This document shows, one piece after another, positions 1-64,000 of a DNA stretch of 64,000 nt. The translations under genes were made by a program, and so were the position numbers. How positions within the stretch are numbered: the stretch's first letter is position 1; every line of letters begins with the position of its first letter. A model generated the notes under the pieces. The model saw only the letters and a list, made by a program, of their open reading frames with translations. It had not been told where the DNA came from and made no database searches. This DNA is from a virus, in the IMG/VR virus record IMGVR_UViG_3300030098_005028, positions 1-64,000 of that record; one strand, written 5' to 3'.

Positions 1-160
1 TCTATCTGTCTGCCGATTGTCTGCCGATTGTCTGCCGATTGTCTGCCGTCTGCCGTCTATCTGTCGTCTATCTGCCGTCCGTCTGTCGTCTATCTGTCTG
101 CCGTCTGCCGTCTGTCTGCCGTCTATCTGTCGTCCGTCTGCCGTCTATTTGTCTGCCGAT
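1..160. repeat. Degenerate TCTGCCG tandem repeat
   Basis: The heptamer TCTGCCG occurs 11 times in the first 155 bases. The first four copies are 11 bp apart (TCTGCCG followed by ATTG). Later copies are mixed with variants such as CTATCTGTCG and CCGTCTG. The plus strand here is almost free of A. One plus frame stays open from the left edge to a TAG at 172-174, but it has no start and encodes only a low-complexity Cys/Leu/Ser/Val string, so I do not call it a gene. The array runs off the left edge. It could be a recombination-prone repeat or an assembly-end artefact; no function is visible. Confidence 0.8.
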
Positions 161-162
161 TA

Positions 163-181
163 ATTGAGACTTAGTCTCAAT
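163..181. other. Perfect 8-bp inverted repeat (hairpin)
   Basis: ATTGAGAC and GTCTCAAT pair perfectly around a TTA loop. On the plus strand the hairpin is followed by AGGGGGTTTTT, so it could end transcription coming from the left. It also lies downstream of the minus-strand genes that end at 322, but no T-tract follows on that strand. A second possible stem pairs C-run 208-213 with G-run 233-239. Terminator function is plausible only for plus-strand transcription. Confidence 0.4.
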
Positions 182-260
182 AGGGGGTTTTTCTGAATCC
201 TAATAATCCCCCCATAATCGCAGATATTTCGCGGGGGGGTATAAACATAACAAGCATCGG

Positions 261-324
261 CTACTTCAAATGACCACTTTTATTTCAGAGATCGGGCCAC
301 TTCAAAATCAAATGACCACTTTTA
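261..324. repeat. Two copies of a CAAATGACCACTTTTA direct repeat
   Basis: The 16-mer CAAATGACCACTTTTA is at 267-282 and again at 309-324. Each copy is preceded by CYACTTCAAA (261-270 and 298-306), so the pair forms two imperfect copies of a longer element. The second copy overlaps the stop codon of the minus-strand gene ending at 322. No transposase is nearby. It may be a protein-binding repeat or the remnant of a mobile-element end. The 1-321 segment holds nothing else that I can interpret. Confidence 0.6.
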
Positions 325-759
325 GGGTTTATAGAGTACCCTTCTGTGTTCCGCACTCAGAACTTTGCGGTTTCTTATTTCTACATCGTAGTCTGTCTTA
401 GAAAAAATGACCCATTTCCCTCTTAGCCTATACCAATTACCATTCTTCTTGAAGATGCAAACATAGTGTTTGCCTTGTTTAGCTGCGACAGGCCATAACC
501 TATTCTTTTTAATCACCAAAAAATCTCTTACTCCATAACCTTTCTCAAAGGTGGTAAGACCCGTCAACTCTCCAGTGACGGTTTTTTGATGGTAAGCGAT
601 GTTTCTCCATTCCCAGATGATTAGTTGTTTCAGTCTCAGATCGCCCTTATCATCATAGACCTCATTAAACTCCATGAACAAACAACTTTCGTCTATTATT
701 ACTTGTGGAGAAGAGCCTGATAACAAAATCATCACAATTCCGATCATTAACAACCTCAT
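322..759 (-). CDS. Hypothetical protein with N-terminal signal or membrane segment
   Basis: I do not recognise this 145-residue protein. The N-terminus (MRLLMIGIVMILLSGSS) is a short hydrophobic stretch like a signal peptide or anchor, so the mature part probably lies outside the cytoplasm. The rest is basic and rich in aromatic residues, with a C-terminal segment of alternating Lys/Arg and Trp/Tyr. A TTG start four codons upstream is possible. I chose the ATG at 759 because it overlaps the TGA stop of the upstream dipeptidase gene (TGATG), which indicates translational coupling. It is the last gene of the four-gene minus-strand operon. Its position after a peptidase and a secreted-protein profile would fit an envelope or lysis-related role, but nothing shows that directly. 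Confidence 0.7.
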   Translation of the reverse strand: MRLLMIGIVMILLSGSSPQVIIDESCLFMEFNEVYDDKGDLRLKQLIIWEWRNIAYHQKTVTGELTGLTTFEKGYGVRDFLVIKKNRLWPVAAKQGKHYVCIFKKNGNWYRLRGKWVIFSKTDYDVEIRNRKVLSAEHRRVLYKP

Positions 760-1967
760 CACCTGCCCCAACCTCTTTTAATTAAACTAAAAGCATTGAG
801 TCCTAGAAAATTCTTGACAACGATATCGCTATAACCGCATGCAAGAAGATAGCTAGTAATGTGTGGCATTTCTCCTGTATCAATTAATTCGTCGGGAGGA
901 TCTGTAAACCCATCAAAATCTGTACCTATTGCTGGAACAGCATCGTTAGAAACTTTTAAAATATGATTTAATGTTTGTTCTATATATTTCAATCCCATTC
1001 CGGTATTAACAGGACTTATCCAATAATTCATAAATATAATGCCGATAACTCCTCCATGCTCTGCCATCCACTTTATTTCCCAGTCCTGAAGGTTATATAA
1101 GTCACGATTTATTTCAAAAACACCAGAGTGACTGCTGAACACGCATGAATGCTTGCCAGACTCTTCTACAAGCTCGTAGACTCTCTTTCTAGCAGGTAGC
1201 GTACAATGACCCACATCAATTAACATGCCCATATCGAGCATCCTACGCACCACCTTTTCCCCTAATTCACTAAGCCCCTTATTCATGTCCCACTCTTTAA
1301 TAATCTCTCTTCCCGTATGTTTGATTCCATAATCGGGATAAGGGAATACCGGATGAACAAGCTGATTCGGATAGAAGTGTGCTAAGGTGAGATAAACCAC
1401 TCCTCGATTGAAAAGGGTCTCTAAATTTTCAAGGACTTCTATCTCGATCTGATCTGAGGAACCTTCTTTCTGCCCAAATACTTTTCCAGATACGTCACCT
1501 TGTAGAGAATGCGCACCCTCTACAGAATGTAGCAGACAGGTGGCACCTCTCTCTAAAATGTCTTCCATTTCTGAAACACTTCGTGCGAACTCAAATCCTT
1601 CTGCCTCCCTTACCTGTTCTTCGATCTCTTCCATCATTGTCATGGTTACATCGAAGTAAGAAGGATCAAAATACTTTTCCTTCACGCTTTTCGAGAAAAA
1701 AAGTATCCACTTGATTAACTTTATATGTTCTTTCCATTCATACTCTGGGACGTAAATTGTAGATAGCAAAACGTCAACGCCGCCCTCCTTTACCTTCGGA
1801 AAGTTGCTTCTAGTGGTTAATGGCCAGAATTTTTCCTTAAAAAAGGAACCTAGCCACTTCTGATTCCTATCTTTTAGGTTTCTGCTGAGTAACGATGCCT
1901 TTAGCGTTGGATGATTGTGTAAATCCACCACCAAAGACTCTTTATGTAATTTATCTGCCTTATTCAT
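759..1967 (-). CDS. Membrane dipeptidase family (peptidase M19) metallohydrolase
   Basis: This 402-residue protein matches the M19 (renal/membrane dipeptidase) family, binuclear zinc enzymes of the amidohydrolase superfamily that cleave dipeptides, often with a D-residue at the second position. Visible signature elements in order are the HxH metal pair in DLHNHP (residues 17 and 19), the bridging Glu in HSVEGAHS, the LTLAHF strand, a DVGHC histidine, a SSHSG histidine and the GTDFDG aspartate near the C-terminus. All expected metal ligands appear present, so activity is likely. There is no clear signal peptide, which suggests cytoplasmic action. The start is ATG with an AGAGG Shine-Dalgarno inside the end of the preceding ClpP-like gene, overlapping it by 8 nt. 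M19 peptidases are unusual cargo for a phage. Confidence 0.85.
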   Translation of the reverse strand: MNKADKLHKESLVVDLHNHPTLKASLLSRNLKDRNQKWLGSFFKEKFWPLTTRSNFPKVKEGGVDVLLSTIYVPEYEWKEHIKLIKWILFFSKSVKEKYFDPSYFDVTMTMMEEIEEQVREAEGFEFARSVSEMEDILERGATCLLHSVEGAHSLQGDVSGKVFGQKEGSSDQIEIEVLENLETLFNRGVVYLTLAHFYPNQLVHPVFPYPDYGIKHTGREIIKEWDMNKGLSELGEKVVRRMLDMGMLIDVGHCTLPARKRVYELVEESGKHSCVFSSHSGVFEINRDLYNLQDWEIKWMAEHGGVIGIIFMNYWISPVNTGMGLKYIEQTLNHILKVSNDAVPAIGTDFDGFTDPPDELIDTGEMPHITSYLLACGYSDIVVKNFLGLNAFSLIKRGWGR

Positions 1968-2598
1968 AACCTCTAGTCCCCCATACGTTATCTATAAAAC
2001 CATATTTCACCGCCTCTTCCGAATCCATGTACCATTCCTGCTGATTCCTTAGCTTTTTATCCATATATTTAATAATATAACTATCGGTCTTATCTTTGAA
2101 GAAATCGCCCCTCTTACATCTGTCACAATAAATATTCAACATCTTCTTATTGAGCTTTTCATTCCAGTCAATAGCTGATTTTGCCGATATAGAGTTAGTA
2201 TCTATAGAAAAACTCCCATAGTGAACCATAAATTCCACATTGGGAGTCAAAGACCTTATATCCCCAGCCTGCATTATGATAGTCCCCATAGAAGCCACTA
2301 TTCCATAACCTATGATAGTAACTGGGGATCTAGTTAGCTTAATAGCATCATATATAGCCATTCCATCATTCCAATTCCCTCCTATAGAACTTAAATGAAT
2401 TACAATAGGCTCATTGCTTATATGATCGAGAAGCTGTAGATTTTTTATCGTTTTTACTGCGACGTGAAAATCTAACCCACTCTCTTCTTCTGCCACACTA
2501 TGAGAGTGTATATAGAGTTCTCTAGAGTTTAAGTTCAGAGAATACTCATGTATGTGTTGTAGGAGTTCTTTGTTTGTCGGCTTGTTTACTCTGGGCAT
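1960..2598 (-). CDS. ClpP-like ATP-independent serine protease
   Basis: This 212-residue protein belongs to the ClpP/crotonase-fold protease family. It has the substrate-strand motif SIGGNWNDGMAIYDAI, the nucleophile segment YGIVASMGTIIMQAG matching the ASMG serine of ClpP, a histidine in MVHYGSF and a C-terminal SEEAVKYGFIDNV stretch like the ClpP AxEYGLID motif. The catalytic Ser and His are therefore present; the Asp is less certain. Length is typical of ClpP. No Clp ATPase is encoded nearby, so it might pair with a host ATPase or act alone, for example in head maturation or host-protein turnover. ATG at 2598 follows a strong GGGAGGAAGAAA ribosome site. The gene overlaps the upstream HTH gene by 53 nt. 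Confidence 0.85.
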   Translation of the reverse strand: MPRVNKPTNKELLQHIHEYSLNLNSRELYIHSHSVAEEESGLDFHVAVKTIKNLQLLDHISNEPIVIHLSSIGGNWNDGMAIYDAIKLTRSPVTIIGYGIVASMGTIIMQAGDIRSLTPNVEFMVHYGSFSIDTNSISAKSAIDWNEKLNKKMLNIYCDRCKRGDFFKDKTDSYIIKYMDKKLRNQQEWYMDSEEAVKYGFIDNVWGTRGYE

Positions 2599-2818
2599 TT
2601 TCTTCCTCCCTCTCCTTATTATTACACCGTGAAAGGGCGCATATTCCCCTTCCGGGCTTTTTAGAGATACCCATTTTCTGCCGTTGTTTCCTCCATGACT
2701 GCACAGATATATATCTTCCGGTTATTTTTGATAGTTGTGCTGCTCCTTGTGCATCAGTTAGAATGGCAGCGTTGTCCCTAATAAATTGACGTTCATTTTC
2801 GTTCCAAATGTTGTTCAT
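2546..2818 (-). CDS. Small HTH-like DNA-binding protein
   Basis: This 90-residue basic protein has an N-terminal helical region (NERQFIRDNAAILTDAQGAA followed by LSKITGRYISVQSWRKQRQ) laid out like the small phage helix-turn-helix proteins in which the recognition helix is followed by a Lys/Arg/Gly-rich tail. The C-terminal 30 residues are low complexity and hydrophilic. The start is the ATG at 2816-2818; no good Shine-Dalgarno is visible. It is the first gene of the leftward operon and is divergent from the rightward genes. The 38-bp gap between them could hold both promoters, and a TATAAT hexamer lies on the minus strand at about 2838-2843. It may regulate this divergent region; that is inference. 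Confidence 0.55.
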   Translation of the reverse strand: MNNIWNENERQFIRDNAAILTDAQGAAQLSKITGRYISVQSWRKQRQKMGISKKPGRGICALSRCNNKEREEENAQSKQADKQRTPTTHT

Positions 2819-2828
2819 TTTATTGTTT

Positions 2829-2846
2829 TGGTGTTATTATATACTG
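2829..2846 (+). promoter_or_regulatory. Putative phage promoter, TGGTGT box 1 (variant)
   Basis: TGGTGTTATTATATAC lies 20 nt before the ATG at 2857. It matches the TGGTGTAT box found before five other genes in this window, with one base difference or shift (TGGTGT-TATTAT). It sits in the divergent gap between the leftward HTH gene and the rightward sigma-factor block, so it would drive the sigma-like gene itself. This is the least perfect of the six copies. Confidence 0.5.
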
Positions 2847-2856
2847 GAGGTGTAAC

Positions 2857-3036
2857 ATGCGTATTTCATCTAAGTTATATACAACCGAAGCTTCAGAAAG
2901 CAAGAAGAGAGTAGAAGAAGAGCTAAGGGTTCCTGACCCTAGTCCTGAAGAGGCCTTAGCATTTTTGGAGGAAGATGAAGATACCAAAGGGAATGAACGA
3001 GGAGCAGGTGCTGACAGCGATAGAGAATGTAGTTAA
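2857..3036 (+). CDS. Small acidic protein upstream of sigma-like factor
   Basis: This short reading frame of 59 residues begins MRISSKLYTTEASESKK and is very acidic in its second half. It is supported by a near-perfect ribosome site (TGGAGGTG, five bases before the ATG) directly downstream of a TGGTGT box. It overlaps the sigma-like gene by 62 nt in another frame, and the GGAGG used by that next gene lies inside it. I do not recognise the product. It may be a leader or coupling peptide for the sigma-like gene, or a small regulator of it. Confidence 0.6.
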   Translation: MRISSKLYTTEASESKKRVEEELRVPDPSPEEALAFLEEDEDTKGNERGAGADSDRECS

Positions 3037-3604
3037 TGCTCTCGCTAGAAACTTCCGCTTTGGGTATTTCGATACCGACGACATGAAACAACAGGGGCGA
3101 ATGTATGCTCTTGAAGGTATTCCTAAATACAATCCTGAAGTCGGCCCTTTGGAAAATTTTCTTCGTACTCATATCAGAAATCGTTTTATCAACTTAAAAC
3201 GAAACAAGCTTACTCGATATCAACCCCCTTGCGTTGATTGTCCTTTCTATGACCCTGAATGTAAGGTCAGTCAGAACAAATGCTCTGAGTTCAAAAATAA
3301 GGAAGACTGCCAAAAATATTCTAATTGGCAAAAGAGAAACATTGCCAAAAAAAGTCTCGCTCAACCTTTAGATATATCTAACATAAATGATGAGCGTGAA
3401 AAGAATATGCGTAGGGAACCAAAAGTTTATGATTTCGTAACAAAAAAAGAGTTACTGGAGATAATAGATAAAGAGCTACCTATTTCTTACAGGCGTGATT
3501 ATAGACGTATGGTTGAGGGTGTAAATATACCCAAGCAAAGGAAGCAGAAACTCATAGACAAACTAAAGGAAATTATTAAGGAAAATTATCCTGATGAGTG
3601 GTAA
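2975..3604 (+). CDS. Short sigma-70-like transcription factor (late sigma candidate)
   Basis: This 209-residue protein has a recognisable sigma region 2 at about residues 11-80: a helical N-terminus, FDTDDMKQQGRMYALEGI resembling the core-binding DDLxQEGxxGLxxAI motif, then KYNPEVGPLENFLRTHIRNR resembling the promoter-melting FDPxxGxxFxTYAxxxIRN segment. It is followed by an unusual cysteine cluster (C86, C89, C96, C103, C112), probably a zinc-binding insert. A C-terminal helical segment (about 156-205) could be a reduced region 4. Length and domain content resemble phage late sigma factors such as T4 gp55, which also depend mainly on region 2. The ATG at 2975 follows GGAGG by three bases; a second ATG at codon 7 is an alternative. 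It probably directs host RNA polymerase to the TGGTGTAT boxes of this genome. Confidence 0.65.
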   Translation: MKIPKGMNEEQVLTAIENVVNALARNFRFGYFDTDDMKQQGRMYALEGIPKYNPEVGPLENFLRTHIRNRFINLKRNKLTRYQPPCVDCPFYDPECKVSQNKCSEFKNKEDCQKYSNWQKRNIAKKSLAQPLDISNINDEREKNMRREPKVYDFVTKKELLEIIDKELPISYRRDYRRMVEGVNIPKQRKQKLIDKLKEIIKENYPDEW

Positions 3605-4454
3605 AAAGAGAGGTAGAATGTCGGTAGAGGAAAAACAATTCCTAGACCAGTACATGGATTCTAAGTCTGATGAAGAATTAGCCACAGAGATAGGGCGAAC
3701 TGTAGAATTTGTTTCAAATTATAGAAAAACAAAACCATTAAATGATATTTCAGATGATGAAGCAGAGATACTATTAAGACTTCATAATCTTTATTTTTGG
3801 GAAGAACTACAGACACAGTTGGATTCTAGCGAGCTTCATGGATTCGAGGCGAGATGGGTGGCTCTGAACCACCAGTTCCAAGATGTCCTTCCTACAGACC
3901 AGATGCAAATCAAAGACCTGATTACTCTTGAGATATTGATTAATCGTGTTCTTACAGAAAAACAAAAGGTCGTCTCTACCATAACTAGGCTTGAGACACA
4001 GCTAAAAAGGGAGGAGGATCGTCCTGTCGAGCTTCAGGACGTGAACCTCATGCTTAGTATTGAGACCCAACTGAACGCTGCTATGGCCTCTCAGAACGCA
4101 AGAACTACAGAGCATATGAAACTTCAGGAAAAGAAAGACGCTAAATTTAAAGACTTAAAAGCAACAAGAGACCAAAGATTCAAACAACTTGAAGACTCTC
4201 GAAAAAGTTTTTTTGATTTAGTAAAGACTTTAGATGAACGTGACGCAAGAGAGAGAGAAGGTCGTCACATGGAACTTATGAAACTTGCAGCAGATAAGTC
4301 TATGCAAGAACTATCTGAATATACTGAGTATGAAGATGGAACCGTAGATCAGCCATTCCTCAATCATGAAACGATAATATCAGATGTCACAGAACCCAAA
4401 ACAATTAGAAGTAAAGATGCCGGGATCGGGCGCGATACGCAAGCCTTGGAATAA
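3594..4454 (+). CDS. HTH plus coiled-coil protein, candidate terminase small subunit
   Basis: The 286-residue protein starts with a helix-turn-helix-like segment (residues 10-46, SDEELATEIGRTVEFVSNYR) and continues with long charged helices (about residues 115-235) of coiled-coil character rich in Lys, Glu, Arg and Leu. A DNA-binding N-terminus with an oligomerising helical body is the general layout of small terminase subunits, which recognise packaging sites. The gene lies upstream of the large terminase but separated by a cargo island. The ATG at 3594 overlaps the stop of the sigma-like gene by 11 nt. A DNA-binding structural or regulatory protein is the alternative. Confidence 0.45.
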   Translation: MSGKKRGRMSVEEKQFLDQYMDSKSDEELATEIGRTVEFVSNYRKTKPLNDISDDEAEILLRLHNLYFWEELQTQLDSSELHGFEARWVALNHQFQDVLPTDQMQIKDLITLEILINRVLTEKQKVVSTITRLETQLKREEDRPVELQDVNLMLSIETQLNAAMASQNARTTEHMKLQEKKDAKFKDLKATRDQRFKQLEDSRKSFFDLVKTLDERDAREREGRHMELMKLAADKSMQELSEYTEYEDGTVDQPFLNHETIISDVTEPKTIRSKDAGIGRDTQALE

Positions 4455-4800
4455 AATATACAATGCTATGCGGCATTCAGCCGGGCCAAACTCTGACAGA
4501 TCGTCTCTAAAAGACTTGACGGTAACTGTCGAAGACCTAGTAGATATATTTGAGCAACAACAAGGAAGATGTCATTGGTTAGGTATAAAACTAAACCCTT
4601 TGAACAACTATATATCCAGAAGTCCTTTAGCTGTAAGTGTTGATAGAATTGACAATAATGAAGGTTATCATAAATATAACATAGTGCTTTGTTGTAGACT
4701 GGCGAATCTTGGTAGAGGTTCTTATAACTATGAAGATTTCAGAAGAGTAGTGGAATACGTCAAGGAAGAGATCTGTGGGCAGAAAAATAACGAAGAGTGA
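4384..4800 (+). CDS. HNH endonuclease-like protein
   Basis: This 138-residue protein contains a compact HNH-type core: CHWLGIKLNP, then SVDRIDNNEGYHKYNIVLCC. This resembles phage HNH proteins in which an Asp-Arg-Ile-Asp-Asn stretch precedes the Asn/His metal site. The classical first His is not obvious, since CHW would supply it, so activity is uncertain. Two starts are possible: ATG at 4384, which gives a 71-nt overlap with the preceding gene, and ATG at 4417. Neither has a strong ribosome site. It marks the left border of the radical-SAM/glycosyltransferase island, with another HNH gene at 9208 on the right border. It is probably a homing-type nuclease or a packaging-associated HNH. Confidence 0.6.
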   Translation: MSQNPKQLEVKMPGSGAIRKPWNKIYNAMRHSAGPNSDRSSLKDLTVTVEDLVDIFEQQQGRCHWLGIKLNPLNNYISRSPLAVSVDRIDNNEGYHKYNIVLCCRLANLGRGSYNYEDFRRVVEYVKEEICGQKNNEE

Positions 4801-5818
4801 TTGGGGAAGGAGAATAAAAAAGAATCATCATCTTTATTCAACAGTTGAAGGAATCGAATTACCCAAAAAAATATCTCTAATAGATACCCATATGAATAAT
4901 GCTTGGGAATTCCATAGAAGTGGATGGGGTCATTGTCTTTATGGTCTAAGAAAATTGCATAAAGAAGACGGTGTTCTTTTAGATGATTTCTTTGAGCAGA
5001 GCCACTCTGTTTTCTATGCAGATAATGTTAAAGAAAAAAAAATACCTTTCATGGAAGACTGGGTGGGCTTCTTTCACAACCCACCAAATTCTCCTAGATG
5101 GCATAACTACGCTCATACTCCACAGGTCGTATTCTCCAGACCAGAAGCTAAGGAAAGCCTAAAGAGATGCAAAGGAATGTTTGTCTTTACGGATTATTTA
5201 AAAGATTGGTTTGACCGAAATCTAGATATCCCCTGTGAAGTTCTTTGTCATCCAACAGAAATGCCAAAAGTAAAGTTTGACTTTGATAAGTTTTCCGCAA
5301 ATAACAATAAAACCATTATCCAGCTAGGTCATCATCTCAGGAGGCTTCTCTCTATACAAAGGCTAAAAACAGACTTTCATAAAATTTGGTTTATGTCTTG
5401 TGATTGGGCGAAACAACTAAAGGTTATTGAGTGTCAATCTCATGACTACCCAACGATATCTCTTAATTGCGGTAATTATGAAGAGAGAGAATGGATAGAT
5501 AATGATGCATACGATATGATTCTTTCACAAAATATAGCATTTATGCACCTTTATGATTCAAGTGTTAATAATGCTGTAATCGAATGTATTGTTAGAGAAA
5601 CACCTGTTCTTATCAACAAGATACCACCCATTGTTGAATACCTTGGAAAAGACTACCCATTCTACTTTGAAAATTTAGAAGAAGCATCAAAAAAATGCCA
5701 AGACATGGCTCTTATAAAAGAGACACACGAATATCTTAATGAAATGGACAAGCAAAAGTTTTCTTTGTCTTACTTTTTGAATTCTCTCACAAACACAGAG
5801 ATATACAAATCATTATGA
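4775..5818 (+). CDS. GT-B fold glycosyltransferase
   Basis: This 347-residue protein has the layout of a GT-B glycosyltransferase of the GT4-like type. A Rossmann-like N-terminal half ends near FSRPEAKESLKRCKGMFVFT. A nucleotide-sugar-binding C-terminal half contains KTIIQLGHHLRRL and, at about residues 267-293, a segment (NNAVIECIVRETPVLINK followed by IPPIVEYLG) like the donor-binding E-x7-E region. The start is GTG at 4775 with AAGGAAGAG just upstream, inside the HNH gene. The stop overlaps the next gene by 4 nt (ATGA), so it is co-translated with the radical-SAM genes. Acceptor and sugar are unknown. The adjacent gmd suggests that it could use a GDP-sugar. Confidence 0.7.
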   Translation: MGRKITKSDWGRRIKKNHHLYSTVEGIELPKKISLIDTHMNNAWEFHRSGWGHCLYGLRKLHKEDGVLLDDFFEQSHSVFYADNVKEKKIPFMEDWVGFFHNPPNSPRWHNYAHTPQVVFSRPEAKESLKRCKGMFVFTDYLKDWFDRNLDIPCEVLCHPTEMPKVKFDFDKFSANNNKTIIQLGHHLRRLLSIQRLKTDFHKIWFMSCDWAKQLKVIECQSHDYPTISLNCGNYEEREWIDNDAYDMILSQNIAFMHLYDSSVNNAVIECIVRETPVLINKIPPIVEYLGKDYPFYFENLEEASKKCQDMALIKETHEYLNEMDKQKFSLSYFLNSLTNTEIYKSL

Positions 5819-6858
5819 GTAAGTTTTGTTCAAAACCTTTCGAGTGGTTTGAAGTGCATCCTGATGGAAACGTGTCTATGTGTTGTTACACATGGCTGCC
5901 AGCATACATTGGTCAGATAGGAGTGGATGAAGGAATAAATGATGTATTTAATTCTGACATATCAGAAGAAATAAGAAAAAGCATATTAGACGGAAGCTTT
6001 CGTTACTGTGATCACGATTTATGTCCTCTTATTCAGGCAGGCGATCTGCCAGAGGTTGAGGAGTTAGAAGGAAATAGTAAGCGTATTGTTGAAGAGCAGA
6101 TCACTACTGGTTTGGAGCCTACCTTTTACAACCTTTGTTATGATGAATCTTGTAATCTAAGTTGCCCAAGTTGTAGGGTAGATAAAATCCTTTTTTCTAA
6201 AGGCCCTAGATACAGACAGAGAAAAGTTATACAAGACAGAATAATAAAAGATCTATTCGAGAAATATCATGAAAGAGATTGCACGGTAAGTATAACAGGT
6301 TCTGGAGATCCTTTTGGCTCTAAACTTTTTAGAGACTTACTATTTTCTGTTGATGGGAAGAATTTCCCCAACATGAAAATTAACTTACAAACGAATGGCG
6401 TAATGTTTACGGAAAAATACTGGAGCAAAATGCATAGAATACAGAACAATATTGAAACCGTTCTAATTTCTTTTGATGCAGCTTCTCCTGCCTCATATTC
6501 TTATACGAGGAGAGATGGTAATTGGGATCGTCTACAAGACAACATGAAGTTTATATGCCAGCTTCGCAAAGATAATAAGATAAAAGATCTTCGTTGTGAC
6601 TTTGTAGTTCAACAAAAAAATTATCACGAGATACCTTCTTTTGTAGACATGTGCTTATCTTATGATTTTGTTGATGAAATATATTTTTCGCAGATAGTTA
6701 ACTGGGGTACATATTCGGAAGAAGAGTTCAAAGAACATGCTATACATCAAGAAGATCATCCAGAATATGATGACTTTATTTCTATTATGCAAGATACAAG
6801 GTTATCTCATAGCAAAGTAAATCTTGGCAATCTTTCTTCTTTTAGGAAGAAGACATAG
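5815..6858 (+). CDS. Radical SAM enzyme with N-terminal SPASM-like cysteine region (copy 1)
   Basis: The radical SAM core is shown by the CxxxCxxC cluster in CNLSCPSC (C113, C117, C120), the GSGDPF segment for SAM contact and TNGV later. Before the core there is a SPASM/twitch-like auxiliary cluster region with C5, C23/C24, C65 and C70 (CSKPFEWFEVHPDGNVSMCC at the N-terminus). In most SPASM enzymes this region follows the core, so the order here is inverted. Such enzymes use SAM and auxiliary iron-sulfur clusters to modify peptides, sugars or small molecules; the substrate is not predictable. The ATG at 5815 overlaps the upstream stop by 4 nt. It is a paralogue of the next gene and lacks that gene's C-terminal extension. 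Confidence 0.8.
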   Translation: MSKFCSKPFEWFEVHPDGNVSMCCYTWLPAYIGQIGVDEGINDVFNSDISEEIRKSILDGSFRYCDHDLCPLIQAGDLPEVEELEGNSKRIVEEQITTGLEPTFYNLCYDESCNLSCPSCRVDKILFSKGPRYRQRKVIQDRIIKDLFEKYHERDCTVSITGSGDPFGSKLFRDLLFSVDGKNFPNMKINLQTNGVMFTEKYWSKMHRIQNNIETVLISFDAASPASYSYTRRDGNWDRLQDNMKFICQLRKDNKIKDLRCDFVVQQKNYHEIPSFVDMCLSYDFVDEIYFSQIVNWGTYSEEEFKEHAIHQEDHPEYDDFISIMQDTRLSHSKVNLGNLSSFRKKT

Positions 6859-6870
6859 AGTTGTATAGGT

Positions 6871-8235
6871 ATGAAATCTAACTCAGACCCAAACCCCGAC
6901 AAGTATTACTGCACTAGACCATTTGAATGGTTTGCTGTGCTAGATAATGGCGATGTGTCTCCGTGCTGCCCGCCTTGGATAGACGGATACAGGATTGGCA
7001 ACCTGTACAAACAGTCTGTAGACGAGGTGTGGAACGGAGAGAAAGCACAAGCGTTTAGGGAGTCAATATTAGATGGGTCTTTTAAATACTGCAACGAAAT
7101 GTCCTGCCCACATCTCCAATCCAAGTCTGAGTCCGTATTTACACTTCAGCAACTAGAGAATGGCGACCGTCACACGGTCACTCAAGACATTAAGAATAAA
7201 AAAACGGTTCTAGACCACGGCCCCCTAATTATTAACTGCGAATACGACAGGTCATGCAACCTGTCATGCCCATCTTGCCGCAGAGATTTAATCATAGTGT
7301 CTGGGGAGCAGCGTGACAAAATACTAGCTCTACAGGACAAACTAATTGACGGAGCATTCTCTAATTCCCAACGTATTACAATTACTGGTTCTGGAGATGC
7401 CTTTGCGAGTCCCGTGTTCAGGAAGTTATTACAGAACCTCAAGAAAGAGCAAGCCCCTGATTTGGGACATATTCTCTTATTAACTAACGGTTTGCTTGTT
7501 AATAAATACTGGCACACTTTAAGCGACTACGCTAAAGAAAACATTAAGACAATCTCAGTGTCGGTAGACGCAGCGTGTCCAGAAACGTATGCTATTAACC
7601 GAAGAGGAGGCGATTGGGAGCAGCTACAGGATAATCTTGCATTTATCAAAAGCCTCAAGGTATCTTCGGGTATAGAACATTTTTGTATTAGTATGGTAGT
7701 TCAGGAGAACAACTTCACTCAAATGAAAGACTTTGTACTAATGGGAGAGTTTTACGGAGTTAACTTCGTGCAGTTCCAAATTATTGAACCTGATTTCATC
7801 AGAGATTTAGGATATGGAGACTATTTAAGTGAGTGGATTGGTAAGGCGGTTCACGAAAAAACTCACCCTCGACATCAAGAGTTTTTAGATGTCATTCAAG
7901 ATGAGTTTTTTACCGCTTATATAACGGAAGACACGTCGGATCATGTAAATGTGAGCATGGGGCCGTTACACAACCTCATACAAGGTGTAGATATTTCTCA
8001 GTACGAGACATTACTGAACGAATCTCAAGAACACGAAAAGAATAAAGAGAAAAAGGATGTGTGGTTTGATGCAACTATTTATTATGTTGATTGGAAGTCT
8101 ATCAAAAATATAAATGGCAGTGATTTTGTTAGAATAGAAACAGGACAAGTTCTTTTCTGGAATGGAAACGAGTGGGAGATTTGTGACGAAGACAGCACAG
8201 ATTTCGCTGAATTTATAAAGAAAGAAGAAAAATGA
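6871..8235 (+). CDS. Radical SAM enzyme with N-terminal SPASM-like region and C-terminal extension (copy 2)
   Basis: This 454-residue protein is a paralogue of the preceding enzyme with the same order. N-terminal auxiliary cysteines (C14, C32, C33, C74, C79) lie around a SPASM-like GDVSPCCPPW and IGNLYKQSVDEVWNG signature. The radical SAM cluster CNLSCPSC follows (C129, C133, C136), with a GSGDAF motif and a TNGL strand. About 70 extra residues at the C-terminus (VWFDATIYYVDW onward) form a separate beta-rich domain absent from copy 1. The ATG at 6871 lies 12 nt after the previous stop with only a weak AGG. The codon choice and composition of the first half look somewhat more GC-rich than copy 1. 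The pair may act sequentially or as a heterodimer; that is inference. Confidence 0.8.
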   Translation: MKSNSDPNPDKYYCTRPFEWFAVLDNGDVSPCCPPWIDGYRIGNLYKQSVDEVWNGEKAQAFRESILDGSFKYCNEMSCPHLQSKSESVFTLQQLENGDRHTVTQDIKNKKTVLDHGPLIINCEYDRSCNLSCPSCRRDLIIVSGEQRDKILALQDKLIDGAFSNSQRITITGSGDAFASPVFRKLLQNLKKEQAPDLGHILLLTNGLLVNKYWHTLSDYAKENIKTISVSVDAACPETYAINRRGGDWEQLQDNLAFIKSLKVSSGIEHFCISMVVQENNFTQMKDFVLMGEFYGVNFVQFQIIEPDFIRDLGYGDYLSEWIGKAVHEKTHPRHQEFLDVIQDEFFTAYITEDTSDHVNVSMGPLHNLIQGVDISQYETLLNESQEHEKNKEKKDVWFDATIYYVDWKSIKNINGSDFVRIETGQVLFWNGNEWEICDEDSTDFAEFIKKEEK

Positions 8236-9242
8236 AAAAAGCTCTTATATACGGAATAACAGGACAGGATGGATCTTATTTGTCTGAGCTTCTTCTAAGT
8301 AAAGGCTATGAGGTTGTAGGCGTTGCTAGAAGAAGTAGCACTAGCAGTACTGAGAGAATAGATCATATATGGGATCAAATAAATATTGAAGAGGGAGATA
8401 TAACCGATGCGGTATCGGTGTATAGCTTAATTAGAGAACATCAGCCAGATGAAATATATAACTTAGCAGCACAAAGTCATGTTAAAACTTCTTTTGACCA
8501 ACCTCTTTATACTTGGCAAGTTAATGCTGAAGGCCCCCTTAATATTCTTGAGGCTATTAGGCAACATTCTCCTCATTCTAAATTCTATCAAGCTTCGACC
8601 AGCGAGATGTTTGGGAAAAACTTTACAGAAAAGTCTGGAAGAAAATACCAAGACGAACAGACTCCATTTCTACCGCAGTCCCCTTATGCTGTCGCTAAAC
8701 TTGCATCTCATCATACCGTGCGACTTTATCGGGAATCTTATGGTATTTTTGCTTGCTCAGGCATTCTTTTTAATCATGAATCTGAAAGACGTGGTGAGCT
8801 TTTCGTTACTAGAAAAATCACAAAGTATGTTTCCAGAAGATATAACAACCCAGATTTAGATGAAATGTTAAGGCTTGGAAATTTAGAAGCTAGGAGAGAC
8901 TGGGGACACGCTGAAGATTATGTCCGTGGTATGTGGTTAATGTTACAACAAGACAATCCTGAAGATTATGTATTGGCTACAGGAGAAACCCATAGTGTAG
9001 CTGATTTTCTGAATTATGCTTTTTCATATGTGCAAGAAGAGTGGAATGATCATGTCATTATTGATCCTAAATTCTATAGACCAGCAGAGGTAGATTATCT
9101 TCTTGGAGACTCTACAAAAGCAAGAGAGAAGCTTGGATGGAAGCCCGAAATTGACTTTCAAAGTCTTGTAGAAAAGATGATTGAGTTTGATATACACGAG
9201 ACATTTAATGAGACGCAAAAGAAGCAATCGGGATTACAATGA
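8232..9242 (+). CDS. gmd: GDP-mannose 4,6-dehydratase
   Basis: This 336-residue short-chain dehydrogenase converts GDP-D-mannose to GDP-4-keto-6-deoxy-D-mannose using tightly bound NADP. Visible elements are the nucleotide-binding GITGQDG (residues 8-14), STSEMFG (122-128) with the catalytic Ser/Thr and Glu, the YAVAK motif (Y152, K156) and the NHESERRGE segment typical of Gmd. Length is normal. The ATG at 8232 overlaps the radical-SAM stop by 4 nt. The next enzyme of the GDP-L-fucose route, a GDP-fucose-synthase-like protein, is encoded 54 kb away on the minus strand at 62748. The two together would give GDP-L-fucose or a related 6-deoxyhexose. Confidence 0.93.
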   Translation: MKKALIYGITGQDGSYLSELLLSKGYEVVGVARRSSTSSTERIDHIWDQINIEEGDITDAVSVYSLIREHQPDEIYNLAAQSHVKTSFDQPLYTWQVNAEGPLNILEAIRQHSPHSKFYQASTSEMFGKNFTEKSGRKYQDEQTPFLPQSPYAVAKLASHHTVRLYRESYGIFACSGILFNHESERRGELFVTRKITKYVSRRYNNPDLDEMLRLGNLEARRDWGHAEDYVRGMWLMLQQDNPEDYVLATGETHSVADFLNYAFSYVQEEWNDHVIIDPKFYRPAEVDYLLGDSTKAREKLGWKPEIDFQSLVEKMIEFDIHETFNETQKKQSGLQ

Positions 9243-9501
9243 TCCATTTTATAAAAGATGGAGGAAGCAGGTTTATACTAGAGATAAGCATTGCTGCGTT
9301 CTTTGTAGTTCTAAAAAAAGGCTTGAAGCACATCATATAAAAAGATGGTCTGATTTTCCTCAACTTCGTTTTGACCCTAACAACGGTGTAACCTTATGTA
9401 GGGCATGTCACAGAAAGGTTACTAATTTTGAAAACAATTGGGAGCCTCTTTTTATAAAGATAGTAGCAAAGAATAATGGCAAGAAAAAAACAGACACCTA
9501 A
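9208..9501 (+). CDS. HNH endonuclease
   Basis: This 97-residue protein is a compact HNH nuclease. It has a zinc-binding CVLC, the AHHIKRWSDFP catalytic histidine region, the FDPNNGVTLCRACH motif with the second metal site and a closing CxxCH. This single-domain type occurs widely in phages beside terminase genes and among mobile nucleases. I used the ATG at 9208, which overlaps gmd by 35 nt; an upstream TTG in the same frame is less likely. It stands between the cargo island and the PhoH/terminase genes and mirrors the HNH-like gene at 4384. It may be a homing nuclease or help the terminase at cos-like sites. Confidence 0.85.
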   Translation: MRRKRSNRDYNDPFYKRWRKQVYTRDKHCCVLCSSKKRLEAHHIKRWSDFPQLRFDPNNGVTLCRACHRKVTNFENNWEPLFIKIVAKNNGKKKTDT

Positions 9502-10162
9502 AAAGCCGCCTCAAAGAAGAAGAAGACTAATAGCAAAGACTCCTAATCAAAAAAATGTACTAAAAACAATAAAAGAAAATCAAGTAACCTTATGTGCTGG
9601 GCCAGCAGGAACAGGTAAAACTCATTTAGCGGTTGGTTCGGCAGTACAGTTATTATTAAAAAATTCGGTTGACAAGATAGTTATTACTAGACCAATCGTT
9701 CAGGCAGGGGAAAGAATAGGTTTTCTTCCCGGTACAGCAGAACAAAAATTAGACCCTTACCTACAACCAGTGTTTGATGAATTGAAATATTATTTATCTC
9801 ATGCTGAAATCTCTACTTATAAAAATGAGCAGAGGATACAAGTAATTCCGCTGGCCTTGATGAGAGGAAGAAATTTCCACGATTCTTTCATCATTGGTGA
9901 TGAGATGCAGAACGCTACATTCGATCAAATGAAGATGTTGATTACAAGAATGGGCCTGCATTCAAAGCTGGTCATTTCTGGTGATTTAGATCAGTCAGAC
10001 TTGTCGAAAAAAGACCAAGGAGCATTTAGATTTTGCTTGAAAAGGTTAACTGATATTGATGAAGTAGGGATATGTAATTTGTACGGTGAAGATGTTGTAA
10101 GAAACCCACTAATTCCTGTCATGTTGGAAAAATTAGATGGCTACAAAGTACACGGTAATTAA
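9476..10162 (+). CDS. phoH: PhoH-like ATPase
   Basis: This 228-residue protein is a PhoH-family P-loop ATPase/putative RNA helicase, common in marine and large phages. Seen are the basic N-terminus, the Walker A GPAGTGKT (residues 42-49), the PhoH-typical ITRPIVQAGERIGFLPG stretch, the DPYLQPVFD segment and Walker B IIGDEMQNAT (DE at 142-143). Its precise role in infection is not established for any phage, though it is often linked to phosphate stress or RNA metabolism. The ATG at 9476 overlaps the HNH gene by 26 nt, and the stop overlaps the next gene by 26 nt. Confidence 0.92.
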   Translation: MARKKQTPKKPPQRRRRLIAKTPNQKNVLKTIKENQVTLCAGPAGTGKTHLAVGSAVQLLLKNSVDKIVITRPIVQAGERIGFLPGTAEQKLDPYLQPVFDELKYYLSHAEISTYKNEQRIQVIPLALMRGRNFHDSFIIGDEMQNATFDQMKMLITRMGLHSKLVISGDLDQSDLSKKDQGAFRFCLKRLTDIDEVGICNLYGEDVVRNPLIPVMLEKLDGYKVHGN

Positions 10163-10619
10163 AGATACCAGAGAGCAAGAGGGGTGGTTCTTTACCCAAA
10201 CCACTGCTTGCGACGGAATGGTTCGAGAAAAATTAGATACCGGAGACTATAGTCTCAAGGGCTATGAGGAATTGTTAGCTATTGAGAGAAAGGGAAAGAT
10301 TAGTGAGTTTGCTCGCAATATTGTAGAAAACCGTTTTGAAAGAGAACTAGAAAGGCTGGAGGATTTTGACTATCCTTTTATGCTCCTTGAGTTTGACATG
10401 AAAGACGTTCTTGATTACCCAAGAAGTTCTAAACTTCCTAATTCAAAAAGAAGACTCACGAAAGTAACTGGTGGATTTATACTAAAAAGAATAATAGAGT
10501 TTCAAATAAGGTATAAAACCAAAATACTCTTATGTGGCGAAGAAGGATGGAAGGTAGCTCTTAGTATATTTAAAAGAGTCGTAGAAAATGAATCAAAAAA
10601 ATATAGAGAAGATTCTTGA
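10137..10619 (+). CDS. ERCC4-domain (XPF-type) nuclease
   Basis: The 160-residue protein matches the ERCC4/XPF nuclease fold. It has IKDTREQEGW at the start, then KLDTGDYSLKGYEELLAIERKGKISEFARN, which carries the GDxn-ERKxxx metal-binding signature, although the last Asp of ERKxxxD is replaced. A RFERELERLEDFDYPFMLLE helix follows. The domain acts on branched or flapped DNA in nucleotide excision and recombination pathways. A stand-alone copy next to terminase suggests resolution of branched replication intermediates before packaging. It overlaps phoH by 26 nt and the terminase gene by 32 nt. Confidence 0.8.
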   Translation: MATKYTVIKDTREQEGWFFTQTTACDGMVREKLDTGDYSLKGYEELLAIERKGKISEFARNIVENRFERELERLEDFDYPFMLLEFDMKDVLDYPRSSKLPNSKRRLTKVTGGFILKRIIEFQIRYKTKILLCGEEGWKVALSIFKRVVENESKKYREDS

Positions 10620-12633
10620 AGAAGCATATCTAAATCTGGGAGATACTTCTAAGCTTAATCTCGGAAGCCCATTGATTGATAATCGTCAGGATTGGCAAAG
10701 AGAAGATCCTGCGTTAGAGATGGTAGATAAGATGCGTGACGCTGCGTATCTTCATTGGACTTGCAAAACATTACTGAATATAGACCTTCTTCCTTTTCAA
10801 GTAACAATACTAAGAGAACTTTGGACTAGAACATTTCCGATGCTGGTTGCTAGTCGTGGTGCTGGTAAATCTTTTATACTTTCTCTGTATGCCGTTCTTC
10901 GTGCGTTACTTACTCCGGGTGCAAAGGTTGTTATTGTTGGTGCTGCTTTTCGTCAGTCGAAATTACTGTTTGAGTATATGGAAACATTCTGGCGTAATGC
11001 TCCACTTTTAAGAAATATTGTAGGAACAGGAAAACATCAGGGGCCAAAAAGAGATGTTGATAGATGTACTTTTTATATTGGCGATTCAGTCGTCATGTCT
11101 ATCCCTCTTGGGGATGGTTCAAAAATTCGTGGTCTGCGCGCAAACTATATTATTGCTGACGAATTCGCATCAATACCTACAGAAGTATACGAAACTGTTG
11201 TTCAGGGTTTTGCCGCTGTTAGTGCTACTCCAGTAGAGGGTGTCAAGAATAGAGCAAGACAGGAAGTGCTTAAATCTCTTGGTTTGTGGACTGAAGACCA
11301 AGATTCGTCTGATGATGATTTGGTGGGAATTGGCAACCAGACAATAATCTCAGGAACAGCGTATTACGCTTTCAACCACTTTGCTGATTATTGGAGAAAG
11401 TATAAGCAGATTGTAGAAAGCGGTGGCAACCAGAAAAAGCTGGAGGAAATATTTTCTGGAGAGATACCTCCGGGATTTGACTGGAAAAAATATAGTATCA
11501 TAAGAATTCCGTACCACAAACTCCCTTCTGGATTTATGGACGAAACTCAAGTTGCCAGATCTAAAGCCACAATCCATAGCTCAATTTATCAGATGGAATA
11601 TGGTGCTTGCTTCTGTACAGACTCTAACGGTTTCTTCAAACGGTCTTTGATAGAGTCTTGTGTTTGTAAACCCGCTATAGAGCTTCCAAGCGGGGATGTA
11701 GAATTCAACGCTGTTGTTCGTGGCAATCCTAACTGCAATTATGTCTATGGTGTTGACCCTGCTTCTGAAAGAGATAACTTCTCAATTATCATCATAGAAG
11801 TACATGGGGATCACAGAAGAATAGTATATTCTTGGACTACGACTAGGCAGCAGCATAAAGAAAAGATTAGCAAAAATTTAGTAGCAGAGCAAGATTTTTA
11901 TGGATACTGTGCAAAAAAGATTCGTGAATTGATGAAGATATTTCCTACTGAGCATGTAGGGATTGACTCTCAGGGAGGAGGTATTGCGATTATGGAAGCA
12001 CTACAAGACCCTGACAAAATGTCGGAAGGAGAACATAGACTTTGGCCTTACTTAAAAGGTGGCAGCAATGATCCTTTCTGGTGGGAAAAAGAAAATAAAC
12101 CAACAGACAAAGAGCCGGGATTGCATATATTGCATATGGTTAATTTTGCTAAAGCCGATTGGTTATCAGAAGCAAATCATGGGTTGAGAAAAGACTTTGA
12201 AGATAAAGTGCTACTATTCCCCTTCTTTGATTCTTGGAGCATTGGAGAAGCAATATTAAATGATAAAGAATACAGCAGGATTTACGATACTCTTGAAGAC
12301 TGCGTAATGGAAATTGAAGAGCTAAAAGACGAGTTAGCTACAATTGAACACACCCAGACAGACGCAGGAAGAGATAAGTGGAATACTCCAGAAGTCAAAC
12401 TTCCCGGCAATAAAAAGGGACGACTAAGAAAAGACAGATATAGTTCATTAATAATAGCAAACATGATTGCAAGAACACTCAAAAAGATAGCCCCAACAAA
12501 TTATTACAATCCAGTAGGAGGCTATGCGGGCAGAGATTCAGGTAGTAAAGACGGCTCTTCTGCCAAACTATATAATGGGCCTTCTCATCTAACTAGCAAA
12601 ATGACTTACGGTATGGGAGTTCGTAGACATTAA
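10588..12633 (+). CDS. terL: Terminase large subunit (ATPase plus nuclease)
   Basis: The 681-residue protein is the packaging motor. The ATPase domain shows Walker A ASRGAGKS (residues 88-95) and Walker B YIIADE (187-192), followed by the coupling region. The RNase H-like nuclease domain has aspartates in VYGVDPAS (D390), HVGIDSQG (D460) and near LRKDRYSSL (D616), matching the three metal ligands. The protein pumps DNA into proheads through the portal and cuts concatemers. It is longer than many TerL proteins because of an acidic insertion at about 236-250 and a C-terminal extension. It starts at ATG 10588, and its stop is followed immediately by a TGGTGTAT promoter box for the portal gene. 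Confidence 0.95.
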   Translation: MNQKNIEKILEEAYLNLGDTSKLNLGSPLIDNRQDWQREDPALEMVDKMRDAAYLHWTCKTLLNIDLLPFQVTILRELWTRTFPMLVASRGAGKSFILSLYAVLRALLTPGAKVVIVGAAFRQSKLLFEYMETFWRNAPLLRNIVGTGKHQGPKRDVDRCTFYIGDSVVMSIPLGDGSKIRGLRANYIIADEFASIPTEVYETVVQGFAAVSATPVEGVKNRARQEVLKSLGLWTEDQDSSDDDLVGIGNQTIISGTAYYAFNHFADYWRKYKQIVESGGNQKKLEEIFSGEIPPGFDWKKYSIIRIPYHKLPSGFMDETQVARSKATIHSSIYQMEYGACFCTDSNGFFKRSLIESCVCKPAIELPSGDVEFNAVVRGNPNCNYVYGVDPASERDNFSIIIIEVHGDHRRIVYSWTTTRQQHKEKISKNLVAEQDFYGYCAKKIRELMKIFPTEHVGIDSQGGGIAIMEALQDPDKMSEGEHRLWPYLKGGSNDPFWWEKENKPTDKEPGLHILHMVNFAKADWLSEANHGLRKDFEDKVLLFPFFDSWSIGEAILNDKEYSRIYDTLEDCVMEIEELKDELATIEHTQTDAGRDKWNTPEVKLPGNKKGRLRKDRYSSLIIANMIARTLKKIAPTNYYNPVGGYAGRDSGSKDGSSAKLYNGPSHLTSKMTYGMGVRRH

Positions 12634-12650
12634 TGGTGTATAATTAGAAT
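12634..12650 (+). promoter_or_regulatory. Putative phage promoter, TGGTGTAT box 2
   Basis: TGGTGTATAATTAGAAT begins one base after the terL stop codon and 42 nt before the portal start. It carries the exact TGGTGTAT octamer and the A/T-rich tail seen in the other copies. No shared hexamer is found at the -35 distance. Confidence 0.65.
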
Positions 12651-12683
12651 GTAATACCATTGCAGTCATATTGGAGATCCATA

Positions 12684-14846
12684 ATGTCGGTTCAGGACAA
12701 GAAAAACAACCATACAGTAGCTTTTGTAACTATAAATAACGACTCGAACAAAAATGATATCGAGCAGGCTGCTCTCGCCTATGATTCTTTTCAAGGTATT
12801 CCAAGCACTCAAGCTAGTAGAACTAGATACCACGATGTAGAGACCAATATCTCTGTTAGGAATGGTTTTACCAGAGATGACTATGAGTATTTTAGAAAGG
12901 ACGAACAGACACCCAAAAGATCGAAAGAAATTATCTCTTCTTGTATGGGTGCCTATAGAAAGATTGGTCTGATTAGGAATGTAATTGATTTAATGTCTGA
13001 CTTTGGTTGTCAGGGAGTAAGACTTACTCATCCTAATCCCAAGATACAAAGATTCTACAGAGGTTGGTTCAAAAAAATTAATGGGCTTGTTGTTTCAGAA
13101 AGATTCATGAACAACCTTTACAGGACAGGTAATGTTGTCGTTAAGAAAAACACAATGAAAATTACCGTCTCTGACATAAAGTATTATCAGTCAATCGGTT
13201 ATGACGAGATAGACATTGAAAGACAAAAACCTATAAGACAGCTTAAAAAAGTCATACCGGGAAGATATGATTTTCTTAATCCTCTTTCTATAAATGTTAC
13301 TGGTGGACATCTAGCACAATTTACAGGAAATAGAAAATACTCATTAAAACTTCCTTCAAAACTATTAAGAACATTATCAAATCCTACTAATGAAGAAGAC
13401 AAAGCTTTAGTTAGTACTCTTCCTCCTTACATCAGAAGAGCAATTCAAGAATCAAAAAGCTCCATACCTCTTGATTCAGACAAACTCTGCATATATCACT
13501 ACAAAAAAGATGATTGGCAAGAGTGGGCAGATCCTATGCTCTATTCTATTCTTGACGATTTGATGGTCTTAGAGAAGATGAAGCTTGCTGACCTTGCCGC
13601 TCTTGATGGTGCTATTTCTCAAGTTCGTCTCTGGAAACTTGGTAGTCTTGATCATGAAATATTTCCTACACAAGAAGCAGTAAATAGGCTTGCTGATATT
13701 CTTCTTAGTAATCCGGGCGGCGGTGCTTTCGATCTTATCTGGGGGCCAGAGTTAGACTTCAAAGAAACAGGAACAAATGTCCATCAATTTTTAGGATCTA
13801 CTAAGTATGAACCTGTTCTAAATAACATTTATGCTGGTCTTGGTGTTCCTCCTACTCTTACTGGTGCATCAACTGCAAGTGGATTTACTAATAATTATAT
13901 TTCTCTAAAAACTCTTGTCCAAAGACTTGAATATGGAAGAGGACTTCTCAGAGACTTTTGGGAAAAAGAAATTGAGATGATTCAAAAAGCTATGGGCTTT
14001 AGATTCCCTGCTAAGGTATCCTTTGACCGAATGGTTCTTTCTGATGAATCTTCTGAAAAAGCACTCCTGATTCAACTTGCTGACAGAAACATCATTAGCA
14101 CTGAAACCATACTAGAAAGATTTGGAGAAATAGCTGATATAGAAAAGAAAAAGGTTACTAAAGAAAATAAAGATAGAGATAGAGGAAGCATGGCTCCTAA
14201 AGCTAGTCCTTGGCATAATCCAGAACATGACCATGACTTATCTAAGATAGCTCTTCAAAATGGAATTGTTACTCCTTCTGAAGTTGGTCTTGATCTTGAA
14301 GACAAAAAAGAAGGACAAATGAGTCAGATGGAAGACCAGAGGGAAGCTAGGGAGAAGGGGCTTGAGCAAAAGAGACAGTCTATCAACCAAAAACCTAAAG
14401 GTGAACCACAACAAGGAAGACCTAGAAATTCTAGAGATTCCGAAAGAAGAAAACAAAAAGAAGTTAAGCCTGTGGGTGCTAGTTTTGTAGACATAATGCT
14501 TTGGGCTAAGAATACTCAAAACAAAGTATCTGAAATATTGAACCCAATCATGTTGCAACATTATAATAAGAAAAACATGAGAAGTCTTTCTTCTGAAGAG
14601 TTTAAAGAACTTGAACAATTAAAGTATGATGTTCTTTGTTTGGTAGAGCCGTTCCAAGAGATTAATCCACAGATAATTCATCAGTGTGTAACTAATAGAT
14701 CTCAGTCTTATTCTCATAGAGATATATTTAGAGAATCTATTCTTTCTTTTACAAAATCCAATCAGAGACAGCCTACAGTCGATGAAACAAGAACTATACA
14801 AGCTTCGTCTTACGCAATCCTAAAAAGTAAAAACATTAATTTTTGA
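12684..14846 (+). CDS. Portal protein
   Basis: This 720-residue protein fits the dodecameric portal by position (between terL and the prohead protease) and by content. It has a central alpha/beta body with LYSILDDLMVLEKMKLAD, a conserved GVPPTLTGASTASGFTNN segment and a helical crown region, then a Lys/Glu-rich low-complexity linker (about 545-600) and a C-terminal helical domain. The portal forms the DNA entry channel and nucleates head assembly. I use the ATG at 12684 because GGAG lies seven bases upstream; an in-frame TTG eight codons earlier is a poorer start. It has its own TGGTGTAT box. Confidence 0.85.
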   Translation: MSVQDKKNNHTVAFVTINNDSNKNDIEQAALAYDSFQGIPSTQASRTRYHDVETNISVRNGFTRDDYEYFRKDEQTPKRSKEIISSCMGAYRKIGLIRNVIDLMSDFGCQGVRLTHPNPKIQRFYRGWFKKINGLVVSERFMNNLYRTGNVVVKKNTMKITVSDIKYYQSIGYDEIDIERQKPIRQLKKVIPGRYDFLNPLSINVTGGHLAQFTGNRKYSLKLPSKLLRTLSNPTNEEDKALVSTLPPYIRRAIQESKSSIPLDSDKLCIYHYKKDDWQEWADPMLYSILDDLMVLEKMKLADLAALDGAISQVRLWKLGSLDHEIFPTQEAVNRLADILLSNPGGGAFDLIWGPELDFKETGTNVHQFLGSTKYEPVLNNIYAGLGVPPTLTGASTASGFTNNYISLKTLVQRLEYGRGLLRDFWEKEIEMIQKAMGFRFPAKVSFDRMVLSDESSEKALLIQLADRNIISTETILERFGEIADIEKKKVTKENKDRDRGSMAPKASPWHNPEHDHDLSKIALQNGIVTPSEVGLDLEDKKEGQMSQMEDQREAREKGLEQKRQSINQKPKGEPQQGRPRNSRDSERRKQKEVKPVGASFVDIMLWAKNTQNKVSEILNPIMLQHYNKKNMRSLSSEEFKELEQLKYDVLCLVEPFQEINPQIIHQCVTNRSQSYSHRDIFRESILSFTKSNQRQPTVDETRTIQASSYAILKSKNINF

Positions 14847-14852
14847 GATTTA

Positions 14853-14869
14853 TGGTGTATATTTTTGTA
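14853..14869 (+). promoter_or_regulatory. Putative phage promoter, TGGTGTAT box 3
   Basis: TGGTGTATATTTTTGTA lies 25 nt before the ATG of the protease-scaffold gene and just after the portal stop. It has the exact octamer and the same A/T-rich downstream part. It would start the head-gene transcript that ends at the terminator at 17978-18012. Confidence 0.65.
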
Positions 14870-14885
14870 GCACGGAGTTCCTTCT

Positions 14886-16403
14886 ATGAAAATATATAAA
14901 TCAGAAATTTCAGACGGCCTCAGTGATATATTAAATAATCACAATAAGATCTCTATGGCTTCTGTTTTGAACGATACTTCAGACCAAAACATTGAGTCTG
15001 TTTTAAAAAGCTGTCCTAATCTTGAGTCTGCTATTGCAACTAATGAAGGACAGCTAGATTTACATTATGTAAATACAATTCTTGTATCAACTGGCTGGAA
15101 TAGAAATGACGATGTCTTTTCAAAAAAACAAGTCTGGTCAGCAAGAAAAACTCCTGAAGATAAACCATTTAACTATGAACACGATCCTTCTGATATTATT
15201 GGACACATAACTAGTAATTATGTTATGGACGATTTTGGTCGAGTAATTGAAGATGATACTCCTGAAGATGCTCTTCCTGACAAATTTCACATTGTTACTG
15301 GCGGTGTTCTTTATCGCCAATTAAGCAGTAGAAATATTGAATTGTCTTCGAGAATGGAAGAAATTATAGAAGGAATTAAAAAGGGAGAGTGGTTTGTATC
15401 TATGGAAGCACTCTTTTCAGATTTTGATTATGCCTTGTATAAGGATAGTGAAGCTGAGAAGATTATTGGTAGAAGTGAGGATAGCGCCTTTTTAACCAAG
15501 CATCTCCGTGCATACGGAGGTACTGGTGAATATCAGGGTTATAAGGTTGGACGTGTCATTAAAAATATTACCTTTAGCGGAAAAGGCTTGGTCAGAAAAC
15601 CAGCTAATCCCGACAGCGTTTTTATAGTTAATGACGACAATGTTTTTAGCGAGGCCGAGTTTATTGATAATGCTAGTTGTATTGCAAAAAATAACGACGC
15701 TATTTTAGAGGAGAATATTATCATGGCTAACGATAATACCAATGAGTCTCTTCAGCAAACTATTGCTGAATTGCAAAAGCGGCTTAAAGAAATGGACGAA
15801 GCTGCTGTCACGGCCAAATTTGAGTCTCTCGAAGCTGACATAGCTGAAAGAGATGCAAAGATTGTCGAATTGACAGAAACGCATAAGTCTGATTCTGATA
15901 AGCTGGCTGAAGCTGAAGCTAAAGTAGAAGAACTTCAGAGTGAAGTAAATACTTTAACTGAAGCTAAGGAAAATTTTGAGAAGGAACTTGAAGCTATTAG
16001 AGTAGAAGCTGCAACAGCGGCTCGTATTGCTCTTTTAACTGATTCCGGTTTGAGTAAATCAGACGCAGAAGAAACAGTTGCAAAATTTGCTGATCTTAAT
16101 GATGAGCAGTTTGAAACAATTGTTGAATTTGCAGCTAAAGCTCAATCTGAAAACGCCGATGAAACAGAAGCATCTGAGGAACTGAAGTATACTTCAGAGC
16201 CAACAGAAACAGAAGCGGAAGCAGAGGCAGAGGAAGACAGTGAAGAAGAAGATCCAGCAGAAGAAGCAGCAGAACCTGAAGCATTAGATGATGCTGAAGC
16301 TTCTGAAGATGCCACTCTTGCAGTGGCCGAAGAATCTTCTGAAGATCTAATGGACTCACTGGCTGAGTATCTTGAGACTTCACTACATGGTGAAACTAAG
16401 TAA
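14886..16403 (+). CDS. Prohead protease fused to scaffold domain
   Basis: The 505-residue product combines two functions. Residues 1 to about 250 look like a herpes-assemblin or gp21-like prohead protease. The segment FNYEHDPSDIIGHI offers the catalytic His (H99), GEWFVSMEALF the Ser (S172), and SGKGLVRKPANPD the conserved loop seen in this family. From about residue 280 onward the protein is a long Glu/Ala/Lys coiled coil with a very acidic C-terminus, typical of a scaffold that fills the prohead and is later degraded. The ATG at 14886 has GGAG eight bases upstream. A second start inside the gene (15723) probably yields free scaffold. Confidence 0.8.
   Translation: MKIYKSEISDGLSDILNNHNKISMASVLNDTSDQNIESVLKSCPNLESAIATNEGQLDLHYVNTILVSTGWNRNDDVFSKKQVWSARKTPEDKPFNYEHDPSDIIGHITSNYVMDDFGRVIEDDTPEDALPDKFHIVTGGVLYRQLSSRNIELSSRMEEIIEGIKKGEWFVSMEALFSDFDYALYKDSEAEKIIGRSEDSAFLTKHLRAYGGTGEYQGYKVGRVIKNITFSGKGLVRKPANPDSVFIVNDDNVFSEAEFIDNASCIAKNNDAILEENIIMANDNTNESLQQTIAELQKRLKEMDEAAVTAKFESLEADIAERDAKIVELTETHKSDSDKLAEAEAKVEELQSEVNTLTEAKENFEKELEAIRVEAATAARIALLTDSGLSKSDAEETVAKFADLNDEQFETIVEFAAKAQSENADETEASEELKYTSEPTETEAEAEAEEDSEEEDPAEEAAEPEALDDAEASEDATLAVAEESSEDLMDSLAEYLETSLHGETK
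15723..16403 (+). CDS. Internal in-frame start: separate scaffolding protein
   Basis: Within the protease-scaffold gene, codon 280 is an ATG preceded by GAGGAG at 15708-15713, nine bases upstream. This is a better ribosome site than that of the full gene. Initiation here gives a 226-residue protein made only of the coiled coil and acidic tail, starting MANDNTNESLQQTIAELQ. This matches the known arrangement of lambda C/Nu3, where the scaffold is made from an internal start in the protease gene. The position exactly at the domain border supports real use. Confidence 0.6.
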   Translation: MANDNTNESLQQTIAELQKRLKEMDEAAVTAKFESLEADIAERDAKIVELTETHKSDSDKLAEAEAKVEELQSEVNTLTEAKENFEKELEAIRVEAATAARIALLTDSGLSKSDAEETVAKFADLNDEQFETIVEFAAKAQSENADETEASEELKYTSEPTETEAEAEAEEDSEEEDPAEEAAEPEALDDAEASEDATLAVAEESSEDLMDSLAEYLETSLHGETK

Positions 16404-16431
16404 TTACCTTAATTTTTTAGGAGAATGAGTT

Positions 16432-16935
16432 ATGGCTCTTAAAGGTGACAGATACGAAGCTCTGACTGACATCAGTTTCTTCTGGAATACTACCAGCACG
16501 GCTACCCGTGGTGGAGTTTCCTGCCTTAATAATGCAGGTTCCGGTGTTGCTCTTGATCAGTCGGCAGCTAAGGTCGAATATTCGGCAGATCCTTCTGGAA
16601 AAGTTCCAGTTGGCCTGCTTTTACAGGACGTGGTCAATATTGACCAAACACGTCAACACATTAACTATCACAAAAACGAAGCACAGTTGGGCGGTAAGGT
16701 TACTTTGCTTCAGCAGGGATGGGTTACTACGGATATGATTTATCCCGGACTTACTCCTACTGCTGGACGAGTTGCTTATCTTAACCACAGTGGCTATTTG
16801 ACAGACACATTGACAGACTCGAATGACCTCAAGCGAACCCCGCCTGTTGGTCGATTTATGTCCACTAAGGACGAAGACGGGTATGCCAAGGTCTTTGTTA
16901 GCCTGCCACAGATCCGTGGCGGTGAAGCTTCCTAG
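16432..16935 (+). CDS. Head decoration-like protein
   Basis: This is a 167-residue beta-rich protein with no recognised motif. Its place between the scaffold and the major capsid gene is where lambda D-type decoration or capsid-stabilising proteins are encoded, and the sequence (many Gly/Thr/Val strands, LLLQDVVNIDQTRQHINY, GWVTTDMIYPG) fits a small virion protein. It has a strong TTAGGAG ribosome site, as expected for an abundant product. Function is inferred from position only. Confidence 0.6.
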   Translation: MALKGDRYEALTDISFFWNTTSTATRGGVSCLNNAGSGVALDQSAAKVEYSADPSGKVPVGLLLQDVVNIDQTRQHINYHKNEAQLGGKVTLLQQGWVTTDMIYPGLTPTAGRVAYLNHSGYLTDTLTDSNDLKRTPPVGRFMSTKDEDGYAKVFVSLPQIRGGEAS

Positions 16936-16961
16936 TCAATAATTTTATAGGAGAATTAGCG

Positions 16962-17954
16962 ATGACTAAACCTACGAATGAAATGAGCGATCTGCTTCGC
17001 AGAACTGGCTCTGCTCATAGAGAAGAAGCACTCGCCGCCCAACACGAATTGGCTGTAGCATTGCAGACCCCAATTCGTAAGGGTGTTTTGAGTGGTGATA
17101 TTACTGGCGGCATTTTCGAGAGAATTAATCTAGCTCCGGGCGTTGCTCCTGAGTTTCCTCTCGATTTGCTCTCTCCCGGCACTGAAAAGGACTTTGTGGC
17201 TTACACAATTCCTAATCACGGTCGAATTCCAGAGAGAAATGTTGAAGGTGATTATGTTATGATTCCTACTTTTGATATCGGAGCATCAATCGACTATTTG
17301 TTGAAGTATGCACGAGATGCAAGATGGGATGTTGTAACACGAGCAATGGCAGTTCTTGAAGCTTCTTTTGTTAAGAAGATTAATGATGATGCTTGGCACA
17401 CTATCCTTGCTGCTGGCGTTGATCGTAACATTGTTGTTTACGATAGTGACGCTGCTGCTGGTCAGTTTACCAAGCGTATTGTTTCTTTGATGAAAACGGT
17501 TATGAGACGTAATGGTGGTGGTAATAGCACCTCTATTAATCGTGGCCGTTTAACTGATATGTACCTCAGTCCAGAAGGTCTTGAAGACATTCGCAACTGG
17601 GGAGTTGACCAAGTTGATGAAGTAACCCGTAGAGAAATCTACACGGCTGCTGATGGTTCGATTAACAGAATTTTCAATGTTAATCTCCATGACATTGACG
17701 AATTAGGTCAAGCTCAAGAATATCAGTTATTCTTCAAGAAGGAATTAAGCGGTTCACTCGCTACTAGTGATGTTGAACTTATTGTTGGTTGCGATTTGAG
17801 CGCCAGCGATTCCTTCGTCATGCCTGTTCGCCAAGATGTCGAAATCTTTGAAGATGATTCACTTCATCGTCAAAGACGTGCTGGCTTCTATGGTCATGCA
17901 GAACATGGCTTTGGTGTTCTCGATAACCGTCGCGTTATCTTGGGTTCCTTCTAG
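16962..17954 (+). CDS. Major capsid protein (HK97-fold)
   Basis: The 330-residue protein is the best candidate for the major capsid protein. It follows protease/scaffold and decoration genes, has a strong ATAGGAG ribosome site and is followed by a strong terminator. The N-terminal 60 residues are helical and Glu/Ala-rich like a cleavable delta region. The body has FVAYTIPNHGRIPERNVEGD and FDIGASIDYLLKYARDARWDV, resembling the E-loop and spine helix. The C-terminus ends in beta strands with aromatic residues (RRAGFYGHAEHGFGVLDNRR). It would form the shell after proteolytic maturation. Confidence 0.8.
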   Translation: MTKPTNEMSDLLRRTGSAHREEALAAQHELAVALQTPIRKGVLSGDITGGIFERINLAPGVAPEFPLDLLSPGTEKDFVAYTIPNHGRIPERNVEGDYVMIPTFDIGASIDYLLKYARDARWDVVTRAMAVLEASFVKKINDDAWHTILAAGVDRNIVVYDSDAAAGQFTKRIVSLMKTVMRRNGGGNSTSINRGRLTDMYLSPEGLEDIRNWGVDQVDEVTRREIYTAADGSINRIFNVNLHDIDELGQAQEYQLFFKKELSGSLATSDVELIVGCDLSASDSFVMPVRQDVEIFEDDSLHRQRRAGFYGHAEHGFGVLDNRRVILGSF

Positions 17955-17977
17955 TAAGAATTTCGATTTTTACAATC

Positions 17978-18012
17978 GGAGACGGCGGCGTAAGCCGTCG
18001 TCTCCTTTTTTT
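17978..18012 (+). terminator. Rho-independent terminator after major capsid gene
   Basis: A 12-bp G+C-rich stem (GGAGACGGCGGC at 17978-17989 with GCCGTCGTCTCC at 17994-18005, one G-U pair) closes a GTAA loop and is followed by seven T residues. It ends the head-gene transcript 24 nt after the capsid stop codon. The next promoter box begins 10 nt further on. Confidence 0.92.
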
Positions 18013-18021
18013 ATGTTTGTC

Positions 18022-18040
18022 TGGTGTATTTTTATATATA
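18022..18040 (+). promoter_or_regulatory. Putative phage promoter, TGGTGTAT box 4
   Basis: TGGTGTATTTTTATATATA starts 10 nt after the T-tract of the capsid terminator and 37 nt before the connector gene ATG. A terminator followed directly by this box strongly supports promoter function. Confidence 0.7.
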
Positions 18041-18066
18041 CGGCGAACATTCTATGGAGAAAAAAC

Positions 18067-18564
18067 ATGGCTTGGACTACAGACATGGTTACTATATTGA
18101 GGTATATCATTGATGATGTAGACTCGCCTCAAACTTATGCTGATTCTAGACTACAAACTCTTATAGTAACAGCAGCACAATTAACCAAAGAAGATGTAAC
18201 TTTTTCTAAAACATATACTCTTAACATAGCAAGTGCGACTATAAGTCCAGATCCCACTGATGACACAAGGGATGACGGTTTTATAAATCTTGTTTGTTTG
18301 AAGGCAGCTTGTCTTTTAGCAGGGGCAGAATTCAAGACAGAAGCCTCCAAGGGAATTATGGTTAGAGATGGCTCTGCTTCCATTGACACACGAGGGGTTT
18401 CACAGTCTAAAAAAGACTGGAGAGATCATATATGTGAAAATTACGCAAAAGCTGAAAGAGACTTTAAGACGGGTAATAGCAAAGTTGGAGAAGCGATTGT
18501 TGGGCCTTATAGAAATTTCGCAAATCAACGTGGCTTACATCCACGAGATAGAGGTACATTTTAG
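18067..18564 (+). CDS. Head-tail connector (adaptor-like) protein
   Basis: This 165-residue protein has an N-terminal helical profile (MVTILRYIIDDVDSPQTYAD, then LQTLIVTAAQLTKEDV) like gp6/gp15-type head-tail adaptor proteins that bind below the portal, and it is the first gene after the capsid transcript. I used the ATG at 18067, which has TGGAG ten bases upstream and sits downstream of the promoter box. The same frame is open further upstream through the terminator, but that part is not credible as coding. Function is inferred from position and fold type. Confidence 0.6.
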   Translation: MAWTTDMVTILRYIIDDVDSPQTYADSRLQTLIVTAAQLTKEDVTFSKTYTLNIASATISPDPTDDTRDDGFINLVCLKAACLLAGAEFKTEASKGIMVRDGSASIDTRGVSQSKKDWRDHICENYAKAERDFKTGNSKVGEAIVGPYRNFANQRGLHPRDRGTF

Positions 18565-18578
18565 TTAGGAGATAAAAA

Positions 18579-18803
18579 ATGGCTAACGATATAGCAAAAG
18601 CGATAAACGCAAACGATATCAGAAACGGTTCGGTAGTAGTAACTTGTCCTGTTTCTGGAAATTTTATTACAGATAATAGTGGTGATCAGGGAGATGGTGA
18701 TACACCAGATCAAAGTCGAGATAAAAAGAACGACCCTTCTATCACTGAAATACAAGATAAATTTGATAATAAATTTGATGATATAAGTTATTACAATAAT
18801 TAA
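18579..18803 (+). CDS. Small acidic hypothetical protein in the neck operon
   Basis: This 74-residue protein begins MANDIAKAINANDIRNGSVV and ends in an Asp/Asn-rich tail. It has a good TTAGGAG ribosome site 14 nt after the connector stop. No family is recognised. A CPVSGNF segment could be a single beta hairpin. It may be a minor virion or assembly protein. Confidence 0.6.
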   Translation: MANDIAKAINANDIRNGSVVVTCPVSGNFITDNSGDQGDGDTPDQSRDKKNDPSITEIQDKFDNKFDDISYYNN

Positions 18804-18822
18804 CATTTAAGAGGAACTTGAG

Positions 18823-19122
18823 ATGCCTACATCAACAACTTTTAAAACAGGAAGAAAAGCAGATGTCAATGCTTCTGCTGTTCAAATGACAACAGATACT
18901 ACTAAAGGTGACTATGGTGTATTAGTTAGGGCTGGATCTGGTAATTCAGGAAAACTTTATATTGGCAATAGCTCTGGCGTTACTGCTAACTCTGCTGACG
19001 CTACAGATGGATTCCCACTTTCTGCTGGAGAGAGTGTTGTCGTAAAAGTTAGAAGTCCTGATCAAATTTACGTTATTGCAGACGGGGCTAATAACGATGA
19101 CTTGTGGTGGATGTTAGTATAA
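18823..19122 (+). CDS. Small beta-rich virion protein
   Basis: This 99-residue protein of Ser/Thr/Gly/Val strands (VLVRAGSGNSGKLYIGNSSGV, then FPLSAGESVVVKVRSPDQIY) looks like a small trimeric or decoration-type structural domain, a type common in phage virions. AAGAGG lies upstream of the ATG. No specific function can be assigned. Confidence 0.6.
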   Translation: MPTSTTFKTGRKADVNASAVQMTTDTTKGDYGVLVRAGSGNSGKLYIGNSSGVTANSADATDGFPLSAGESVVVKVRSPDQIYVIADGANNDDLWWMLV

Positions 19123-19130
19123 GGCAATTT

Positions 19131-19193
19131 ACAATGGCTCATAACCCAATGGGTGACGGTTGGACTGACGATCCTGTATTTGAAAATAGCTGG
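19131..19193 (+). repeat. 63-bp direct repeat, copy 1 of the paired structural genes
   Basis: The 63 bases that start three bases before the ATG are identical, except for one C/T change, to 19856-19918, which starts the next gene. Sequence identity stops abruptly after the AGCTGG codons, so the repeat covers only the N-terminal 20 codons. This points to recent duplication, gene conversion or recombination between the two genes. Confidence 0.9.
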
Positions 19194-19832
19194 TTGACTG
19201 TTGGTGGCGGAACTACACTAACAATCGACCTTGCTACCAGCGATGCAAGCCCAAGCGCCAATCATGACACTGGTCAATTCACAAAATTGAACACCTACAG
19301 TTCTTCTATTCCAACAACCTTCGATAGTTACATTCAAAGGGGTCATGATTATCGTTCGATTGGAATTACGTTTTCAAGTTACAGCGGACAGTATGATTTC
19401 TATCATCCGTATTTTCGATTTGTGAATGTGGGAGTCCCGCAAGGTTCAACTATCAGCAGTGCATATTTGATACTTGAAGTCCCTGCGTCTCCTGCTGGTT
19501 ACCCAGCATCTGACGGAGACACCTTCAGAATTGCTGGTTATGATTCTGATGATGTATCACAGCCGTCAACAGGTTCAGATGGTGCGATGAGTTTACACAC
19601 GTCAGCTACTGTAGATGGCTGGCAACTTCCCTCAGATGAGGGTATTACAACTTCTCCAGACATTAAAACGATTATTCAGGAAATAGTAGACCGTGTTGGT
19701 TGGTCTTCGGGGAACGATATGATGTTTATGGTTTGGCAACCAACAGCACAATCATCTACTTATAGACGTTATTACAACACTGGAAAAGATTCAGATGACA
19801 CAGCACCACAGTTGGAGATTACATACTCATGA
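19134..19832 (+). CDS. Structural protein with DNRLRE-like C-terminal signature (copy 1)
   Basis: This 232-residue secreted-type beta-sandwich protein has a C-terminal TSPDIKTIIQEIVDRVGWSS followed by strands ending in APQLEITYS. The pattern resembles DNRLRE-type adhesion and structural domains. Its first 20 codons are nearly identical in DNA to those of the following paralogue. I chose the ATG at 19134, since the in-frame upstream GTG lies within the preceding gene. It is likely a virion surface decoration or fibre protein that binds glycans or the host. Confidence 0.6.
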   Translation: MAHNPMGDGWTDDPVFENSWLTVGGGTTLTIDLATSDASPSANHDTGQFTKLNTYSSSIPTTFDSYIQRGHDYRSIGITFSSYSGQYDFYHPYFRFVNVGVPQGSTISSAYLILEVPASPAGYPASDGDTFRIAGYDSDDVSQPSTGSDGAMSLHTSATVDGWQLPSDEGITTSPDIKTIIQEIVDRVGWSSGNDMMFMVWQPTAQSSTYRRYYNTGKDSDDTAPQLEITYS

Positions 19833-19855
19833 TGAAGATATAAGAAAGGTAATTG

Positions 19856-19918
19856 ACAATGGCTCATAACCCAATGGGTGACGGTTGGACTGACGATTCT
19901 GTATTTGAAAATAGCTGG
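19856..19918 (+). repeat. 63-bp direct repeat, copy 2 of the paired structural genes
   Basis: This is the partner of 19131-19193, with one mismatch in 63 bases. It begins at the same position relative to the start codon. The repeat would permit deletion or exchange of the variable parts of the two genes by homologous recombination. Confidence 0.9.
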
Positions 19919-20560
19919 CTGAATGTCCCTGCTGATTCAACTACTACTAATACTTATACTATAAGTACAGGCGCTGATGACGGCGTGGCTCGAAGATCCA
20001 ACGGTGGCAGCACAAATAGTTATTACAACACAGGATTTTCAAATAGTAGTGCAAAAAATTACGTTGGTGTGCAGGATGATGAAGGTGCTAATGATTACTA
20101 TGCATGTTACTTTAGATTCAATAATGTCGTTGCAGAACAAGGAGCTACTATTCAGAGTGCCTACTTTAAGTTTAATAAGGTAGGGTTTGCAGGTGGTGCA
20201 GGCGACTATGATTTCTATGTAGCTGCTTATGACGGCGATAATGAAACTGCGCCAACTACACATAGCCATCTTAATCATATTAACTACACCACAGCAGAAG
20301 TCGCTTGGGGTAATAATACAGATACTGGAAACGGAACGCTTAGAAGTGCAGCTAATGGAACCATTTTAAGCTCTCCCGATATTAAAACTGCAATTCAGGA
20401 GGTTGTGGATAGGCCGGGATGGTCTTCAGGCAATAGTATAGTTATCGCATTCTATGCAAAGGTTGAAGCAAGTAGTAGTACTAATTGGATTCAAATGGTA
20501 CGAATTGAAATGTACGACGACTCAGGAGATGACCCTGCTCAATTAGAAATAACGGTATAG
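19859..20560 (+). CDS. Structural protein with DNRLRE-like C-terminal signature (copy 2)
   Basis: This 233-residue protein is a tandem paralogue of the preceding one. It shares the opening MAHNPMGDGWTDDxVFENSW and the C-terminal SSPDIKTAIQEVVDRPGWSS signature and strands ending in PAQLEITV, while the middle has diverged strongly. That combination suggests two surface proteins with a conserved anchor and variable binding parts. The ATG at 19859 follows AAAGG. Confidence 0.6.
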   Translation: MAHNPMGDGWTDDSVFENSWLNVPADSTTTNTYTISTGADDGVARRSNGGSTNSYYNTGFSNSSAKNYVGVQDDEGANDYYACYFRFNNVVAEQGATIQSAYFKFNKVGFAGGAGDYDFYVAAYDGDNETAPTTHSHLNHINYTTAEVAWGNNTDTGNGTLRSAANGTILSSPDIKTAIQEVVDRPGWSSGNSIVIAFYAKVEASSSTNWIQMVRIEMYDDSGDDPAQLEITV

Positions 20561-20586
20561 AAGAAGATATAAAATAAGGATTTATT

Positions 20587-20784
20587 ATGACTGTTATGCA
20601 TAGCCCAGAGGGTGCTAAGTGGGAGTTAGAAGAGGAGTTGCAGTGGACTTGGATGAAAAATAGACTGCAAGAAACAGAAGACGAAATAGCGGAAGATGAC
20701 TGGTTAGAATTACAGTATTCAAATCATATTTTGTTTAAGGCAGAAAAAGATGGCAGACAAACTTCCGAATTTGGGAAATTTTAA
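20587..20784 (+). CDS. Small acidic hypothetical protein
   Basis: This 65-residue, Glu/Trp-rich helical protein begins MTVMHSPEGAKWELEEEL. AAGGA lies upstream of the ATG. It overlaps the next gene by 35 nt. No family is recognised. Co-transcription with neck and tail genes suggests an assembly or virion component. Confidence 0.55.
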   Translation: MTVMHSPEGAKWELEEELQWTWMKNRLQETEDEIAEDDWLELQYSNHILFKAEKDGRQTSEFGKF

Positions 20785-21280
20785 CATTCCTACTAGTGTG
20801 ATTGACACGCACGAATGGGCTACTGACTCTTTTATAGACACTTTAGGAAAAACTTGTCAGTTAGTATATCCTCCCAAAAGAACTCAATGTCCTAACTGTT
20901 TCTTAGACCCAAGAAGCGGAAGATCTACTAATCGTTATAGGAGTGGAGGCCCTGTGCCATTTCCTAACAATACTATATGTCCTTGGTGTGCTGGTGAGGG
21001 CCGAAAAGAAAAACAGGCTACAGAAAATATAAATTTGAGAGTTTATTGGAGTCCTAGAGAGTGGATTGATATTGCCCCAGAGCAATTCAAAAAATCAGGA
21101 GACATGGTTCAAGTAATTGGATACCTTTCTCAACTGCCAAAATTAGAAAGAGCAGTAGAAATTATTATAAATCATTCAATAAGTGAACTTACACGACTTA
21201 GATGCGAAAGAGCAGGAGAAGCTGTTCCTCATGGTTTTAGGCAAAATAGATACTTTATTCAAATGTTAAAGAGGGTCTAA
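20750..21280 (+). CDS. Zinc-ribbon-containing neck or tail-completion protein
   Basis: This 176-residue protein has two CxxC pairs, CPNC and CPWC, about 31 residues apart and flanked by basic residues, so it probably binds one zinc. The remainder is short beta strands plus helices. It lies after the connector and before the tail tube, where head-closure and tail-completion proteins are usually encoded. Its 1-nt overlap with the next gene suggests coupled synthesis. The exact role is inferred. Confidence 0.55.
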   Translation: MADKLPNLGNFNIPTSVIDTHEWATDSFIDTLGKTCQLVYPPKRTQCPNCFLDPRSGRSTNRYRSGGPVPFPNNTICPWCAGEGRKEKQATENINLRVYWSPREWIDIAPEQFKKSGDMVQVIGYLSQLPKLERAVEIIINHSISELTRLRCERAGEAVPHGFRQNRYFIQMLKRV

Positions 21281-21936
21281 TGTCTATCAACATTCCACTA
21301 GAAATGGGTATTGAAATAGTAACACCCGTCAACCAAATTTATTCTATGATAGTCAAGGCTATTGGCTTTGAGTTAAATGCAAGATTAAGAAAGTTGATAC
21401 CAAAGCTTGAAACTCTTATTGGAGAAAAATTAGAAGAGCAAATTAAGAGACACCCAACCACAGAGGCTCTGCAAAACGGAACATTAAGAACCGAGCTAGG
21501 GCTTGTGAATCCAACGCAAGCAGTATCAGATATAATTAGTACTGTAAGATCAAGTGTAAATGTAATTTCTCAAGGTTTTACTATTGGCCCAAGATCAATT
21601 AAAGGCGGTTTTAAGGTTGTGGCAATACCAAAAGGATTTTCAGATTTATTATCTTTGCCTATTGCTCAATATGAGTCTGAAAACGGTTTTGACATACCTT
21701 GGTTGCAATGGTTGTTACTTGAGGGTCGTTCTCCAGTCGTAAGAAAATATAAAATACAGTTTAACAGACCTAAATCATCGAGAACTGATGACGCAATCAT
21801 GAGAATGTATGGTGCAGGAGAATGGGCAGTTCCAGCAGCACATGCTGGCGACAGAGAAAAGAATTTCATTACAGAAAATCTCGATGGGCTAAAAGACGAA
21901 ATAGCGGGTATGGTTCAAAAAGGACTTATGAAATAA
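21280..21936 (+). CDS. Putative tail-completion or neck protein
   Basis: This 218-residue protein begins with a helical segment (IYSMIVKAIGFELNARLRKL, then IPKLETLIGEKLEEQI) and has an alpha/beta middle with a conserved-looking WLQWLLLEGRSPVVRKY strand. Similar small helical-start proteins (HK97 gp10 and Ne1 types) occur between connector and tail tube genes, so a head-tail joining or tail-terminator role is likely. No clear family motif is seen. The stop shares one base with the next start. Confidence 0.5.
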   Translation: MSINIPLEMGIEIVTPVNQIYSMIVKAIGFELNARLRKLIPKLETLIGEKLEEQIKRHPTTEALQNGTLRTELGLVNPTQAVSDIISTVRSSVNVISQGFTIGPRSIKGGFKVVAIPKGFSDLLSLPIAQYESENGFDIPWLQWLLLEGRSPVVRKYKIQFNRPKSSRTDDAIMRMYGAGEWAVPAAHAGDREKNFITENLDGLKDEIAGMVQKGLMK

Positions 21937-22976
21937 TGGCTATCTCTGAACCGACAAAGTTTAAGGGCGTAACCCACATAGGAAAAGATCTGGTTACTCA
22001 GAATCTTCTTTATGGGGTTATTGATTTTTATCAATGGAGTTACCTTCAAATTGGAGGATTCCATAATGTTACGACTAGTCCTGACCTATCTGGTGTCTAT
22101 GGAGGACACAGAAATAGATTAAGACCTGCCACAGATCCATATTACACTGATGGTCAAGTTTGGGAGGGACTTCGCTCTGATTGGGTTTGGGAAACAGGCA
22201 TCCCAACAGATTATATAAATCAAGAGCCAATTAGAGTATCTGGAGTCCATATTGGAGGCACAACCTTTAAGACTGTAACTCCATTTAAGAATAGAGATAT
22301 CGAGTCTTCAGATGGGTTTGTTGATTATCCTCGTGGAAGAGTTATACTAAATACTCCTATAGATACTAATAGTGTTGTTACATGTGAACACTCTTATAGA
22401 CAAGTAAGTTTTGTAACTTCAGAAAGTCCTTGGATTCAAGAGCTTCAAGATGACTCATTCAGAGCAGATTATCCTGACGCAACTATAGCTGGGTCAGGTG
22501 CTTGGTCAACAATGCCAGAAGCACGAAGAAGTATGCCGTTTGTTGCTGTAGAAGCCACTCCAAGAAAAACTTTTAGACCACTACAAATTGGAGGAGGTCA
22601 GTATATAGACCAAGACGTTTATTTTCATGTATTTACAGAAAACGCTTGGGAAAGAGACCAGATTCTCGACACAATTAGTTACCAAAACAACAAGACAATA
22701 TACCTGACTGATCAAACAAGAATCAGAGCAGCTAAGAACTACCCAATAAATATAGATTATACAGGTTCTCCTGTCCCATCTAGCATGATGTATCCAGATA
22801 TGGTTGTGGCTTCTGGAACTAATACATCACCCATATTAAGTCGTTATGGAGGTGGTTTCAGGTGGAAATCTGCATATTCTAAAAACTCATCAGTACAAGA
22901 TGTTCAACAAATTGATTCTAATTTATATACGGGTATCATTAGAGTAACTTATGAGATTGAAGCAGCAGATCTATAA
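21936..22976 (+). CDS. Neck/tail structural protein of unknown family
   Basis: This 346-residue, beta-rich protein has many Tyr/Trp/Pro residues and no recognised catalytic motif. I chose the ATG at 21936, which overlaps the preceding stop codon by one base (TAATG); the frame is open further upstream but lies inside the previous gene. It sits just before the tail-tube gene and ends its transcript unit, followed by promoter box 5. It could be a tail terminator, collar or minor tail protein. It does not show the Gly-rich C-terminal insertion pattern of known tail sheaths. Confidence 0.55.
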   Translation: MAISEPTKFKGVTHIGKDLVTQNLLYGVIDFYQWSYLQIGGFHNVTTSPDLSGVYGGHRNRLRPATDPYYTDGQVWEGLRSDWVWETGIPTDYINQEPIRVSGVHIGGTTFKTVTPFKNRDIESSDGFVDYPRGRVILNTPIDTNSVVTCEHSYRQVSFVTSESPWIQELQDDSFRADYPDATIAGSGAWSTMPEARRSMPFVAVEATPRKTFRPLQIGGGQYIDQDVYFHVFTENAWERDQILDTISYQNNKTIYLTDQTRIRAAKNYPINIDYTGSPVPSSMMYPDMVVASGTNTSPILSRYGGGFRWKSAYSKNSSVQDVQQIDSNLYTGIIRVTYEIEAADL

Positions 22977-22996
22977 AAGCATATTTGAGCCTTTTC

Positions 22997-23013
22997 TGGT
23001 GTATTATTCATTA
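22997..23013 (+). promoter_or_regulatory. Putative phage promoter, TGGTGTAT box 5
   Basis: TGGTGTATTATTCATTA lies 58 nt before the tail-tube ATG, the longest leader of the six copies. Box 5 plus the terminator at 24090-24121 makes the tail-tube gene a single-gene transcript, as expected for an abundant product. Confidence 0.65.
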
Positions 23014-23062
23014 AGCACACATATATGCCCTTAAAGGATAGCTATCAAGGGAGATAATACAA

Positions 23063-24061
23063 ATGTCTAACAAGAGAATTTTTTACGCTTGTCAGTCGCT
23101 GGCCATATACAAGTCAGACATGACCAATCCAATTGAGGTTCATGGTCTACAAAGTGTTGGTATCACAACGACTTTCAATCTCGAACAGGTGTTTGAGATT
23201 GGGCAGCTTGCCATCTATGAAAACATCGAAACAGTACCAGATATTGAAGTAACTACAGAAAAGGTTTTAGATGGTTATCCACCTATTTTCCTTTTAGCCA
23301 CAAAAGAAGGCGCAGGCCCTACTCTTATCCAAAGGTCAAAAGCAAAGTGTAGTGCTATGCTTTCTATCTATAAGGATACGTCAGAGCAAGCTAGTGGAGT
23401 TGGTCAACATCAAGTTCTTCTTTCCGGTCTTTTCCCAACTAGTGTTGGTTACACTATGCCAGCAGAAGGTAACGCTACAGAATCTGTTACTTTAGCTGGA
23501 TATCATAAGTTCTGGGGAGGAGAAGCACTTTCAGTAAGTAATTTCGGTACTGACACACCTAAGACTGGTGTTCAGCGAAGAGAAGACTTCTTGATGGCTA
23601 CTTCTTTGCTTCCTACAGAAATTCGTGGTATTAATGCTCAGGGAGGGAACATTACTGCTGAAGAAGGTGGTGGTTTCAAAGCCAAAATCACTAACATTAA
23701 TGTAAATTGTGATCTTGGTAGAGAACAATTGTTTGAACTTGGAAAAAGAACTCCTTATCACAGATATGTTAGTTTTCCAGTTGAAGTTACAGCAGAGTTC
23801 ACAACTATTGGTCTTTCTGGCGACTTGGTTGACGCTGATGGAGACTCAACAAGTAACATTAGCAACCAAACAATTGACCTGAAAATGGCAGACGGTTTAC
23901 GTCTGAACTTAGGTGACAAGAATAAACTTCAGTCTGTTGGTTATTCTGGAGGTGACGCTGGTGGTGATAATGTTGAGATTACTTATAATTACCAGACCTT
24001 CAATGACTTTACAGTAACGCATCCTCACCCAGATGTCCATGCATCGGGTATGCCTCACTAG
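23063..24061 (+). CDS. Major tail tube protein
   Basis: The 332-residue protein is the probable tail tube subunit. It is beta-rich and has its own promoter box and its own terminator, a sign of very high expression. It is followed by small assembly-type genes and the tape measure gene, which is the standard order. The segment AIYKSDMTNPIEVHGLQSVGI and the later GGFKAKITNINVNCDLGREQ are typical tube-like strands. A strong GGGAGATAA ribosome site precedes the ATG. It would polymerise around the tape measure protein. Confidence 0.65.
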   Translation: MSNKRIFYACQSLAIYKSDMTNPIEVHGLQSVGITTTFNLEQVFEIGQLAIYENIETVPDIEVTTEKVLDGYPPIFLLATKEGAGPTLIQRSKAKCSAMLSIYKDTSEQASGVGQHQVLLSGLFPTSVGYTMPAEGNATESVTLAGYHKFWGGEALSVSNFGTDTPKTGVQRREDFLMATSLLPTEIRGINAQGGNITAEEGGGFKAKITNINVNCDLGREQLFELGKRTPYHRYVSFPVEVTAEFTTIGLSGDLVDADGDSTSNISNQTIDLKMADGLRLNLGDKNKLQSVGYSGGDAGGDNVEITYNYQTFNDFTVTHPHPDVHASGMPH

Positions 24062-24089
24062 TATTGTCTATAATTTGAATTTGATGGGG

Positions 24090-24121
24090 GGCGGTTGGTC
24101 TATTGGCTGACCGCCTCTTTT
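24090..24121 (+). terminator. Rho-independent terminator after tail tube gene
   Basis: An 11-bp stem (GGCGGTTGGTC at 24090-24100 with GGCTGACCGCC at 24105-24115, with three wobble pairs) around TATT is followed by TCTTTT. It lies 29 nt after the tail-tube stop codon and 25 nt before the next gene. Confidence 0.8.
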
Positions 24122-24145
24122 CGTGGAACACTAAGGAACTAAAGA

Positions 24146-24328
24146 ATGGATCAGCAACAAGAAAATCATCTGAATTATGATGATGTTTGTAGGATTATTG
24201 GTGACATCTATTTAAAGTCTTTTGAGACTCTGAAAAAACAAAACAAAGAAGCTGACTCTTTGAGACTTGCTTTGCAAAAAAAGATAGACAGTCTTACTTC
24301 AGAGGTAGAGGCTTTGAAAGGTGGATAG
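24146..24328 (+). CDS. Small coiled-coil protein
   Basis: This 60-residue protein is almost entirely helical with a heptad-like C-terminal half (LRLALQKKIDSLTSEVEALK). AAGGAAC precedes the ATG. It overlaps the next gene by 8 nt. It lies in the tail assembly-chaperone position between tube and tape measure and may help load the tape measure. Confidence 0.55.
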   Translation: MDQQQENHLNYDDVCRIIGDIYLKSFETLKKQNKEADSLRLALQKKIDSLTSEVEALKGG

Positions 24329-25358
24329 AGACTATGAAAGATATAATGTTTATAGAATATTGTCTGGCGTGTTTAAAATTGAGTTAGATGAGGATACTTA
24401 TTATCTAAGCTCAAATACAAAAGAAGACAGGTTCCATCAACAAGAACTATATTTTGAAATATATAGGCAGGCTGAAAGTCTGGGGTGTATAAAACTCGAA
24501 GAGTCGTACATTTTGCTTGCCGACAAAGGAGGGTGGGGTTCTAAACAGGAAATGGAATTAAAATCCATTCCTAATAAGATCATTAGCTTAAAACATCAAA
24601 TATATAAATCTTTTAATACTACAAAGATAAGAGAAAATTTAAGAAACAAGTTAAAAGCGTCAGAAGAAAGACACAACAATTTATTATCTAAAAAAAATTC
24701 TCTAATGAGTGGTACGTGTGAAGGTATAGCCAGCTTATTTTCTAGTTACTATTCTATGTATACAAAGATTACAGATAAGAATAGACAATATATAAAACAC
24801 AAATTTAATTTTGAAGACTTGGACTATAGGATTTTAGAAAAAGCACATAGGATGAATAACCTAATTAGGTTAGATGAGTCTGAAATTAGAACTCTTTCAA
24901 GAAGTGATTCTTGGAGGAACATTTGGTCTTCAAGGGAGAATTCAAAAGGGATTTTTAATATTTATGCAGACGATTTAGATGATGAACAATCTTCATTGTT
25001 GTCTTGGTCTAAATTTTATGATGATGTTAGAAGCAATCCAGATTGTCCTCCTGAAGAGATACTTAATGATCATGATGCTACCGATGGATGGATAAAAGAA
25101 ATGGCAGAAAAAAATAAAGAAGATAAAAAAGATTCAAAAGACATGACTGGTACAGAAATATTTCTTCCAGCAGATACAGATGAAGAAATTCAAAGAATCA
25201 ATAGCATGAATGATGTTTCTGCAAGAATGACAAAGAGGTTAAGAGAGAAGGCGATTGATAAAAGTGGCGGTCTTAATGAAGCCGAATTGCCTGACGTAAA
25301 AGTTGACCTACAAAGACAAGCAACACAGATGCACGCTAATAAATTTAGAGGGGGATAA
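24321..25358 (+). CDS. Putative tail assembly protein
   Basis: This 345-residue charged, mainly helical protein starts at a GTG (24321) with GAGG upstream. It has a coiled-coil-like middle (IISLKHQIYKSFNTTKIREN, then KASEERHNNL) and a very acidic, Lys-rich C-terminal third. Genes between tube and tape measure usually encode tail assembly chaperones, so this role is likely. No -1 slippery site linking it to the next gene is seen. Confidence 0.5.
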   Translation: MDRDYERYNVYRILSGVFKIELDEDTYYLSSNTKEDRFHQQELYFEIYRQAESLGCIKLEESYILLADKGGWGSKQEMELKSIPNKIISLKHQIYKSFNTTKIRENLRNKLKASEERHNNLLSKKNSLMSGTCEGIASLFSSYYSMYTKITDKNRQYIKHKFNFEDLDYRILEKAHRMNNLIRLDESEIRTLSRSDSWRNIWSSRENSKGIFNIYADDLDDEQSSLLSWSKFYDDVRSNPDCPPEEILNDHDATDGWIKEMAEKNKEDKKDSKDMTGTEIFLPADTDEEIQRINSMNDVSARMTKRLREKAIDKSGGLNEAELPDVKVDLQRQATQMHANKFRGG

Positions 25359-25359
25359 A

Positions 25360-25743
25360 ATGGAAAAGCCACTAGATTTTAAAAATATGAAAGCAATAAA
25401 AAGTAGAATGGCCGAGTATAATCGAAAGAAATACGAAAGCGATTCTAAAAATAGATTATGCAATATAATAGAGACAAAAGTAAAAACATCTTTTATTGGT
25501 GCTATATCTCAGTTTGAGGAAAACTTTGGCTTTTTATGGGGTCATGGACAATCTGATGAATTAGAAGAAGATCAAAAGCTAATGAAAGAAATTTGGGAAA
25601 AAACTAGAACACATATATTGAACAATGGAAACAATCAGATAAGAGCAGCTTCTAATGAAATAGAACTGTATACTATCAATTGGGAAAGACATACGATGGA
25701 ATTGCCAGTTAAACCAATCAAAGAAACCGAGGAGGAAAAGTAA
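25360..25743 (+). CDS. Putative tail assembly protein
   Basis: This 127-residue, mostly helical protein has a basic N-terminus (MKAIKSRMAEYNRKKYES) and a conserved-looking FLWGHGQSDELEEDQKLM segment. I used the ATG at 25360 with AGAGGGGAT upstream; the same frame opens further upstream inside the previous gene. The stop overlaps the next start by one base. Together with its neighbours it is likely part of a tail assembly complex. Confidence 0.5.
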   Translation: MEKPLDFKNMKAIKSRMAEYNRKKYESDSKNRLCNIIETKVKTSFIGAISQFEENFGFLWGHGQSDELEEDQKLMKEIWEKTRTHILNNGNNQIRAASNEIELYTINWERHTMELPVKPIKETEEEK

Positions 25744-26636
25744 TGGCAGACGATAAAAAATTAGGTACTTTTGAAGTTGAAATTGATGGAAAGACAGTAG
25801 AACTTGCTGTAATCCAACAAACAGCACAGGTGGCTCAAAATGCAAGCCTAGAGTACAACAAGACCTTTAGTGCTTCTGTCAAGTCAGGATCATTGCTTCG
25901 TATTCAGCTTGAAAACTACTTATCAAAAGAAGATATTTGGACAGAAGAAAAAGCCAAGAGATACGATGAAATTCTAGATCTTATTGGAAAACATGAGCAA
26001 ACTTTAGCTAAAGGTGGTATTAAATTATCTCAAGCAAGAGAAGCTGCTATTGAGCTAAGAATTCTTAGATCCTCTCTTAGAGAGTTAATTTCAGAAAGAA
26101 CTGAGCTTGAATCTAACACTGCTGAAGGACAATCTGAAAACGCAAGGTTTAATTATATTATTGCTCACACAGTGGTGTATAGTGATACAGAGGAAAAGTA
26201 TTTTAATGGGGTTGAGGGATACTTAAACTCAGCAACAACTCAACTAACCATTGAAATTGCATCCAAAGCTGCCGAAATTTTATATGGTCTTGGTGATACA
26301 TATGAAAAAGGCCTTCCAGAAAATCAATTTTTACTTAAATACAAACTAGCAAATGATGAACTTCACTTAATAGATAAAGAAGGTAATCTTTGTGATATGT
26401 CGTTTAATAGGATTGATGATGAAGGCTACAGGCTTGATGAAGAAGGAAACCGAATTGATGTACAAGGTAAGCCTCTCGATCAGAGTGGCAATTACGATTA
26501 TGGTGAAGATTTCACTGAATTTGTAGATGATATTTGGGAAGAAAAGAAAACAAAAAAGCGAGGAAGACCTAAAAAGACTGTTGAGGCAAAAGCTGAAACT
26601 CAGTCTGAGCCTGAAGAGGCTTCGGTCGATTCGTAA
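25743..26636 (+). CDS. Putative tail assembly chaperone with Asp/Gly repeat and AT-hook-like tail
   Basis: This 297-residue protein has an N-terminal beta part (FEVEIDGKTVELAVIQQTAQ), then helices of coiled-coil type. Near residues 218-250 it carries a short repeat of the form RxDxxGxxxD. A KKRGRPKK segment near the C-terminus resembles an AT-hook DNA- or acid-binding motif. It directly precedes the tape measure gene and is followed by a terminator. A chaperone role for tape measure folding is inferred from position. Confidence 0.5.
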   Translation: MADDKKLGTFEVEIDGKTVELAVIQQTAQVAQNASLEYNKTFSASVKSGSLLRIQLENYLSKEDIWTEEKAKRYDEILDLIGKHEQTLAKGGIKLSQAREAAIELRILRSSLRELISERTELESNTAEGQSENARFNYIIAHTVVYSDTEEKYFNGVEGYLNSATTQLTIEIASKAAEILYGLGDTYEKGLPENQFLLKYKLANDELHLIDKEGNLCDMSFNRIDDEGYRLDEEGNRIDVQGKPLDQSGNYDYGEDFTEFVDDIWEEKKTKKRGRPKKTVEAKAETQSEPEEASVDS

Positions 26637-26643
26637 AGATAGT

Positions 26644-26700
26644 GGCTATGCCGGTAAGTATTCTTCAAAAAATACAATACCGGTATGGCCTTATTTTTTA
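26644..26700 (+). terminator. Rho-independent terminator before tape measure gene
   Basis: A 13-bp stem (GGCTATGCCGGTA at 26644-26656 and TACCGGTATGGCC at 26678-26690, two G-U pairs) with an inner GTATT/AATAC extension is followed by TTATTTTTTA. It lies between the chaperone-like gene and the tape measure gene. No TGGTGTAT box follows it, so the tape measure gene may depend on read-through. Confidence 0.85.
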
Positions 26701-26715
26701 TAGAGGGGTGGATTA

Positions 26716-29700
26716 ATGGCCGCTGCTTTCAATCTTGTAGCACAACTTCAACTAAAAGGGCCTACGAATGTACGTCAGGTTGTCAGTCAACTGAATCGTC
26801 AGTTGAAGGGCATAAAGCTAAACGTACAAATATCTAAAGGCATACAGGGCCAGATGAAGAATCTGGTTCAAGATGCCAATAAGGTCAAGGGAGCTTTTGA
26901 TGCTATAGGAGCATCTGCTAATAAAGCTAGACAGCAAATGCAGCAGTTGGCGGGTTCTGCCAAGGCTGCCTCTACTGGTATTACAGGTGCAGCAGCAGGA
27001 GCAAATAAAGCTGGTAAAAATGTACAGAATTTGGGAAATCAGGCTAAGTTTGCAGGCAGTAAAATGTTTGAGCTTGGCCAAGACGCTGGTATTGCTGCCA
27101 GAAGATTTATAGCTTTCTCTGCTGTAGTAAGTGTTTTGTACAGGGTTACAGGGGCTATAGGAGACGCAACAAAAGAAGCGATAGATTTTGACAGAGAACT
27201 AGTCAGAATTGCTCAGGTCGCCGGAACAACAAAACGTGGCCTCAATGGTCTTGTTAGAGAAGTTCGTAGTCTTGCCTCTGGACTTGGTGTAGATTCAAGC
27301 GAACTTTTAAGCATGGGTCGTATTCTTAAACAAACTGGTTTAAGTATTAATGATACTACCAAAGCTATGAAAGCTTTAGGTAAAGCTTCTCTTGCTCCTA
27401 CTTTCAAAGACATGGAAAGCACTGCCGAAGGTGCTGTCGCTATGATGGCTCAGTGGGGTAATAGAATGGACTCCACGGCTATCAGCGTAGCGAACCTAGA
27501 GCAAAAGCTTGGTTCTATTAATGCTGTAGCTGGTAAGTTTGCTGTTGAAGCCCAAGATATCATGTTTGCCATCAGAAGAACTGGTGGTGTATTTGAAGCC
27601 GTTGGTGGTACTGTTGAAGAATTAATTGCTACCTTTACCTCTATTCGTGCTGCTACTCGTGAATCTGCTGAGACTATTGCCACTGGTTTAAGAACTATCT
27701 TTACCAGAATTCAAAGACCTGAAACGATTGACATGCTTAAAGAGCTTGGTATCAATCTAAGAGACATGCAAGGGAACTTTATTGGTGCCTATCCTGCTGT
27801 CCAACAACTTGGTATGGCAATGGAGGCTCTTAGAAAATCCCTTCCTGCCGGTACTGATCTCGAAAGAAGCGAACTATTTATAAAAATTGCTGAACAACTT
27901 GGTGGCTATAGGCAGATCGGTAAAGTTCTTCCTATGTTATCTAGATATAAAGATGCACAAAAAGCACTTAGCGTTGCTCAGGCTGGAACCAACAGCATTG
28001 CAAGAGACACAGAGAAAGCTCAACAGGCTCTTGCTATTCAATTCAAGAAGACTCAGGAGTCATTTAAGGAAATGATTCATGAGTTTACTCAAACAGATAC
28101 ATTCAAAGAGTTGGTTCAAGTAGGGCTTCAGTTAGCAAATGTATTCATTGGTGTAGCTAAAGCCTTAAAAGATGTTCTGCCGCTTATTATGATGATTGGC
28201 AGTGTCAAACTTGCTAGGGCTATCCTTCCATCAACAAAAGGTTTCATGCAAGGTCTTGGTTCAGGAGGTCTTGGTGGAAAGACCATGAGAGGTCTGAACA
28301 GTGGTGGGGTTGTAGGAGGAACAGGAAATTTTGATACTGTTCCCGCTATGCTTACTCCCGGTGAATTTGTAGTCAGGAAGAAAGCTGCTCAGGCGATTGG
28401 TTATGGTTCTCTTGCTAATATGAACAGGGTTGGTGGTTACAACTCTGGTGGTAAAGTTACTAGCGGAAGAAGAAACTATGGCGTTAAATTCATGCACGGT
28501 AAGCCAAGTCTAACCGGTGGCCATAAATCTCATTACACTAAATTAATAAACCAAGGGAACCCTGTTGCTGCACAACAGTATATGAATAAGACAATAGGTC
28601 AGCATCGACTAGCAGGAAGGGCTGCTAGGGGGCCTAATAGAATGGCGAGAGGTGTGAAGCCAATGTTCAACACACCTGCCCAAAGATACAAATTGAACTT
28701 GGCTACGCAACAAGCTTATGCGAGTCATCCTTTTGGCCCAACGGGTGGGTCTAGTCGTATGAGTATGAGCGGCGCGGGATTATCACGTTTCGGTGGAGGC
28801 TCTGCTGCCATGACGGGATATGGTGCCTTCGGTAGAGGGCCTGCGCCACGACAAAGATTTAGCCGTATGCGTGGCATAGGGAGAGGTATCAGAACAGGTG
28901 CCAGAGGCGCATTCAGACCGGCAGGCGGCGGCATCGGTGCGATGGGCGGCATGGGGTTGATGTATGGCGGCCAAATACTTGGAGATGCAGTTGGGGGCAA
29001 TGAAGGAGCGGCTATTGCTGGTATGGGTAATTTTGCCGGTATGGGTGCCATGATGGGTATGGGCAGTGCCGCATTATTACCATTAGCCGCTGTCGGAGCG
29101 GCAAAAGGATGGCGCGATAGTTATGAACAAGGATTGATGACGGACGCACAAACTCGATTTACTCGGTCGGAAGAGGCATTCGCAAGAGGTGATCTAGCTG
29201 GTGGCTTTAGAGGTGGTCTTGGCGCACAATCGGCTTATGGTACAGCTTTACAGGAACAAAAAGGTATCACAGCAGTATCTGCCAATATTATGGGAGGAGG
29301 CAACCGTGGTACTGGACGAATCATGGGAGACCTGATGGAGCAAGAAGGCTATTTGGGTAGCGTCTATGCAGGCATATTTGATCGAGATAAGGTTGATGCC
29401 GCAGCCTCAGCGGGTCAGATAAGAAGAAGAGAAGAATTAATGGCATCTGCTGCTCCAATGGCGCAGAGAGGTCAGGAGTATATTGCAGAACAACTTCGTC
29501 AAGGAAAATCATTAAGTCAGATTAAAGGCACAGCAGAGGGTCAACAAGCCCTACAAGCTATGGGTGCCGGTTCTCAGATGGCTGCCGATATACAGGCAAG
29601 TTCTTTTGAAGATGAGGACAGAAAGAAGAGGATGGTCGATCAGGCTCGACAAACTGAAGGGGAAATTCAGGCTAGAAAGATACAAGAACAAATAGCCGCA

Positions 29701-32691
29701 GATAGGAAGAGACAAGCAGAAATGGAACTGGCAATGCAACGAGAGTTGCAAAGACAGTATAAGCTTGCACAAGAAGAAATGAGAAAAACGGCTGAGGCGA
29801 TAGCTAAAGTCAATGAGGCCAACTCTCGTTATCAGCAACATCTAGAGGGAATTCAAGGAGCTACCCTAGACTCTTCCGCTGCTACTGACCGAAGAATAGA
29901 AGCATTGAACAGAAGAGTCGCTGCCGCTTCTGGAGAGAGATATGTCGGATCATACAGTATTCAAGGCGGTCAACAATTAGGAAGGTCTTCTGGTCAGATA
30001 ACTAATATGGCAGCCTACAATCAGGCTGTGAACACTGCGACTTCTAGAATGGGGCCAAGAGGCCAGCAGATAGCTAGGGATACGAGGGCTACCGCAGCAG
30101 TAGCTGTGCGTTCTCCGGCAGCACTTAGCTCTATAGGGGCTGGCATACGAGCAGACGCACGAGGTGCAGGCGGTATGGATACCGCTGGTAAAAATGCAGT
30201 AGCCAAGTTCTCAAGGTTCATATCTGGTCTACCTAGCGCGCTACAAACGAAACTCAGAACCAATCTAAATGCTATGGCTCAGAGTCTCATGAAAAGCAAT
30301 GACTTAGTCAATACTGAATATGAAGCTTTTGCGATAATGTTCCAGTCTAATAGCACTGAAATTAACGACATGATTCAGGAGGGTTTTGAGGAATACAATG
30401 GCGTAATTAGTCAGGCCGCTAGTGATCTTGAACGTGAGAAAAATGCTGAGTTGCAAGCAAGAGAAGCGATTAGAAAAATAATCGCAGGTCAACTCCAAGA
30501 CAGAAGAAAAGAGCAAGATGACTACACTAAAGAAAGAAAAGAGTTAGCTCGTGCCAGATTGGGTGCTTCTGGAGCAGCACCTGTAGGAATTAGTCAAGAG
30601 CTTAGATTTGAACGAAGTGCATTTGGCTTTGGTCAACGTAAAAAAGCAGCAGGTGGTTTATATGGGCCAACTCTAGGAAACGTAGGTACGTCTCCAACGG
30701 CACGGAGATTACGGGCAGCAGGTAAAAACCCGCAACAAGCAGCGTTTATGATTGCTGGCGATGCAATGGCTGCTGTAAGAGAAAAGGCTGAGTTGTTAGG
30801 AGCAGGTTTTGCAGCTAATTCTGTTGAAGTAGAAGCCTTAAACGATGTTATTAAAGACCATCTTGATCAGAAGAAAAAAGAGGTCGATTTAATAAAAGAA
30901 GCCGCCAAGCAAAGGCAAGAAGAAGTAAGGCAGGGAGAGAGACAGGTATACCAAGCATTTGAAGGAATGGCATTCTCTCAAAACCCAACCATGCAATACA
31001 GGCAGATGAGAATGGCTGGCATGGCTACTAACATGGCTGCTCAAGCAGGCGGTAATGTTGGTCAACTAAATCCACAGGCACGTCAGGCTGTAGACCAGTT
31101 TACCAAAATGTTCAGTGCTGTCAGGCTCAAGGCATTTGGGAAAGTTACAGGTGAAGATGTAAGGAGAGGGATTGCTAAAGAAGAAGATGTTGGAAGATTT
31201 AGGACTGGTTCTGAACTTAGAAAGTTAATTTCGTTTAACTTTATGAAAAAGGCCGGTTTGGGTGAGCAACAGGCAATGAGGGCTGTTAAACAGCAGGGAC
31301 AATTAGACCCAGCAGATAAAATATTCCTAGAAAGATGGGATCAAGCATTACAAGAACAAAGAGCCTTACAAAAAGCAGAACAGGCAGCAACCGCACAGCA
31401 GGCCGCAGCACAATTCCAAAACATAAGACTCACTAGACAAAACCTGATTCAGCAAGCAGCAATACTAAAAGCACAGCAACAGGCAATGCAGGCCCAAGGA
31501 AATGCCAAAGGAGGTCTGATCAGAGCAAGGAAGTTTGCTAATGGAAACCTTGTTGACTTTAGTCCACAGGGTACAGATACTGTTCCAGCCGTATTAACTC
31601 CCGGTGAGTTTGTCATACAGAAGAGTGCTGTTGACAAGTATGGTTCAGATATGATGGGGGCAATTAATGCAGGAGCTTTCGCTAATGGAGGGATTGTACC
31701 ACACCAACAATTACAAGCCCAAGGCCAAGGCCTAGAGTGGAAGACAGATGGGCCGGGTTTTAAGTGGGCTGGATTGCAAAAGAGTGTTGCCAAAGGCAAA
31801 GCTAGTATCGAGCATGGAGCGATACCTCAAGAAAAGGGAAGTTATTCTGGAAGATTCGGCAGGATGAGTGGTCATGGTGCTTTCGTATCAGCAGGAAACA
31901 TAGGCGACGGAATATTTAACTCGTGGAGATTTCTCTATAAAAGACCGCACAAAAAAGCCGCTGCTGAATGGAAGTTTTTTGGGCCTTCTACATTCGCGGC
32001 TCAAAATACAGAGCCTATTGGGTCTGTAAGGGTTCTGGAAAGGGATCATGCAGCACAAGCAGGGTTTTTAGAAGGAAAAATGGGTTGGGTAGGAGACATC
32101 TTGAGCCTCGGCTCCTTGGGAGTGAATCAAGGTGGAAAAACAGCAAATTTCCCTCCAAAGATGTGGAAAAAGTCAAATAATATAGTTATGAAATTTATGA
32201 GACTCAATCCCAATGCTGTAGTTCCTGATAACGATAGAGACAAAATTATATCTGGTCGGTCAGCAGCTATGCCATTTAGAAGAGGCGGCATGGCTAGAAA
32301 ATTCCAAAATGGAGGCTCTGTTGGATCGCAATCAGGTGGCCTTGGCGATATTGCTACGGCTTTAGGAGGAGCAGTCAACAGTCTTGGAGGATCGGTTGGG
32401 CCATTCGCTCAGGCAGCAATAATGCTTGGTGCTTCTCTTAATAGGTTCGCAAATGCAAAACCTGTAATGAAGATACAAGCTGCACCAATTGATGTAAGAG
32501 TAGGTTTAGACAGCGGGTTTGCAACTCTTGGAGAAAGTATTTCAACTACAATCCAAGGCGCAATACATGACTACATTTGGCAAGAAATAAATACGGCAGT
32601 TGAACAGTTCAGAGGCCAATTAAACCAAGGGGAAATTCCAAATCAAGCCGGAGGCCCCGGTGGAATTTTAGTACCCGGAAGAAGAAGATAA
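26716..32691 (+). CDS. Tape measure protein
   Basis: The 1991-residue protein is the tail length ruler. Residues about 150-420 carry a TP901-type minor tail domain (DATKEAIDFDRELVRIAQVA, then KAMKALGKASLAPTFKDMES). A hydrophobic stretch lies at about 465-505, a second Gly/Met/Ala-rich membrane-like stretch at about 739-800, and a long Gln/Lys/Glu coiled coil at about 975-1040. The motif DTVPAxLTPGEFV occurs twice, near residues 540 and 1620, separated by over 1000 residues. At the usual 0.15 nm per residue the tail would be about 300 nm long. The C-terminal 300 residues contain a distinct Trp/Gly/Lys-rich domain that I do not recognise. DNA in 28740-29100 looks more GC-rich than its surroundings. 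Confidence 0.93.
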   Translation: MAAAFNLVAQLQLKGPTNVRQVVSQLNRQLKGIKLNVQISKGIQGQMKNLVQDANKVKGAFDAIGASANKARQQMQQLAGSAKAASTGITGAAAGANKAGKNVQNLGNQAKFAGSKMFELGQDAGIAARRFIAFSAVVSVLYRVTGAIGDATKEAIDFDRELVRIAQVAGTTKRGLNGLVREVRSLASGLGVDSSELLSMGRILKQTGLSINDTTKAMKALGKASLAPTFKDMESTAEGAVAMMAQWGNRMDSTAISVANLEQKLGSINAVAGKFAVEAQDIMFAIRRTGGVFEAVGGTVEELIATFTSIRAATRESAETIATGLRTIFTRIQRPETIDMLKELGINLRDMQGNFIGAYPAVQQLGMAMEALRKSLPAGTDLERSELFIKIAEQLGGYRQIGKVLPMLSRYKDAQKALSVAQAGTNSIARDTEKAQQALAIQFKKTQESFKEMIHEFTQTDTFKELVQVGLQLANVFIGVAKALKDVLPLIMMIGSVKLARAILPSTKGFMQGLGSGGLGGKTMRGLNSGGVVGGTGNFDTVPAMLTPGEFVVRKKAAQAIGYGSLANMNRVGGYNSGGKVTSGRRNYGVKFMHGKPSLTGGHKSHYTKLINQGNPVAAQQYMNKTIGQHRLAGRAARGPNRMARGVKPMFNTPAQRYKLNLATQQAYASHPFGPTGGSSRMSMSGAGLSRFGGGSAAMTGYGAFGRGPAPRQRFSRMRGIGRGIRTGARGAFRPAGGGIGAMGGMGLMYGGQILGDAVGGNEGAAIAGMGNFAGMGAMMGMGSAALLPLAAVGAAKGWRDSYEQGLMTDAQTRFTRSEEAFARGDLAGGFRGGLGAQSAYGTALQEQKGITAVSANIMGGGNRGTGRIMGDLMEQEGYLGSVYAGIFDRDKVDAAASAGQIRRREELMASAAPMAQRGQEYIAEQLRQGKSLSQIKGTAEGQQALQAMGAGSQMAADIQASSFEDEDRKKRMVDQARQTEGEIQARKIQEQIAADRKRQAEMELAMQRELQRQYKLAQEEMRKTAEAIAKVNEANSRYQQHLEGIQGATLDSSAATDRRIEALNRRVAAASGERYVGSYSIQGGQQLGRSSGQITNMAAYNQAVNTATSRMGPRGQQIARDTRATAAVAVRSPAALSSIGAGIRADARGAGGMDTAGKNAVAKFSRFISGLPSALQTKLRTNLNAMAQSLMKSNDLVNTEYEAFAIMFQSNSTEINDMIQEGFEEYNGVISQAASDLEREKNAELQAREAIRKIIAGQLQDRRKEQDDYTKERKELARARLGASGAAPVGISQELRFERSAFGFGQRKKAAGGLYGPTLGNVGTSPTARRLRAAGKNPQQAAFMIAGDAMAAVREKAELLGAGFAANSVEVEALNDVIKDHLDQKKKEVDLIKEAAKQRQEEVRQGERQVYQAFEGMAFSQNPTMQYRQMRMAGMATNMAAQAGGNVGQLNPQARQAVDQFTKMFSAVRLKAFGKVTGEDVRRGIAKEEDVGRFRTGSELRKLISFNFMKKAGLGEQQAMRAVKQQGQLDPADKIFLERWDQALQEQRALQKAEQAATAQQAAAQFQNIRLTRQNLIQQAAILKAQQQAMQAQGNAKGGLIRARKFANGNLVDFSPQGTDTVPAVLTPGEFVIQKSAVDKYGSDMMGAINAGAFANGGIVPHQQLQAQGQGLEWKTDGPGFKWAGLQKSVAKGKASIEHGAIPQEKGSYSGRFGRMSGHGAFVSAGNIGDGIFNSWRFLYKRPHKKAAAEWKFFGPSTFAAQNTEPIGSVRVLERDHAAQAGFLEGKMGWVGDILSLGSLGVNQGGKTANFPPKMWKKSNNIVMKFMRLNPNAVVPDNDRDKIISGRSAAMPFRRGGMARKFQNGGSVGSQSGGLGDIATALGGAVNSLGGSVGPFAQAAIMLGASLNRFANAKPVMKIQAAPIDVRVGLDSGFATLGESISTTIQGAIHDYIWQEINTAVEQFRGQLNQGEIPNQAGGPGGILVPGRRR

Positions 32692-32700
32692 GTATAAGAG

Positions 32701-33393
32701 ATGGCTTTTATATCAGGGGTATTCCCCTTACATATTGGTGTAAATCCTAACACTATAGGTGTTAATCTCAATATACCTGACGTTAGTCCGTCTAGGGAGC
32801 ATACGTTATATATACGGGCTGGAAATCCAAGTTTTGGAACTTTGCCTTTAAATCTTCTTTCTGCTGCTAATACTGGAGTAGCAGGTTTTGCGGATCTTAA
32901 TACCGCTGGATTCAATACGCCTAGTGGAACATTAACACTTTATGTCTCTGCTCCTCTTTTGAGTGGAGTTGCTAATAATATTGCGCTATTTGCAAAGGCA
33001 ATACCTGCGACTGGCTATGGCGTACATTCAATTCCTCTTTATCTCCAGCAGAATATGTTCTCTGGAGTTAATTTATATACTAAAGGAGGATGGGATAGGG
33101 CAATAGGAGTCGCTATCACCGATAGAAGTTTTTATAAACCTGTAGAAGGAACTAGAATATTACATATCGAAAGAATACCAGCGCATAATTCAACAATAGA
33201 TTTGCATATTTCTGGCACTGGTTCTGCTGGTTCTATGGACTTAGCTCTTATTAATAATGAGAAATATCTGGCTCTTAATATGTCAGACATATCTCCAAGA
33301 CAGACTACTAACTTATATGTAAGTGGTGGATGGAATGGACAACCAAATGTTCCTAATATGAGCGGCTCATTGAACATGTACATTGACATTTAA
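32701..33393 (+). CDS. Beta-rich tail structural protein
   Basis: This 230-residue protein is made of repeated beta units in which short LYI/LYV strands alternate with Gly/Asn/Ser turns (TLTLYVSAP, HSIPLYLQQ, NLYVSGG, LNMYIDI). It probably forms a beta-prism or tail-tip decoration. It lies directly after the tape measure gene, where distal tail proteins are normally encoded. No catalytic motif is seen. Confidence 0.55.
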   Translation: MAFISGVFPLHIGVNPNTIGVNLNIPDVSPSREHTLYIRAGNPSFGTLPLNLLSAANTGVAGFADLNTAGFNTPSGTLTLYVSAPLLSGVANNIALFAKAIPATGYGVHSIPLYLQQNMFSGVNLYTKGGWDRAIGVAITDRSFYKPVEGTRILHIERIPAHNSTIDLHISGTGSAGSMDLALINNEKYLALNMSDISPRQTTNLYVSGGWNGQPNVPNMSGSLNMYIDI

Positions 33394-33404
33394 AGGTAAA
33401 TAAT

Positions 33405-35648
33405 ATGCCTATTATATATAGATCAAAGAAAATTATACCTGCTCCATTAGTTGGTATTGGTGTGCAACACTTCAAGCCACAGGGTGTTGGTAGTAAGGGA
33501 TATGACAATCAAGGAGGAATCTTTAATACAAATTTTGTAGATAACCTTGGTGCTACATATACCATTACTCTTCAAGGAACACTTGTAGCAGATATGGGTT
33601 CTCCTAAGTCTTACTTTGAAGACGATGATGATGCTGCTACTCCTTTGCTGGACAAAGCTAATACAACAATAAATCCCAGCACGGAACAAGAATATATAGA
33701 TGCCCTATTTACTGATCGAGCAGAGGCAGCCGATCCTCAGTCTGAAGACCTGACTACTATATCAGGAAGAGACACGATAGACCCGATGTTTCAGTCTATT
33801 CTGCAAAAACAAGAGGCTATCAGGAAACTCTTTGGCGAAGACGGTCATCTTTTTGAGATAAGAACTTATGATGGAGTAAGACCTTTCAAATGTTATCCGC
33901 AAGTAGCAGGTATTGAGTTTTCAGATCCAACACCCGGAGACAACTGGGTTCAAATATGTAGATATACCATTACATTGGTAACAGACAAGATTATAGGTCT
34001 TACTAATGTCACTGAAGATGGTACTGATGATAGTCTTGTAGATGCAGATGGACAAAGAATTCATCTTGAAGCTGCTCAAGAAAACTGGAGTCTTGAACTA
34101 GGCGATGATTATGGCGTAACAGACGAAATTCAGGCTCAGTACTACACTGCTGAAGGCATAACCAGAGATAAAACACAAAATGACCATCGTATGGGCCTTA
34201 AAGTATATACCTTAACTCACACTTTAAGCGCGACAGGTAAAAAGGTATTTACAGATGATGAAAACAAATCTGGTCAACTGGCAGCCCCCGGAGAAAACAA
34301 ACTTCTTCCAAACAGTGCAGGTGCAGGAGCATATAGAAATGTATTCAAGCCAGTTACTGCTGGTCACGCATGGGAACAGGCTCGTCAGTGGGTTCAATCA
34401 AAATTAGTAGATAATGTTGAAGAATTATTAGATGACAACTCTTTCCTGTCCCAATTTAGACAAAGTATGTCTCATAGGCCGGGTGTTTTCACTGATCTGT
34501 TAGGAGCCAATTTTGATTACAATGCTTACGATCATGCGAGAACAGAAGAAAAGGATGAATTTGCAGGTACTTATGCCATAACTGAAACTTGGGTTATAGC
34601 ACTTCATGATTACACTGAAAGTTTTTCAATAGATGTATCAGAATCTGTAGATGATCCAATAAAGAAGGTAAGTATAAAGGGAAGTATCAGAGGTCTTGAT
34701 ACTCATGACAGAGGATGGAGTCATGATGTAAGACTACAAAAAACTGGGACAAAAGCAGGCTATCCCGATGAACAGCAAACTGGTTTTGGGCAGAGTTTTG
34801 GTTCTGACTGGGCTAGTCGTTCTTCCGGTCTTATGTCTCAAGCATTCTTAAAATCAAAATGGACTGCTGCTAGTGGTAGATTTGAGGAACTAAAGTATCT
34901 TGAAGGAAGTAGTCTTAATGCTATCTACCAAAGAGTAAAGCTGTATTCAAGAGTAAATGCATTAACTCCTCAAGTAAAATCTAAAACTTTTACAATAGAT
35001 CCTCCAAATGGCACAATTGAGTATACTTATAATTTTGATACTAAACCCGGCCCATGTTTATCGGGTGCTTTGAGAGACAACATAAGTTTTTCTTGGACTC
35101 ATCCAAAAGATCAATATGCCTCTATTCCTGTCATAGGAAGAAGAATAGGGCCTGTTTTACAGAATATAAATACTAAAGCAGACGCTAGTAAAGTTGCAGT
35201 AAATATTGAAGCAATTTTGCCGATTGCTACTGGTCAATGTATGGCTGGAAATTGTGAAAGTAACGGTTGGCCAAATTTCAGAAATCTCTTTGCTATTCCT
35301 ACCTTTAATACTGGCCCCGGAGCAGATACTAATTTGAATAAATCGGGAGATGGTCAGTGCAGAGGTGTTTCGAGAGATGCAGATAACATAGTAAATCAAC
35401 TAAGGGCTTTTCTAGTTAAGAATCAGGGAAATACTGTTTTCTTAGAGTCTGACAGTGAGGCTTGGGAACCATTCACAGGAAAGTTCTCCAGAAACGTAAC
35501 ATTTGTTTATCAAAGATGTGGAGCAGTTCCTGCTTCGGCAAGAAATACTCCAGATGGTGGAGGAAGAGACTGGGCAGGCGGTTCATACGATTGTTTTGAT
35601 AAAGACGATGACTGTGCAAATGTAGACGATTGTGCTTGTGAAGACTAG
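33405..35648 (+). CDS. Large tail protein with Cys/Asp-rich C-terminus
   Basis: This 747-residue protein is of unknown family and beta-rich, with repeated strands such as YTITLQGTL and RYTITLVTD and a helix-rich middle. It ends with a Cys/Asp cluster (CFDKDDDCANVDDCACED), a possible metal-binding or disulfide tail similar in style to the ends of the next protein. Position suggests a distal tail or baseplate component. AAAGG is upstream of the ATG. Confidence 0.6.
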   Translation: MPIIYRSKKIIPAPLVGIGVQHFKPQGVGSKGYDNQGGIFNTNFVDNLGATYTITLQGTLVADMGSPKSYFEDDDDAATPLLDKANTTINPSTEQEYIDALFTDRAEAADPQSEDLTTISGRDTIDPMFQSILQKQEAIRKLFGEDGHLFEIRTYDGVRPFKCYPQVAGIEFSDPTPGDNWVQICRYTITLVTDKIIGLTNVTEDGTDDSLVDADGQRIHLEAAQENWSLELGDDYGVTDEIQAQYYTAEGITRDKTQNDHRMGLKVYTLTHTLSATGKKVFTDDENKSGQLAAPGENKLLPNSAGAGAYRNVFKPVTAGHAWEQARQWVQSKLVDNVEELLDDNSFLSQFRQSMSHRPGVFTDLLGANFDYNAYDHARTEEKDEFAGTYAITETWVIALHDYTESFSIDVSESVDDPIKKVSIKGSIRGLDTHDRGWSHDVRLQKTGTKAGYPDEQQTGFGQSFGSDWASRSSGLMSQAFLKSKWTAASGRFEELKYLEGSSLNAIYQRVKLYSRVNALTPQVKSKTFTIDPPNGTIEYTYNFDTKPGPCLSGALRDNISFSWTHPKDQYASIPVIGRRIGPVLQNINTKADASKVAVNIEAILPIATGQCMAGNCESNGWPNFRNLFAIPTFNTGPGADTNLNKSGDGQCRGVSRDADNIVNQLRAFLVKNQGNTVFLESDSEAWEPFTGKFSRNVTFVYQRCGAVPASARNTPDGGGRDWAGGSYDCFDKDDDCANVDDCACED

Positions 35649-35676
35649 TGATAAGAGAGACTGAAAAGGATTAAAA

Positions 35677-38600
35677 ATGGGATTAAGACCTATACATCCG
35701 AGAGATGCTTTAGATGGAAGAGTAGACAGAGGCTGGATAGTCGATGGTGCTTGGAATCCTTTAGGCAGAGAAATAGACTCTAAAGTAGAGACACAAGGCG
35801 AGCAAGTGTCTGGCGTGACCATTGATACAGCAGGCACTGGCTATGCAATTGGTGACGTTGTAGATTTTAGCTCTTCTGGTACTACACGTTCTGCAAGTGC
35901 ATTTGTAAGCGATGTGGGAGAAAACGGAGAGATAACAGAAATCACAATAACTGATAAGGGTAGTTACAGTAAGGCCCCAACTGCAAGCGTCACAGGCTCC
36001 AGTGGAGAAGGAGGCACATTATCTGTAGATACTGAAAGATTAGCATTAGATACCAAGAAATCATTCTATAGTGCTGGACTTGTACGCCAAGAGCCTGTTT
36101 CCCAACCTCAAAACAGATCTAACTTTGATTATTGTGAACAAGCTGATGAAACAGCCGAGCATACTTTATTCTTGGGTGCTAGTATTTCTCAGTTCAGTTC
36201 TTCTGCTGGGTGGAACTCCTCTGTCAGTACACTAAATGTAACTCTTGTTGAAGACGATTGTTGTGTCTCTCCTATAGTAGATTCTGTTACTGGCGCGCCA
36301 ATTAGAGTAACTACTGCTTCTGGGGCAATAAATGTAGACTTAAATACCTTGAGTCTTGTTAGTTCTACATTTAGAGCGGAAGAAAAAACTGATGATGGTA
36401 ACAGGGTTACTGTGACTGACTCTGGTGGTGTCACCGTAACTGGTTATGTCGTAGATGGTCAACTATATCCAACAGTAAAAGTTTATTACAACAATATACA
36501 AGAGAAGATGCATTGGGTTGGAAAAGATAGGTTCAACCCTCCTCCTATTGGTAATCCAGTACACTTTAGATATCAAGATTTCATATTTAATGGAATCATA
36601 AAGAACTGGAGTCAAGAGAGAACAACAAGCGGCACAACTTATAAAGTAAAGATAGAAGACCCAAGAGAAGTCTTAAAAGGATGCCAGCTTATCTTAGATA
36701 ACTATGATGGCGGGGTGAAAGACTGTCCCAATCTAGTGAATCCTTATGGATTGTTAGAACATCATGGTGGACAGTGCATCGACCATGAACTATTTGGTCA
36801 AGTTTGTTTTCCGGGAATGTATTGTCCTAGTGGGGAATTTGAAGGAGATATAGATTGCGGAGTAGATTATGCAGGAAGAACAGAGAATACTGGGTTTGGC
36901 GGTTCCGGTATTAATTCAGGAGGAGTCACATTTTTCTATCTTTGGCTTGCGATAGACTATCTTTGTAATAATCCTTTGGAAACTAACTACTTTCCTCAGT
37001 TTGGAGGGCCTCCTGTTCTTAGGGAAGACCCGGACGGTAAGCCAATTGAATACTTAGTGGATTTGCTGGCTTTGACTGAGACTGAACTTTTCCAAGATTA
37101 TTATAGAGTGGGTGGAGACACTAGAAGCTTAGACGATCTTATTAACAGGGTATGTAATGATGCAGCTTTGCAATATCTTGTGACTATGAGGTTTGTAGAT
37201 TACTTTGAAGTAGATCCTGAAGACGATGGGAAAATATGGGGATGGCCAGATAAAAATTTATTCCCTCAAATTCAAGTCTGGACTTATGACATATTCACTC
37301 AGCCATCCGCTCCTATAAAGGTTGACGTATATGATCAGATAACTCATCCTCCAAAAGGATGTGCTGACGAAGACCTAGATCAAATAAAAACTATTGATGA
37401 TAGATTGGCCGAAGGAGATATAGCTACAATACTTGGCCCTGATCCTGAAGTAGAGTCTTTGAGTCGTGGCTTGGAGTTAAGGAATGAACCTTGTAATTAT
37501 TTTTTAGTTGGGGACAACTTCAATCCTGTCATACAATCTCCTCAGTATAGAACAGTTCCTTATTGGGGAAGCTTTGACCAGACCATATATGTAGACGGTG
37601 CGCCAAAACAAACAAGAATGACTGCCGCTCCTTATTTTTCTATGCAAGGTGGAGCAGGCTCTGTATATTGGCCCACCATAGGTGATTTAAGTATTTTTGA
37701 CGGGGTGATGCTTCCAGCAGATTCTTGGGGCATTCCCGGATTAAGTATGTGGTTTGCTACTGTTGGTGAAATTAGATCAGCTATGGCTGGATTTACTCAG
37801 TGGCAAACATGGCAATATTGGATTGGAGATGAAGCTAGACAGAAATCTATTTGTGGTTTCAATATGCCGATTGGTTATAGAAATGCTGCTCAGGTAGAAG
37901 CATGGAGGGTCGGATTCTTCCATCAATTTCCTTGGGGGCCATTTGGTCTATCTAGAGCAATGCATTCTATTAACACAGGAAGCGCCGTTATGTCGGCTGT
38001 TGGTGGTTATCTCGCAGACATACGTGCCAATCCGCAATACGCACAGATGGTATTTGAGCAAATACAAAACTTAGGAAATGAAAATTATGGTAAAAAATGG
38101 CTCATTCGTCTTCCTGACATGTGTCTTACAGGAGAGCCAGAGACTCTTCATGTAAGAATGAATTGGGAGGTCATGAGTACGGGCTGGCAAGACGACATGT
38201 GTATTGGTCTTTCTGAACCAGAACTCATGTTTTTTAGAGACGAGCAGAACAAGCTTGAATCATTTGCTAGATTTAGCGAGATGCAAGCCATGCCAGATGG
38301 TTTTCCTGTAGGCTCTAGACGTGTTTTCAATCATGATTTTCAGCCGGGAGATTATCTGTATGATAGTCTCACTCAACAACTTTGGTGTAGAGGAAGGGTT
38401 GATGCTGAACCAATCTATAATATGGAGCTTGGTCTTTGGTACGCATTATTTGAACTAGATTCAAGTGTTAGAAATGTCAGTATGGGGGTTTATTCCTTCT
38501 TAGACCATGTCTTCTTGAATCAAGCTATGTATCTTGGTAATCTTGATGCAACAGCAAAGCATCTTAGCTTTGCAATGCCTAATCCAGCTATCAAGCCTTT

Positions 38601-40581
38601 GGAAGTAGCCGTACCCGTAAAGAGCAACAAAATTTCATATGGGCCTTGGTACAGTCAACCATTTGTTAATGGTAAAACCAGATACGAAAGAGATACAAAT
38701 TTCAACCCTTGGAACTACAATGATTGTGATGTAATGGTTCGTGCGGGTGACATTAAGGTAGCAACTGCCGTTACCCAATTACAAGTTGATGAATTTGGAA
38801 GTACTTCTATTCCCGGCCCACCAAGATTAAACTTAGGTGATCGTGCTGGTGTCATAGCAAGCCTACAACAAAATGGCCCAGTTGTAACTAATATCTCTTT
38901 TAATGTATCTAACTCTGGAATAAAAACCTCATATTCATTTAAAACATACAGTCCTTCATGGGCAGGTATGGCAAAGCAATTTTTGGATGCACTCCAAAGA
39001 AGAGCAGAAGGTCAACAAAAATTAGCATCTCAATTTAGGTTTGAGATGAAGAGGGCGCTCAAAAAATTTGGACAATATATTCGTCCTGCTAATTGGGGCA
39101 AGTGGGGGATGAATCCTCAAGGAGTCGTTTTCGATCCCGGATCTCCTCATACACTGCTGATGGGATTCATTAAAAATAGTGGTGCGGGTGATGCTTTACC
39201 TTTAACTTCTGACGCTTGGTTTGTTGATACCGCCTCTGCCATGTTCAATGTTGGAAATCAAAGTCTTTATCCAAATCTTGCTGGATTTTCATTAGAAGGG
39301 ATGTGGAGAGCAGCAGGTACCTCAGATGCAACTGGTGGCAGTTTTCCTAAGATGGAAGACACGCAGGCTGAGTTTCGAGGTAGTGCTGGACTAAAGTTTA
39401 AGAGTAGCGATCCATGTCCTAAATACTTCTCAAAAGCCCCTTCTCCTCCTGTTAGAGGCGAAGACCATCATGCGATTACAAGTAAAACTTTGAATCCATT
39501 TATAGACAACCCACTAGCTTTAAGAGAGCCTTATGAACTAGCCGACAATGGTCTTGGCCATGATATTTCGTATATTATTCGTGGAGAAGCACAACCTCAG
39601 AATCTTTCTGTTTTTATCCAGCCTACAGATGCTATGGGTGGTTGGAACGGAACGGCTCATACAACAGGAGATTACTCAGACAATAATTACAGAATAATGG
39701 CACTTCGTGGCCCAATGGTGCTTGCTGGATGGGGTTTTGATACTTATGGAAAACCTGTTCCTTCAGATGATGGGTGCAAATTTATTGACAATTGGTTGAG
39801 AAAACCTGACAAATGGAAAGTTGGGCCAGTTGATCTTAGATGGGATGATGACAGGAAAGTATGGACATCTCCTCCTAGTTTCCAAATGATGTATGGTGTT
39901 ATTGATGGTGGTGAAGGTGGTGACTGTAAGTGTTTTATCCTTCCTCCTTCCGAAGACTCGTCATGTAAAGTACGGCTTTCCAACCCTGCACCCGATGATA
40001 AAAGAGTAGACAAGGATTGTAATGAGGCAGAAGACAGTGGTTGTGGTGCTGACGTGAACAATAAGATGATAGTTGCATACAACGCAACTAATAAGCCTAT
40101 TACTAACGATTCACAAGTAGTAGTATATTTTGATCCTGCAAATTTAAGATACTATATCATTAGCGCACCAGAACCTATATTCTCAGCAAGCATAACCGAA
40201 GATGGTGTAGATGGTAAGAGTTGTGGAACCATCCCCGGTTCTTATAAAACCGAGGGTTTAGTAAAAATTGGAGGGCAAGAGTCTGTTGGGAATTGTGAAA
40301 TTAACATGATGAATGACTTGGATCAACCTCTTTGTAATGGAACAACTTGCTATGTTTGGTTAGAAGACGAATCGACTTGCCGTATTCTTCAGGCACAATT
40401 TAAACCACTCGACGTTGTCACTTGTGTTGACTGTTACGATTACAATGGTGTTCCAACATTAGAGATATGTGACAGAAGAATTTATCTTGAATCAGCATGG
40501 TGTCAACAAGATTGTGATAATGATGATCCAACGGCGGCGGGTGACACTTGTGGATATGATGGAGGCTTGTTCGATTGTTAA
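35677..40581 (+). CDS. Tail-tip / hub-like giant protein
   Basis: The 1634-residue protein carries, at residues about 46-110, a phage glycine-rich repeat domain (VTIDTAGTGYAIGDVVDF followed by ITITDKGSYSKAPTASV). At about 270-345 it has a hub-like segment (HFRYQDFIFNGIIKNWSQE, then KVKIEDPREVLKG) like those of tail-associated hub proteins. The central 1000 residues are not recognised, and the last 150 are Cys/Asp-rich (CVDCYDYNG, CQQDCDNDD). This is probably the adsorption/penetration hub of the tail tip. AGGA precedes the ATG. It is the largest gene after the tape measure. Confidence 0.6.
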   Translation: MGLRPIHPRDALDGRVDRGWIVDGAWNPLGREIDSKVETQGEQVSGVTIDTAGTGYAIGDVVDFSSSGTTRSASAFVSDVGENGEITEITITDKGSYSKAPTASVTGSSGEGGTLSVDTERLALDTKKSFYSAGLVRQEPVSQPQNRSNFDYCEQADETAEHTLFLGASISQFSSSAGWNSSVSTLNVTLVEDDCCVSPIVDSVTGAPIRVTTASGAINVDLNTLSLVSSTFRAEEKTDDGNRVTVTDSGGVTVTGYVVDGQLYPTVKVYYNNIQEKMHWVGKDRFNPPPIGNPVHFRYQDFIFNGIIKNWSQERTTSGTTYKVKIEDPREVLKGCQLILDNYDGGVKDCPNLVNPYGLLEHHGGQCIDHELFGQVCFPGMYCPSGEFEGDIDCGVDYAGRTENTGFGGSGINSGGVTFFYLWLAIDYLCNNPLETNYFPQFGGPPVLREDPDGKPIEYLVDLLALTETELFQDYYRVGGDTRSLDDLINRVCNDAALQYLVTMRFVDYFEVDPEDDGKIWGWPDKNLFPQIQVWTYDIFTQPSAPIKVDVYDQITHPPKGCADEDLDQIKTIDDRLAEGDIATILGPDPEVESLSRGLELRNEPCNYFLVGDNFNPVIQSPQYRTVPYWGSFDQTIYVDGAPKQTRMTAAPYFSMQGGAGSVYWPTIGDLSIFDGVMLPADSWGIPGLSMWFATVGEIRSAMAGFTQWQTWQYWIGDEARQKSICGFNMPIGYRNAAQVEAWRVGFFHQFPWGPFGLSRAMHSINTGSAVMSAVGGYLADIRANPQYAQMVFEQIQNLGNENYGKKWLIRLPDMCLTGEPETLHVRMNWEVMSTGWQDDMCIGLSEPELMFFRDEQNKLESFARFSEMQAMPDGFPVGSRRVFNHDFQPGDYLYDSLTQQLWCRGRVDAEPIYNMELGLWYALFELDSSVRNVSMGVYSFLDHVFLNQAMYLGNLDATAKHLSFAMPNPAIKPLEVAVPVKSNKISYGPWYSQPFVNGKTRYERDTNFNPWNYNDCDVMVRAGDIKVATAVTQLQVDEFGSTSIPGPPRLNLGDRAGVIASLQQNGPVVTNISFNVSNSGIKTSYSFKTYSPSWAGMAKQFLDALQRRAEGQQKLASQFRFEMKRALKKFGQYIRPANWGKWGMNPQGVVFDPGSPHTLLMGFIKNSGAGDALPLTSDAWFVDTASAMFNVGNQSLYPNLAGFSLEGMWRAAGTSDATGGSFPKMEDTQAEFRGSAGLKFKSSDPCPKYFSKAPSPPVRGEDHHAITSKTLNPFIDNPLALREPYELADNGLGHDISYIIRGEAQPQNLSVFIQPTDAMGGWNGTAHTTGDYSDNNYRIMALRGPMVLAGWGFDTYGKPVPSDDGCKFIDNWLRKPDKWKVGPVDLRWDDDRKVWTSPPSFQMMYGVIDGGEGGDCKCFILPPSEDSSCKVRLSNPAPDDKRVDKDCNEAEDSGCGADVNNKMIVAYNATNKPITNDSQVVVYFDPANLRYYIISAPEPIFSASITEDGVDGKSCGTIPGSYKTEGLVKIGGQESVGNCEINMMNDLDQPLCNGTTCYVWLEDESTCRILQAQFKPLDVVTCVDCYDYNGVPTLEICDRRIYLESAWCQQDCDNDDPTAAGDTCGYDGGLFDC

Positions 40582-40582
40582 T

Positions 40583-41365
40583 ATGGGAAAAAGAATAACA
40601 GGCCCTACAAAAGTTATTGCAACTCCAAAAGACAGGCCTTCTAAAGTTATATTAGGAAATAAGATAAAAAAATGGGCGGTTGGAATTACCATAGCTCCAA
40701 GAAAAGAACAAACATATAATACAACTATTGATAGTTTCTTATCTTCTGGATGGGAAGAAATACATCTTTTTTGCGAACCAGATGTCATCGTCTCAGAAAA
40801 ACATTCTTGTCTTCCAATTACTAGAAGATCAAAAAGACACGGTGCTTGGTCTAACTGGTTTACTAGTTTGAAAGATTTGATTAATATATATCCAGATGCA
40901 GATTGCTACGGTTTAATACAAGATGATGTAGTTTTCTGTAAAGGTCTTAGAGTTTTTATGGAAGAAACTTTATGGCCTTCCGAAGACTGTGGACTATGTT
41001 CAGTTTTTGTCCCAAGTCATTACACAAGAAATGCTCCGGGTTGGTATAGGACTAATAAAGGATTCAGATTATGGATGGCACAAACATTCTTTTTTAGGCC
41101 AGAATCAGCTAGAAGTTGCATTGACTATGACTTTTGTAAAAACTGGAATAAAGAAAAACAAATTGACAATGTAGTTGGAAGATGGGCAAATGAGACAAAA
41201 CAATACCCTTATTATTTTTCTCCTTCTTTATCACAACACATAGGAGACACTTCAACCATTTGGAGTGAAGGAAACAGGGCAGCAGGAAAAAGAGCAGCGT
41301 CTGATTTCGTTGGCGAAGATTATAATTTACAGGAAAAGATGAGACTAAAAAATGCCGGGATATAA
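40583..41365 (+). CDS. GT-A-type glycosyltransferase inside the tail operon
   Basis: This 260-residue protein resembles a GT-A glycosyltransferase. It has an opening strand WAVGITIAPRKEQTYNTTID like a nucleotide-binding Rossmann segment, an FCEPDVIV strand, then CYGLIQDDVVFC carrying a DxD-like DDV metal site. The C-terminal part, QHIGDTSTIWSEGNR, resembles acceptor-site loops. The start is taken at the ATG at 40583; upstream in-frame ATGs lie inside the previous gene. Its position between the tail-tip protein and a Ser-rich virion protein suggests it glycosylates virion components. Confidence 0.6.
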   Translation: MGKRITGPTKVIATPKDRPSKVILGNKIKKWAVGITIAPRKEQTYNTTIDSFLSSGWEEIHLFCEPDVIVSEKHSCLPITRRSKRHGAWSNWFTSLKDLINIYPDADCYGLIQDDVVFCKGLRVFMEETLWPSEDCGLCSVFVPSHYTRNAPGWYRTNKGFRLWMAQTFFFRPESARSCIDYDFCKNWNKEKQIDNVVGRWANETKQYPYYFSPSLSQHIGDTSTIWSEGNRAAGKRAASDFVGEDYNLQEKMRLKNAGI

Positions 41366-42308
41366 AAGATATGGATGCCCATGTTGCAGGCCTAGCTCTA
41401 GCTCTGCCTCTAGTAGCAGTTTGTCCTCAACAGAAGATTCATCAGAATCTAGCTTCTCATCCTCATCCTCTGCCTCAACTCAATGTTGTGATTTACTCTC
41501 AACAGAACTTTATGCTAACATTCAGGTTCAACTCTATCCAAATGCCGTTGCTTGCATAAGACCTCCAAATAGAGGTGTTAGATGTTTTGTTTTTAAGTTG
41601 AGCGAAATAACACAAGCGGAGTATGAAAGCATAACTGGGTATCAAGATTGCTGTGGATCTGCCACATTTAATTATAAAAGAATTTGGCATGGAACTTTTG
41701 TTGGAAGCACAAGCCCCGTAGATGATCAGACATCTACATGTCTTGAATGTAATGATGGCTTAGGAATGATTGACAGTCATCAGAAGTGTTTGTTTGCTGG
41801 CGGTCTGGTATATACTTGTTGTTGCAATAATACGACAGATGTAGTGACTGGTGCATGTGATTCAGGAGCATTTCAGCATCTGGAGGTAATACCGGCTGCA
41901 ACCCCTATCATTTCCGGTAGCACAGCCAATTGTTGTTTTGCCACGAATGAGCAATTCTGTTCTGATCAAATATGTTTCATTGGCCCTAATTGTGGTACTG
42001 GTGGACATTGTGGAAGTAGTAATATGTTTGAGTGTTATATCGACAATGACTGCTGCGGAGGCGTTGCTGGATGTAATTGCAACGGAATGTTAGGAACCTC
42101 TTGTGTTAGGGTTGGCATTTGGACAGACAGGCCAGTCTCGGCAGCGCCAGCCTTGGCCGCTCAATGTGACGATGATACTGGGCAATGTGGTTGTTCAGGT
42201 AATGATGGCGGTGGTGGTGGAGCAGGCGCTCCTATTGCCGCCTCTGCAATTGACGCAAGAACAGGCAGACCTTTAATAGATATATTTAAGGAGATGGGGT
42301 ATGTCTGA
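41352..42308 (+). CDS. Ser-rich and Cys-rich virion protein
   Basis: This 318-residue protein has a remarkable Ser-rich segment at residues 15-42 (about 20 of 28 residues are Ser) and 31 cysteines overall, close to 10 percent, many in CC or CxC pairs. A Gly-rich segment near residues 285-296 precedes a short C-terminal helix. The Ser segment is a plausible O-glycosylation site for the overlapping upstream glycosyltransferase. The cysteines suggest heavy disulfide bonding or metal binding on the outside of the virion. No family is recognised. A tail fibre or surface spike is likely. Confidence 0.65.
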   Translation: MPGYKRYGCPCCRPSSSSASSSSLSSTEDSSESSFSSSSSASTQCCDLLSTELYANIQVQLYPNAVACIRPPNRGVRCFVFKLSEITQAEYESITGYQDCCGSATFNYKRIWHGTFVGSTSPVDDQTSTCLECNDGLGMIDSHQKCLFAGGLVYTCCCNNTTDVVTGACDSGAFQHLEVIPAATPIISGSTANCCFATNEQFCSDQICFIGPNCGTGGHCGSSNMFECYIDNDCCGGVAGCNCNGMLGTSCVRVGIWTDRPVSAAPALAAQCDDDTGQCGCSGNDGGGGGAGAPIAASAIDARTGRPLIDIFKEMGYV

Positions 42309-42720
42309 TTTTCCAGAATGTAGTCGTCGGGGGAAAATATTAGATGAGAATACATGCGAGTGTTTTTCTAATAGAATATACCATCCAATGATGGGGGTAG
42401 CCCATAAAAGCACTTGCTTAATTTGTCCATATAAAAGTATGGAAGATGATCCAGATTTGGCTAAAGTTGATCTTCCAGAAGGGCCAAGTTTAATAGACAT
42501 GGCCAAAAACTTTACAAAAGCAATAACAAAACATGCAAGAAACAAGTTTGATAAAGTATCAGATGAAGAGTATGATCAAAGAATGACCATTTGTCAATCT
42601 TGTGATTATTATGAAGACAAACGCTGTAAACAGAAAAACTGCGGATGTTTTATTACTAGAAAGGCTAGATGGGCTTCTGAAGAGTGTCCTATTAATAAAT
42701 GGCCTGAATTAAATGAATAA
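42301..42720 (+). CDS. Cys-rich zinc-binding protein (DUF6171-like)
   Basis: This 139-residue protein has a C-terminal motif (MTICQSCDYYEDKRCKQKNC, then GCFITRKARW) and a final CP-W, matching the small phage Cys-rich family often called DUF6171, which is thought to bind zinc. Further cysteines lie in the N-terminal half. AAGGAGATG precedes the ATG. It overlaps the previous gene by 8 nt and is followed by promoter box 6. Confidence 0.65.
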   Translation: MSDFPECSRRGKILDENTCECFSNRIYHPMMGVAHKSTCLICPYKSMEDDPDLAKVDLPEGPSLIDMAKNFTKAITKHARNKFDKVSDEEYDQRMTICQSCDYYEDKRCKQKNCGCFITRKARWASEECPINKWPELNE

Positions 42721-42738
42721 TGGTGTATATACACATAG
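42721..42738 (+). promoter_or_regulatory. Putative phage promoter, TGGTGTAT box 6
   Basis: TGGTGTATATACACATAG starts directly after the previous stop codon and 25 nt before the ATG of the last rightward gene, which has its own GGAGG ribosome site. It gives that gene an independent transcript. Confidence 0.65.
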
Positions 42739-42753
42739 ATGGAGGGCTTTTAA

Positions 42754-43386
42754 ATGGCAACCTTAAAATTCTATGCTAACGAAGCTAATGAAATACCTAC
42801 TGGTTCTGGTTTAGGCTTTTATGGAGCCGCTGGATTCGGTTCATCAGTTTCTGTGGGTTCATATCAAGGTAGTACTTTTGTAACAAATTCAGCAGGTACA
42901 GTTCGTGGGCCACAGGCTGACAATATTACCTTTATGAATGCTGGAAGTGGAAAATACACATCCAGTCATTCGGGAATTGGTATAGATGCAATTCCAAACA
43001 ATAGAGCAACATTAAATATAAGATTTACTCACACAAGTGCTGTCAAAGCTCAAAATGCACAACTGAGAATATATGATAGATCTAATATTAATAATGCAGC
43101 ATCTGGTGTGACTACTAAAGTAGCAGAAATAACTCATCCTTGGTCTACCGAATCTCCTCATACAGCAGGTTCTGGAGTTAACGATGGAATATGGTACACA
43201 CCTGCTGGAAGCGGCACAGTATTCAATCTATCGCCATCACCCGGTGAAGAGGGTAAATGGGCAGGAGATGGTGCTTCTGCAAGACCAGATGATCGGCATG
43301 ATTGGTATGTTGCTATGAGCGCTTCACCAAATAGTATTGGATCAAAAAGTCAATACGGTTTGTATGTTACTCTTGAGTATCTATAA
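42754..43386 (+). CDS. Beta-sandwich virion protein
   Basis: This 210-residue protein has Gly/Ser/Asn-rich turns and strands like those of the DNRLRE-type structural proteins earlier in the window (ATLNIRFTHTSAVKAQNAQL, then RIYDRSN; last strand YGLYVTLEYL). GGAGG precedes the ATG, and its own promoter box suggests a high level of expression. It is the last gene of the rightward block. Its stop overlaps the stop of the leftward gene at 43381 by 6 nt with no terminator between. It is likely a fibre or decoration protein. Confidence 0.6.
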   Translation: MATLKFYANEANEIPTGSGLGFYGAAGFGSSVSVGSYQGSTFVTNSAGTVRGPQADNITFMNAGSGKYTSSHSGIGIDAIPNNRATLNIRFTHTSAVKAQNAQLRIYDRSNINNAASGVTTKVAEITHPWSTESPHTAGSGVNDGIWYTPAGSGTVFNLSPSPGEEGKWAGDGASARPDDRHDWYVAMSASPNSIGSKSQYGLYVTLEYL

Positions 43387-43881
43387 CCAATCGTGGTATA
43401 GGGATATGTAATCCTGTAGTAATCGTTTAAGAATTTTGGAATCTGACATAGAAAAGTTATGCCTGACTTTTGTTAGATTGTCACCTTTTTTAGACGACAT
43501 TTGAAACCCAAAAGCAGGCCCAGATTTTGTCTGGGCTTGCTTCATTTTTGCTACAGTATTTCCAGATCTGTTTTGGTGGAACAGGCTGATTTCTTCCTTA
43601 TCTCCTTCTAACAAAGATAGTATTTCCCCAATATCTGGTAATCCCATCTTCATAGTTATTGATTGTTTTGGGTCGCTCCATCCAAAAGAAGCATTCCCTG
43701 TAGATGAGTTTTGTCCAGTCTGGTTCGTGCAAACCCAAAATAGTTCGACAACCCTTTTCTTTCCCGGTGCTTCTTCACTATCGAGCGTTATCTTGACCTG
43801 AAAAGCAGATGCTGCTCCTTTAGATTCTCCGTATGGTTTATAGACTCTATATTCTTTAGGTCTGATTGTTTCTTTAGTCAT
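43381..43881 (-). CDS. PC4/Whirly-like ssDNA-binding protein
   Basis: This 166-residue protein has the pattern of small PC4/Whirly-fold proteins: an N-terminal basic arm, then strands (FQVKITLDS, VELFWVCTNQTG), the segment SITMKMGLPDIGEILSLL and a late LFHQNRSGNTVAKM stretch before a C-terminal helix. In phages such proteins bind single-stranded DNA or modulate host transcription. The ATG at 43881 overlaps the upstream stop by 4 nt. It is the last gene of the leftward cluster and faces the structural genes tail to tail. Confidence 0.5.
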   Translation of the reverse strand: MTKETIRPKEYRVYKPYGESKGAASAFQVKITLDSEEAPGKKRVVELFWVCTNQTGQNSSTGNASFGWSDPKQSITMKMGLPDIGEILSLLEGDKEEISLFHQNRSGNTVAKMKQAQTKSGPAFGFQMSSKKGDNLTKVRHNFSMSDSKILKRLLQDYISLYHDWL

Positions 43882-44777
43882 CTATTTTCTCTCCAATTAG
43901 CATCATATGTACCAACACCAACAGGCTTTTCTGACTTGCCTTGCTGTATCTTATTAAGATGTTGAATCATCTCAGATGCTTTCGTTTTACTAACTTCTTT
44001 AATGTTTTTATATTGCTTTTCTCCACTATTAACATAGTCAAGAACATTAACATCACATCGTTCAGAAACTACATCCAAAAGGGATATCTGTTCTTCGTCA
44101 ATTTGGTCATCTGGTTTCCATATGTCACCATAGTCACTGATAACTCCATCATCAGCTAATTCCTCAGCGGCGATAACTGTTCTCAAACGAAGTATCTTCC
44201 TCAACGCCCTTGCTTCTGCTCTGGTTGTTGCTGTAGCTGTCGCATGCATATGATACGGCTCTTGTGTATTGTATTTATTTACATCTGCCGCATCTTCCTC
44301 GTGAATGATTTGCTGATACAATATATGGTTAGGCATATTATTCATAACAGTTACTATACAACAAACAGTTGAAGTACCATAGTTATTTTTACTTGGTGCT
44401 TGAATCACATTAACTTTCCTACCAACTATAGGCCCAATTAGAAGCTCAGTGACTCTCCTAAGACCATCACAAGTTGGGTGTCCATTATCCATCTCATCAT
44501 CTTGGAAATGAGTCATTACATAATCTGACCATTCAGGAGAGTCTATGTTAGGAATGACAACTGGCTCTTCTTCTGCCACATTCTGAATTTCTACATCTTC
44601 GTCTTTATTTTCGCCAACAATATCGTCTTCCATTTCTGCTTGGTCAAAGACTTCGCTTTGAGACTCTGCCAAAGCTAGTTTAGCTTTAAGAATATTCTTC
44701 TTTACATTAACTTCTTCATCCGTAAATCCATGTTCTTCTTTTAGTTTCTTTCTAAGTTCTGCAACAGTCATACTCAT
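43878..44777 (-). CDS. Putative recombination protein (SSAP-like), SAP-like N-terminus
   Basis: The 299-residue protein starts with a short SAP-like helical segment (MTVAELRKKLKEEHGFTDEE) and an acidic linker. The core then has a conserved-looking CDGLRRVTELLIG and ATATATTRAEARALRKILRL followed by VIAAEELADD. The TRAEARALRK pattern is characteristic of phage single-strand annealing proteins of the Rad52/Sak-like groups, so a role in homologous recombination is suggested but not proved. The start is ATG 44777 with GAGG in the end of the previous gene. Neighbours (homing-type nuclease, ssDNA binding) agree. Confidence 0.45.
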   Translation of the reverse strand: MSMTVAELRKKLKEEHGFTDEEVNVKKNILKAKLALAESQSEVFDQAEMEDDIVGENKDEDVEIQNVAEEEPVVIPNIDSPEWSDYVMTHFQDDEMDNGHPTCDGLRRVTELLIGPIVGRKVNVIQAPSKNNYGTSTVCCIVTVMNNMPNHILYQQIIHEEDAADVNKYNTQEPYHMHATATATTRAEARALRKILRLRTVIAAEELADDGVISDYGDIWKPDDQIDEEQISLLDVVSERCDVNVLDYVNSGEKQYKNIKEVSKTKASEMIQHLNKIQQGKSEKPVGVGTYDANWRENR

Positions 44778-44778
44778 C

Positions 44779-45555
44779 TTATACCTCTACCTCAATAAGT
44801 CTCTTATCTTCTTCAGGAAATTCTTTTTGTATATCAGATAACACGCCTAATACCTGAGAGAGCAGGTCTCTTTTATGTTTATTAGATACATGTTTGCTGA
44901 TATGTCGAACTCTAACAATTACAAAACCATTAGTTGTTAGTAATCCAGACTTCTGTGCGTCTGCTCTCATATTTCTTTCTAGGCTCTCTTCTCCCCATAT
45001 AGGAAAGAAGTGAGATGGGCCATCAACTTCAATTGCTGTTTTTAGTTCTGGCAGGAATAGGTCTACTTCTAGTCTTTCATTCATTATCAATCCTTTACGA
45101 TGAAATTGGACTTGGAATCCATTCTCACGCAGGCTATTGACAAGAAACTTTTCTAATCTAGAACCTTCCTTCGTGGTTCTTCTAACTGCCTCAGCAGCGG
45201 CTGATCTCAATTTGTCTTTCTGTTCTTGAGGCATATTCTCCCATTGTCTCTTGGCATTATCAACCCTCTTCTGATATTCCTCGTCACTCATGTTGCTCCA
45301 AGTATCAGATAGGGTTTCAGAAATCTTTATTTTGACTTCTTCTGATCTTGATTGCCCTTTAGTAGGATGTTTATGTCTTCCACTTTTGAGAGCCGTCCTT
45401 TGTGCTTGACTCTTATTCCTTGGTTGAATCCCAAAGTTAATAGCTGCTCTTCTTATTTTGTTTGAGTATGTCCCTAGTTCGGCAGCAATATCACGGAAGC
45501 TTCTTTTCTTTTGTATGTATTCTTCGATAAGATATTCTTTTGTTAAAGCTGGCAT
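44779..45555 (-). CDS. Homing-type endonuclease with HTH, NUMOD3-like and PD-(D/E)XK/DUF559-like domain
   Basis: This 258-residue protein combines an N-terminal HTH (SFRDIAAELGTYSNKIRRAA), a NUMOD3-like segment (SEEVKIKISETLSDTW) and a C-terminal nuclease part with LEVDLFLPELKTAIEVDG, the ExD...ExD catalytic pattern of the Vsr/DUF559-type fold, followed by a helix with SLERNMRADAQKSGLL. Modular nucleases of this kind spread as homing endonucleases in phages. GAGG precedes the ATG. It borders the sugar gene cluster to its right and the recombination genes to its left. Confidence 0.75.
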   Translation of the reverse strand: MPALTKEYLIEEYIQKKRSFRDIAAELGTYSNKIRRAAINFGIQPRNKSQAQRTALKSGRHKHPTKGQSRSEEVKIKISETLSDTWSNMSDEEYQKRVDNAKRQWENMPQEQKDKLRSAAAEAVRRTTKEGSRLEKFLVNSLRENGFQVQFHRKGLIMNERLEVDLFLPELKTAIEVDGPSHFFPIWGEESLERNMRADAQKSGLLTTNGFVIVRVRHISKHVSNKHKRDLLSQVLGVLSDIQKEFPEEDKRLIEVEV

Positions 45556-45556
45556 T

Positions 45557-46018
45557 TTATTCCTCGCATATTTTTAATATTGTATTTATGTCAAAATTTT
45601 CTAGAATATGATCTACTTTTCTGTTAAAAGAATTTTCTATCACAGAAGAATGATTATGACATCTAGATACTATTTTTATTTTATTATTAGAAAACAAATC
45701 AAGAACTGGATTATAGTTATGTGGCATACGCAGCCATTCTAAGTCCCAGACATAGTATATTTTTGTATTCGCTGAAGGATAAGATGCCATCTTCTTTGCT
45801 GTTGATAAAGAGGTAGCAATCATTATTCCTTCTTGACCCCAAGCCTCTGCCATTTGCATAGTTGGAAATCTAGCAAACATACAGTCTTTCTCTACATTTT
45901 CACAATAAACGGTTGGGTCTACGTTCCCTTTTCCAGCAACTTTGTTGAAATTATTTATCAAATAGTATGATAGCTGACTTGACCCAAGACTTCTTACTAA
46001 TGCTCCTATTTTTATCAT
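45557..46018 (-). CDS. Conserved hypothetical protein, GT-like
   Basis: This 153-residue protein begins MIKIGALVRSLGSSQLSYYL and has KIYYVWDLEWLRMPHNYNP in the middle. The N-terminal half looks Rossmann-like, as in the donor half of a GT-B enzyme, but it is too short to be a full one. It has a 4-nt overlap with the aminotransferase gene and belongs to the sugar cluster by position. It may be a nucleotide-sugar-binding partner or a reduced glycosyltransferase. Confidence 0.4.
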   Translation of the reverse strand: MIKIGALVRSLGSSQLSYYLINNFNKVAGKGNVDPTVYCENVEKDCMFARFPTMQMAEAWGQEGIMIATSLSTAKKMASYPSANTKIYYVWDLEWLRMPHNYNPVLDLFSNNKIKIVSRCHNHSSVIENSFNRKVDHILENFDINTILKICEE

Positions 46019-46953
46019 TTACTATATCCATTAACAAAATTGACAACTTTCTGAATTTCATTCTTAGTTAGTCTCTCATGATAGGGAAGACTCACTGTGC
46101 TATCAGACTCACTTATAGACTTCCGATAATCTCTGTTATATGGCATATGAATAGATATGTTTTTATAGAATGGCTTTTCATGACAATGTGTATAATGTAT
46201 TCCACATATTATGCCAGATTTTTTTGCTTGTTGAATAAAGTCTTTATTGCTTTTTACTCTTATTCTATATAGATGTCTACTTACATTTTGATAGCCAAAC
46301 TCTTGGTTGTATGTGGCTCTTATGTTATCAAGTATTTCATACTTTTCATTTAGCTTATTTAAGTTCTCATTTGCTATATATGCAGATAAAGAATTCCAGT
46401 GCATCTTATGCCCAGCAGAGCTATGAACTCTTTCCCAATTATTTTCAGAGTAACTCATGCCATTCAGCGTTTTTTCTCTGTAACTTTCTATTGCTTGTTT
46501 ATTATCAGAAACGATTATTCCTCCGTCACAACCGCCTACCGGCTTAGTTGGATAGAAGCTAAATATCATTTCTGCGTTTGGTTTTCCAAGGTCTCTAAAT
46601 TGATTCCTCGTAACTTCTTGGGCAGAATCAATCAATACCTTTTTGCCATCATCAATAAGAGTATATGCACTTCCTACCCAATCAACATCATCATAAAAAA
46701 TATATTTTGAGCCTGCCATTTCAAGAGCGTTAGGAACAACAGGAGGTATGCAACTAGGCACTGAAATTATTTGGTCGTAATCTTTTGTTGCTAGATATAT
46801 CAAGCTAGACGCACTGTTTGCAGAACAAGCATATTTAGCCCCGACATATTCCGCAAATTTTGTTTCAAATTCATTTACTATGTCGCCATGAAGCCAGTTT
46901 CCTAGATCACTGGTGTTTAGCTCATATTGGTTAATGTGAAACAAGTTTATCAT
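46015..46953 (-). CDS. DegT/DnrJ/EryC1-type sugar aminotransferase
   Basis: This 312-residue protein is a PLP-dependent aminotransferase that converts 3- or 4-keto nucleotide sugars to amino sugars. It shows the ANSASSLIYLA phosphate-binding segment, VLIDSAQEV with the PLP-ring Asp, and SFYPTKPVGGCDGG with the Schiff-base Lys. It is shorter than typical family members (about 365-390), missing mostly the C-terminal part. Together with the FdtA-like isomerase it would give a dTDP-3-amino-3,6-dideoxyhexose. It overlaps the methyltransferase gene by 23 nt. Confidence 0.8.
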   Translation of the reverse strand: MINLFHINQYELNTSDLGNWLHGDIVNEFETKFAEYVGAKYACSANSASSLIYLATKDYDQIISVPSCIPPVVPNALEMAGSKYIFYDDVDWVGSAYTLIDDGKKVLIDSAQEVTRNQFRDLGKPNAEMIFSFYPTKPVGGCDGGIIVSDNKQAIESYREKTLNGMSYSENNWERVHSSAGHKMHWNSLSAYIANENLNKLNEKYEILDNIRATYNQEFGYQNVSRHLYRIRVKSNKDFIQQAKKSGIICGIHYTHCHEKPFYKNISIHMPYNRDYRKSISESDSTVSLPYHERLTKNEIQKVVNFVNGYSK

Positions 46954-48712
46954 TTTGGTATCTCATTGTTTCCGTTGTTGTAAAGATTGTTGTGTTATCC
47001 ATATCCTGTATAAAGTCATATGGAATTCTAGAAACCATACTGTATCCTTCTAAAAAAGAATCAATGTCATCTGGATTCATAAACCAGAAAGGTCTAAATT
47101 TTTTATTATCAAAATTTTCTAGACTTGCACATGTTTTGGTATCTGTACAAGTCATATCTTCTATAATTATTTCTTTAGCAGAAGATTCTGTTATATCTTT
47201 TAGTATTTTTGAAGGTTCTTTTTCATATTGTACTTTTGATTTTATGTATACGACATCAGACTCCTGTAAATCAAACGTATACTCAACGTCTTCATATAGG
47301 GCATCCAATAGAGATGAAACCTCATCTTTTTCTTCTACAATGATTGAGTACCTCTTATGTTGGCCTTCTTCTATTGATGAAATTAGTCCATGATATTTTT
47401 TCTTGAAGTGTGGCAGGTCAATGCACACATCTTCTTCTTTCTGCCTAACTTCTGGCTGTTCTGTTTTTATACTAATTACTTGATCAAAAGAGTCATACAT
47501 CCCTTTATATAGTCTGCTTGATTTCTGTCTTATTATTTTTGGGGATGGAATGTGAGTTATAAACTTCCCTCCTCGGTTGGCAAAGTCAACTTCTTTGGCG
47601 AATATTTCTTCGGTAAAATTCCAAGCTCCAAGAAAGGCATAATCTACACTATCATCGAAGTGAGATGGGTCTAGTATTGGAATATGCATTCCCGGTGAAA
47701 ATTTGTTTTGCTTTACCTCTGTATTATCTACAATGTAGTCGATTATTTCTGGGCCTATATTGCAATAGTTAAATATACATGTTGATTTTGATGTTGCTCC
47801 GTAGCTAACAATCTTGCTGCCGTTCTTCTTTATAGCCGTCAACATTTCTACTAGTTCATCTCTAGAACTCTGTACATTTCTGGCAAAGGCCTGATAGGTC
47901 TCCAGATTGTCTATTCCCATAGACTGTTCTTCTCTCAAAGAGGCTTCTACACATGGATCGACCTTTACATGAGAGTTTTCTTTGGTCTTTGCAAATACTC
48001 TATTAGAACCTCCATGAACACTGGTTCTTTGTACATCAAATATCTCCATACCTGCATTCTGAAGAAGATTATTCAAAGATGTTAAAGAGAAGAGGTGTGC
48101 GTGTTCATCATATATCTGGTCATAAGAATTTCTTATAAGCATGTCTACAACACAAGGGTCTTCAAAGATAAACACACCATTAGTATCATCCAGAACGTGT
48201 CTAACCGCATGAAATGCCTCTTGTATGTCTGGAATATGACACATACAGTTTGCAGAGTAAACTAAATCCACAAAATAAAGATCTTTGATCTTCTTTGCAG
48301 ATTCCATGTTCCAGAACACATTGAATGTGTCGTAGCCCATTTCTCTGGTCATCTCAGCAAAATTTCCACACGGCTCTACTGATATCGCTTTATTGGTATC
48401 AAAGTGTTTCAAAAATACTCCGTCATTGCTTCCTATTTCTAGTATTCTGCGATATGGATTAGACTCAATCTCTTTAGCAACAGAAGCAAAGTGATCCCTC
48501 ATTGTCTGCGAACCTGAAGAATGATACATGTAGCTATCATTAAACATTAGTGGTGGATCTACAAATTCCATCAGAGAAACTAGTTTAGTCTCATCATCAA
48601 ATCCTACTTTCATGTCAAAGAAAAATTCTTCTTCATTGCTTTCTAGTTGTTCTTTTGTTAGGAAACCATTTGCTATTGGATGTCTTCCTAAGTCTAAAAA
48701 TTCGGTCTGCAT
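46931..48712 (-). CDS. C-methyltransferase (NovU/TylC3-like) with extra C-terminal domain
   Basis: This 593-residue protein has a class I SAM methyltransferase centre (RILEIGSNDGVFLKHFD) and a C-terminal Rossmann part (VSYGATSKSTCIFNYCNIG) in the order of sugar C-methyltransferases. The usual N-terminal zinc-binding Cys pairs are absent, as the protein starts directly at the FLDLGRHPIANGF segment. About 200 extra residues at the C-terminus form a separate acidic domain that I do not recognise. It probably acts on a dTDP-keto-deoxysugar made by neighbouring RmlA/B. It overlaps the HAD gene by 19 nt. Confidence 0.75.
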   Translation of the reverse strand: MQTEFLDLGRHPIANGFLTKEQLESNEEEFFFDMKVGFDDETKLVSLMEFVDPPLMFNDSYMYHSSGSQTMRDHFASVAKEIESNPYRRILEIGSNDGVFLKHFDTNKAISVEPCGNFAEMTREMGYDTFNVFWNMESAKKIKDLYFVDLVYSANCMCHIPDIQEAFHAVRHVLDDTNGVFIFEDPCVVDMLIRNSYDQIYDEHAHLFSLTSLNNLLQNAGMEIFDVQRTSVHGGSNRVFAKTKENSHVKVDPCVEASLREEQSMGIDNLETYQAFARNVQSSRDELVEMLTAIKKNGSKIVSYGATSKSTCIFNYCNIGPEIIDYIVDNTEVKQNKFSPGMHIPILDPSHFDDSVDYAFLGAWNFTEEIFAKEVDFANRGGKFITHIPSPKIIRQKSSRLYKGMYDSFDQVISIKTEQPEVRQKEEDVCIDLPHFKKKYHGLISSIEEGQHKRYSIIVEEKDEVSSLLDALYEDVEYTFDLQESDVVYIKSKVQYEKEPSKILKDITESSAKEIIIEDMTCTDTKTCASLENFDNKKFRPFWFMNPDDIDSFLEGYSMVSRIPYDFIQDMDNTTIFTTTETMRYQNDKLVSH

Positions 48713-49038
48713 CTCAACTCCTTGTGCGGTTCTATCTTTTCTAAATCTAATGCCTCAAAAGAGTTGAAGCATCTGTCGCAAATCATTACATCGTATGCGG
48801 GTTTTTTGAATCTGAGTTCATGGTATTTGACTCCATATTTTTCAAATTGAGATTTCGTAAGTTCAGTCCAATCTTCACCGCTTACACTTCCTCTAGCTGT
48901 CCAATAAACTATGTGATGCCCTTCATCATATAATTTGTTTGCTTTTTCAATATTTTTAATTATTGGCTTTGCTTTTTTATAGTTACAATTTTTACTTTGT
49001 GTAAATATGGTATTATCTATATCTATGTATATTTTCAT
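48694..49038 (-). CDS. Small HAD-superfamily phosphatase
   Basis: This 114-residue minimal HAD protein has DIDNTIF (motif I, D6xD8), YWTARGSV (motif II) and YDVMICDRC (motif IV). It lacks a cap domain, typical of small sugar-phosphate or nucleotide phosphatases. In this cluster it could dephosphorylate a 3-deoxy-ulosonate 8-phosphate made by the KdsA-like enzyme, since no other phosphatase is visible. This is inference. It shares 4 nt with the next gene (ATGA). Confidence 0.7.
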   Translation of the reverse strand: MKIYIDIDNTIFTQSKNCNYKKAKPIIKNIEKANKLYDEGHHIVYWTARGSVSGEDWTELTKSQFEKYGVKYHELRFKKPAYDVMICDRCFNSFEALDLEKIEPHKELRCRPNF

Positions 49039-49688
49039 CGTGTCATGTAATGAGACCTCAAAACTAGTCTCTCATTTCCTTCTCTAAGAACTCCTCCAAA
49101 GTGAAATATATCGCTATCAAATATCAATAAATCACCAGCTTTTCCGGTCATCGGTGTCGAATCTTTTTTAGATATATCAAGATGTGGATAGTCTATTTCT
49201 ATTCTGTTTTTTACTTGACTATAATCTGATGAGTTAGACCAAGCTTTTTTTCTTAGCTGTGCGCCTAGATATCTACTTCCTTTTACGACACTAAAAGGGC
49301 CACAGTCCTCATCACAATCAGTTAGGTAAAGAAAAAATTTAAGAGTATGAAATCTATCAAAATGGAGATATCCGTTTCTAGCAAGTTCTTCATTAGCTAT
49401 ATAATCATGAGTCGCTTGGATTGCGTGTAAGTAGTTATCACCTAAGTACTCTTGTTTTGTTGACTTTATCAATTCATTATCGAATACTTTTCTTACTTCG
49501 CTTGAAGGAGGAGCCAGATTTTCCAATGGTATGAAGTTGAGTGCTTTTCCAAATTGATAGCCTCCTTCTGAAAAATTTTCTATTTTTTCCAACACTTCTT
49601 GCTTTATTGTTTCTATATCTTCTAAAGGAACAAACCCTTCTAGTTTGACTATGCCTTCTTTCAGTATTTCTCTAGGTAGATCTTGCAT
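49035..49688 (-). CDS. Phytanoyl-CoA dioxygenase (PhyH)-like 2-oxoglutarate oxygenase
   Basis: This 217-residue protein has the Fe(II)/2OG jelly-roll marks: HFDRF with the HxD metal pair, a later IFHFGGVLREG histidine, and RLVLRSH with the 2OG-binding Arg. Such enzymes hydroxylate lipids or small molecules and are common in marine phage genomes near sugar genes. In this setting it may modify a sugar or lipid precursor. The substrate is unknown. It overlaps rmlB by 17 nt. Confidence 0.8.
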   Translation of the reverse strand: MQDLPREILKEGIVKLEGFVPLEDIETIKQEVLEKIENFSEGGYQFGKALNFIPLENLAPPSSEVRKVFDNELIKSTKQEYLGDNYLHAIQATHDYIANEELARNGYLHFDRFHTLKFFLYLTDCDEDCGPFSVVKGSRYLGAQLRKKAWSNSSDYSQVKNRIEIDYPHLDISKKDSTPMTGKAGDLLIFDSDIFHFGGVLREGNERLVLRSHYMTR

Positions 49689-50607
49689 AATGTTTCACCG
49701 TCTTTTCTATATCTGAATGAAAATCGCCTTCATATTCAAAGCCTTCTGCTCTTAAAAATTGAGAACTTATAGAGTACCTTTGGTCATGACCAAGCCTATC
49801 TTCTACGAATTCAATATGCTCATCAGCTTCTTTGTTCATAACATCACAAATGAGCTTTATCATTTCAATATTTTGTAGCTCAATTCCAGAGGATATATTG
49901 TATATATTGTTTTTTAGGCTATCTCTATTTTTTATTATGAATCCTATTGCTGAGGCAGTTTCATACACAGAAGTCCATTCTCTTATTTGTTTTCCGTCTC
50001 CATAAAGAGGAACCTTCTTCCCTTCAGATATCCTAGTCACAGATTTAGGAAAAAGTTTCTCAGTATGTTGACGTGGGCCAAAATTATTAGATGGCCTAAC
50101 AATAATACATTCAACACCATATGTATTCTCATAGGCTTTTATCATCATATCTGCCGAGGCTTTTGTTGCAGCATATGGATTTTTTGGGTTCAACCTTGCA
50201 TATTCATGGAAAGAACCTTCTGCAATATCACCATATACTTCATCAGTAGAAACATGCAATAATTTGACTGAATCTTCTTTGCAAACTTCTAACAATGATT
50301 TAACACCGAGAACATTAGACCAAAGAAAATCGTCGCAAGATTCAATTGATCTATCAACGTGCGTGTGAGCAGCTAGATTTATAATCCATTGAATATCGTG
50401 ATTTTTACATATTGAGGATATATCCTGTTGTTGATTGATGTCTATTTTGTAGCCCGCTATCGCATTAGGCTCAAAATCAATCGTATTAGCTGGATTAGCG
50501 GCATATGTAAACGAGTCTATGGCCACAACACCGAAGCCGTTATTTGTAAACCAATCTGCTACATGGCTACCAATGAAACCGGCAGAACCTGTAATTGCTA
50601 CATTCAT
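49672..50607 (-). CDS. rfbB: dTDP-glucose 4,6-dehydratase
   Basis: The 311-residue SDR enzyme converts dTDP-D-glucose to dTDP-4-keto-6-deoxyglucose. It shows GSAGFIGSH near the N-terminus, HVSTDEVYGD with the catalytic T121-D122-E123 triad, and the YAATK motif (Y145, K149). It is paired with rfbA directly upstream, with a 1-nt overlap. It provides the keto sugar for the FdtA-like isomerase, the aminotransferase and the methyltransferase. Confidence 0.92.
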   Translation of the reverse strand: MNVAITGSAGFIGSHVADWFTNNGFGVVAIDSFTYAANPANTIDFEPNAIAGYKIDINQQQDISSICKNHDIQWIINLAAHTHVDRSIESCDDFLWSNVLGVKSLLEVCKEDSVKLLHVSTDEVYGDIAEGSFHEYARLNPKNPYAATKASADMMIKAYENTYGVECIIVRPSNNFGPRQHTEKLFPKSVTRISEGKKVPLYGDGKQIREWTSVYETASAIGFIIKNRDSLKNNIYNISSGIELQNIEMIKLICDVMNKEADEHIEFVEDRLGHDQRYSISSQFLRAEGFEYEGDFHSDIEKTVKHYARST

Positions 50608-51473
50608 TAGACTATTCCGTAAAGATAATTACTGTATTCGTTCTTGCCTAGATTGCCCGCAAGATGTAAGAGTTGCCTTTTGCTGATGTAGCCTAGATTA
50701 TATGCTATCTCTTCCAAGCAGGCAATCTTCAAACCCTGTCTTTTTTCGATTGTCTGTATAAAGTTTGATGCCTCTAATAGAGAATCATGAGAACCAGCGT
50801 CGAACCAAGCATAACCTCGCCCAAATATCTCAAGCATCAACTTCTTGCTTTTCAAGTACACATTATTGACATCGGTTATTTCAAGTTCGCCTCTTGAAGA
50901 AGGACTTATGGTTTTTGCAATTTTTACTACATCATTACTATACATATATAGCCCGACAGCCGCACAATTTGATTTTGGATTTTCAGGCTTTTCCTCGATG
51001 CTTACGACACGTCTATTTCTGTTATATTCTATGACACCATATTCTCTTGCGTCATTAACATGATAACCAAATATTACAGATTTGTTATTTTCAGTTATTT
51101 CTCTGCTAGTTCTAAGAATAGTTGGTAAAGCATCTCCATAAAATATATTATCGCCAAGTATCAAACAAACAGAGTCATCGCCAATAAATTCTTCGGCTAT
51201 TATAAAGCATTCAGCTATTCCTTTTGGCGATTCTTGAATGTTATATTCAATATTTATTCCAAGATGAGAACCGTCTTCAAAAAGAGACTTATATAAATTA
51301 ATCTGGTCAGGCCTTGTAATAACCATGATATCTTTTATTCCTGCCAGCATTAATGTTGACATTGGATAATATATCATCGGCTTATTATATATAGTAAGTA
51401 GCTGCTTCGTTATTACATTAGTTGCTGGATAAAGTCTTGAGCCTGATCCACCAGAAAGCACTATTCCCTTCAT
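50607..51473 (-). CDS. rfbA: Glucose-1-phosphate thymidylyltransferase
   Basis: The 288-residue nucleotidyltransferase joins dTTP and glucose-1-phosphate. Seen are the SGGSGSRLYP loop, TKQLL, the VCLILGDNIFYG metal site and the GYAWFDAGSHDSL C-terminal motif, all typical of the RmlA family. Length is normal. The ATG at 51473 shares 4 nt with the upstream gene's stop. It starts the dTDP-sugar branch of the cluster. Confidence 0.93.
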   Translation of the reverse strand: MKGIVLSGGSGSRLYPATNVITKQLLTIYNKPMIYYPMSTLMLAGIKDIMVITRPDQINLYKSLFEDGSHLGINIEYNIQESPKGIAECFIIAEEFIGDDSVCLILGDNIFYGDALPTILRTSREITENNKSVIFGYHVNDAREYGVIEYNRNRRVVSIEEKPENPKSNCAAVGLYMYSNDVVKIAKTISPSSRGELEITDVNNVYLKSKKLMLEIFGRGYAWFDAGSHDSLLEASNFIQTIEKRQGLKIACLEEIAYNLGYISKRQLLHLAGNLGKNEYSNYLYGIV

Positions 51474-52543
51474 GACATTGTTCTCAAAAAACCTTGTAAA
51501 TTATCTATTTCTTGCTCACAAAGAGAGTAAGTATCTTCTAAAAAGTAGTACTGTTCTGGCAAATCTATATTAAAAGGGTTTAGTGAACCCACTATTGTTT
51601 GTAAATCTATTAGCCTTGAATCATCACAATACTTTTTAGATTCATCTATCTTACTGACAAGAAGGTCAACATCATCGACTCTGGGGGTGTACATTTCTAT
51701 ATAGCATTTTCTAAAATGATCCCTGCATACATCAAAATCCTCGCCATCACACATAGACATCGCAAATGTGATGCCATCTGTCATTTTAGCAAAGTTCTCA
51801 GGCCATTCACCCTGTCTAATCCATGTATTTTGATCTGGAAAATGTATGTGTCTTTCTCCTCCTTCCACCCTTGGTGTACCATGCTCATGAATAATGTGAC
51901 AGAAAGAATTGTCTCTCATACCGTCTCCCCAAATTATGCTTAGAAACCCTATCATTTGATCGCAGAATCTAAGGTTAGATGGGCTAAGATACCATAATAT
52001 GCTCCAATTCATTTGTGCCGATTGAGTTCTTATAACATTATGCCAATTGCTGTGAAATCTTGTTGCTTGACTGTGAATTCTTTCTGCCGATGTGTCTCCT
52101 GTGATTGACTCAGGAAATTCGGTATACATAGGAGATCTTTCTTCGATTCCTCTCTCTCCAATATGCACCCCTGTCTTTCCCCCTCTAGCCGAACAGAAAT
52201 CTCTATTTTTGTTTAAGAAATCAATACAAGACTTTATTCCATTTATTGTAAAAAAATCATCATTGTCTATAACCATACATAGGGGCGTTTCGACTGCTAG
52301 TAATGATCTAGCGACTTTTCCATAGAAATCCTGAACTGTTTTGTCATATGGAAATCTAAGATATTCAATTTTCAATCCATCATAATAGTTTGATTCTATG
52401 CTTTTTTGTATTCTTGAGTCTATTTCTCCCCCATCAGCTATGACCAAAGGGAAAGGGCATTCTATTTCATACAAATAAGCCAAGAGACGGCGAGAATAGA
52501 ACTCTCTGCCTTTGATTGGTAATACTAGTGTTAGATCATTCAT
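51470..52543 (-). CDS. Glycosyltransferase (TIGR00180-type GT-A)
   Basis: This 357-residue protein starts with LTLVLPIKGREFYSRRLLAY and has MVIDNDDFF, which carries the DxD-like metal-binding site of GT-A enzymes. The layout resembles the TIGR00180 family of glycosyltransferases found in phage and surface-polysaccharide loci. It has a long C-terminal part without known motifs. It overlaps the RmlD-like gene by 8 nt. Confidence 0.7.
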   Translation of the reverse strand: MNDLTLVLPIKGREFYSRRLLAYLYEIECPFPLVIADGGEIDSRIQKSIESNYYDGLKIEYLRFPYDKTVQDFYGKVARSLLAVETPLCMVIDNDDFFTINGIKSCIDFLNKNRDFCSARGGKTGVHIGERGIEERSPMYTEFPESITGDTSAERIHSQATRFHSNWHNVIRTQSAQMNWSILWYLSPSNLRFCDQMIGFLSIIWGDGMRDNSFCHIIHEHGTPRVEGGERHIHFPDQNTWIRQGEWPENFAKMTDGITFAMSMCDGEDFDVCRDHFRKCYIEMYTPRVDDVDLLVSKIDESKKYCDDSRLIDLQTIVGSLNPFNIDLPEQYYFLEDTYSLCEQEIDNLQGFLRTMS

Positions 52544-53246
52544 TTAATTCTCTTTTCATTTTATCTAGATTCATAGAGGTATCTTTTGGCATTATTTCAC
52601 TAATATCTTCTAGATATATTTTTCCAACATCTGGATTATCTTTTTTTGCGAATTCATATATGCTAGACGATTTTCCTCCTATGTTTATTGTTCCTTTCTT
52701 GTCTAAAAGCATAAGTATTATGTCTGCTACGTCATCATCATATATTAGACTTTTTTTAGAATCTGCTATCGCTGATTTATGAGGAAATGGCTTAGAACAC
52801 ATCGCTACTCTTAGGATGAGATGATTGTCGTGCATTCTTACAGCACATTCGCCTCCAAGTTTAGACCAAGCATACTTATTTATTGGTAATATCGGGTCTT
52901 CTTCTTTGTAGTCTCCAGTCAATCCGGGATAAACAAAGTCAGTTGATATATAAACAAGCTTTATCCCCATCATTATGCAGGTCGCAGCGACATGAGATGT
53001 TCCAACAATATTAGTATGCAGGCTTTCCAAAGGGTTATTATCATGAATATTCATTGGCCGTGTCAATGCGGCGGTATGTATGATTACATCTGGCTTTACA
53101 GCACCAACCCAAAATGTAATGTCTGACATTGATTTGATATTCATCTCCCCTTTTGGAGGAGCGACTATGTCATGATTACGACTACGGTTTGACTGAATTA
53201 TTTTTTTTGCCAGCTTTCCTTCGCCGCCGGTAATTAATATCTTCAT
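52536..53246 (-). CDS. RmlD-like dTDP-4-dehydrorhamnose reductase / NAD-dependent sugar reductase
   Basis: This 236-residue protein has the GGEGKLAKKI dinucleotide-binding start, YISTDFVYPG, and the YAWSKLGGE motif (Tyr and Lys of the SDR active site). It is shorter than RmlD (about 290). It could finish a dTDP-deoxysugar by reducing the 4-keto group. The start is set to ATG at 53246, since the TTG two codons upstream is unlikely. It overlaps the neighbouring epimerase gene by 65 nt. Confidence 0.75.
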   Translation of the reverse strand: MKILITGGEGKLAKKIIQSNRSRNHDIVAPPKGEMNIKSMSDITFWVGAVKPDVIIHTAALTRPMNIHDNNPLESLHTNIVGTSHVAATCIMMGIKLVYISTDFVYPGLTGDYKEEDPILPINKYAWSKLGGECAVRMHDNHLILRVAMCSKPFPHKSAIADSKKSLIYDDDVADIILMLLDKKGTINIGGKSSSIYEFAKKDNPDVGKIYLEDISEIMPKDTSMNLDKMKRELNE

Positions 53247-54144
53247 ACCCAAGTAACTCCAGAGTTTCAGCTATTGCATTTTCAACTTTTCCGCAAGGTC
53301 GCCATTCAGTTAACTCTAATAGCTTTTTATTACTGACCTTATAACTATGTTGATTTAATAATGGGGTATCAACAAATTCTACATCAAGATGACTGACATA
53401 CTTCTTTATTTCTTCTACAATTTCTGAAAGCTTGTGATTGTCTGTCAAGACATTGTATGTCTGATTATATACAAGCTCTTCGTCTAGTATATGTCTCATT
53501 AATGAACATAGATCTGACAGGCACAAATATGGCCTATAATGATGATAATTTTGTTTCCAAACACTAAGAGGCTTGTTAAAAGCTGCTTGATAACAGAATT
53601 TATTTATTGCAGTATGGAATCTCATTCCATTGCTAATTCCGTATATAGTACCAAGCCTTAAAATTATATATTTAGTTTCTTGTAGGTTTTCATTAATCCA
53701 GTCTTCTACCCATACCTTCGTCTCAGCGTAAGGGCTTTGTGCATTTACATATTTTTTATCTTCATTTACTAATTTATCTGAAGTTCCGTAGACACTGGTC
53801 GAAGATGGAAATATTACTGTCTTTACTTTTGAATGTTCTACCTTAGTTAAAAATTTACAAGTCTGTTCTACATTAACTTTCCAAACCCATTTTGGATCTC
53901 TAAAGCTAGATGCAGCATCAGTTATAGCTGCCAAATGAATAACAGCATCAAATTTATCTAAAAAAGATTTGTCTAAATCAATAAATGAATGGTCAACAAA
54001 CCTAATATTTTTTTCTAGATTGAATAATGAGCAGTACCTCTGAGTACTTAAATTGTCACATACAGTTAGATCGTAATCAGATAAAAACCTAATCAAGCCC
54101 GATCCTATATGTCCAAGACCGCCTGTTATTAAGATTCTTTCCAT
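53182..54144 (-). CDS. NAD-dependent epimerase/dehydratase (extended SDR)
   Basis: This 320-residue extended SDR has GGLGHIGSGLIRF, FPSSTSVYGTS with the active-site Ser/Thr, and SPYAETK with the Tyr-x3-Lys. Substrate-binding loops are not typical of one known enzyme, so the exact nucleotide sugar is unknown. A basic C-terminus (YRRRRKAGKKN) is unusual and is encoded in the overlap with the next gene. It is probably a dTDP- or UDP-sugar epimerase. Confidence 0.75.
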   Translation of the reverse strand: MERILITGGLGHIGSGLIRFLSDYDLTVCDNLSTQRYCSLFNLEKNIRFVDHSFIDLDKSFLDKFDAVIHLAAITDAASSFRDPKWVWKVNVEQTCKFLTKVEHSKVKTVIFPSSTSVYGTSDKLVNEDKKYVNAQSPYAETKVWVEDWINENLQETKYIILRLGTIYGISNGMRFHTAINKFCYQAAFNKPLSVWKQNYHHYRPYLCLSDLCSLMRHILDEELVYNQTYNVLTDNHKLSEIVEEIKKYVSHLDVEFVDTPLLNQHSYKVSNKKLLELTEWRPCGKVENAIAETLELLGYEDINYRRRRKAGKKNNSVKP

Positions 54145-54527
54145 TCTAAAAATTCCTCATAATTTCTTATGTAATCTTCTTCCATATAAAGATGGCTACA
54201 CAAAACTAAAAGTACAGAGTTATTTGTAGTGTAAACTTGCTCTGCCCAAACCCCAGCGGGTATGATAATTCCTTTACTTGCAGAGTTTATATGTATCGTT
54301 TGCTGTTCTTTTCCGTCTTTTAGTATTACAGTAATTCCACCATTTATACATACTAAGAGTTGTTCAGTCATTACATGTGCATGACCACCACGCTTTTCCC
54401 CTGCACTAACTCCATAAACATAGAATACTCTTTGGAAGTCAAAAGGTGCTTCTTTCAAGTTTTCTATTACTGTTAGGTTTCCTCTTTCGTCAGAGAATGT
54501 AGGCAAGTCAATTCTTTGAATATTCAT
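54129..54527 (-). CDS. FdtA-like dTDP-6-deoxy-hexulose 3,4-ketoisomerase
   Basis: This 132-residue cupin has SDERGNLTVIE, FQRVFYVYGVSAG and KRGGHAHVMTEQ with the two catalytic histidines, the signature of the FdtA/WxcM isomerases that turn dTDP-4-keto-6-deoxyglucose into the 3-keto isomer. The start is taken at the ATG at 54527, which overlaps the previous stop (ATGA); an ATG six codons upstream is less likely. With rfbA, rfbB and the DegT aminotransferase this would complete dTDP-3-amino-3,6-dideoxyhexose synthesis except for an acetyltransferase. Confidence 0.85.
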   Translation of the reverse strand: MNIQRIDLPTFSDERGNLTVIENLKEAPFDFQRVFYVYGVSAGEKRGGHAHVMTEQLLVCINGGITVILKDGKEQQTIHINSASKGIIIPAGVWAEQVYTTNNSVLLVLCSHLYMEEDYIRNYEEFLEWKES

Positions 54528-54973
54528 TTGTTTTCTGTTTCCCATTCTTCACCAAAGTCACCAACCTTGGCTCTGAATTCATCTGAAGGATCATATTTTT
54601 CTGATAGATAGTATAGCATTATTGAGTTTGGCTCCAACGCTTGGTATCCATGATAAACTCCCGGTGGTATTTTTATTACTCTTTGTTCTCTTTCAGTAAT
54701 ATATAAGAACTCTGTTTTCTCTCCAGTTGACAAGCCAACTTTAAAAGAGCCTTTTATGCATACCCAAAAGTCAGTCTGTTTTTCATGCTTGTGCCAAGCA
54801 ACTATATGTTTAGTTGAATTAACATAAGAAATATTGATTTGCCCTTTCATAGAATCCTTCCCTGTAAATGAATCGTCAAATACATCTAAGTATCTTTCAG
54901 CACGATCATCTATATGGAAAGGAATCTTTTTGGCGTAATAGTTTTTTTTAGGAGATTTATCTGACTTTTTCAA
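54524..54973 (-). CDS. RmlC-like cupin (dTDP-4-dehydrorhamnose 3,5-epimerase family)
   Basis: This 149-residue RmlC-like double-stranded beta-helix protein has the catalytic-His strand IVAWHKHEKQTDFWVCIKG, KIPPGVYHGYQAL and YLSEKYDPSDEFR. It is shorter than RmlC, so it may be a single-step epimerase or isomerase acting on a dTDP-keto sugar, in agreement with its neighbours. Its start overlaps the CMP-sugar synthetase stop by 4 nt. Confidence 0.8.
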   Translation of the reverse strand: MKKSDKSPKKNYYAKKIPFHIDDRAERYLDVFDDSFTGKDSMKGQINISYVNSTKHIVAWHKHEKQTDFWVCIKGSFKVGLSTGEKTEFLYITEREQRVIKIPPGVYHGYQALEPNSIMLYYLSEKYDPSDEFRAKVGDFGEEWETENK

Positions 54974-55647
54974 AACAATATCCCCTGACTTATCATTTCT
55001 TCTGCTTTTTCTAAATCTTCAGCGGTATCAATGTCTACATACATTGATCTTGGTATTTCGACACCTTTGACATTTCCGACAAAAAAGTTTTTGTGTTCTC
55101 TAATATGAGACCAGTGAGACATATAGAACGAACCATTTGGCTTGTAGTATTTTTGGATGAATTTGCTGTTTGTCAATCCAGAAGTTAGGTTGTCAAAAAC
55201 TGGAAAAACGCTGTCATTCCTCTTAATCATAGCGAGTTGTATTGGTTCAGAATATTCACTAATACTAACTACAGAGTCACATTCTCGGAGAATCTCAATC
55301 GCTTTCGATATATCTTCTGTCTTCCTAAAAGGACATGTTGGCAAAAAGTAAGAAAAGACATCGTGTCTTTCCACATCTTGCATCATAGCAATTAACGCAG
55401 AAAGAACCGTTGCTTTCTCTGTAGCATACTCAGCAGGCCTATCATATATTTCTACGTCGTAATCCTTCGCTACATCTTTTATTTCTTGTGAGTCAGTAGA
55501 TACAATAATAGTATCAAATTCTCCAGAGTCTATTACTGTCTCTATTGTATGAACAATGAGTGGTCTGCCTCCTAAAAGACGAATGTTCTTATCTTTTAGT
55601 CTAGTCGATCCACCTCTCGCCGGTATAACAGCTAGTCTTGTGATCAT
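54970..55647 (-). CDS. CMP-sugar synthetase (acylneuraminate/CMP-ulosonate cytidylyltransferase family)
   Basis: This 225-residue protein matches the NeuA-type family that activates sialic or related ulosonic acids with CTP. It has VIPARGGSTRLKDKNIRLLG (CTP-binding loop), FLPTCPFRKTEDISKA and the MYVDIDTAEDLEKAE metal-site segment near the C-terminus. The RGGSxRxxxKN form is closer to NeuA than to KdsB. Together with the KdsA-like synthase and the GT29-like transferase it defines a CMP-ulosonic acid route. The normal NeuB and NeuC genes are not in the window. Confidence 0.85.
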   Translation of the reverse strand: MITRLAVIPARGGSTRLKDKNIRLLGGRPLIVHTIETVIDSGEFDTIIVSTDSQEIKDVAKDYDVEIYDRPAEYATEKATVLSALIAMMQDVERHDVFSYFLPTCPFRKTEDISKAIEILRECDSVVSISEYSEPIQLAMIKRNDSVFPVFDNLTSGLTNSKFIQKYYKPNGSFYMSHWSHIREHKNFFVGNVKGVEIPRSMYVDIDTAEDLEKAEEMISQGILF

Positions 55648-56366
55648 CCTTTTCTCCTTAGATAGCCATCTGGATGACAGGAGAACAATAGTTTGTTGCG
55701 AATCCTTTCATCTCTCTCAAAATTTTCATTAGAATCCAGAAACTCATTCAAAGCGGTTCGTGGGTTATTTCCTTTACCCCATTCTTTATCTCTGTGAAGT
55801 TTTGGCATGTCTTCAATAACAGTGTCTGCACAAATCAAGTAGCATCCTTCACTTACCAGTTCACTATATATATTAAGTTCTTTTAGTACATGTTCATGTG
55901 TATGGTGAGAGTCGAGTATTACCATGCATTTACCATCTACCTTGTTTTTTATTTGATCTAATGTTTCTTTGTGTAAAGAAGAGCCTTCTAGAAATATCAA
56001 CTCTACTCCAATATTTTTTTTAGTTACTCTATCTAACATGTCTTCTGGCATGTAGATGTCGATACCTATTAATGATTTGCCACCATACATAGCCATTAAT
56101 GTCGAGTAAAATAGTGATGATCCTCCCCAAGCTACTCCTACCTCAATAATATGGTCTGGCTTAGTATCAAGAATTATTTCTTGTATTGCAAACATATCTT
56201 GCGGTAACTGAAGGACTGGTTCTCCTTGCCAATTAGTTTGGTTAATCCAGTGATAACTGTCAGCATGACACAAAGTGCTTATTGCCTTATTCTTCAAAGA
56301 TTTGTCTTCCCACATATCTTTTGCTTCAGACAGTCGTAGTTCCTCAAATTCTTCCCTAGTGTACAC
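55644..56366 (-). CDS. CmcI-like SAM-dependent methyltransferase
   Basis: This 240-residue protein of the cephalosporin hydroxylase (CmcI) group has EVGVAWGGSSLFYSTLM (SAM loop), LIGIDIYM and VILDSHHTHEHVLKEL with metal-binding residues. Members are O-methyltransferases that often act on sugars in surface-polysaccharide loci. It overlaps the KdsA-like gene by 11 nt. Confidence 0.8.
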   Translation of the reverse strand: MYTREEFEELRLSEAKDMWEDKSLKNKAISTLCHADSYHWINQTNWQGEPVLQLPQDMFAIQEIILDTKPDHIIEVGVAWGGSSLFYSTLMAMYGGKSLIGIDIYMPEDMLDRVTKKNIGVELIFLEGSSLHKETLDQIKNKVDGKCMVILDSHHTHEHVLKELNIYSELVSEGCYLICADTVIEDMPKLHRDKEWGKGNNPRTALNEFLDSNENFERDERIRNKLLFSCHPDGYLRRKG

Positions 56367-57123
56367 AGGCTTTGATCTCCTCTTGTTTTGTAATCAAATA
56401 ATCGACTCTAGAAAGATCTATTTGGCAGTCGGCATCTGAAGTAGACGAAGGAGGATGAGGATGAACCTCGGCAAATACAGCGTCATAGCCAAACACGCCA
56501 GATGATAGAAGATATTTTTCTGCTAATGACCTATCTCCTTGAGTACCATACACATGCCTGCTTCTTTGTGTAGAGTGAGTACAGTCAATTACAACTTTGT
56601 CATAACACTTTTTCAATTCTTCTATAATAGTAAAATCGACAATCAACTTGTCGTAACCATAGTTAGAACCCCTGTCGCATACCCATGCCTCTGTACTAGG
56701 GTCTGTATCTTTAATTTTATCTAAAGACTTAATCAGGTTGTTAGGCCCGATCCACTGACCCTTCTTTATGTTTACTTTGTCAAATGACTGAGCAGAAGCA
56801 ACTATTAGGTCTGTTTGACGACATAGAAAAGCAGGGATTTGCACCAAGTCAATCACACCAGCAAGCTTTTCTACCTGCCACACTTCATGAATATCTGTGG
56901 TTAATTTTATAGTAGGGTGCTTTTCTTTTACCTCACGAAAAAGTTCAATCCCTTCTTCCAAACCAACACCACGTCCTCCGTATAAAGAAGTACGATTAGC
57001 TTTATCAAAAGAGGCTTTATAATACCAGTCACGATCACCCATTATTTCTACTAAGTGATCAGCCGTATTTAGGTACATCTCCCTGTTGTCAATAGTACAA
57101 GGCCCTAGTATCCAAGTGGTCAT
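56356..57123 (-). CDS. kdsA: KdsA-like 3-deoxy-ulosonate 8-phosphate synthase
   Basis: This 255-residue protein is a DAHP-type aldolase close to KdsA (2-dehydro-3-deoxyphosphooctonate aldolase), which condenses PEP and arabinose 5-phosphate. Seen are the GPCTIDNRE start, KASFDKANRTS (residues 36-46), TDIHEVWQ, QIPAFLCRQTDL (95-106), CDRGSNYGY, CTHSTQRSR and the EVHPHPPSSTSDAD end. It is about 25 residues shorter than E. coli KdsA (284) but carries the core motifs. No arabinose-5-phosphate isomerase or dedicated Kdo8P phosphatase is seen here, except the small HAD at 48694. Confidence 0.88.
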   Translation of the reverse strand: MTTWILGPCTIDNREMYLNTADHLVEIMGDRDWYYKASFDKANRTSLYGGRGVGLEEGIELFREVKEKHPTIKLTTDIHEVWQVEKLAGVIDLVQIPAFLCRQTDLIVASAQSFDKVNIKKGQWIGPNNLIKSLDKIKDTDPSTEAWVCDRGSNYGYDKLIVDFTIIEELKKCYDKVVIDCTHSTQRSRHVYGTQGDRSLAEKYLLSSGVFGYDAVFAEVHPHPPSSTSDADCQIDLSRVDYLITKQEEIKACVH

Positions 57124-58007
57124 TTAACAATCTCCAAAATTTTAGCAATTCTCTTTTTCTCTGTAGGTGTGACAGAAGGAAAGGGATGCCTATTGTAATC
57201 ACAAAATCCTAGCTGACGAAGAGCCTCCCTCATCGCCTTGTGCCATCCAATTGACATAAACACATCGAATAACTGTGTCTCTTTATGGATGTAGAACATA
57301 CTTTTTGTCTTAAAGTATTCTATTTCTTGCTTTGGAAACATACTTCCAATGCCAGAGACGAAGGATTGTACACCGGTGGGTTGTAGCGCATTGAAGCGAC
57401 GAATACTCCCGCCAGCAACTATAACACAGAAATTCTTCTTGTCAATATCTTTGCATACATTAAATGCCAATCCGAGGTCAGAAGTTTCTTCTTTCATGCC
57501 AAATATGTTTTTATGAGAAGAAATCTTATTAATTAATTCTGCTGTATAATCATAAGACCCTCCAGTTCCCTTACGCATGAACATACCATGAAATATTACG
57601 GGTAACTTACTTCTATCTGCTATCTTATGAAAGTAGCTAACAATGGTCTTATCGTCATAATATCTATCAGGATAAAGAGCCATTAAAAAAGTTTTATTAC
57701 TTTTCTTCATCTTTTCGTTATAAAAGTCAACATCATCAAGTACAGACCGTAAATCTTTTCCCTGAAGACCAATTATCTTTGTATTTACGAAAGAGTCATA
57801 GAGAGTAAAGTTGAGAGAAAATATTTCTTCCTTACTTAGAAGATTATATTGAGAAGTCCCTGCTGTAGTCATAACGCATTTTGCGCCATTTGATTGCAAG
57901 TATGATATGTACTTTTTTGTCTTTGCTAGATCTAGGTCTCCGTTTCTTTTATAAGAAGGAGGCAACGCAAAAGATGGTGTGTCGCATAACATTTTTGACT
58001 TATTCAT
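57120..58007 (-). CDS. DapA/NanA-family aldolase or lyase
   Basis: This 295-residue protein of the DHDPS/N-acetylneuraminate lyase family has TTAGTSQYNLLSKEE (GTSxY at the phosphate-binding position), LYPDRYYDD with the family Tyr, and FGMKEETSD with the Schiff-base Lys (K172). Family members cleave or condense pyruvate with aldehydes. In this cluster it might make or degrade an ulosonic or nonulosonic acid. It lies between the KdsA-like gene (4-nt overlap) and the GT29-like gene (8-nt overlap). Confidence 0.8.
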   Translation of the reverse strand: MNKSKMLCDTPSFALPPSYKRNGDLDLAKTKKYISYLQSNGAKCVMTTAGTSQYNLLSKEEIFSLNFTLYDSFVNTKIIGLQGKDLRSVLDDVDFYNEKMKKSNKTFLMALYPDRYYDDKTIVSYFHKIADRSKLPVIFHGMFMRKGTGGSYDYTAELINKISSHKNIFGMKEETSDLGLAFNVCKDIDKKNFCVIVAGGSIRRFNALQPTGVQSFVSGIGSMFPKQEIEYFKTKSMFYIHKETQLFDVFMSIGWHKAMREALRQLGFCDYNRHPFPSVTPTEKKRIAKILEIVK

Positions 58008-58641
58008 AAGATATAATTAATCCTTTGTCTATCAATTCTTTTATTTTAGATCTTTCATATTTGTAGTGATGGGTCATATGAGTCCCTTTGTCTTCCCAGT
58101 AATGCTGCGCGAACTCGTCATTCAACCCAAAACCGAATATATGAGGTATGACACCAACACGAATACATAGGTGTATTATCGCAAAACCTATGCTTGGTCT
58201 TCTATGGCCCGTGTTAACTTGACATATGTGTTGTATTGAAGAGTAGTCTCCTAGATAAGGATCGCAAGACGAATGTATGTTCTCATGTCTTGACCTCCAT
58301 TCATCACCCCTGCCGTTATGTTCATTAGTCTGTGGGCCAATCATTAATATTTTCATATTTCTAAGATCTTTGACGAAGTTTGCTGGTTGACCTTTGTTCG
58401 TCCAGTTGCCGACTCTTGGGTGCGGCACATTTGAAAATACATGTTGATTAGCAACACGAATAGTGGTTCTAGAACCTACATGGGTTTCATAGCTTTCTGT
58501 TGGCGCTCTGTTAAATCTAACTATGTCGTCGAATTCGTCAATGAATTCACCGTATGTTCTATTAAGTATAGATGGACTAGAAGCAATTATTGCTATGTTG
58601 TTACTTACATCTAGGTCTGGAGTTACATATTGAAGTATCAT
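58000..58641 (-). CDS. GT29 sialyltransferase-like enzyme
   Basis: The 213-residue protein resembles the GT29 family (CMP-sialic acid dependent sialyltransferases). The L sialylmotif region at residues 16-62 reads NIAIIASSPSIL, then DDIVRFNRAP and VGSRTTIRV, matching the conserved (V/I)GN-S pattern with Arg-Phe-Asn. The S motif region shows RRPSIGFAIIHLCIRVG (147-163), and HYWED followed by HHYKYERSKIKEL gives the H-x4-E (motif VS) pattern at H191 and E196. GT29 is best known from eukaryotes, with a few reports in viruses and bacteria, and related plant GT29 enzymes act with Kdo. The ATG at 58641 overlaps the previous stop; the ATG three codons upstream sits directly against GGAGG and is unlikely. 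Confidence 0.75.
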   Translation of the reverse strand: MILQYVTPDLDVSNNIAIIASSPSILNRTYGEFIDEFDDIVRFNRAPTESYETHVGSRTTIRVANQHVFSNVPHPRVGNWTNKGQPANFVKDLRNMKILMIGPQTNEHNGRGDEWRSRHENIHSSCDPYLGDYSSIQHICQVNTGHRRPSIGFAIIHLCIRVGVIPHIFGFGLNDEFAQHYWEDKGTHMTHHYKYERSKIKELIDKGLIISYE

Positions 58642-59321
58642 CCACAACATCCTCCTGAACTTACATTTTCAATAGCACCTAAGTCTTTTAAGAGAAGAAC
58701 GTCTACTGAGTCTTCTTCTCCGTTTGGATTTGTGCCAAATGTATCCCATTTGAATATCGTATACCCATTTTTCTTTATTGTTTGCAAAAACTCTGACTTG
58801 TTATATGAAAATTTATATGTCTTTATTCCGTATGGTGTTTGATAAACTTCGCTATTACTTTTTTCTTTTGTTATTGGTATTCTCTGCAAAATTATCATAT
58901 TTGCGCATATGCTAAGTATGTGTTCTAGGCATTCATTTCCATTTGGTAGTATGTCTATCAGCCCATTAACAACAATAAGGTCATTATCAAAAATATCATC
59001 CCACTTGATATCTTGATAAGATTTGTTATAAAAACTACCAATCTCTCCAAATGATTCACTTGCTAGGTCAACTGCCTCTTTTGAATAGTCATACCCTATG
59101 TATTGAACATCCTCAAACTCTTGCGCTACTATCATTGAGTAGGCACCACACCCACAACCAATGTCAATAACTCTAGAAATTCTCTTCCTTACCATCGTTG
59201 CCTGATCAACAAAATGGTGCCAATGTGCAGGCCATTCATTTTGAAACTGGCTTATGTTAAGTCTTAATTGCTGTACAAATACATCTCTGTTTTTCCATGA
59301 GTCAATGTGTTCGGAATTCAT
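58638..59321 (-). CDS. SAM-dependent methyltransferase
   Basis: This 227-residue class I methyltransferase has VIDIGCGCGAYSMIVAQEF (motif I) and IGYDYSKEAVDLA (motif II). Later motifs are consistent with a small-molecule methyltransferase. It ends in SSGGCCG, which lies over the next gene's ribosome site. It may methylate a sugar or glycan terminus. Overlaps are 20 nt with the GT2 gene upstream and 4 nt with the GT29-like gene. Confidence 0.8.
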   Translation of the reverse strand: MNSEHIDSWKNRDVFVQQLRLNISQFQNEWPAHWHHFVDQATMVRKRISRVIDIGCGCGAYSMIVAQEFEDVQYIGYDYSKEAVDLASESFGEIGSFYNKSYQDIKWDDIFDNDLIVVNGLIDILPNGNECLEHILSICANMIILQRIPITKEKSNSEVYQTPYGIKTYKFSYNKSEFLQTIKKNGYTIFKWDTFGTNPNGEEDSVDVLLLKDLGAIENVSSGGCCG

Positions 59322-60195
59322 TTAGCTGATCCTCAAACCTTTTTTTCAACTTGTCCATATTCTGTAGAATTATCTCTGGGTGTTCTTCTTCAAAAGGCTT
59401 TGTTCTACAAGAGCCTCTTACACTAGGTTTGAACTCATGAACACCGTCATACTCTTCTTCTATTCGACTTCTGGTTGATTGACTTCCAGTAACCCAAGGA
59501 AGGTATACATTTTCAAAATAATCATCAATACAATTTTGTTTACTTACCGCTGCTTTATAGTAGCTTACTTTTTGTTTTACTTGTTGAGGGAAGACGTAGC
59601 TGTAGTGATACATTCTGACACCAAGTTTTTCATCCAGCGTATTATGGTCTAGGTGTCTTTTTGGCAATCTTTCGTGTATAGGTATCGTGTGAGCTATAGT
59701 AGGAGGTCTATGTGTTGCCCAATAAGAACCCGGATATACCTTTCGGATTCTCATAAATTCTGCTCCTTCTTCAAATCCTCCTAATACATTATCAAATCCC
59801 CCATAGAAACTTCTGCTTCTGAAACCTACTGAAGTGATTTTGAACTCTTCCAATACCTCCATGATCGTTTCAATATCTCTTGACTTGAATACTTCATCAC
59901 AATCTAAGTTCCATATGTAATCATTGTCTTCATCCAAAAGTTTCATATATGTATTGCACTGATGATCCTTTTCCTGATATTGGCTACTTACGATCTGTAT
60001 TTTATTTTCAGGGTCTGGAATAGAATTCAATACTTCTATGGTTCCATCTGTAGACTTGGATAGTCCTTGTTGTTGCCAGTATGTTACTGGGCCTTCAGCA
60101 ATCAAAATTTGATTTGCATATGGGTAAACAGATTTTATGCACTCTTCAAGTACATAGTTTCCATTAAGAACAATCATTCCAAAGGCTATCTTCAT
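59302..60195 (-). CDS. GT2-like glycosyltransferase
   Basis: This 297-residue protein begins with KIAFGMIVLNGNYVLEECIK (GT2 start), has STDGTIEVL and IWNLDCDEVFKSRDIE carrying the DxD site. The acceptor part follows with many Tyr/Arg residues. It probably transfers a sugar from a nucleotide donor made in the cluster. It overlaps the GT8-like gene by 4 nt. Confidence 0.75.
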   Translation of the reverse strand: MKIAFGMIVLNGNYVLEECIKSVYPYANQILIAEGPVTYWQQQGLSKSTDGTIEVLNSIPDPENKIQIVSSQYQEKDHQCNTYMKLLDEDNDYIWNLDCDEVFKSRDIETIMEVLEEFKITSVGFRSRSFYGGFDNVLGGFEEGAEFMRIRKVYPGSYWATHRPPTIAHTIPIHERLPKRHLDHNTLDEKLGVRMYHYSYVFPQQVKQKVSYYKAAVSKQNCIDDYFENVYLPWVTGSQSTRSRIEEEYDGVHEFKPSVRGSCRTKPFEEEHPEIILQNMDKLKKRFEDQLNEFRTH

Positions 60196-61100
60196 AGTTT
60201 ATATGTACTCTTTATCATGTATGTGCAGTCATAGTAATTGTCGTAAACATCTTTTATTCCTAAGTTAGGCAATATATTTCCCCATTCTCCATGCCTGTCT
60301 ACTCTATATAAACCCTCATCATAGTTAGGATTGAAATGGGAGAAGTGATTGAAAACTAAATCTTGAGTCACTTTCCCCTGCTTCATTACAAATTGAGAGT
60401 CCCACATTATTTTCTTATCTTGTATTTCAGCATGAGGAAAATTCCAAGGCGCACCATGCCCTATGTCTTCGTCTATAATTTTTACATTGTTCTGACCAAA
60501 TATCTCCCCAAACAACTCTAGGTACTTTTGATCTCCGCATGTGCCATGTGTGACAGAAAACCTATTATTAGTATCAACAACCACATCCTTCCAAAAACTT
60601 GAGCAGGGCAGACCTACCTCATCGTTACGGAAGTACACAATACCTACATTGTAATAACCAGTACGGCTATTAGACTCAAGCGATTGGTGCTTATGGGTAA
60701 TTAATCCAATAGAGTAATTATCTACACAGTCAAATATGACTCGTGGGTCTTTATAAAATAGAATATCGGAGTCCACATAGAGACACTCACTACATTTTTT
60801 CAATACAAAGTTTGTAAAGAAGGCCGACAAAGCCCAATGAAATTCACAATGACCATCAGGATGTGTTCCATCGTCCCTAGCGTTATTCTTCTTTAGTAGT
60901 TCAAAGTCGTCACTAGCTAAATCATCCAACCTATACGGAATAATCTCTCTGAAGTTTATATCGTTTAACTTGTGATAGGCAGTATCATCTGTACAAAGAT
61001 AATGTAATTCAAATGGTTCTGATGCGTACTGCCTTATCGAATGATACATCGTAAGACCATATGTAAGATATTTACTGTCTGAAAGAGTTGCGAATATCAT
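60192..61100 (-). CDS. GT8-like glycosyltransferase
   Basis: This 302-residue protein has the GT8 layout: ATLSDSKYLTYGLTMYHSIR, the metal-binding YVDSDILFYKDPR (DxD), GYYNVGIVYFRND and GTCGDQKYLELF. GT8 enzymes are retaining transferases that use UDP-galactose, UDP-glucose or other donors in LPS outer-core synthesis. It is separated from the next gene by 32 nt without an obvious promoter. Confidence 0.8.
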   Translation of the reverse strand: MIFATLSDSKYLTYGLTMYHSIRQYASEPFELHYLCTDDTAYHKLNDINFREIIPYRLDDLASDDFELLKKNNARDDGTHPDGHCEFHWALSAFFTNFVLKKCSECLYVDSDILFYKDPRVIFDCVDNYSIGLITHKHQSLESNSRTGYYNVGIVYFRNDEVGLPCSSFWKDVVVDTNNRFSVTHGTCGDQKYLELFGEIFGQNNVKIIDEDIGHGAPWNFPHAEIQDKKIMWDSQFVMKQGKVTQDLVFNHFSHFNPNYDEGLYRVDRHGEWGNILPNLGIKDVYDNYYDCTYMIKSTYKL

Positions 61101-61132
61101 TTTATGTAAAACCTAATTTTTATCTTAATATG

Positions 61133-61918
61133 TCATTTTAATTTGATGTAGGATATCCATGTATAATCTGACGCTTCATTTGCGTATATGTCAAAATCTT
61201 TCTTGCGATCTGTTAATAAAGGGTCTGCCGTAATGTCTAGGTACTGCTGCCTGCTGATTTTAGCCCATTTATAGCCACGATCAGAATCTACGGCAGAATA
61301 AATAGGAGGAAACTCATAGTATATCTCTATGTTGTCTTTCAGCCATTGTGCATCTTTTGTATTCAATAATAAGGACGACTTAGGAGAATATGACCTTTCG
61401 CCTTCACTCAAAGGCTCCATGTTGGCAACATTTCCATAAACCGGATGATAGCTATTACCTCTTCCATCGTGGTAGTTATCTTCGTACAGTATGTGTGTAA
61501 ACCCATGATGTGCGGCTTGTTTTACTCTATCAAGACCATAGTGGTCATCAAAAAAGCATAGTGTCTTGCTTTTATCAACTGAGTCCCAATTGATATTGTT
61601 AAAATCTGTAGTTGTGTATTTTATGCGTGGCGATATATATTGTCGAACAAGAAGGTTTGGATCAATAGATATAATTTTTGCATTTGGACATGTAGTTTCT
61701 AGTAGCCAAGAACTTTGGCCTTTCCATATACCACTTTCAATAATGTATTCAGGTTGAAGCTGTCTACACAAGAACCATGTAGCAAACATATGGGAGGAAG
61801 ACATTCCTCCTCCGTTATTACGAATCGGACGAGACGCATATACTCTCAAAAAATCTTCTAGGGAATCAATTAGGTTTTTGTTTTCCCACTGTACTTTTCC
61901 TATAGTCTCATACTTCAT
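61133..61918 (-). CDS. Class I methyltransferase-like protein
   Basis: This 261-residue protein has YIIESGIWKGQSSWLLE (SAM loop) and IISIDPNLLVRQ, then CFFDDHYGLDRVKQ with an acidic metal-site-like strand, similar to CmcI/Methyltransf_24-type enzymes. It has a C-terminal segment of 60 residues without known motifs. Its place between two glycosyltransferases fits a sugar- or glycan-modifying enzyme. Confidence 0.55.
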   Translation of the reverse strand: MKYETIGKVQWENKNLIDSLEDFLRVYASRPIRNNGGGMSSSHMFATWFLCRQLQPEYIIESGIWKGQSSWLLETTCPNAKIISIDPNLLVRQYISPRIKYTTTDFNNINWDSVDKSKTLCFFDDHYGLDRVKQAAHHGFTHILYEDNYHDGRGNSYHPVYGNVANMEPLSEGERSYSPKSSLLLNTKDAQWLKDNIEIYYEFPPIYSAVDSDRGYKWAKISRQQYLDITADPLLTDRKKDFDIYANEASDYTWISYIKLK

Positions 61919-61942
61919 AGGATAATCCCTTACTTGATAGCA

Positions 61943-62773
61943 TTATTCAAAAACCAACTCAACTTCTTGATGACACCCAACGATATTGCTAAAGTCCATC
62001 TTGTCTATATTTATTCTTTTTCCATCAATGTATTTATCATTTAGTTCTTTTAGTGATATTCCATAAAATTCACCGCTTTGGTTTTCAGATGATCCAACAA
62101 TGTTAATTGGCGTATTTACCAATACACTCTCCTTAAAGGAACACATTAGTGGAAAAAGCTGAGTTCCGACTGGAAACCTGCCTTCTAAAGAATTTGGAGT
62201 GTCATAACCATAAGAATCCAGTATTTCTATCATGTCAGACTTTCTGTAAACATGACCATCTACAGAAAAAGGATACCCGAAGTTAGAAGAGGAGGGCAGC
62301 AAGTACCATTCCCAGCCCATAAATCTATCATGTATCCAAGCACAATTTTTGGGTGTCTCTGATATTGTCTTCTTATAGGGATTTTGAATATATGTGTTTT
62401 CTCCTAATCTAAGAGATAGACACATAGCTTGATCTATATTGAACAAATTTTCTATTTCTTCATAGGAAGCCTCCATCTTCCTGTAGAGTATACTGTCATC
62501 TGTAAAGAAACAGAACAATTCATCCTGCTTTGTATGCTCCTTTAATATATACATAAGACTTTCTTTGAAACCGTATTCTGGCTTTTGTTCTTTGAACATC
62601 GTTGCCTGCGGCTTTTCTGACCTAAGAAGATTATATCCTCTTTGGAAAGAGTTATCGCTGGCAGTGAATAGAACATTTAAGTCAAATATGCCCGGAGCAT
62701 TCTTATGTATACTCTCAATACAAGCCTGTAATTGGGCAGGCCTATCTTTAGAAAAGATTATTCCTGTTATCAT
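61943..62773 (-). CDS. GT2-like glycosyltransferase
   Basis: This 276-residue protein has ITGIIFSKDRPAQLQACIES at the start and LFCFFTDDSILYRKM with a DDS metal site. Its C-terminal domain resembles acceptor-binding regions of GT-A enzymes. It overlaps the GDP-fucose synthase-like gene by 26 nt. Donor and acceptor are unknown, but GDP-fucose would be available. Confidence 0.6.
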   Translation of the reverse strand: MITGIIFSKDRPAQLQACIESIHKNAPGIFDLNVLFTASDNSFQRGYNLLRSEKPQATMFKEQKPEYGFKESLMYILKEHTKQDELFCFFTDDSILYRKMEASYEEIENLFNIDQAMCLSLRLGENTYIQNPYKKTISETPKNCAWIHDRFMGWEWYLLPSSSNFGYPFSVDGHVYRKSDMIEILDSYGYDTPNSLEGRFPVGTQLFPLMCSFKESVLVNTPINIVGSSENQSGEFYGISLKELNDKYIDGKRINIDKMDFSNIVGCHQEVELVFE

Positions 62774-63689
62774 TAAACCACTCTATTGTGTCTTCCAGTC
62801 CTTCAGACAGTGAGGTCTCTGCCTCGAATCCAAATTCCTTAGCTCTACTAGTATCTAAACATCTTCTAGGCTGGCCATCTGGTTTGGATGTATCCCAGAC
62901 AATCTCACCAGTGTAACCCATTTTTTCAGATATAAGGGCAACTAAATCTCTTATAGTTATCTCTTTTCCTGTACCAATATTAACAGGCTGTGGATCATTG
63001 TGTTGTTCCATAGCAGCAACTATAGCTTCCGCACAGTCTTCAACAAACAAAAACTCTCTACTTGCAGATCCACTTCCCCATACAACAACTTCTTTTTTGT
63101 TGCTCTTTATGGCTTCGTCAAACTTTAAAATTAAAGCAGGAATAACATGACTAATTGCTGGATCAAAGTTATCATTTGGCCCATACATATTTACTGGTAT
63201 TAAGTTTACTCCATTAAAACCATATTGTTCTTTGTAGGAAATTATCATTTGCATCAATGCTTTTTTTGCTATTCCATAAGGAGCATTTGTTTCCTCTGGA
63301 TAACCATTCCATATTTCTTCTTCTTTAAACGGCACAGGAGTAAACTTTGGATAAGCACAGACCGTTCCAATCATCACGAATTTTTTTAGATCATAATGCC
63401 TTGCTGTTTCGATAACATTCATTCCCATAGCCAAGTTGTCATGAATGAATTTTCCGGGATTTTCTTTATTTGCCCCAATCCCTCCGACCTTAGCTGCTAG
63501 ATGAAGTACAACTTTTGGATTAAACATATCAAAAACTCCCGCACACAAGACTGGATCAGTCAAATCATAGACAGAACCTACGGGAAATATTTTTTTGTAT
63601 CCTTTAAACTTGAGTTCTTGAAGAACTGACTTTCCTAAAAATCCAGTTGCTCCAGTTAGCAAGATGCTATCGTCTTTATTTATTTCCAT
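62748..63689 (-). CDS. fcl: GDP-L-fucose synthase (GDP-4-keto-6-deoxymannose epimerase/reductase)
   Basis: The 313-residue SDR enzyme converts GDP-4-keto-6-deoxymannose to GDP-L-fucose. It shows LTGATGFLGKS, HLAAKVGGIGANKENP, IGTVCAYPKF, PYGIAKKAL (Y138, K142) and NMYGPNDNFDP, all typical of Fcl/WcaG. Length is normal. It completes the route begun by gmd at 8232 on the opposite strand. It overlaps the partial glycosyltransferase gene by 14 nt. Confidence 0.92.
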   Translation of the reverse strand: MEINKDDSILLTGATGFLGKSVLQELKFKGYKKIFPVGSVYDLTDPVLCAGVFDMFNPKVVLHLAAKVGGIGANKENPGKFIHDNLAMGMNVIETARHYDLKKFVMIGTVCAYPKFTPVPFKEEEIWNGYPEETNAPYGIAKKALMQMIISYKEQYGFNGVNLIPVNMYGPNDNFDPAISHVIPALILKFDEAIKSNKKEVVVWGSGSASREFLFVEDCAEAIVAAMEQHNDPQPVNIGTGKEITIRDLVALISEKMGYTGEIVWDTSKPDGQPRRCLDTSRAKEFGFEAETSLSEGLEDTIEWFNDNRNNLF

Positions 63690-64000
63690 TTAAAATCTCC
63701 AAACATTTTTCCGCTTCTTCTTTGTATTGTAAGTGACGTAGCAGACTATTTATCCTGTGGCAATATGTATGTTCTTTCATGACAGTCTCATAACAAGCCT
63801 CTGCATGAGACTTTCTTAAATTAGGACTATCAATAAAATATTCTATCATCTTGATAAATTCATTTTCGTCTCTTGCGACTGGCATCTCATTCTTTGTGAA
63901 TACATCTTCTACAAGAGAGTCTATATGATCGGAGATACAAAAAGACTTGCAAGCAGAAATTTTGAAAACTCTTTCATTAACTTCAAATCCAAACTTATTT
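63676..64000 (-). CDS. C-terminal part of a CgeB-like / GT-B glycosyltransferase (partial)
   Basis: The frame is open from the right edge to the stop at 63676, giving about 107 C-terminal residues. The visible part, EVNERFKISACKSFCISD, followed by ENEFIKMIEYFIDSPNLRKS and KEHTYCHRINSLLRHL, matches the end of the Glyco_trans_1_2 (CgeB-like) family, in which a C-terminal HTY-R element follows an acidic helix. The start lies outside the window. It overlaps the fcl-like gene by 14 nt, so it belongs to the same transcript. Confidence 0.75.
   Translation of the reverse strand, partial: NKFGFEVNERVFKISACKSFCISDHIDSLVEDVFTKNEMPVARDENEFIKMIEYFIDSPNLRKSHAEACYETVMKEHTYCHRINSLLRHLQYKEEAEKCLEILNGNK

Follow-up and report, generated by a model that had tools for sequence, protein, structure and literature searches.

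Late transcription under a phage-encoded sigma factor is described in phage T4, whose gp55 contacts a −10-like element in a sequence-specific manner (PMC7892883), and in phages phiEco32 and 7-11, whose late sigma factor reads the consensus TAATGTATA before virion genes, some other genes being transcribed from host promoters (PMC4331800). In bacteria, the CorE-like sigma factors carry a CXC motif in the linker between sigma2 and sigma4 that is required for activity (PMC8999054). The window analyzed here is a stretch of 64,000 nucleotides belonging to a 143,058-bp virus record, in which the first-pass annotation had pointed out a short protein with sigma region 2 and an internal cysteine cluster as the likely reader of a repeated box. 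Our analysis makes it highly probable that the phage uses this protein as a sigma factor devoted to late genes, acting on a single −10-like box, and that the cysteine knuckle, present in one clade, is unneeded for box choice. The features discussed below are collected in Table 1.

Table 1. Positions of the sigma operon features and late boxes within the window.
Feature	Positions	Strand	Evidence
Possible host promoter of the sigma operon, TTGTTC-N18-TGn-TATTAT	2811..2840	+	sequence; promoters of relatives
Small ORF, 59 aa, overlapping the start of the sigma gene	2857..3036	+	read from sequence
Sigma region-2 protein, 209 aa, proposed late sigma factor	2975..3604	+	Pfam, PHROG, relatives
Sigma region 2, residues 20-77, with most of the promoter-binding helix (59-79)	3032..3205	+	Pfam limits, model helices
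Zinc-knuckle-like insert, residues 82-112 (C86, C89, C96, C103, C112)	3218..3310	+	clade-specific, ligands conserved
C-terminal three-helix part, residues 150-204, possible reduced region 4	3422..3586	+	model helices
Conserved downstream partner, N-terminal helix-turn-helix and long helices	3594..4454	+	homologues, weak HTH matches
Late box before the 12741 gene (portal-like)	12634..12641	+	present at 12/23 orthologues
Late box before the 14886 gene (protease/scaffold-like)	14853..14860	+	16/24 orthologues; 68/79 loci
Late box before the gene starting MAWTTDMVTILRYIID (connector-like)	18022..18029	+	boxed similar genes in relatives
Late box before the 23063 gene (tail-tube-like)	22997..23004	+	16/19 orthologues; 72/80 loci
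Late box before the 42754 gene (fibre-like, GSGLGFYG motif)	42721..42728	+	13/15 orthologues

The earlier assignment to sigma region 2 was confirmed by profile searches and by structure prediction. Searched against sigma families, the window protein matched Pfam Sigma70_r2 above the curated gathering cut-off (E=6.2e-6; 26.4 bits, cut-off 24), PHROG 1740 ('RNA polymerase sigma factor') concurred, and 43 of 45 aligned relatives matched Sigma70_r2 as well (E up to 0.1); within the whole record it is the sole region-2 match. The AlphaFold model has a mean pLDDT of 85.6, with residues 1-70 above 90, and every Foldseek match in the PDB at a probability >0.9 is a sigma factor. The nearest folds are sigma region 2, such as 9m9e_F (probability 0.99, rmsd 2.9 across 69 columns, E=0.27); the Foldseek E-values are weak, 0.27 at best, as expected for a small helical domain. 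Five residues of the promoter-binding helix (N61, F62, N69, R70 and R76) are invariant or nearly so in the 45 relatives. Region 4 was found by Pfam neither in the window protein nor among the families matched by its relatives, in agreement with the previous suggestion that it is at most reduced, and the C-terminal part of the model holds three helices (150-167, 170-180 and 187-204) with an LPxxxRxDY...PKxR motif that is conserved in the alignment of relatives. ECF (group 4) factors are recognized by regions 2 and 4 together, and the window protein, with only these three helices at its C-terminus, does not fit this group.

The relatives of this protein were found almost entirely in viral contigs. 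A tblastn search of 50,697 deposited phage records with the window protein returned zero matches, and searches with three of its relatives returned nothing or one weak partial match; the protease and tube proteins of the group were likewise matchless in deposited phage records. In the viral-contig collection, one scan yielded at least 172 relatives confirmed by tblastn, and another, directed at those with the cysteines, yielded 79; most of the relatives begin with MKIPKGM or similar. One scan of bacterial genomes gave four matches only, three in MAG contigs and one a decayed copy on the chromosome of Limnoglobus roseus, a planctomycete isolate, near a remnant of the protease of these phages (L468:8001-12007); this copy is a host lead for part of the phage lineage.

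The box TGGTGTAT occurs nine times in the window, compared to 1.75 expected (sd 1.46), and none of 100 shuffles reached this number. Six of the 12 copies in the whole record are non-coding and, according to the gene calls, are followed on the same strand by a gene start no more than 150 bp away, and a further copy at 104241(-) was judged by eye to be promoter-placed. An unbiased search for 8-mers enriched upstream of genes led to TGGTGTAT or TTGTGTAT(A) in this record and in related ones, and at promoter-like positions the box stood clearly above a reversed-letter control. Word counts and orthologue tests were relied upon to find the box, the EM motif search having drifted to weak, wide motifs. 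In 72 aligned sites, which were chosen by the box so that only positions outside it count as evidence, AAT follows directly after the seed to make TATAAT; position +15 is T, and +16/17 are purines. The best match to a TTGACA element in the same sites averages 2.36/6 as against 2.56/6 in shuffled sequence, and TGGTGTAT(AAT) is a single −10-like element without a −35. Some far relatives have variants of the box, such as CGGTGTAA in G035, and three family records (G006, G029 and G032) showed no clear box. We found no earlier report of the TGGTGTAT box in the open-access literature.

The box is tied to virion genes across most of the family. It lies within 150 bp upstream of 57 of 81 portal, protease, tube and fibre orthologues (counts by gene in Table 1) compared to 7 of 124 control genes (Fisher p=1.6e-23), the controls being major capsid (2/21), terminase (1/26), tape measure (1/15), GMD (2/26), DnaB (0/12), RecA (0/13), NrdA (1/7) and rIIA (0/4). 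The genes tested were those boxed in the window phage, and p=4.7e-21 when this phage is left out; the gene names rest on position and inspection by eye, except for terminase, GMD and rIIA. The connector gene was left out of these counts, and connector-like genes are boxed in G001, G002, G005, G016, G020, G031 and G035. In addition, at loci picked without reference to the sigma gene, the box was present before 72 of 80 tube genes and 68 of 79 protease genes, and the reversed patterns still matched at a low rate (15/80 and 7/79, respectively). The link between box and protein proposed in the first-pass annotation thus extends to other phages, which carry the box or a close variant before orthologous late genes. 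Among 21 long records picked by their tube protein, 13 contain the sigma gene, 12-36 kb upstream of the tube gene; the other eight have about 2-16 kb of contig upstream of that gene, so that the contig would stop short of the expected place of the sigma gene or barely reach it. We came across no phage with either box or sigma in which the other is provably missing. The lineage could have inherited both from its ancestor, with neither reading the other. We favor the sigma protein as the reader, and the arrangement of promoters discussed below bears on this.

The five cysteines (C86, C89, C96, C103 and C112) were found at exactly the positions first given for them, directly after the promoter-binding helix. 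In the model, the third helix stops at residue 79 and the next long helix begins at residue 113, with all five cysteines between them; the C-terminal 97 residues are without any. In a tree of the family, the members with this insert form a clade of 34 of the 80 non-redundant rows (support 100/97), and the other clade is without it. Of 41 members examined in the insert clade, 39 retain the Cys/His ligands, and equivalents of C89 and of C112 are present in 39 each; the first ligand is C86, or is displaced by one in a C-x-C form, and the third is either Cys or His (PPCKSCHDSNKCSDGNYCEKY vs PPCQLCSAGGRHEDGNHCAKF). The clade also keeps a PP...W..RN frame, and one of its sub-clades has a C-x-C-x2-C form. 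C96 is common to only five aligned relatives, so four ligands rather than five define the site. Two members of the clade, L221 and L247, have lost the insert, and L241, from the insert-less clade, has a different set of cysteines. Exchange of Cys and His at one position is typical of zinc ligands and of structural zinc sites. The proposal of a zinc insert is therefore strengthened by four conserved ligands, one of which switches between Cys and His, with C96 dropped from the defining set; the region is a clade-specific, zinc-knuckle-like insert, and we infer zinc binding from the pattern of its ligands. Our search of the open-access literature turned up no previous description of a zinc insert in any phage sigma factor.

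Instead of being structural, the insert might sense metal or redox state and so gate sigma activity, in the manner of CorE-type ECF sigmas. The CXC motif needed for activity in the linker of CorE-like factors (PMC8999054) has a counterpart in the C-x-C-x2-C sub-clade. However, the C-terminal part of the window sigma forms no cysteine-rich domain, and it is not obvious why a late-gene switch should need to respond to metal. The Cys/His switch at the third ligand also speaks for a structural site, and we regard a sensor as unlikely.

A second class of promoters was found in the same record. TTGACA-N16-18-TATAAT-like promoters lie upstream of 21 genes compared to 4 in shuffled sequence, and all of them are at 115-142 kb, well away from the virion genes with boxes, which lie at 12-43 kb. 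This region is presumably early. Within it (115320-141652 of this record, G000), about 20 small genes have near-perfect, unusually uniform TTGACA-N16-TATAAT promoters with a mostly 16-bp spacer. Since a −10-like box without a −35 stands before the virion genes, and TTGACA/TATAAT promoters are kept apart in the early region, the window sigma is the likely reader of the late promoters, box recognition being deduced from these patterns. The box might instead be an extended −10 promoter for the host housekeeping sigma, with the phage protein otherwise employed or a modulator. Extended −10 promoters work without a −35, and the box does combine a TATAAT-like −10 with a TG in the part that precedes it, but its TG is one base off the classical TGn-TATAAT register and consensus TTGACA-N16-TATAAT promoters are present in the same record in the early region only. 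Furthermore, GTGTA is kept where the flanks of relatives differ, as in the G035 variant, and the sigma gene accompanies the box in the long records whose contig should include the sigma locus. Use of the box by the host sigma is consequently improbable.

The insert, by comparison, appears to have no part in the choice of box. The insert-less relatives G008-G014 use the same TGGTGTATAAT, and L221, a case of secondary loss, still has TGGTGTATAAT before its protease gene, indicating that the insert is unneeded for box choice; a determining role for it was rejected on this comparison. Thus, of the reader originally proposed, the region-2 protein stands as the probable reader and the cysteine cluster as a part of it does not. 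A zinc finger that reads part of the box, as might be supposed of an insert that adjoins the promoter-binding helix and that has kept its ligands and its PP...W..RN frame throughout the clade, is largely refuted by the same relatives and has hardly any likelihood left.

The sigma operon itself was said to be preceded by a box variant that would allow positive feedback. A variant, TGGTGTTA, is indeed present at 2829-2836, within the putative operon promoter, but it is one base longer than the box and could just as well be taken for an extended −10 promoter of sigma70. In the nearest relatives, TTGACT-N17/18-TATAAT lies upstream of the sigma gene or operon, and because of this sigma70 promoter positive feedback was rejected for the clade of the window. 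Three insert-less relatives (L034, L038 and L067) have TGGTGTAT 248-269 bp upstream of the sigma gene, and feedback may operate there. A homologue of the downstream partner follows the sigma gene in L009-L014, and a similar ORF occupies this place in L469-L471. The partner protein gave weak HTH and 'D5-like regulator' matches, and a fold search with its long-helix model gave no informative match; it could be a terminase small subunit or a coactivator. Upstream of the operon, a small divergent ORF at 2546-2818 (-) has an HTH-like start and a pattern that by eye resembles that of the partner. Near the operon, at 5815-8235, are two adjoining radical-SAM/SPASM-like proteins, recognized by cysteine motifs alone.

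Taken as a dedicated late sigma, the protein would act as follows. Host sigma70 would transcribe the early genes, from their TTGACA/TATAAT promoters, and the sigma operon; the phage sigma would then bind the host RNA polymerase core through region 2 and bring it to T[G/T]GTGTATAAT before the virion genes, where late transcription would start about 7 nt downstream of the TATAAT of the box. The knuckle, placed between region 2 and the C-terminal helices, would most likely stabilize the linker or anchor a small factor, and may touch RNA polymerase or upstream DNA at the site that regions 3 and 4 occupy in a full sigma. It is conceivable, if rather doubtful, that the zinc module after the promoter-binding helix replaces the missing regions 3 and 4 by anchoring the sigma to RNA polymerase or upstream DNA; if true, this would be a new way of building a sigma factor, in widespread uncultured phages that have a late-promoter code of their own.

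Several other genes were noted in the course of this work. A GDP-mannose dehydratase-like gene lies at 8232 of the window, and from 44000-64000 on to about 70000 there is, by eye, a long sugar-nucleotide/glycosyltransferase island with RmlA-, RmlB-, KdsA- and NeuA/KdsB-like ORFs; together they make a large glycan pathway for a phage. Inspection by eye of L015:7717-11915 (record 71717-75915, minus) revealed two ORFs (651 and 543 aa) like DNA polymerase III alpha, with a DnaQ-like exonuclease ORF of 225 aa between them. A rIIA-like protein (PHROG 612, E=1e-110) is encoded at L017:6514-8733 (record 110514-112733), in a record without a T4-type clamp match.

Overall, these results predict a late-transcription switch for a large group of uncultured large phages that numbers hundreds of contigs in one collection, and they supply a late-promoter code that can be read in these genomes and used to mark their late genes. 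The coexistence of insert-bearing and insert-less members, natural loss included, makes the role of a metal-bound sigma element testable.

Compared to known systems, the window sigma resembles SPO1 gp28, a middle sigma, in being a phage sigma for staged transcription, with no meaningful profile match between the two (probability 2.6%). With CorE and CorE2 (former ECF44) it shares linker cysteines after sigma region 2; these bacterial metal-response factors have CXC alone in the linker and a C-terminal cysteine-rich domain, whereas the window sigma has a four-ligand knuckle in the linker and a cysteine-free C-terminal part. Phages phiEco32 and 7-11 likewise encode a sigma for virion genes with a similar promoter layout, and their consensus shares TGTATA with the window box T[G/T]GTGTATA, the difference being AA where the window box has GG after the first T. 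The phiEco32 sigma is annotated as an ECF factor, unlike the window sigma, and the two proteins fail to align as members of one family (hhalign probability 4% with a single phiEco32 sequence). T4 gp55, to which the first-pass annotation had likened the protein, is also short, mostly sigma region 2, and directed to a −10-like element. Compared via a built alignment, a single-sequence comparison being too weak, gp55 matched the family with an hhalign probability of 84% (E 7.5e-6) across 49 columns, a match that may reflect region-2 likeness in general, and nine of 45 relatives weakly match the PHROG family 'late sigma transcription factor'. However, gp55 works with the sliding clamp and gp33 and has another box, and the window sigma adds a zinc-like insert. 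The tails of this family are short and acidic (e.g., YEEG), with no recognizable clamp-binding motif of the LDFLYE kind in the alignments. Neither gp33 nor the gp45 clamp was matched (PF16805, PF02916 and PF00712) in the 143-kb record, which may be incomplete, and the protein is therefore not simply a gp55. What holds of the analogy is a single-element promoter that would be read by region 2, and the comparison with gp55 is, on this evidence, one of working principle.
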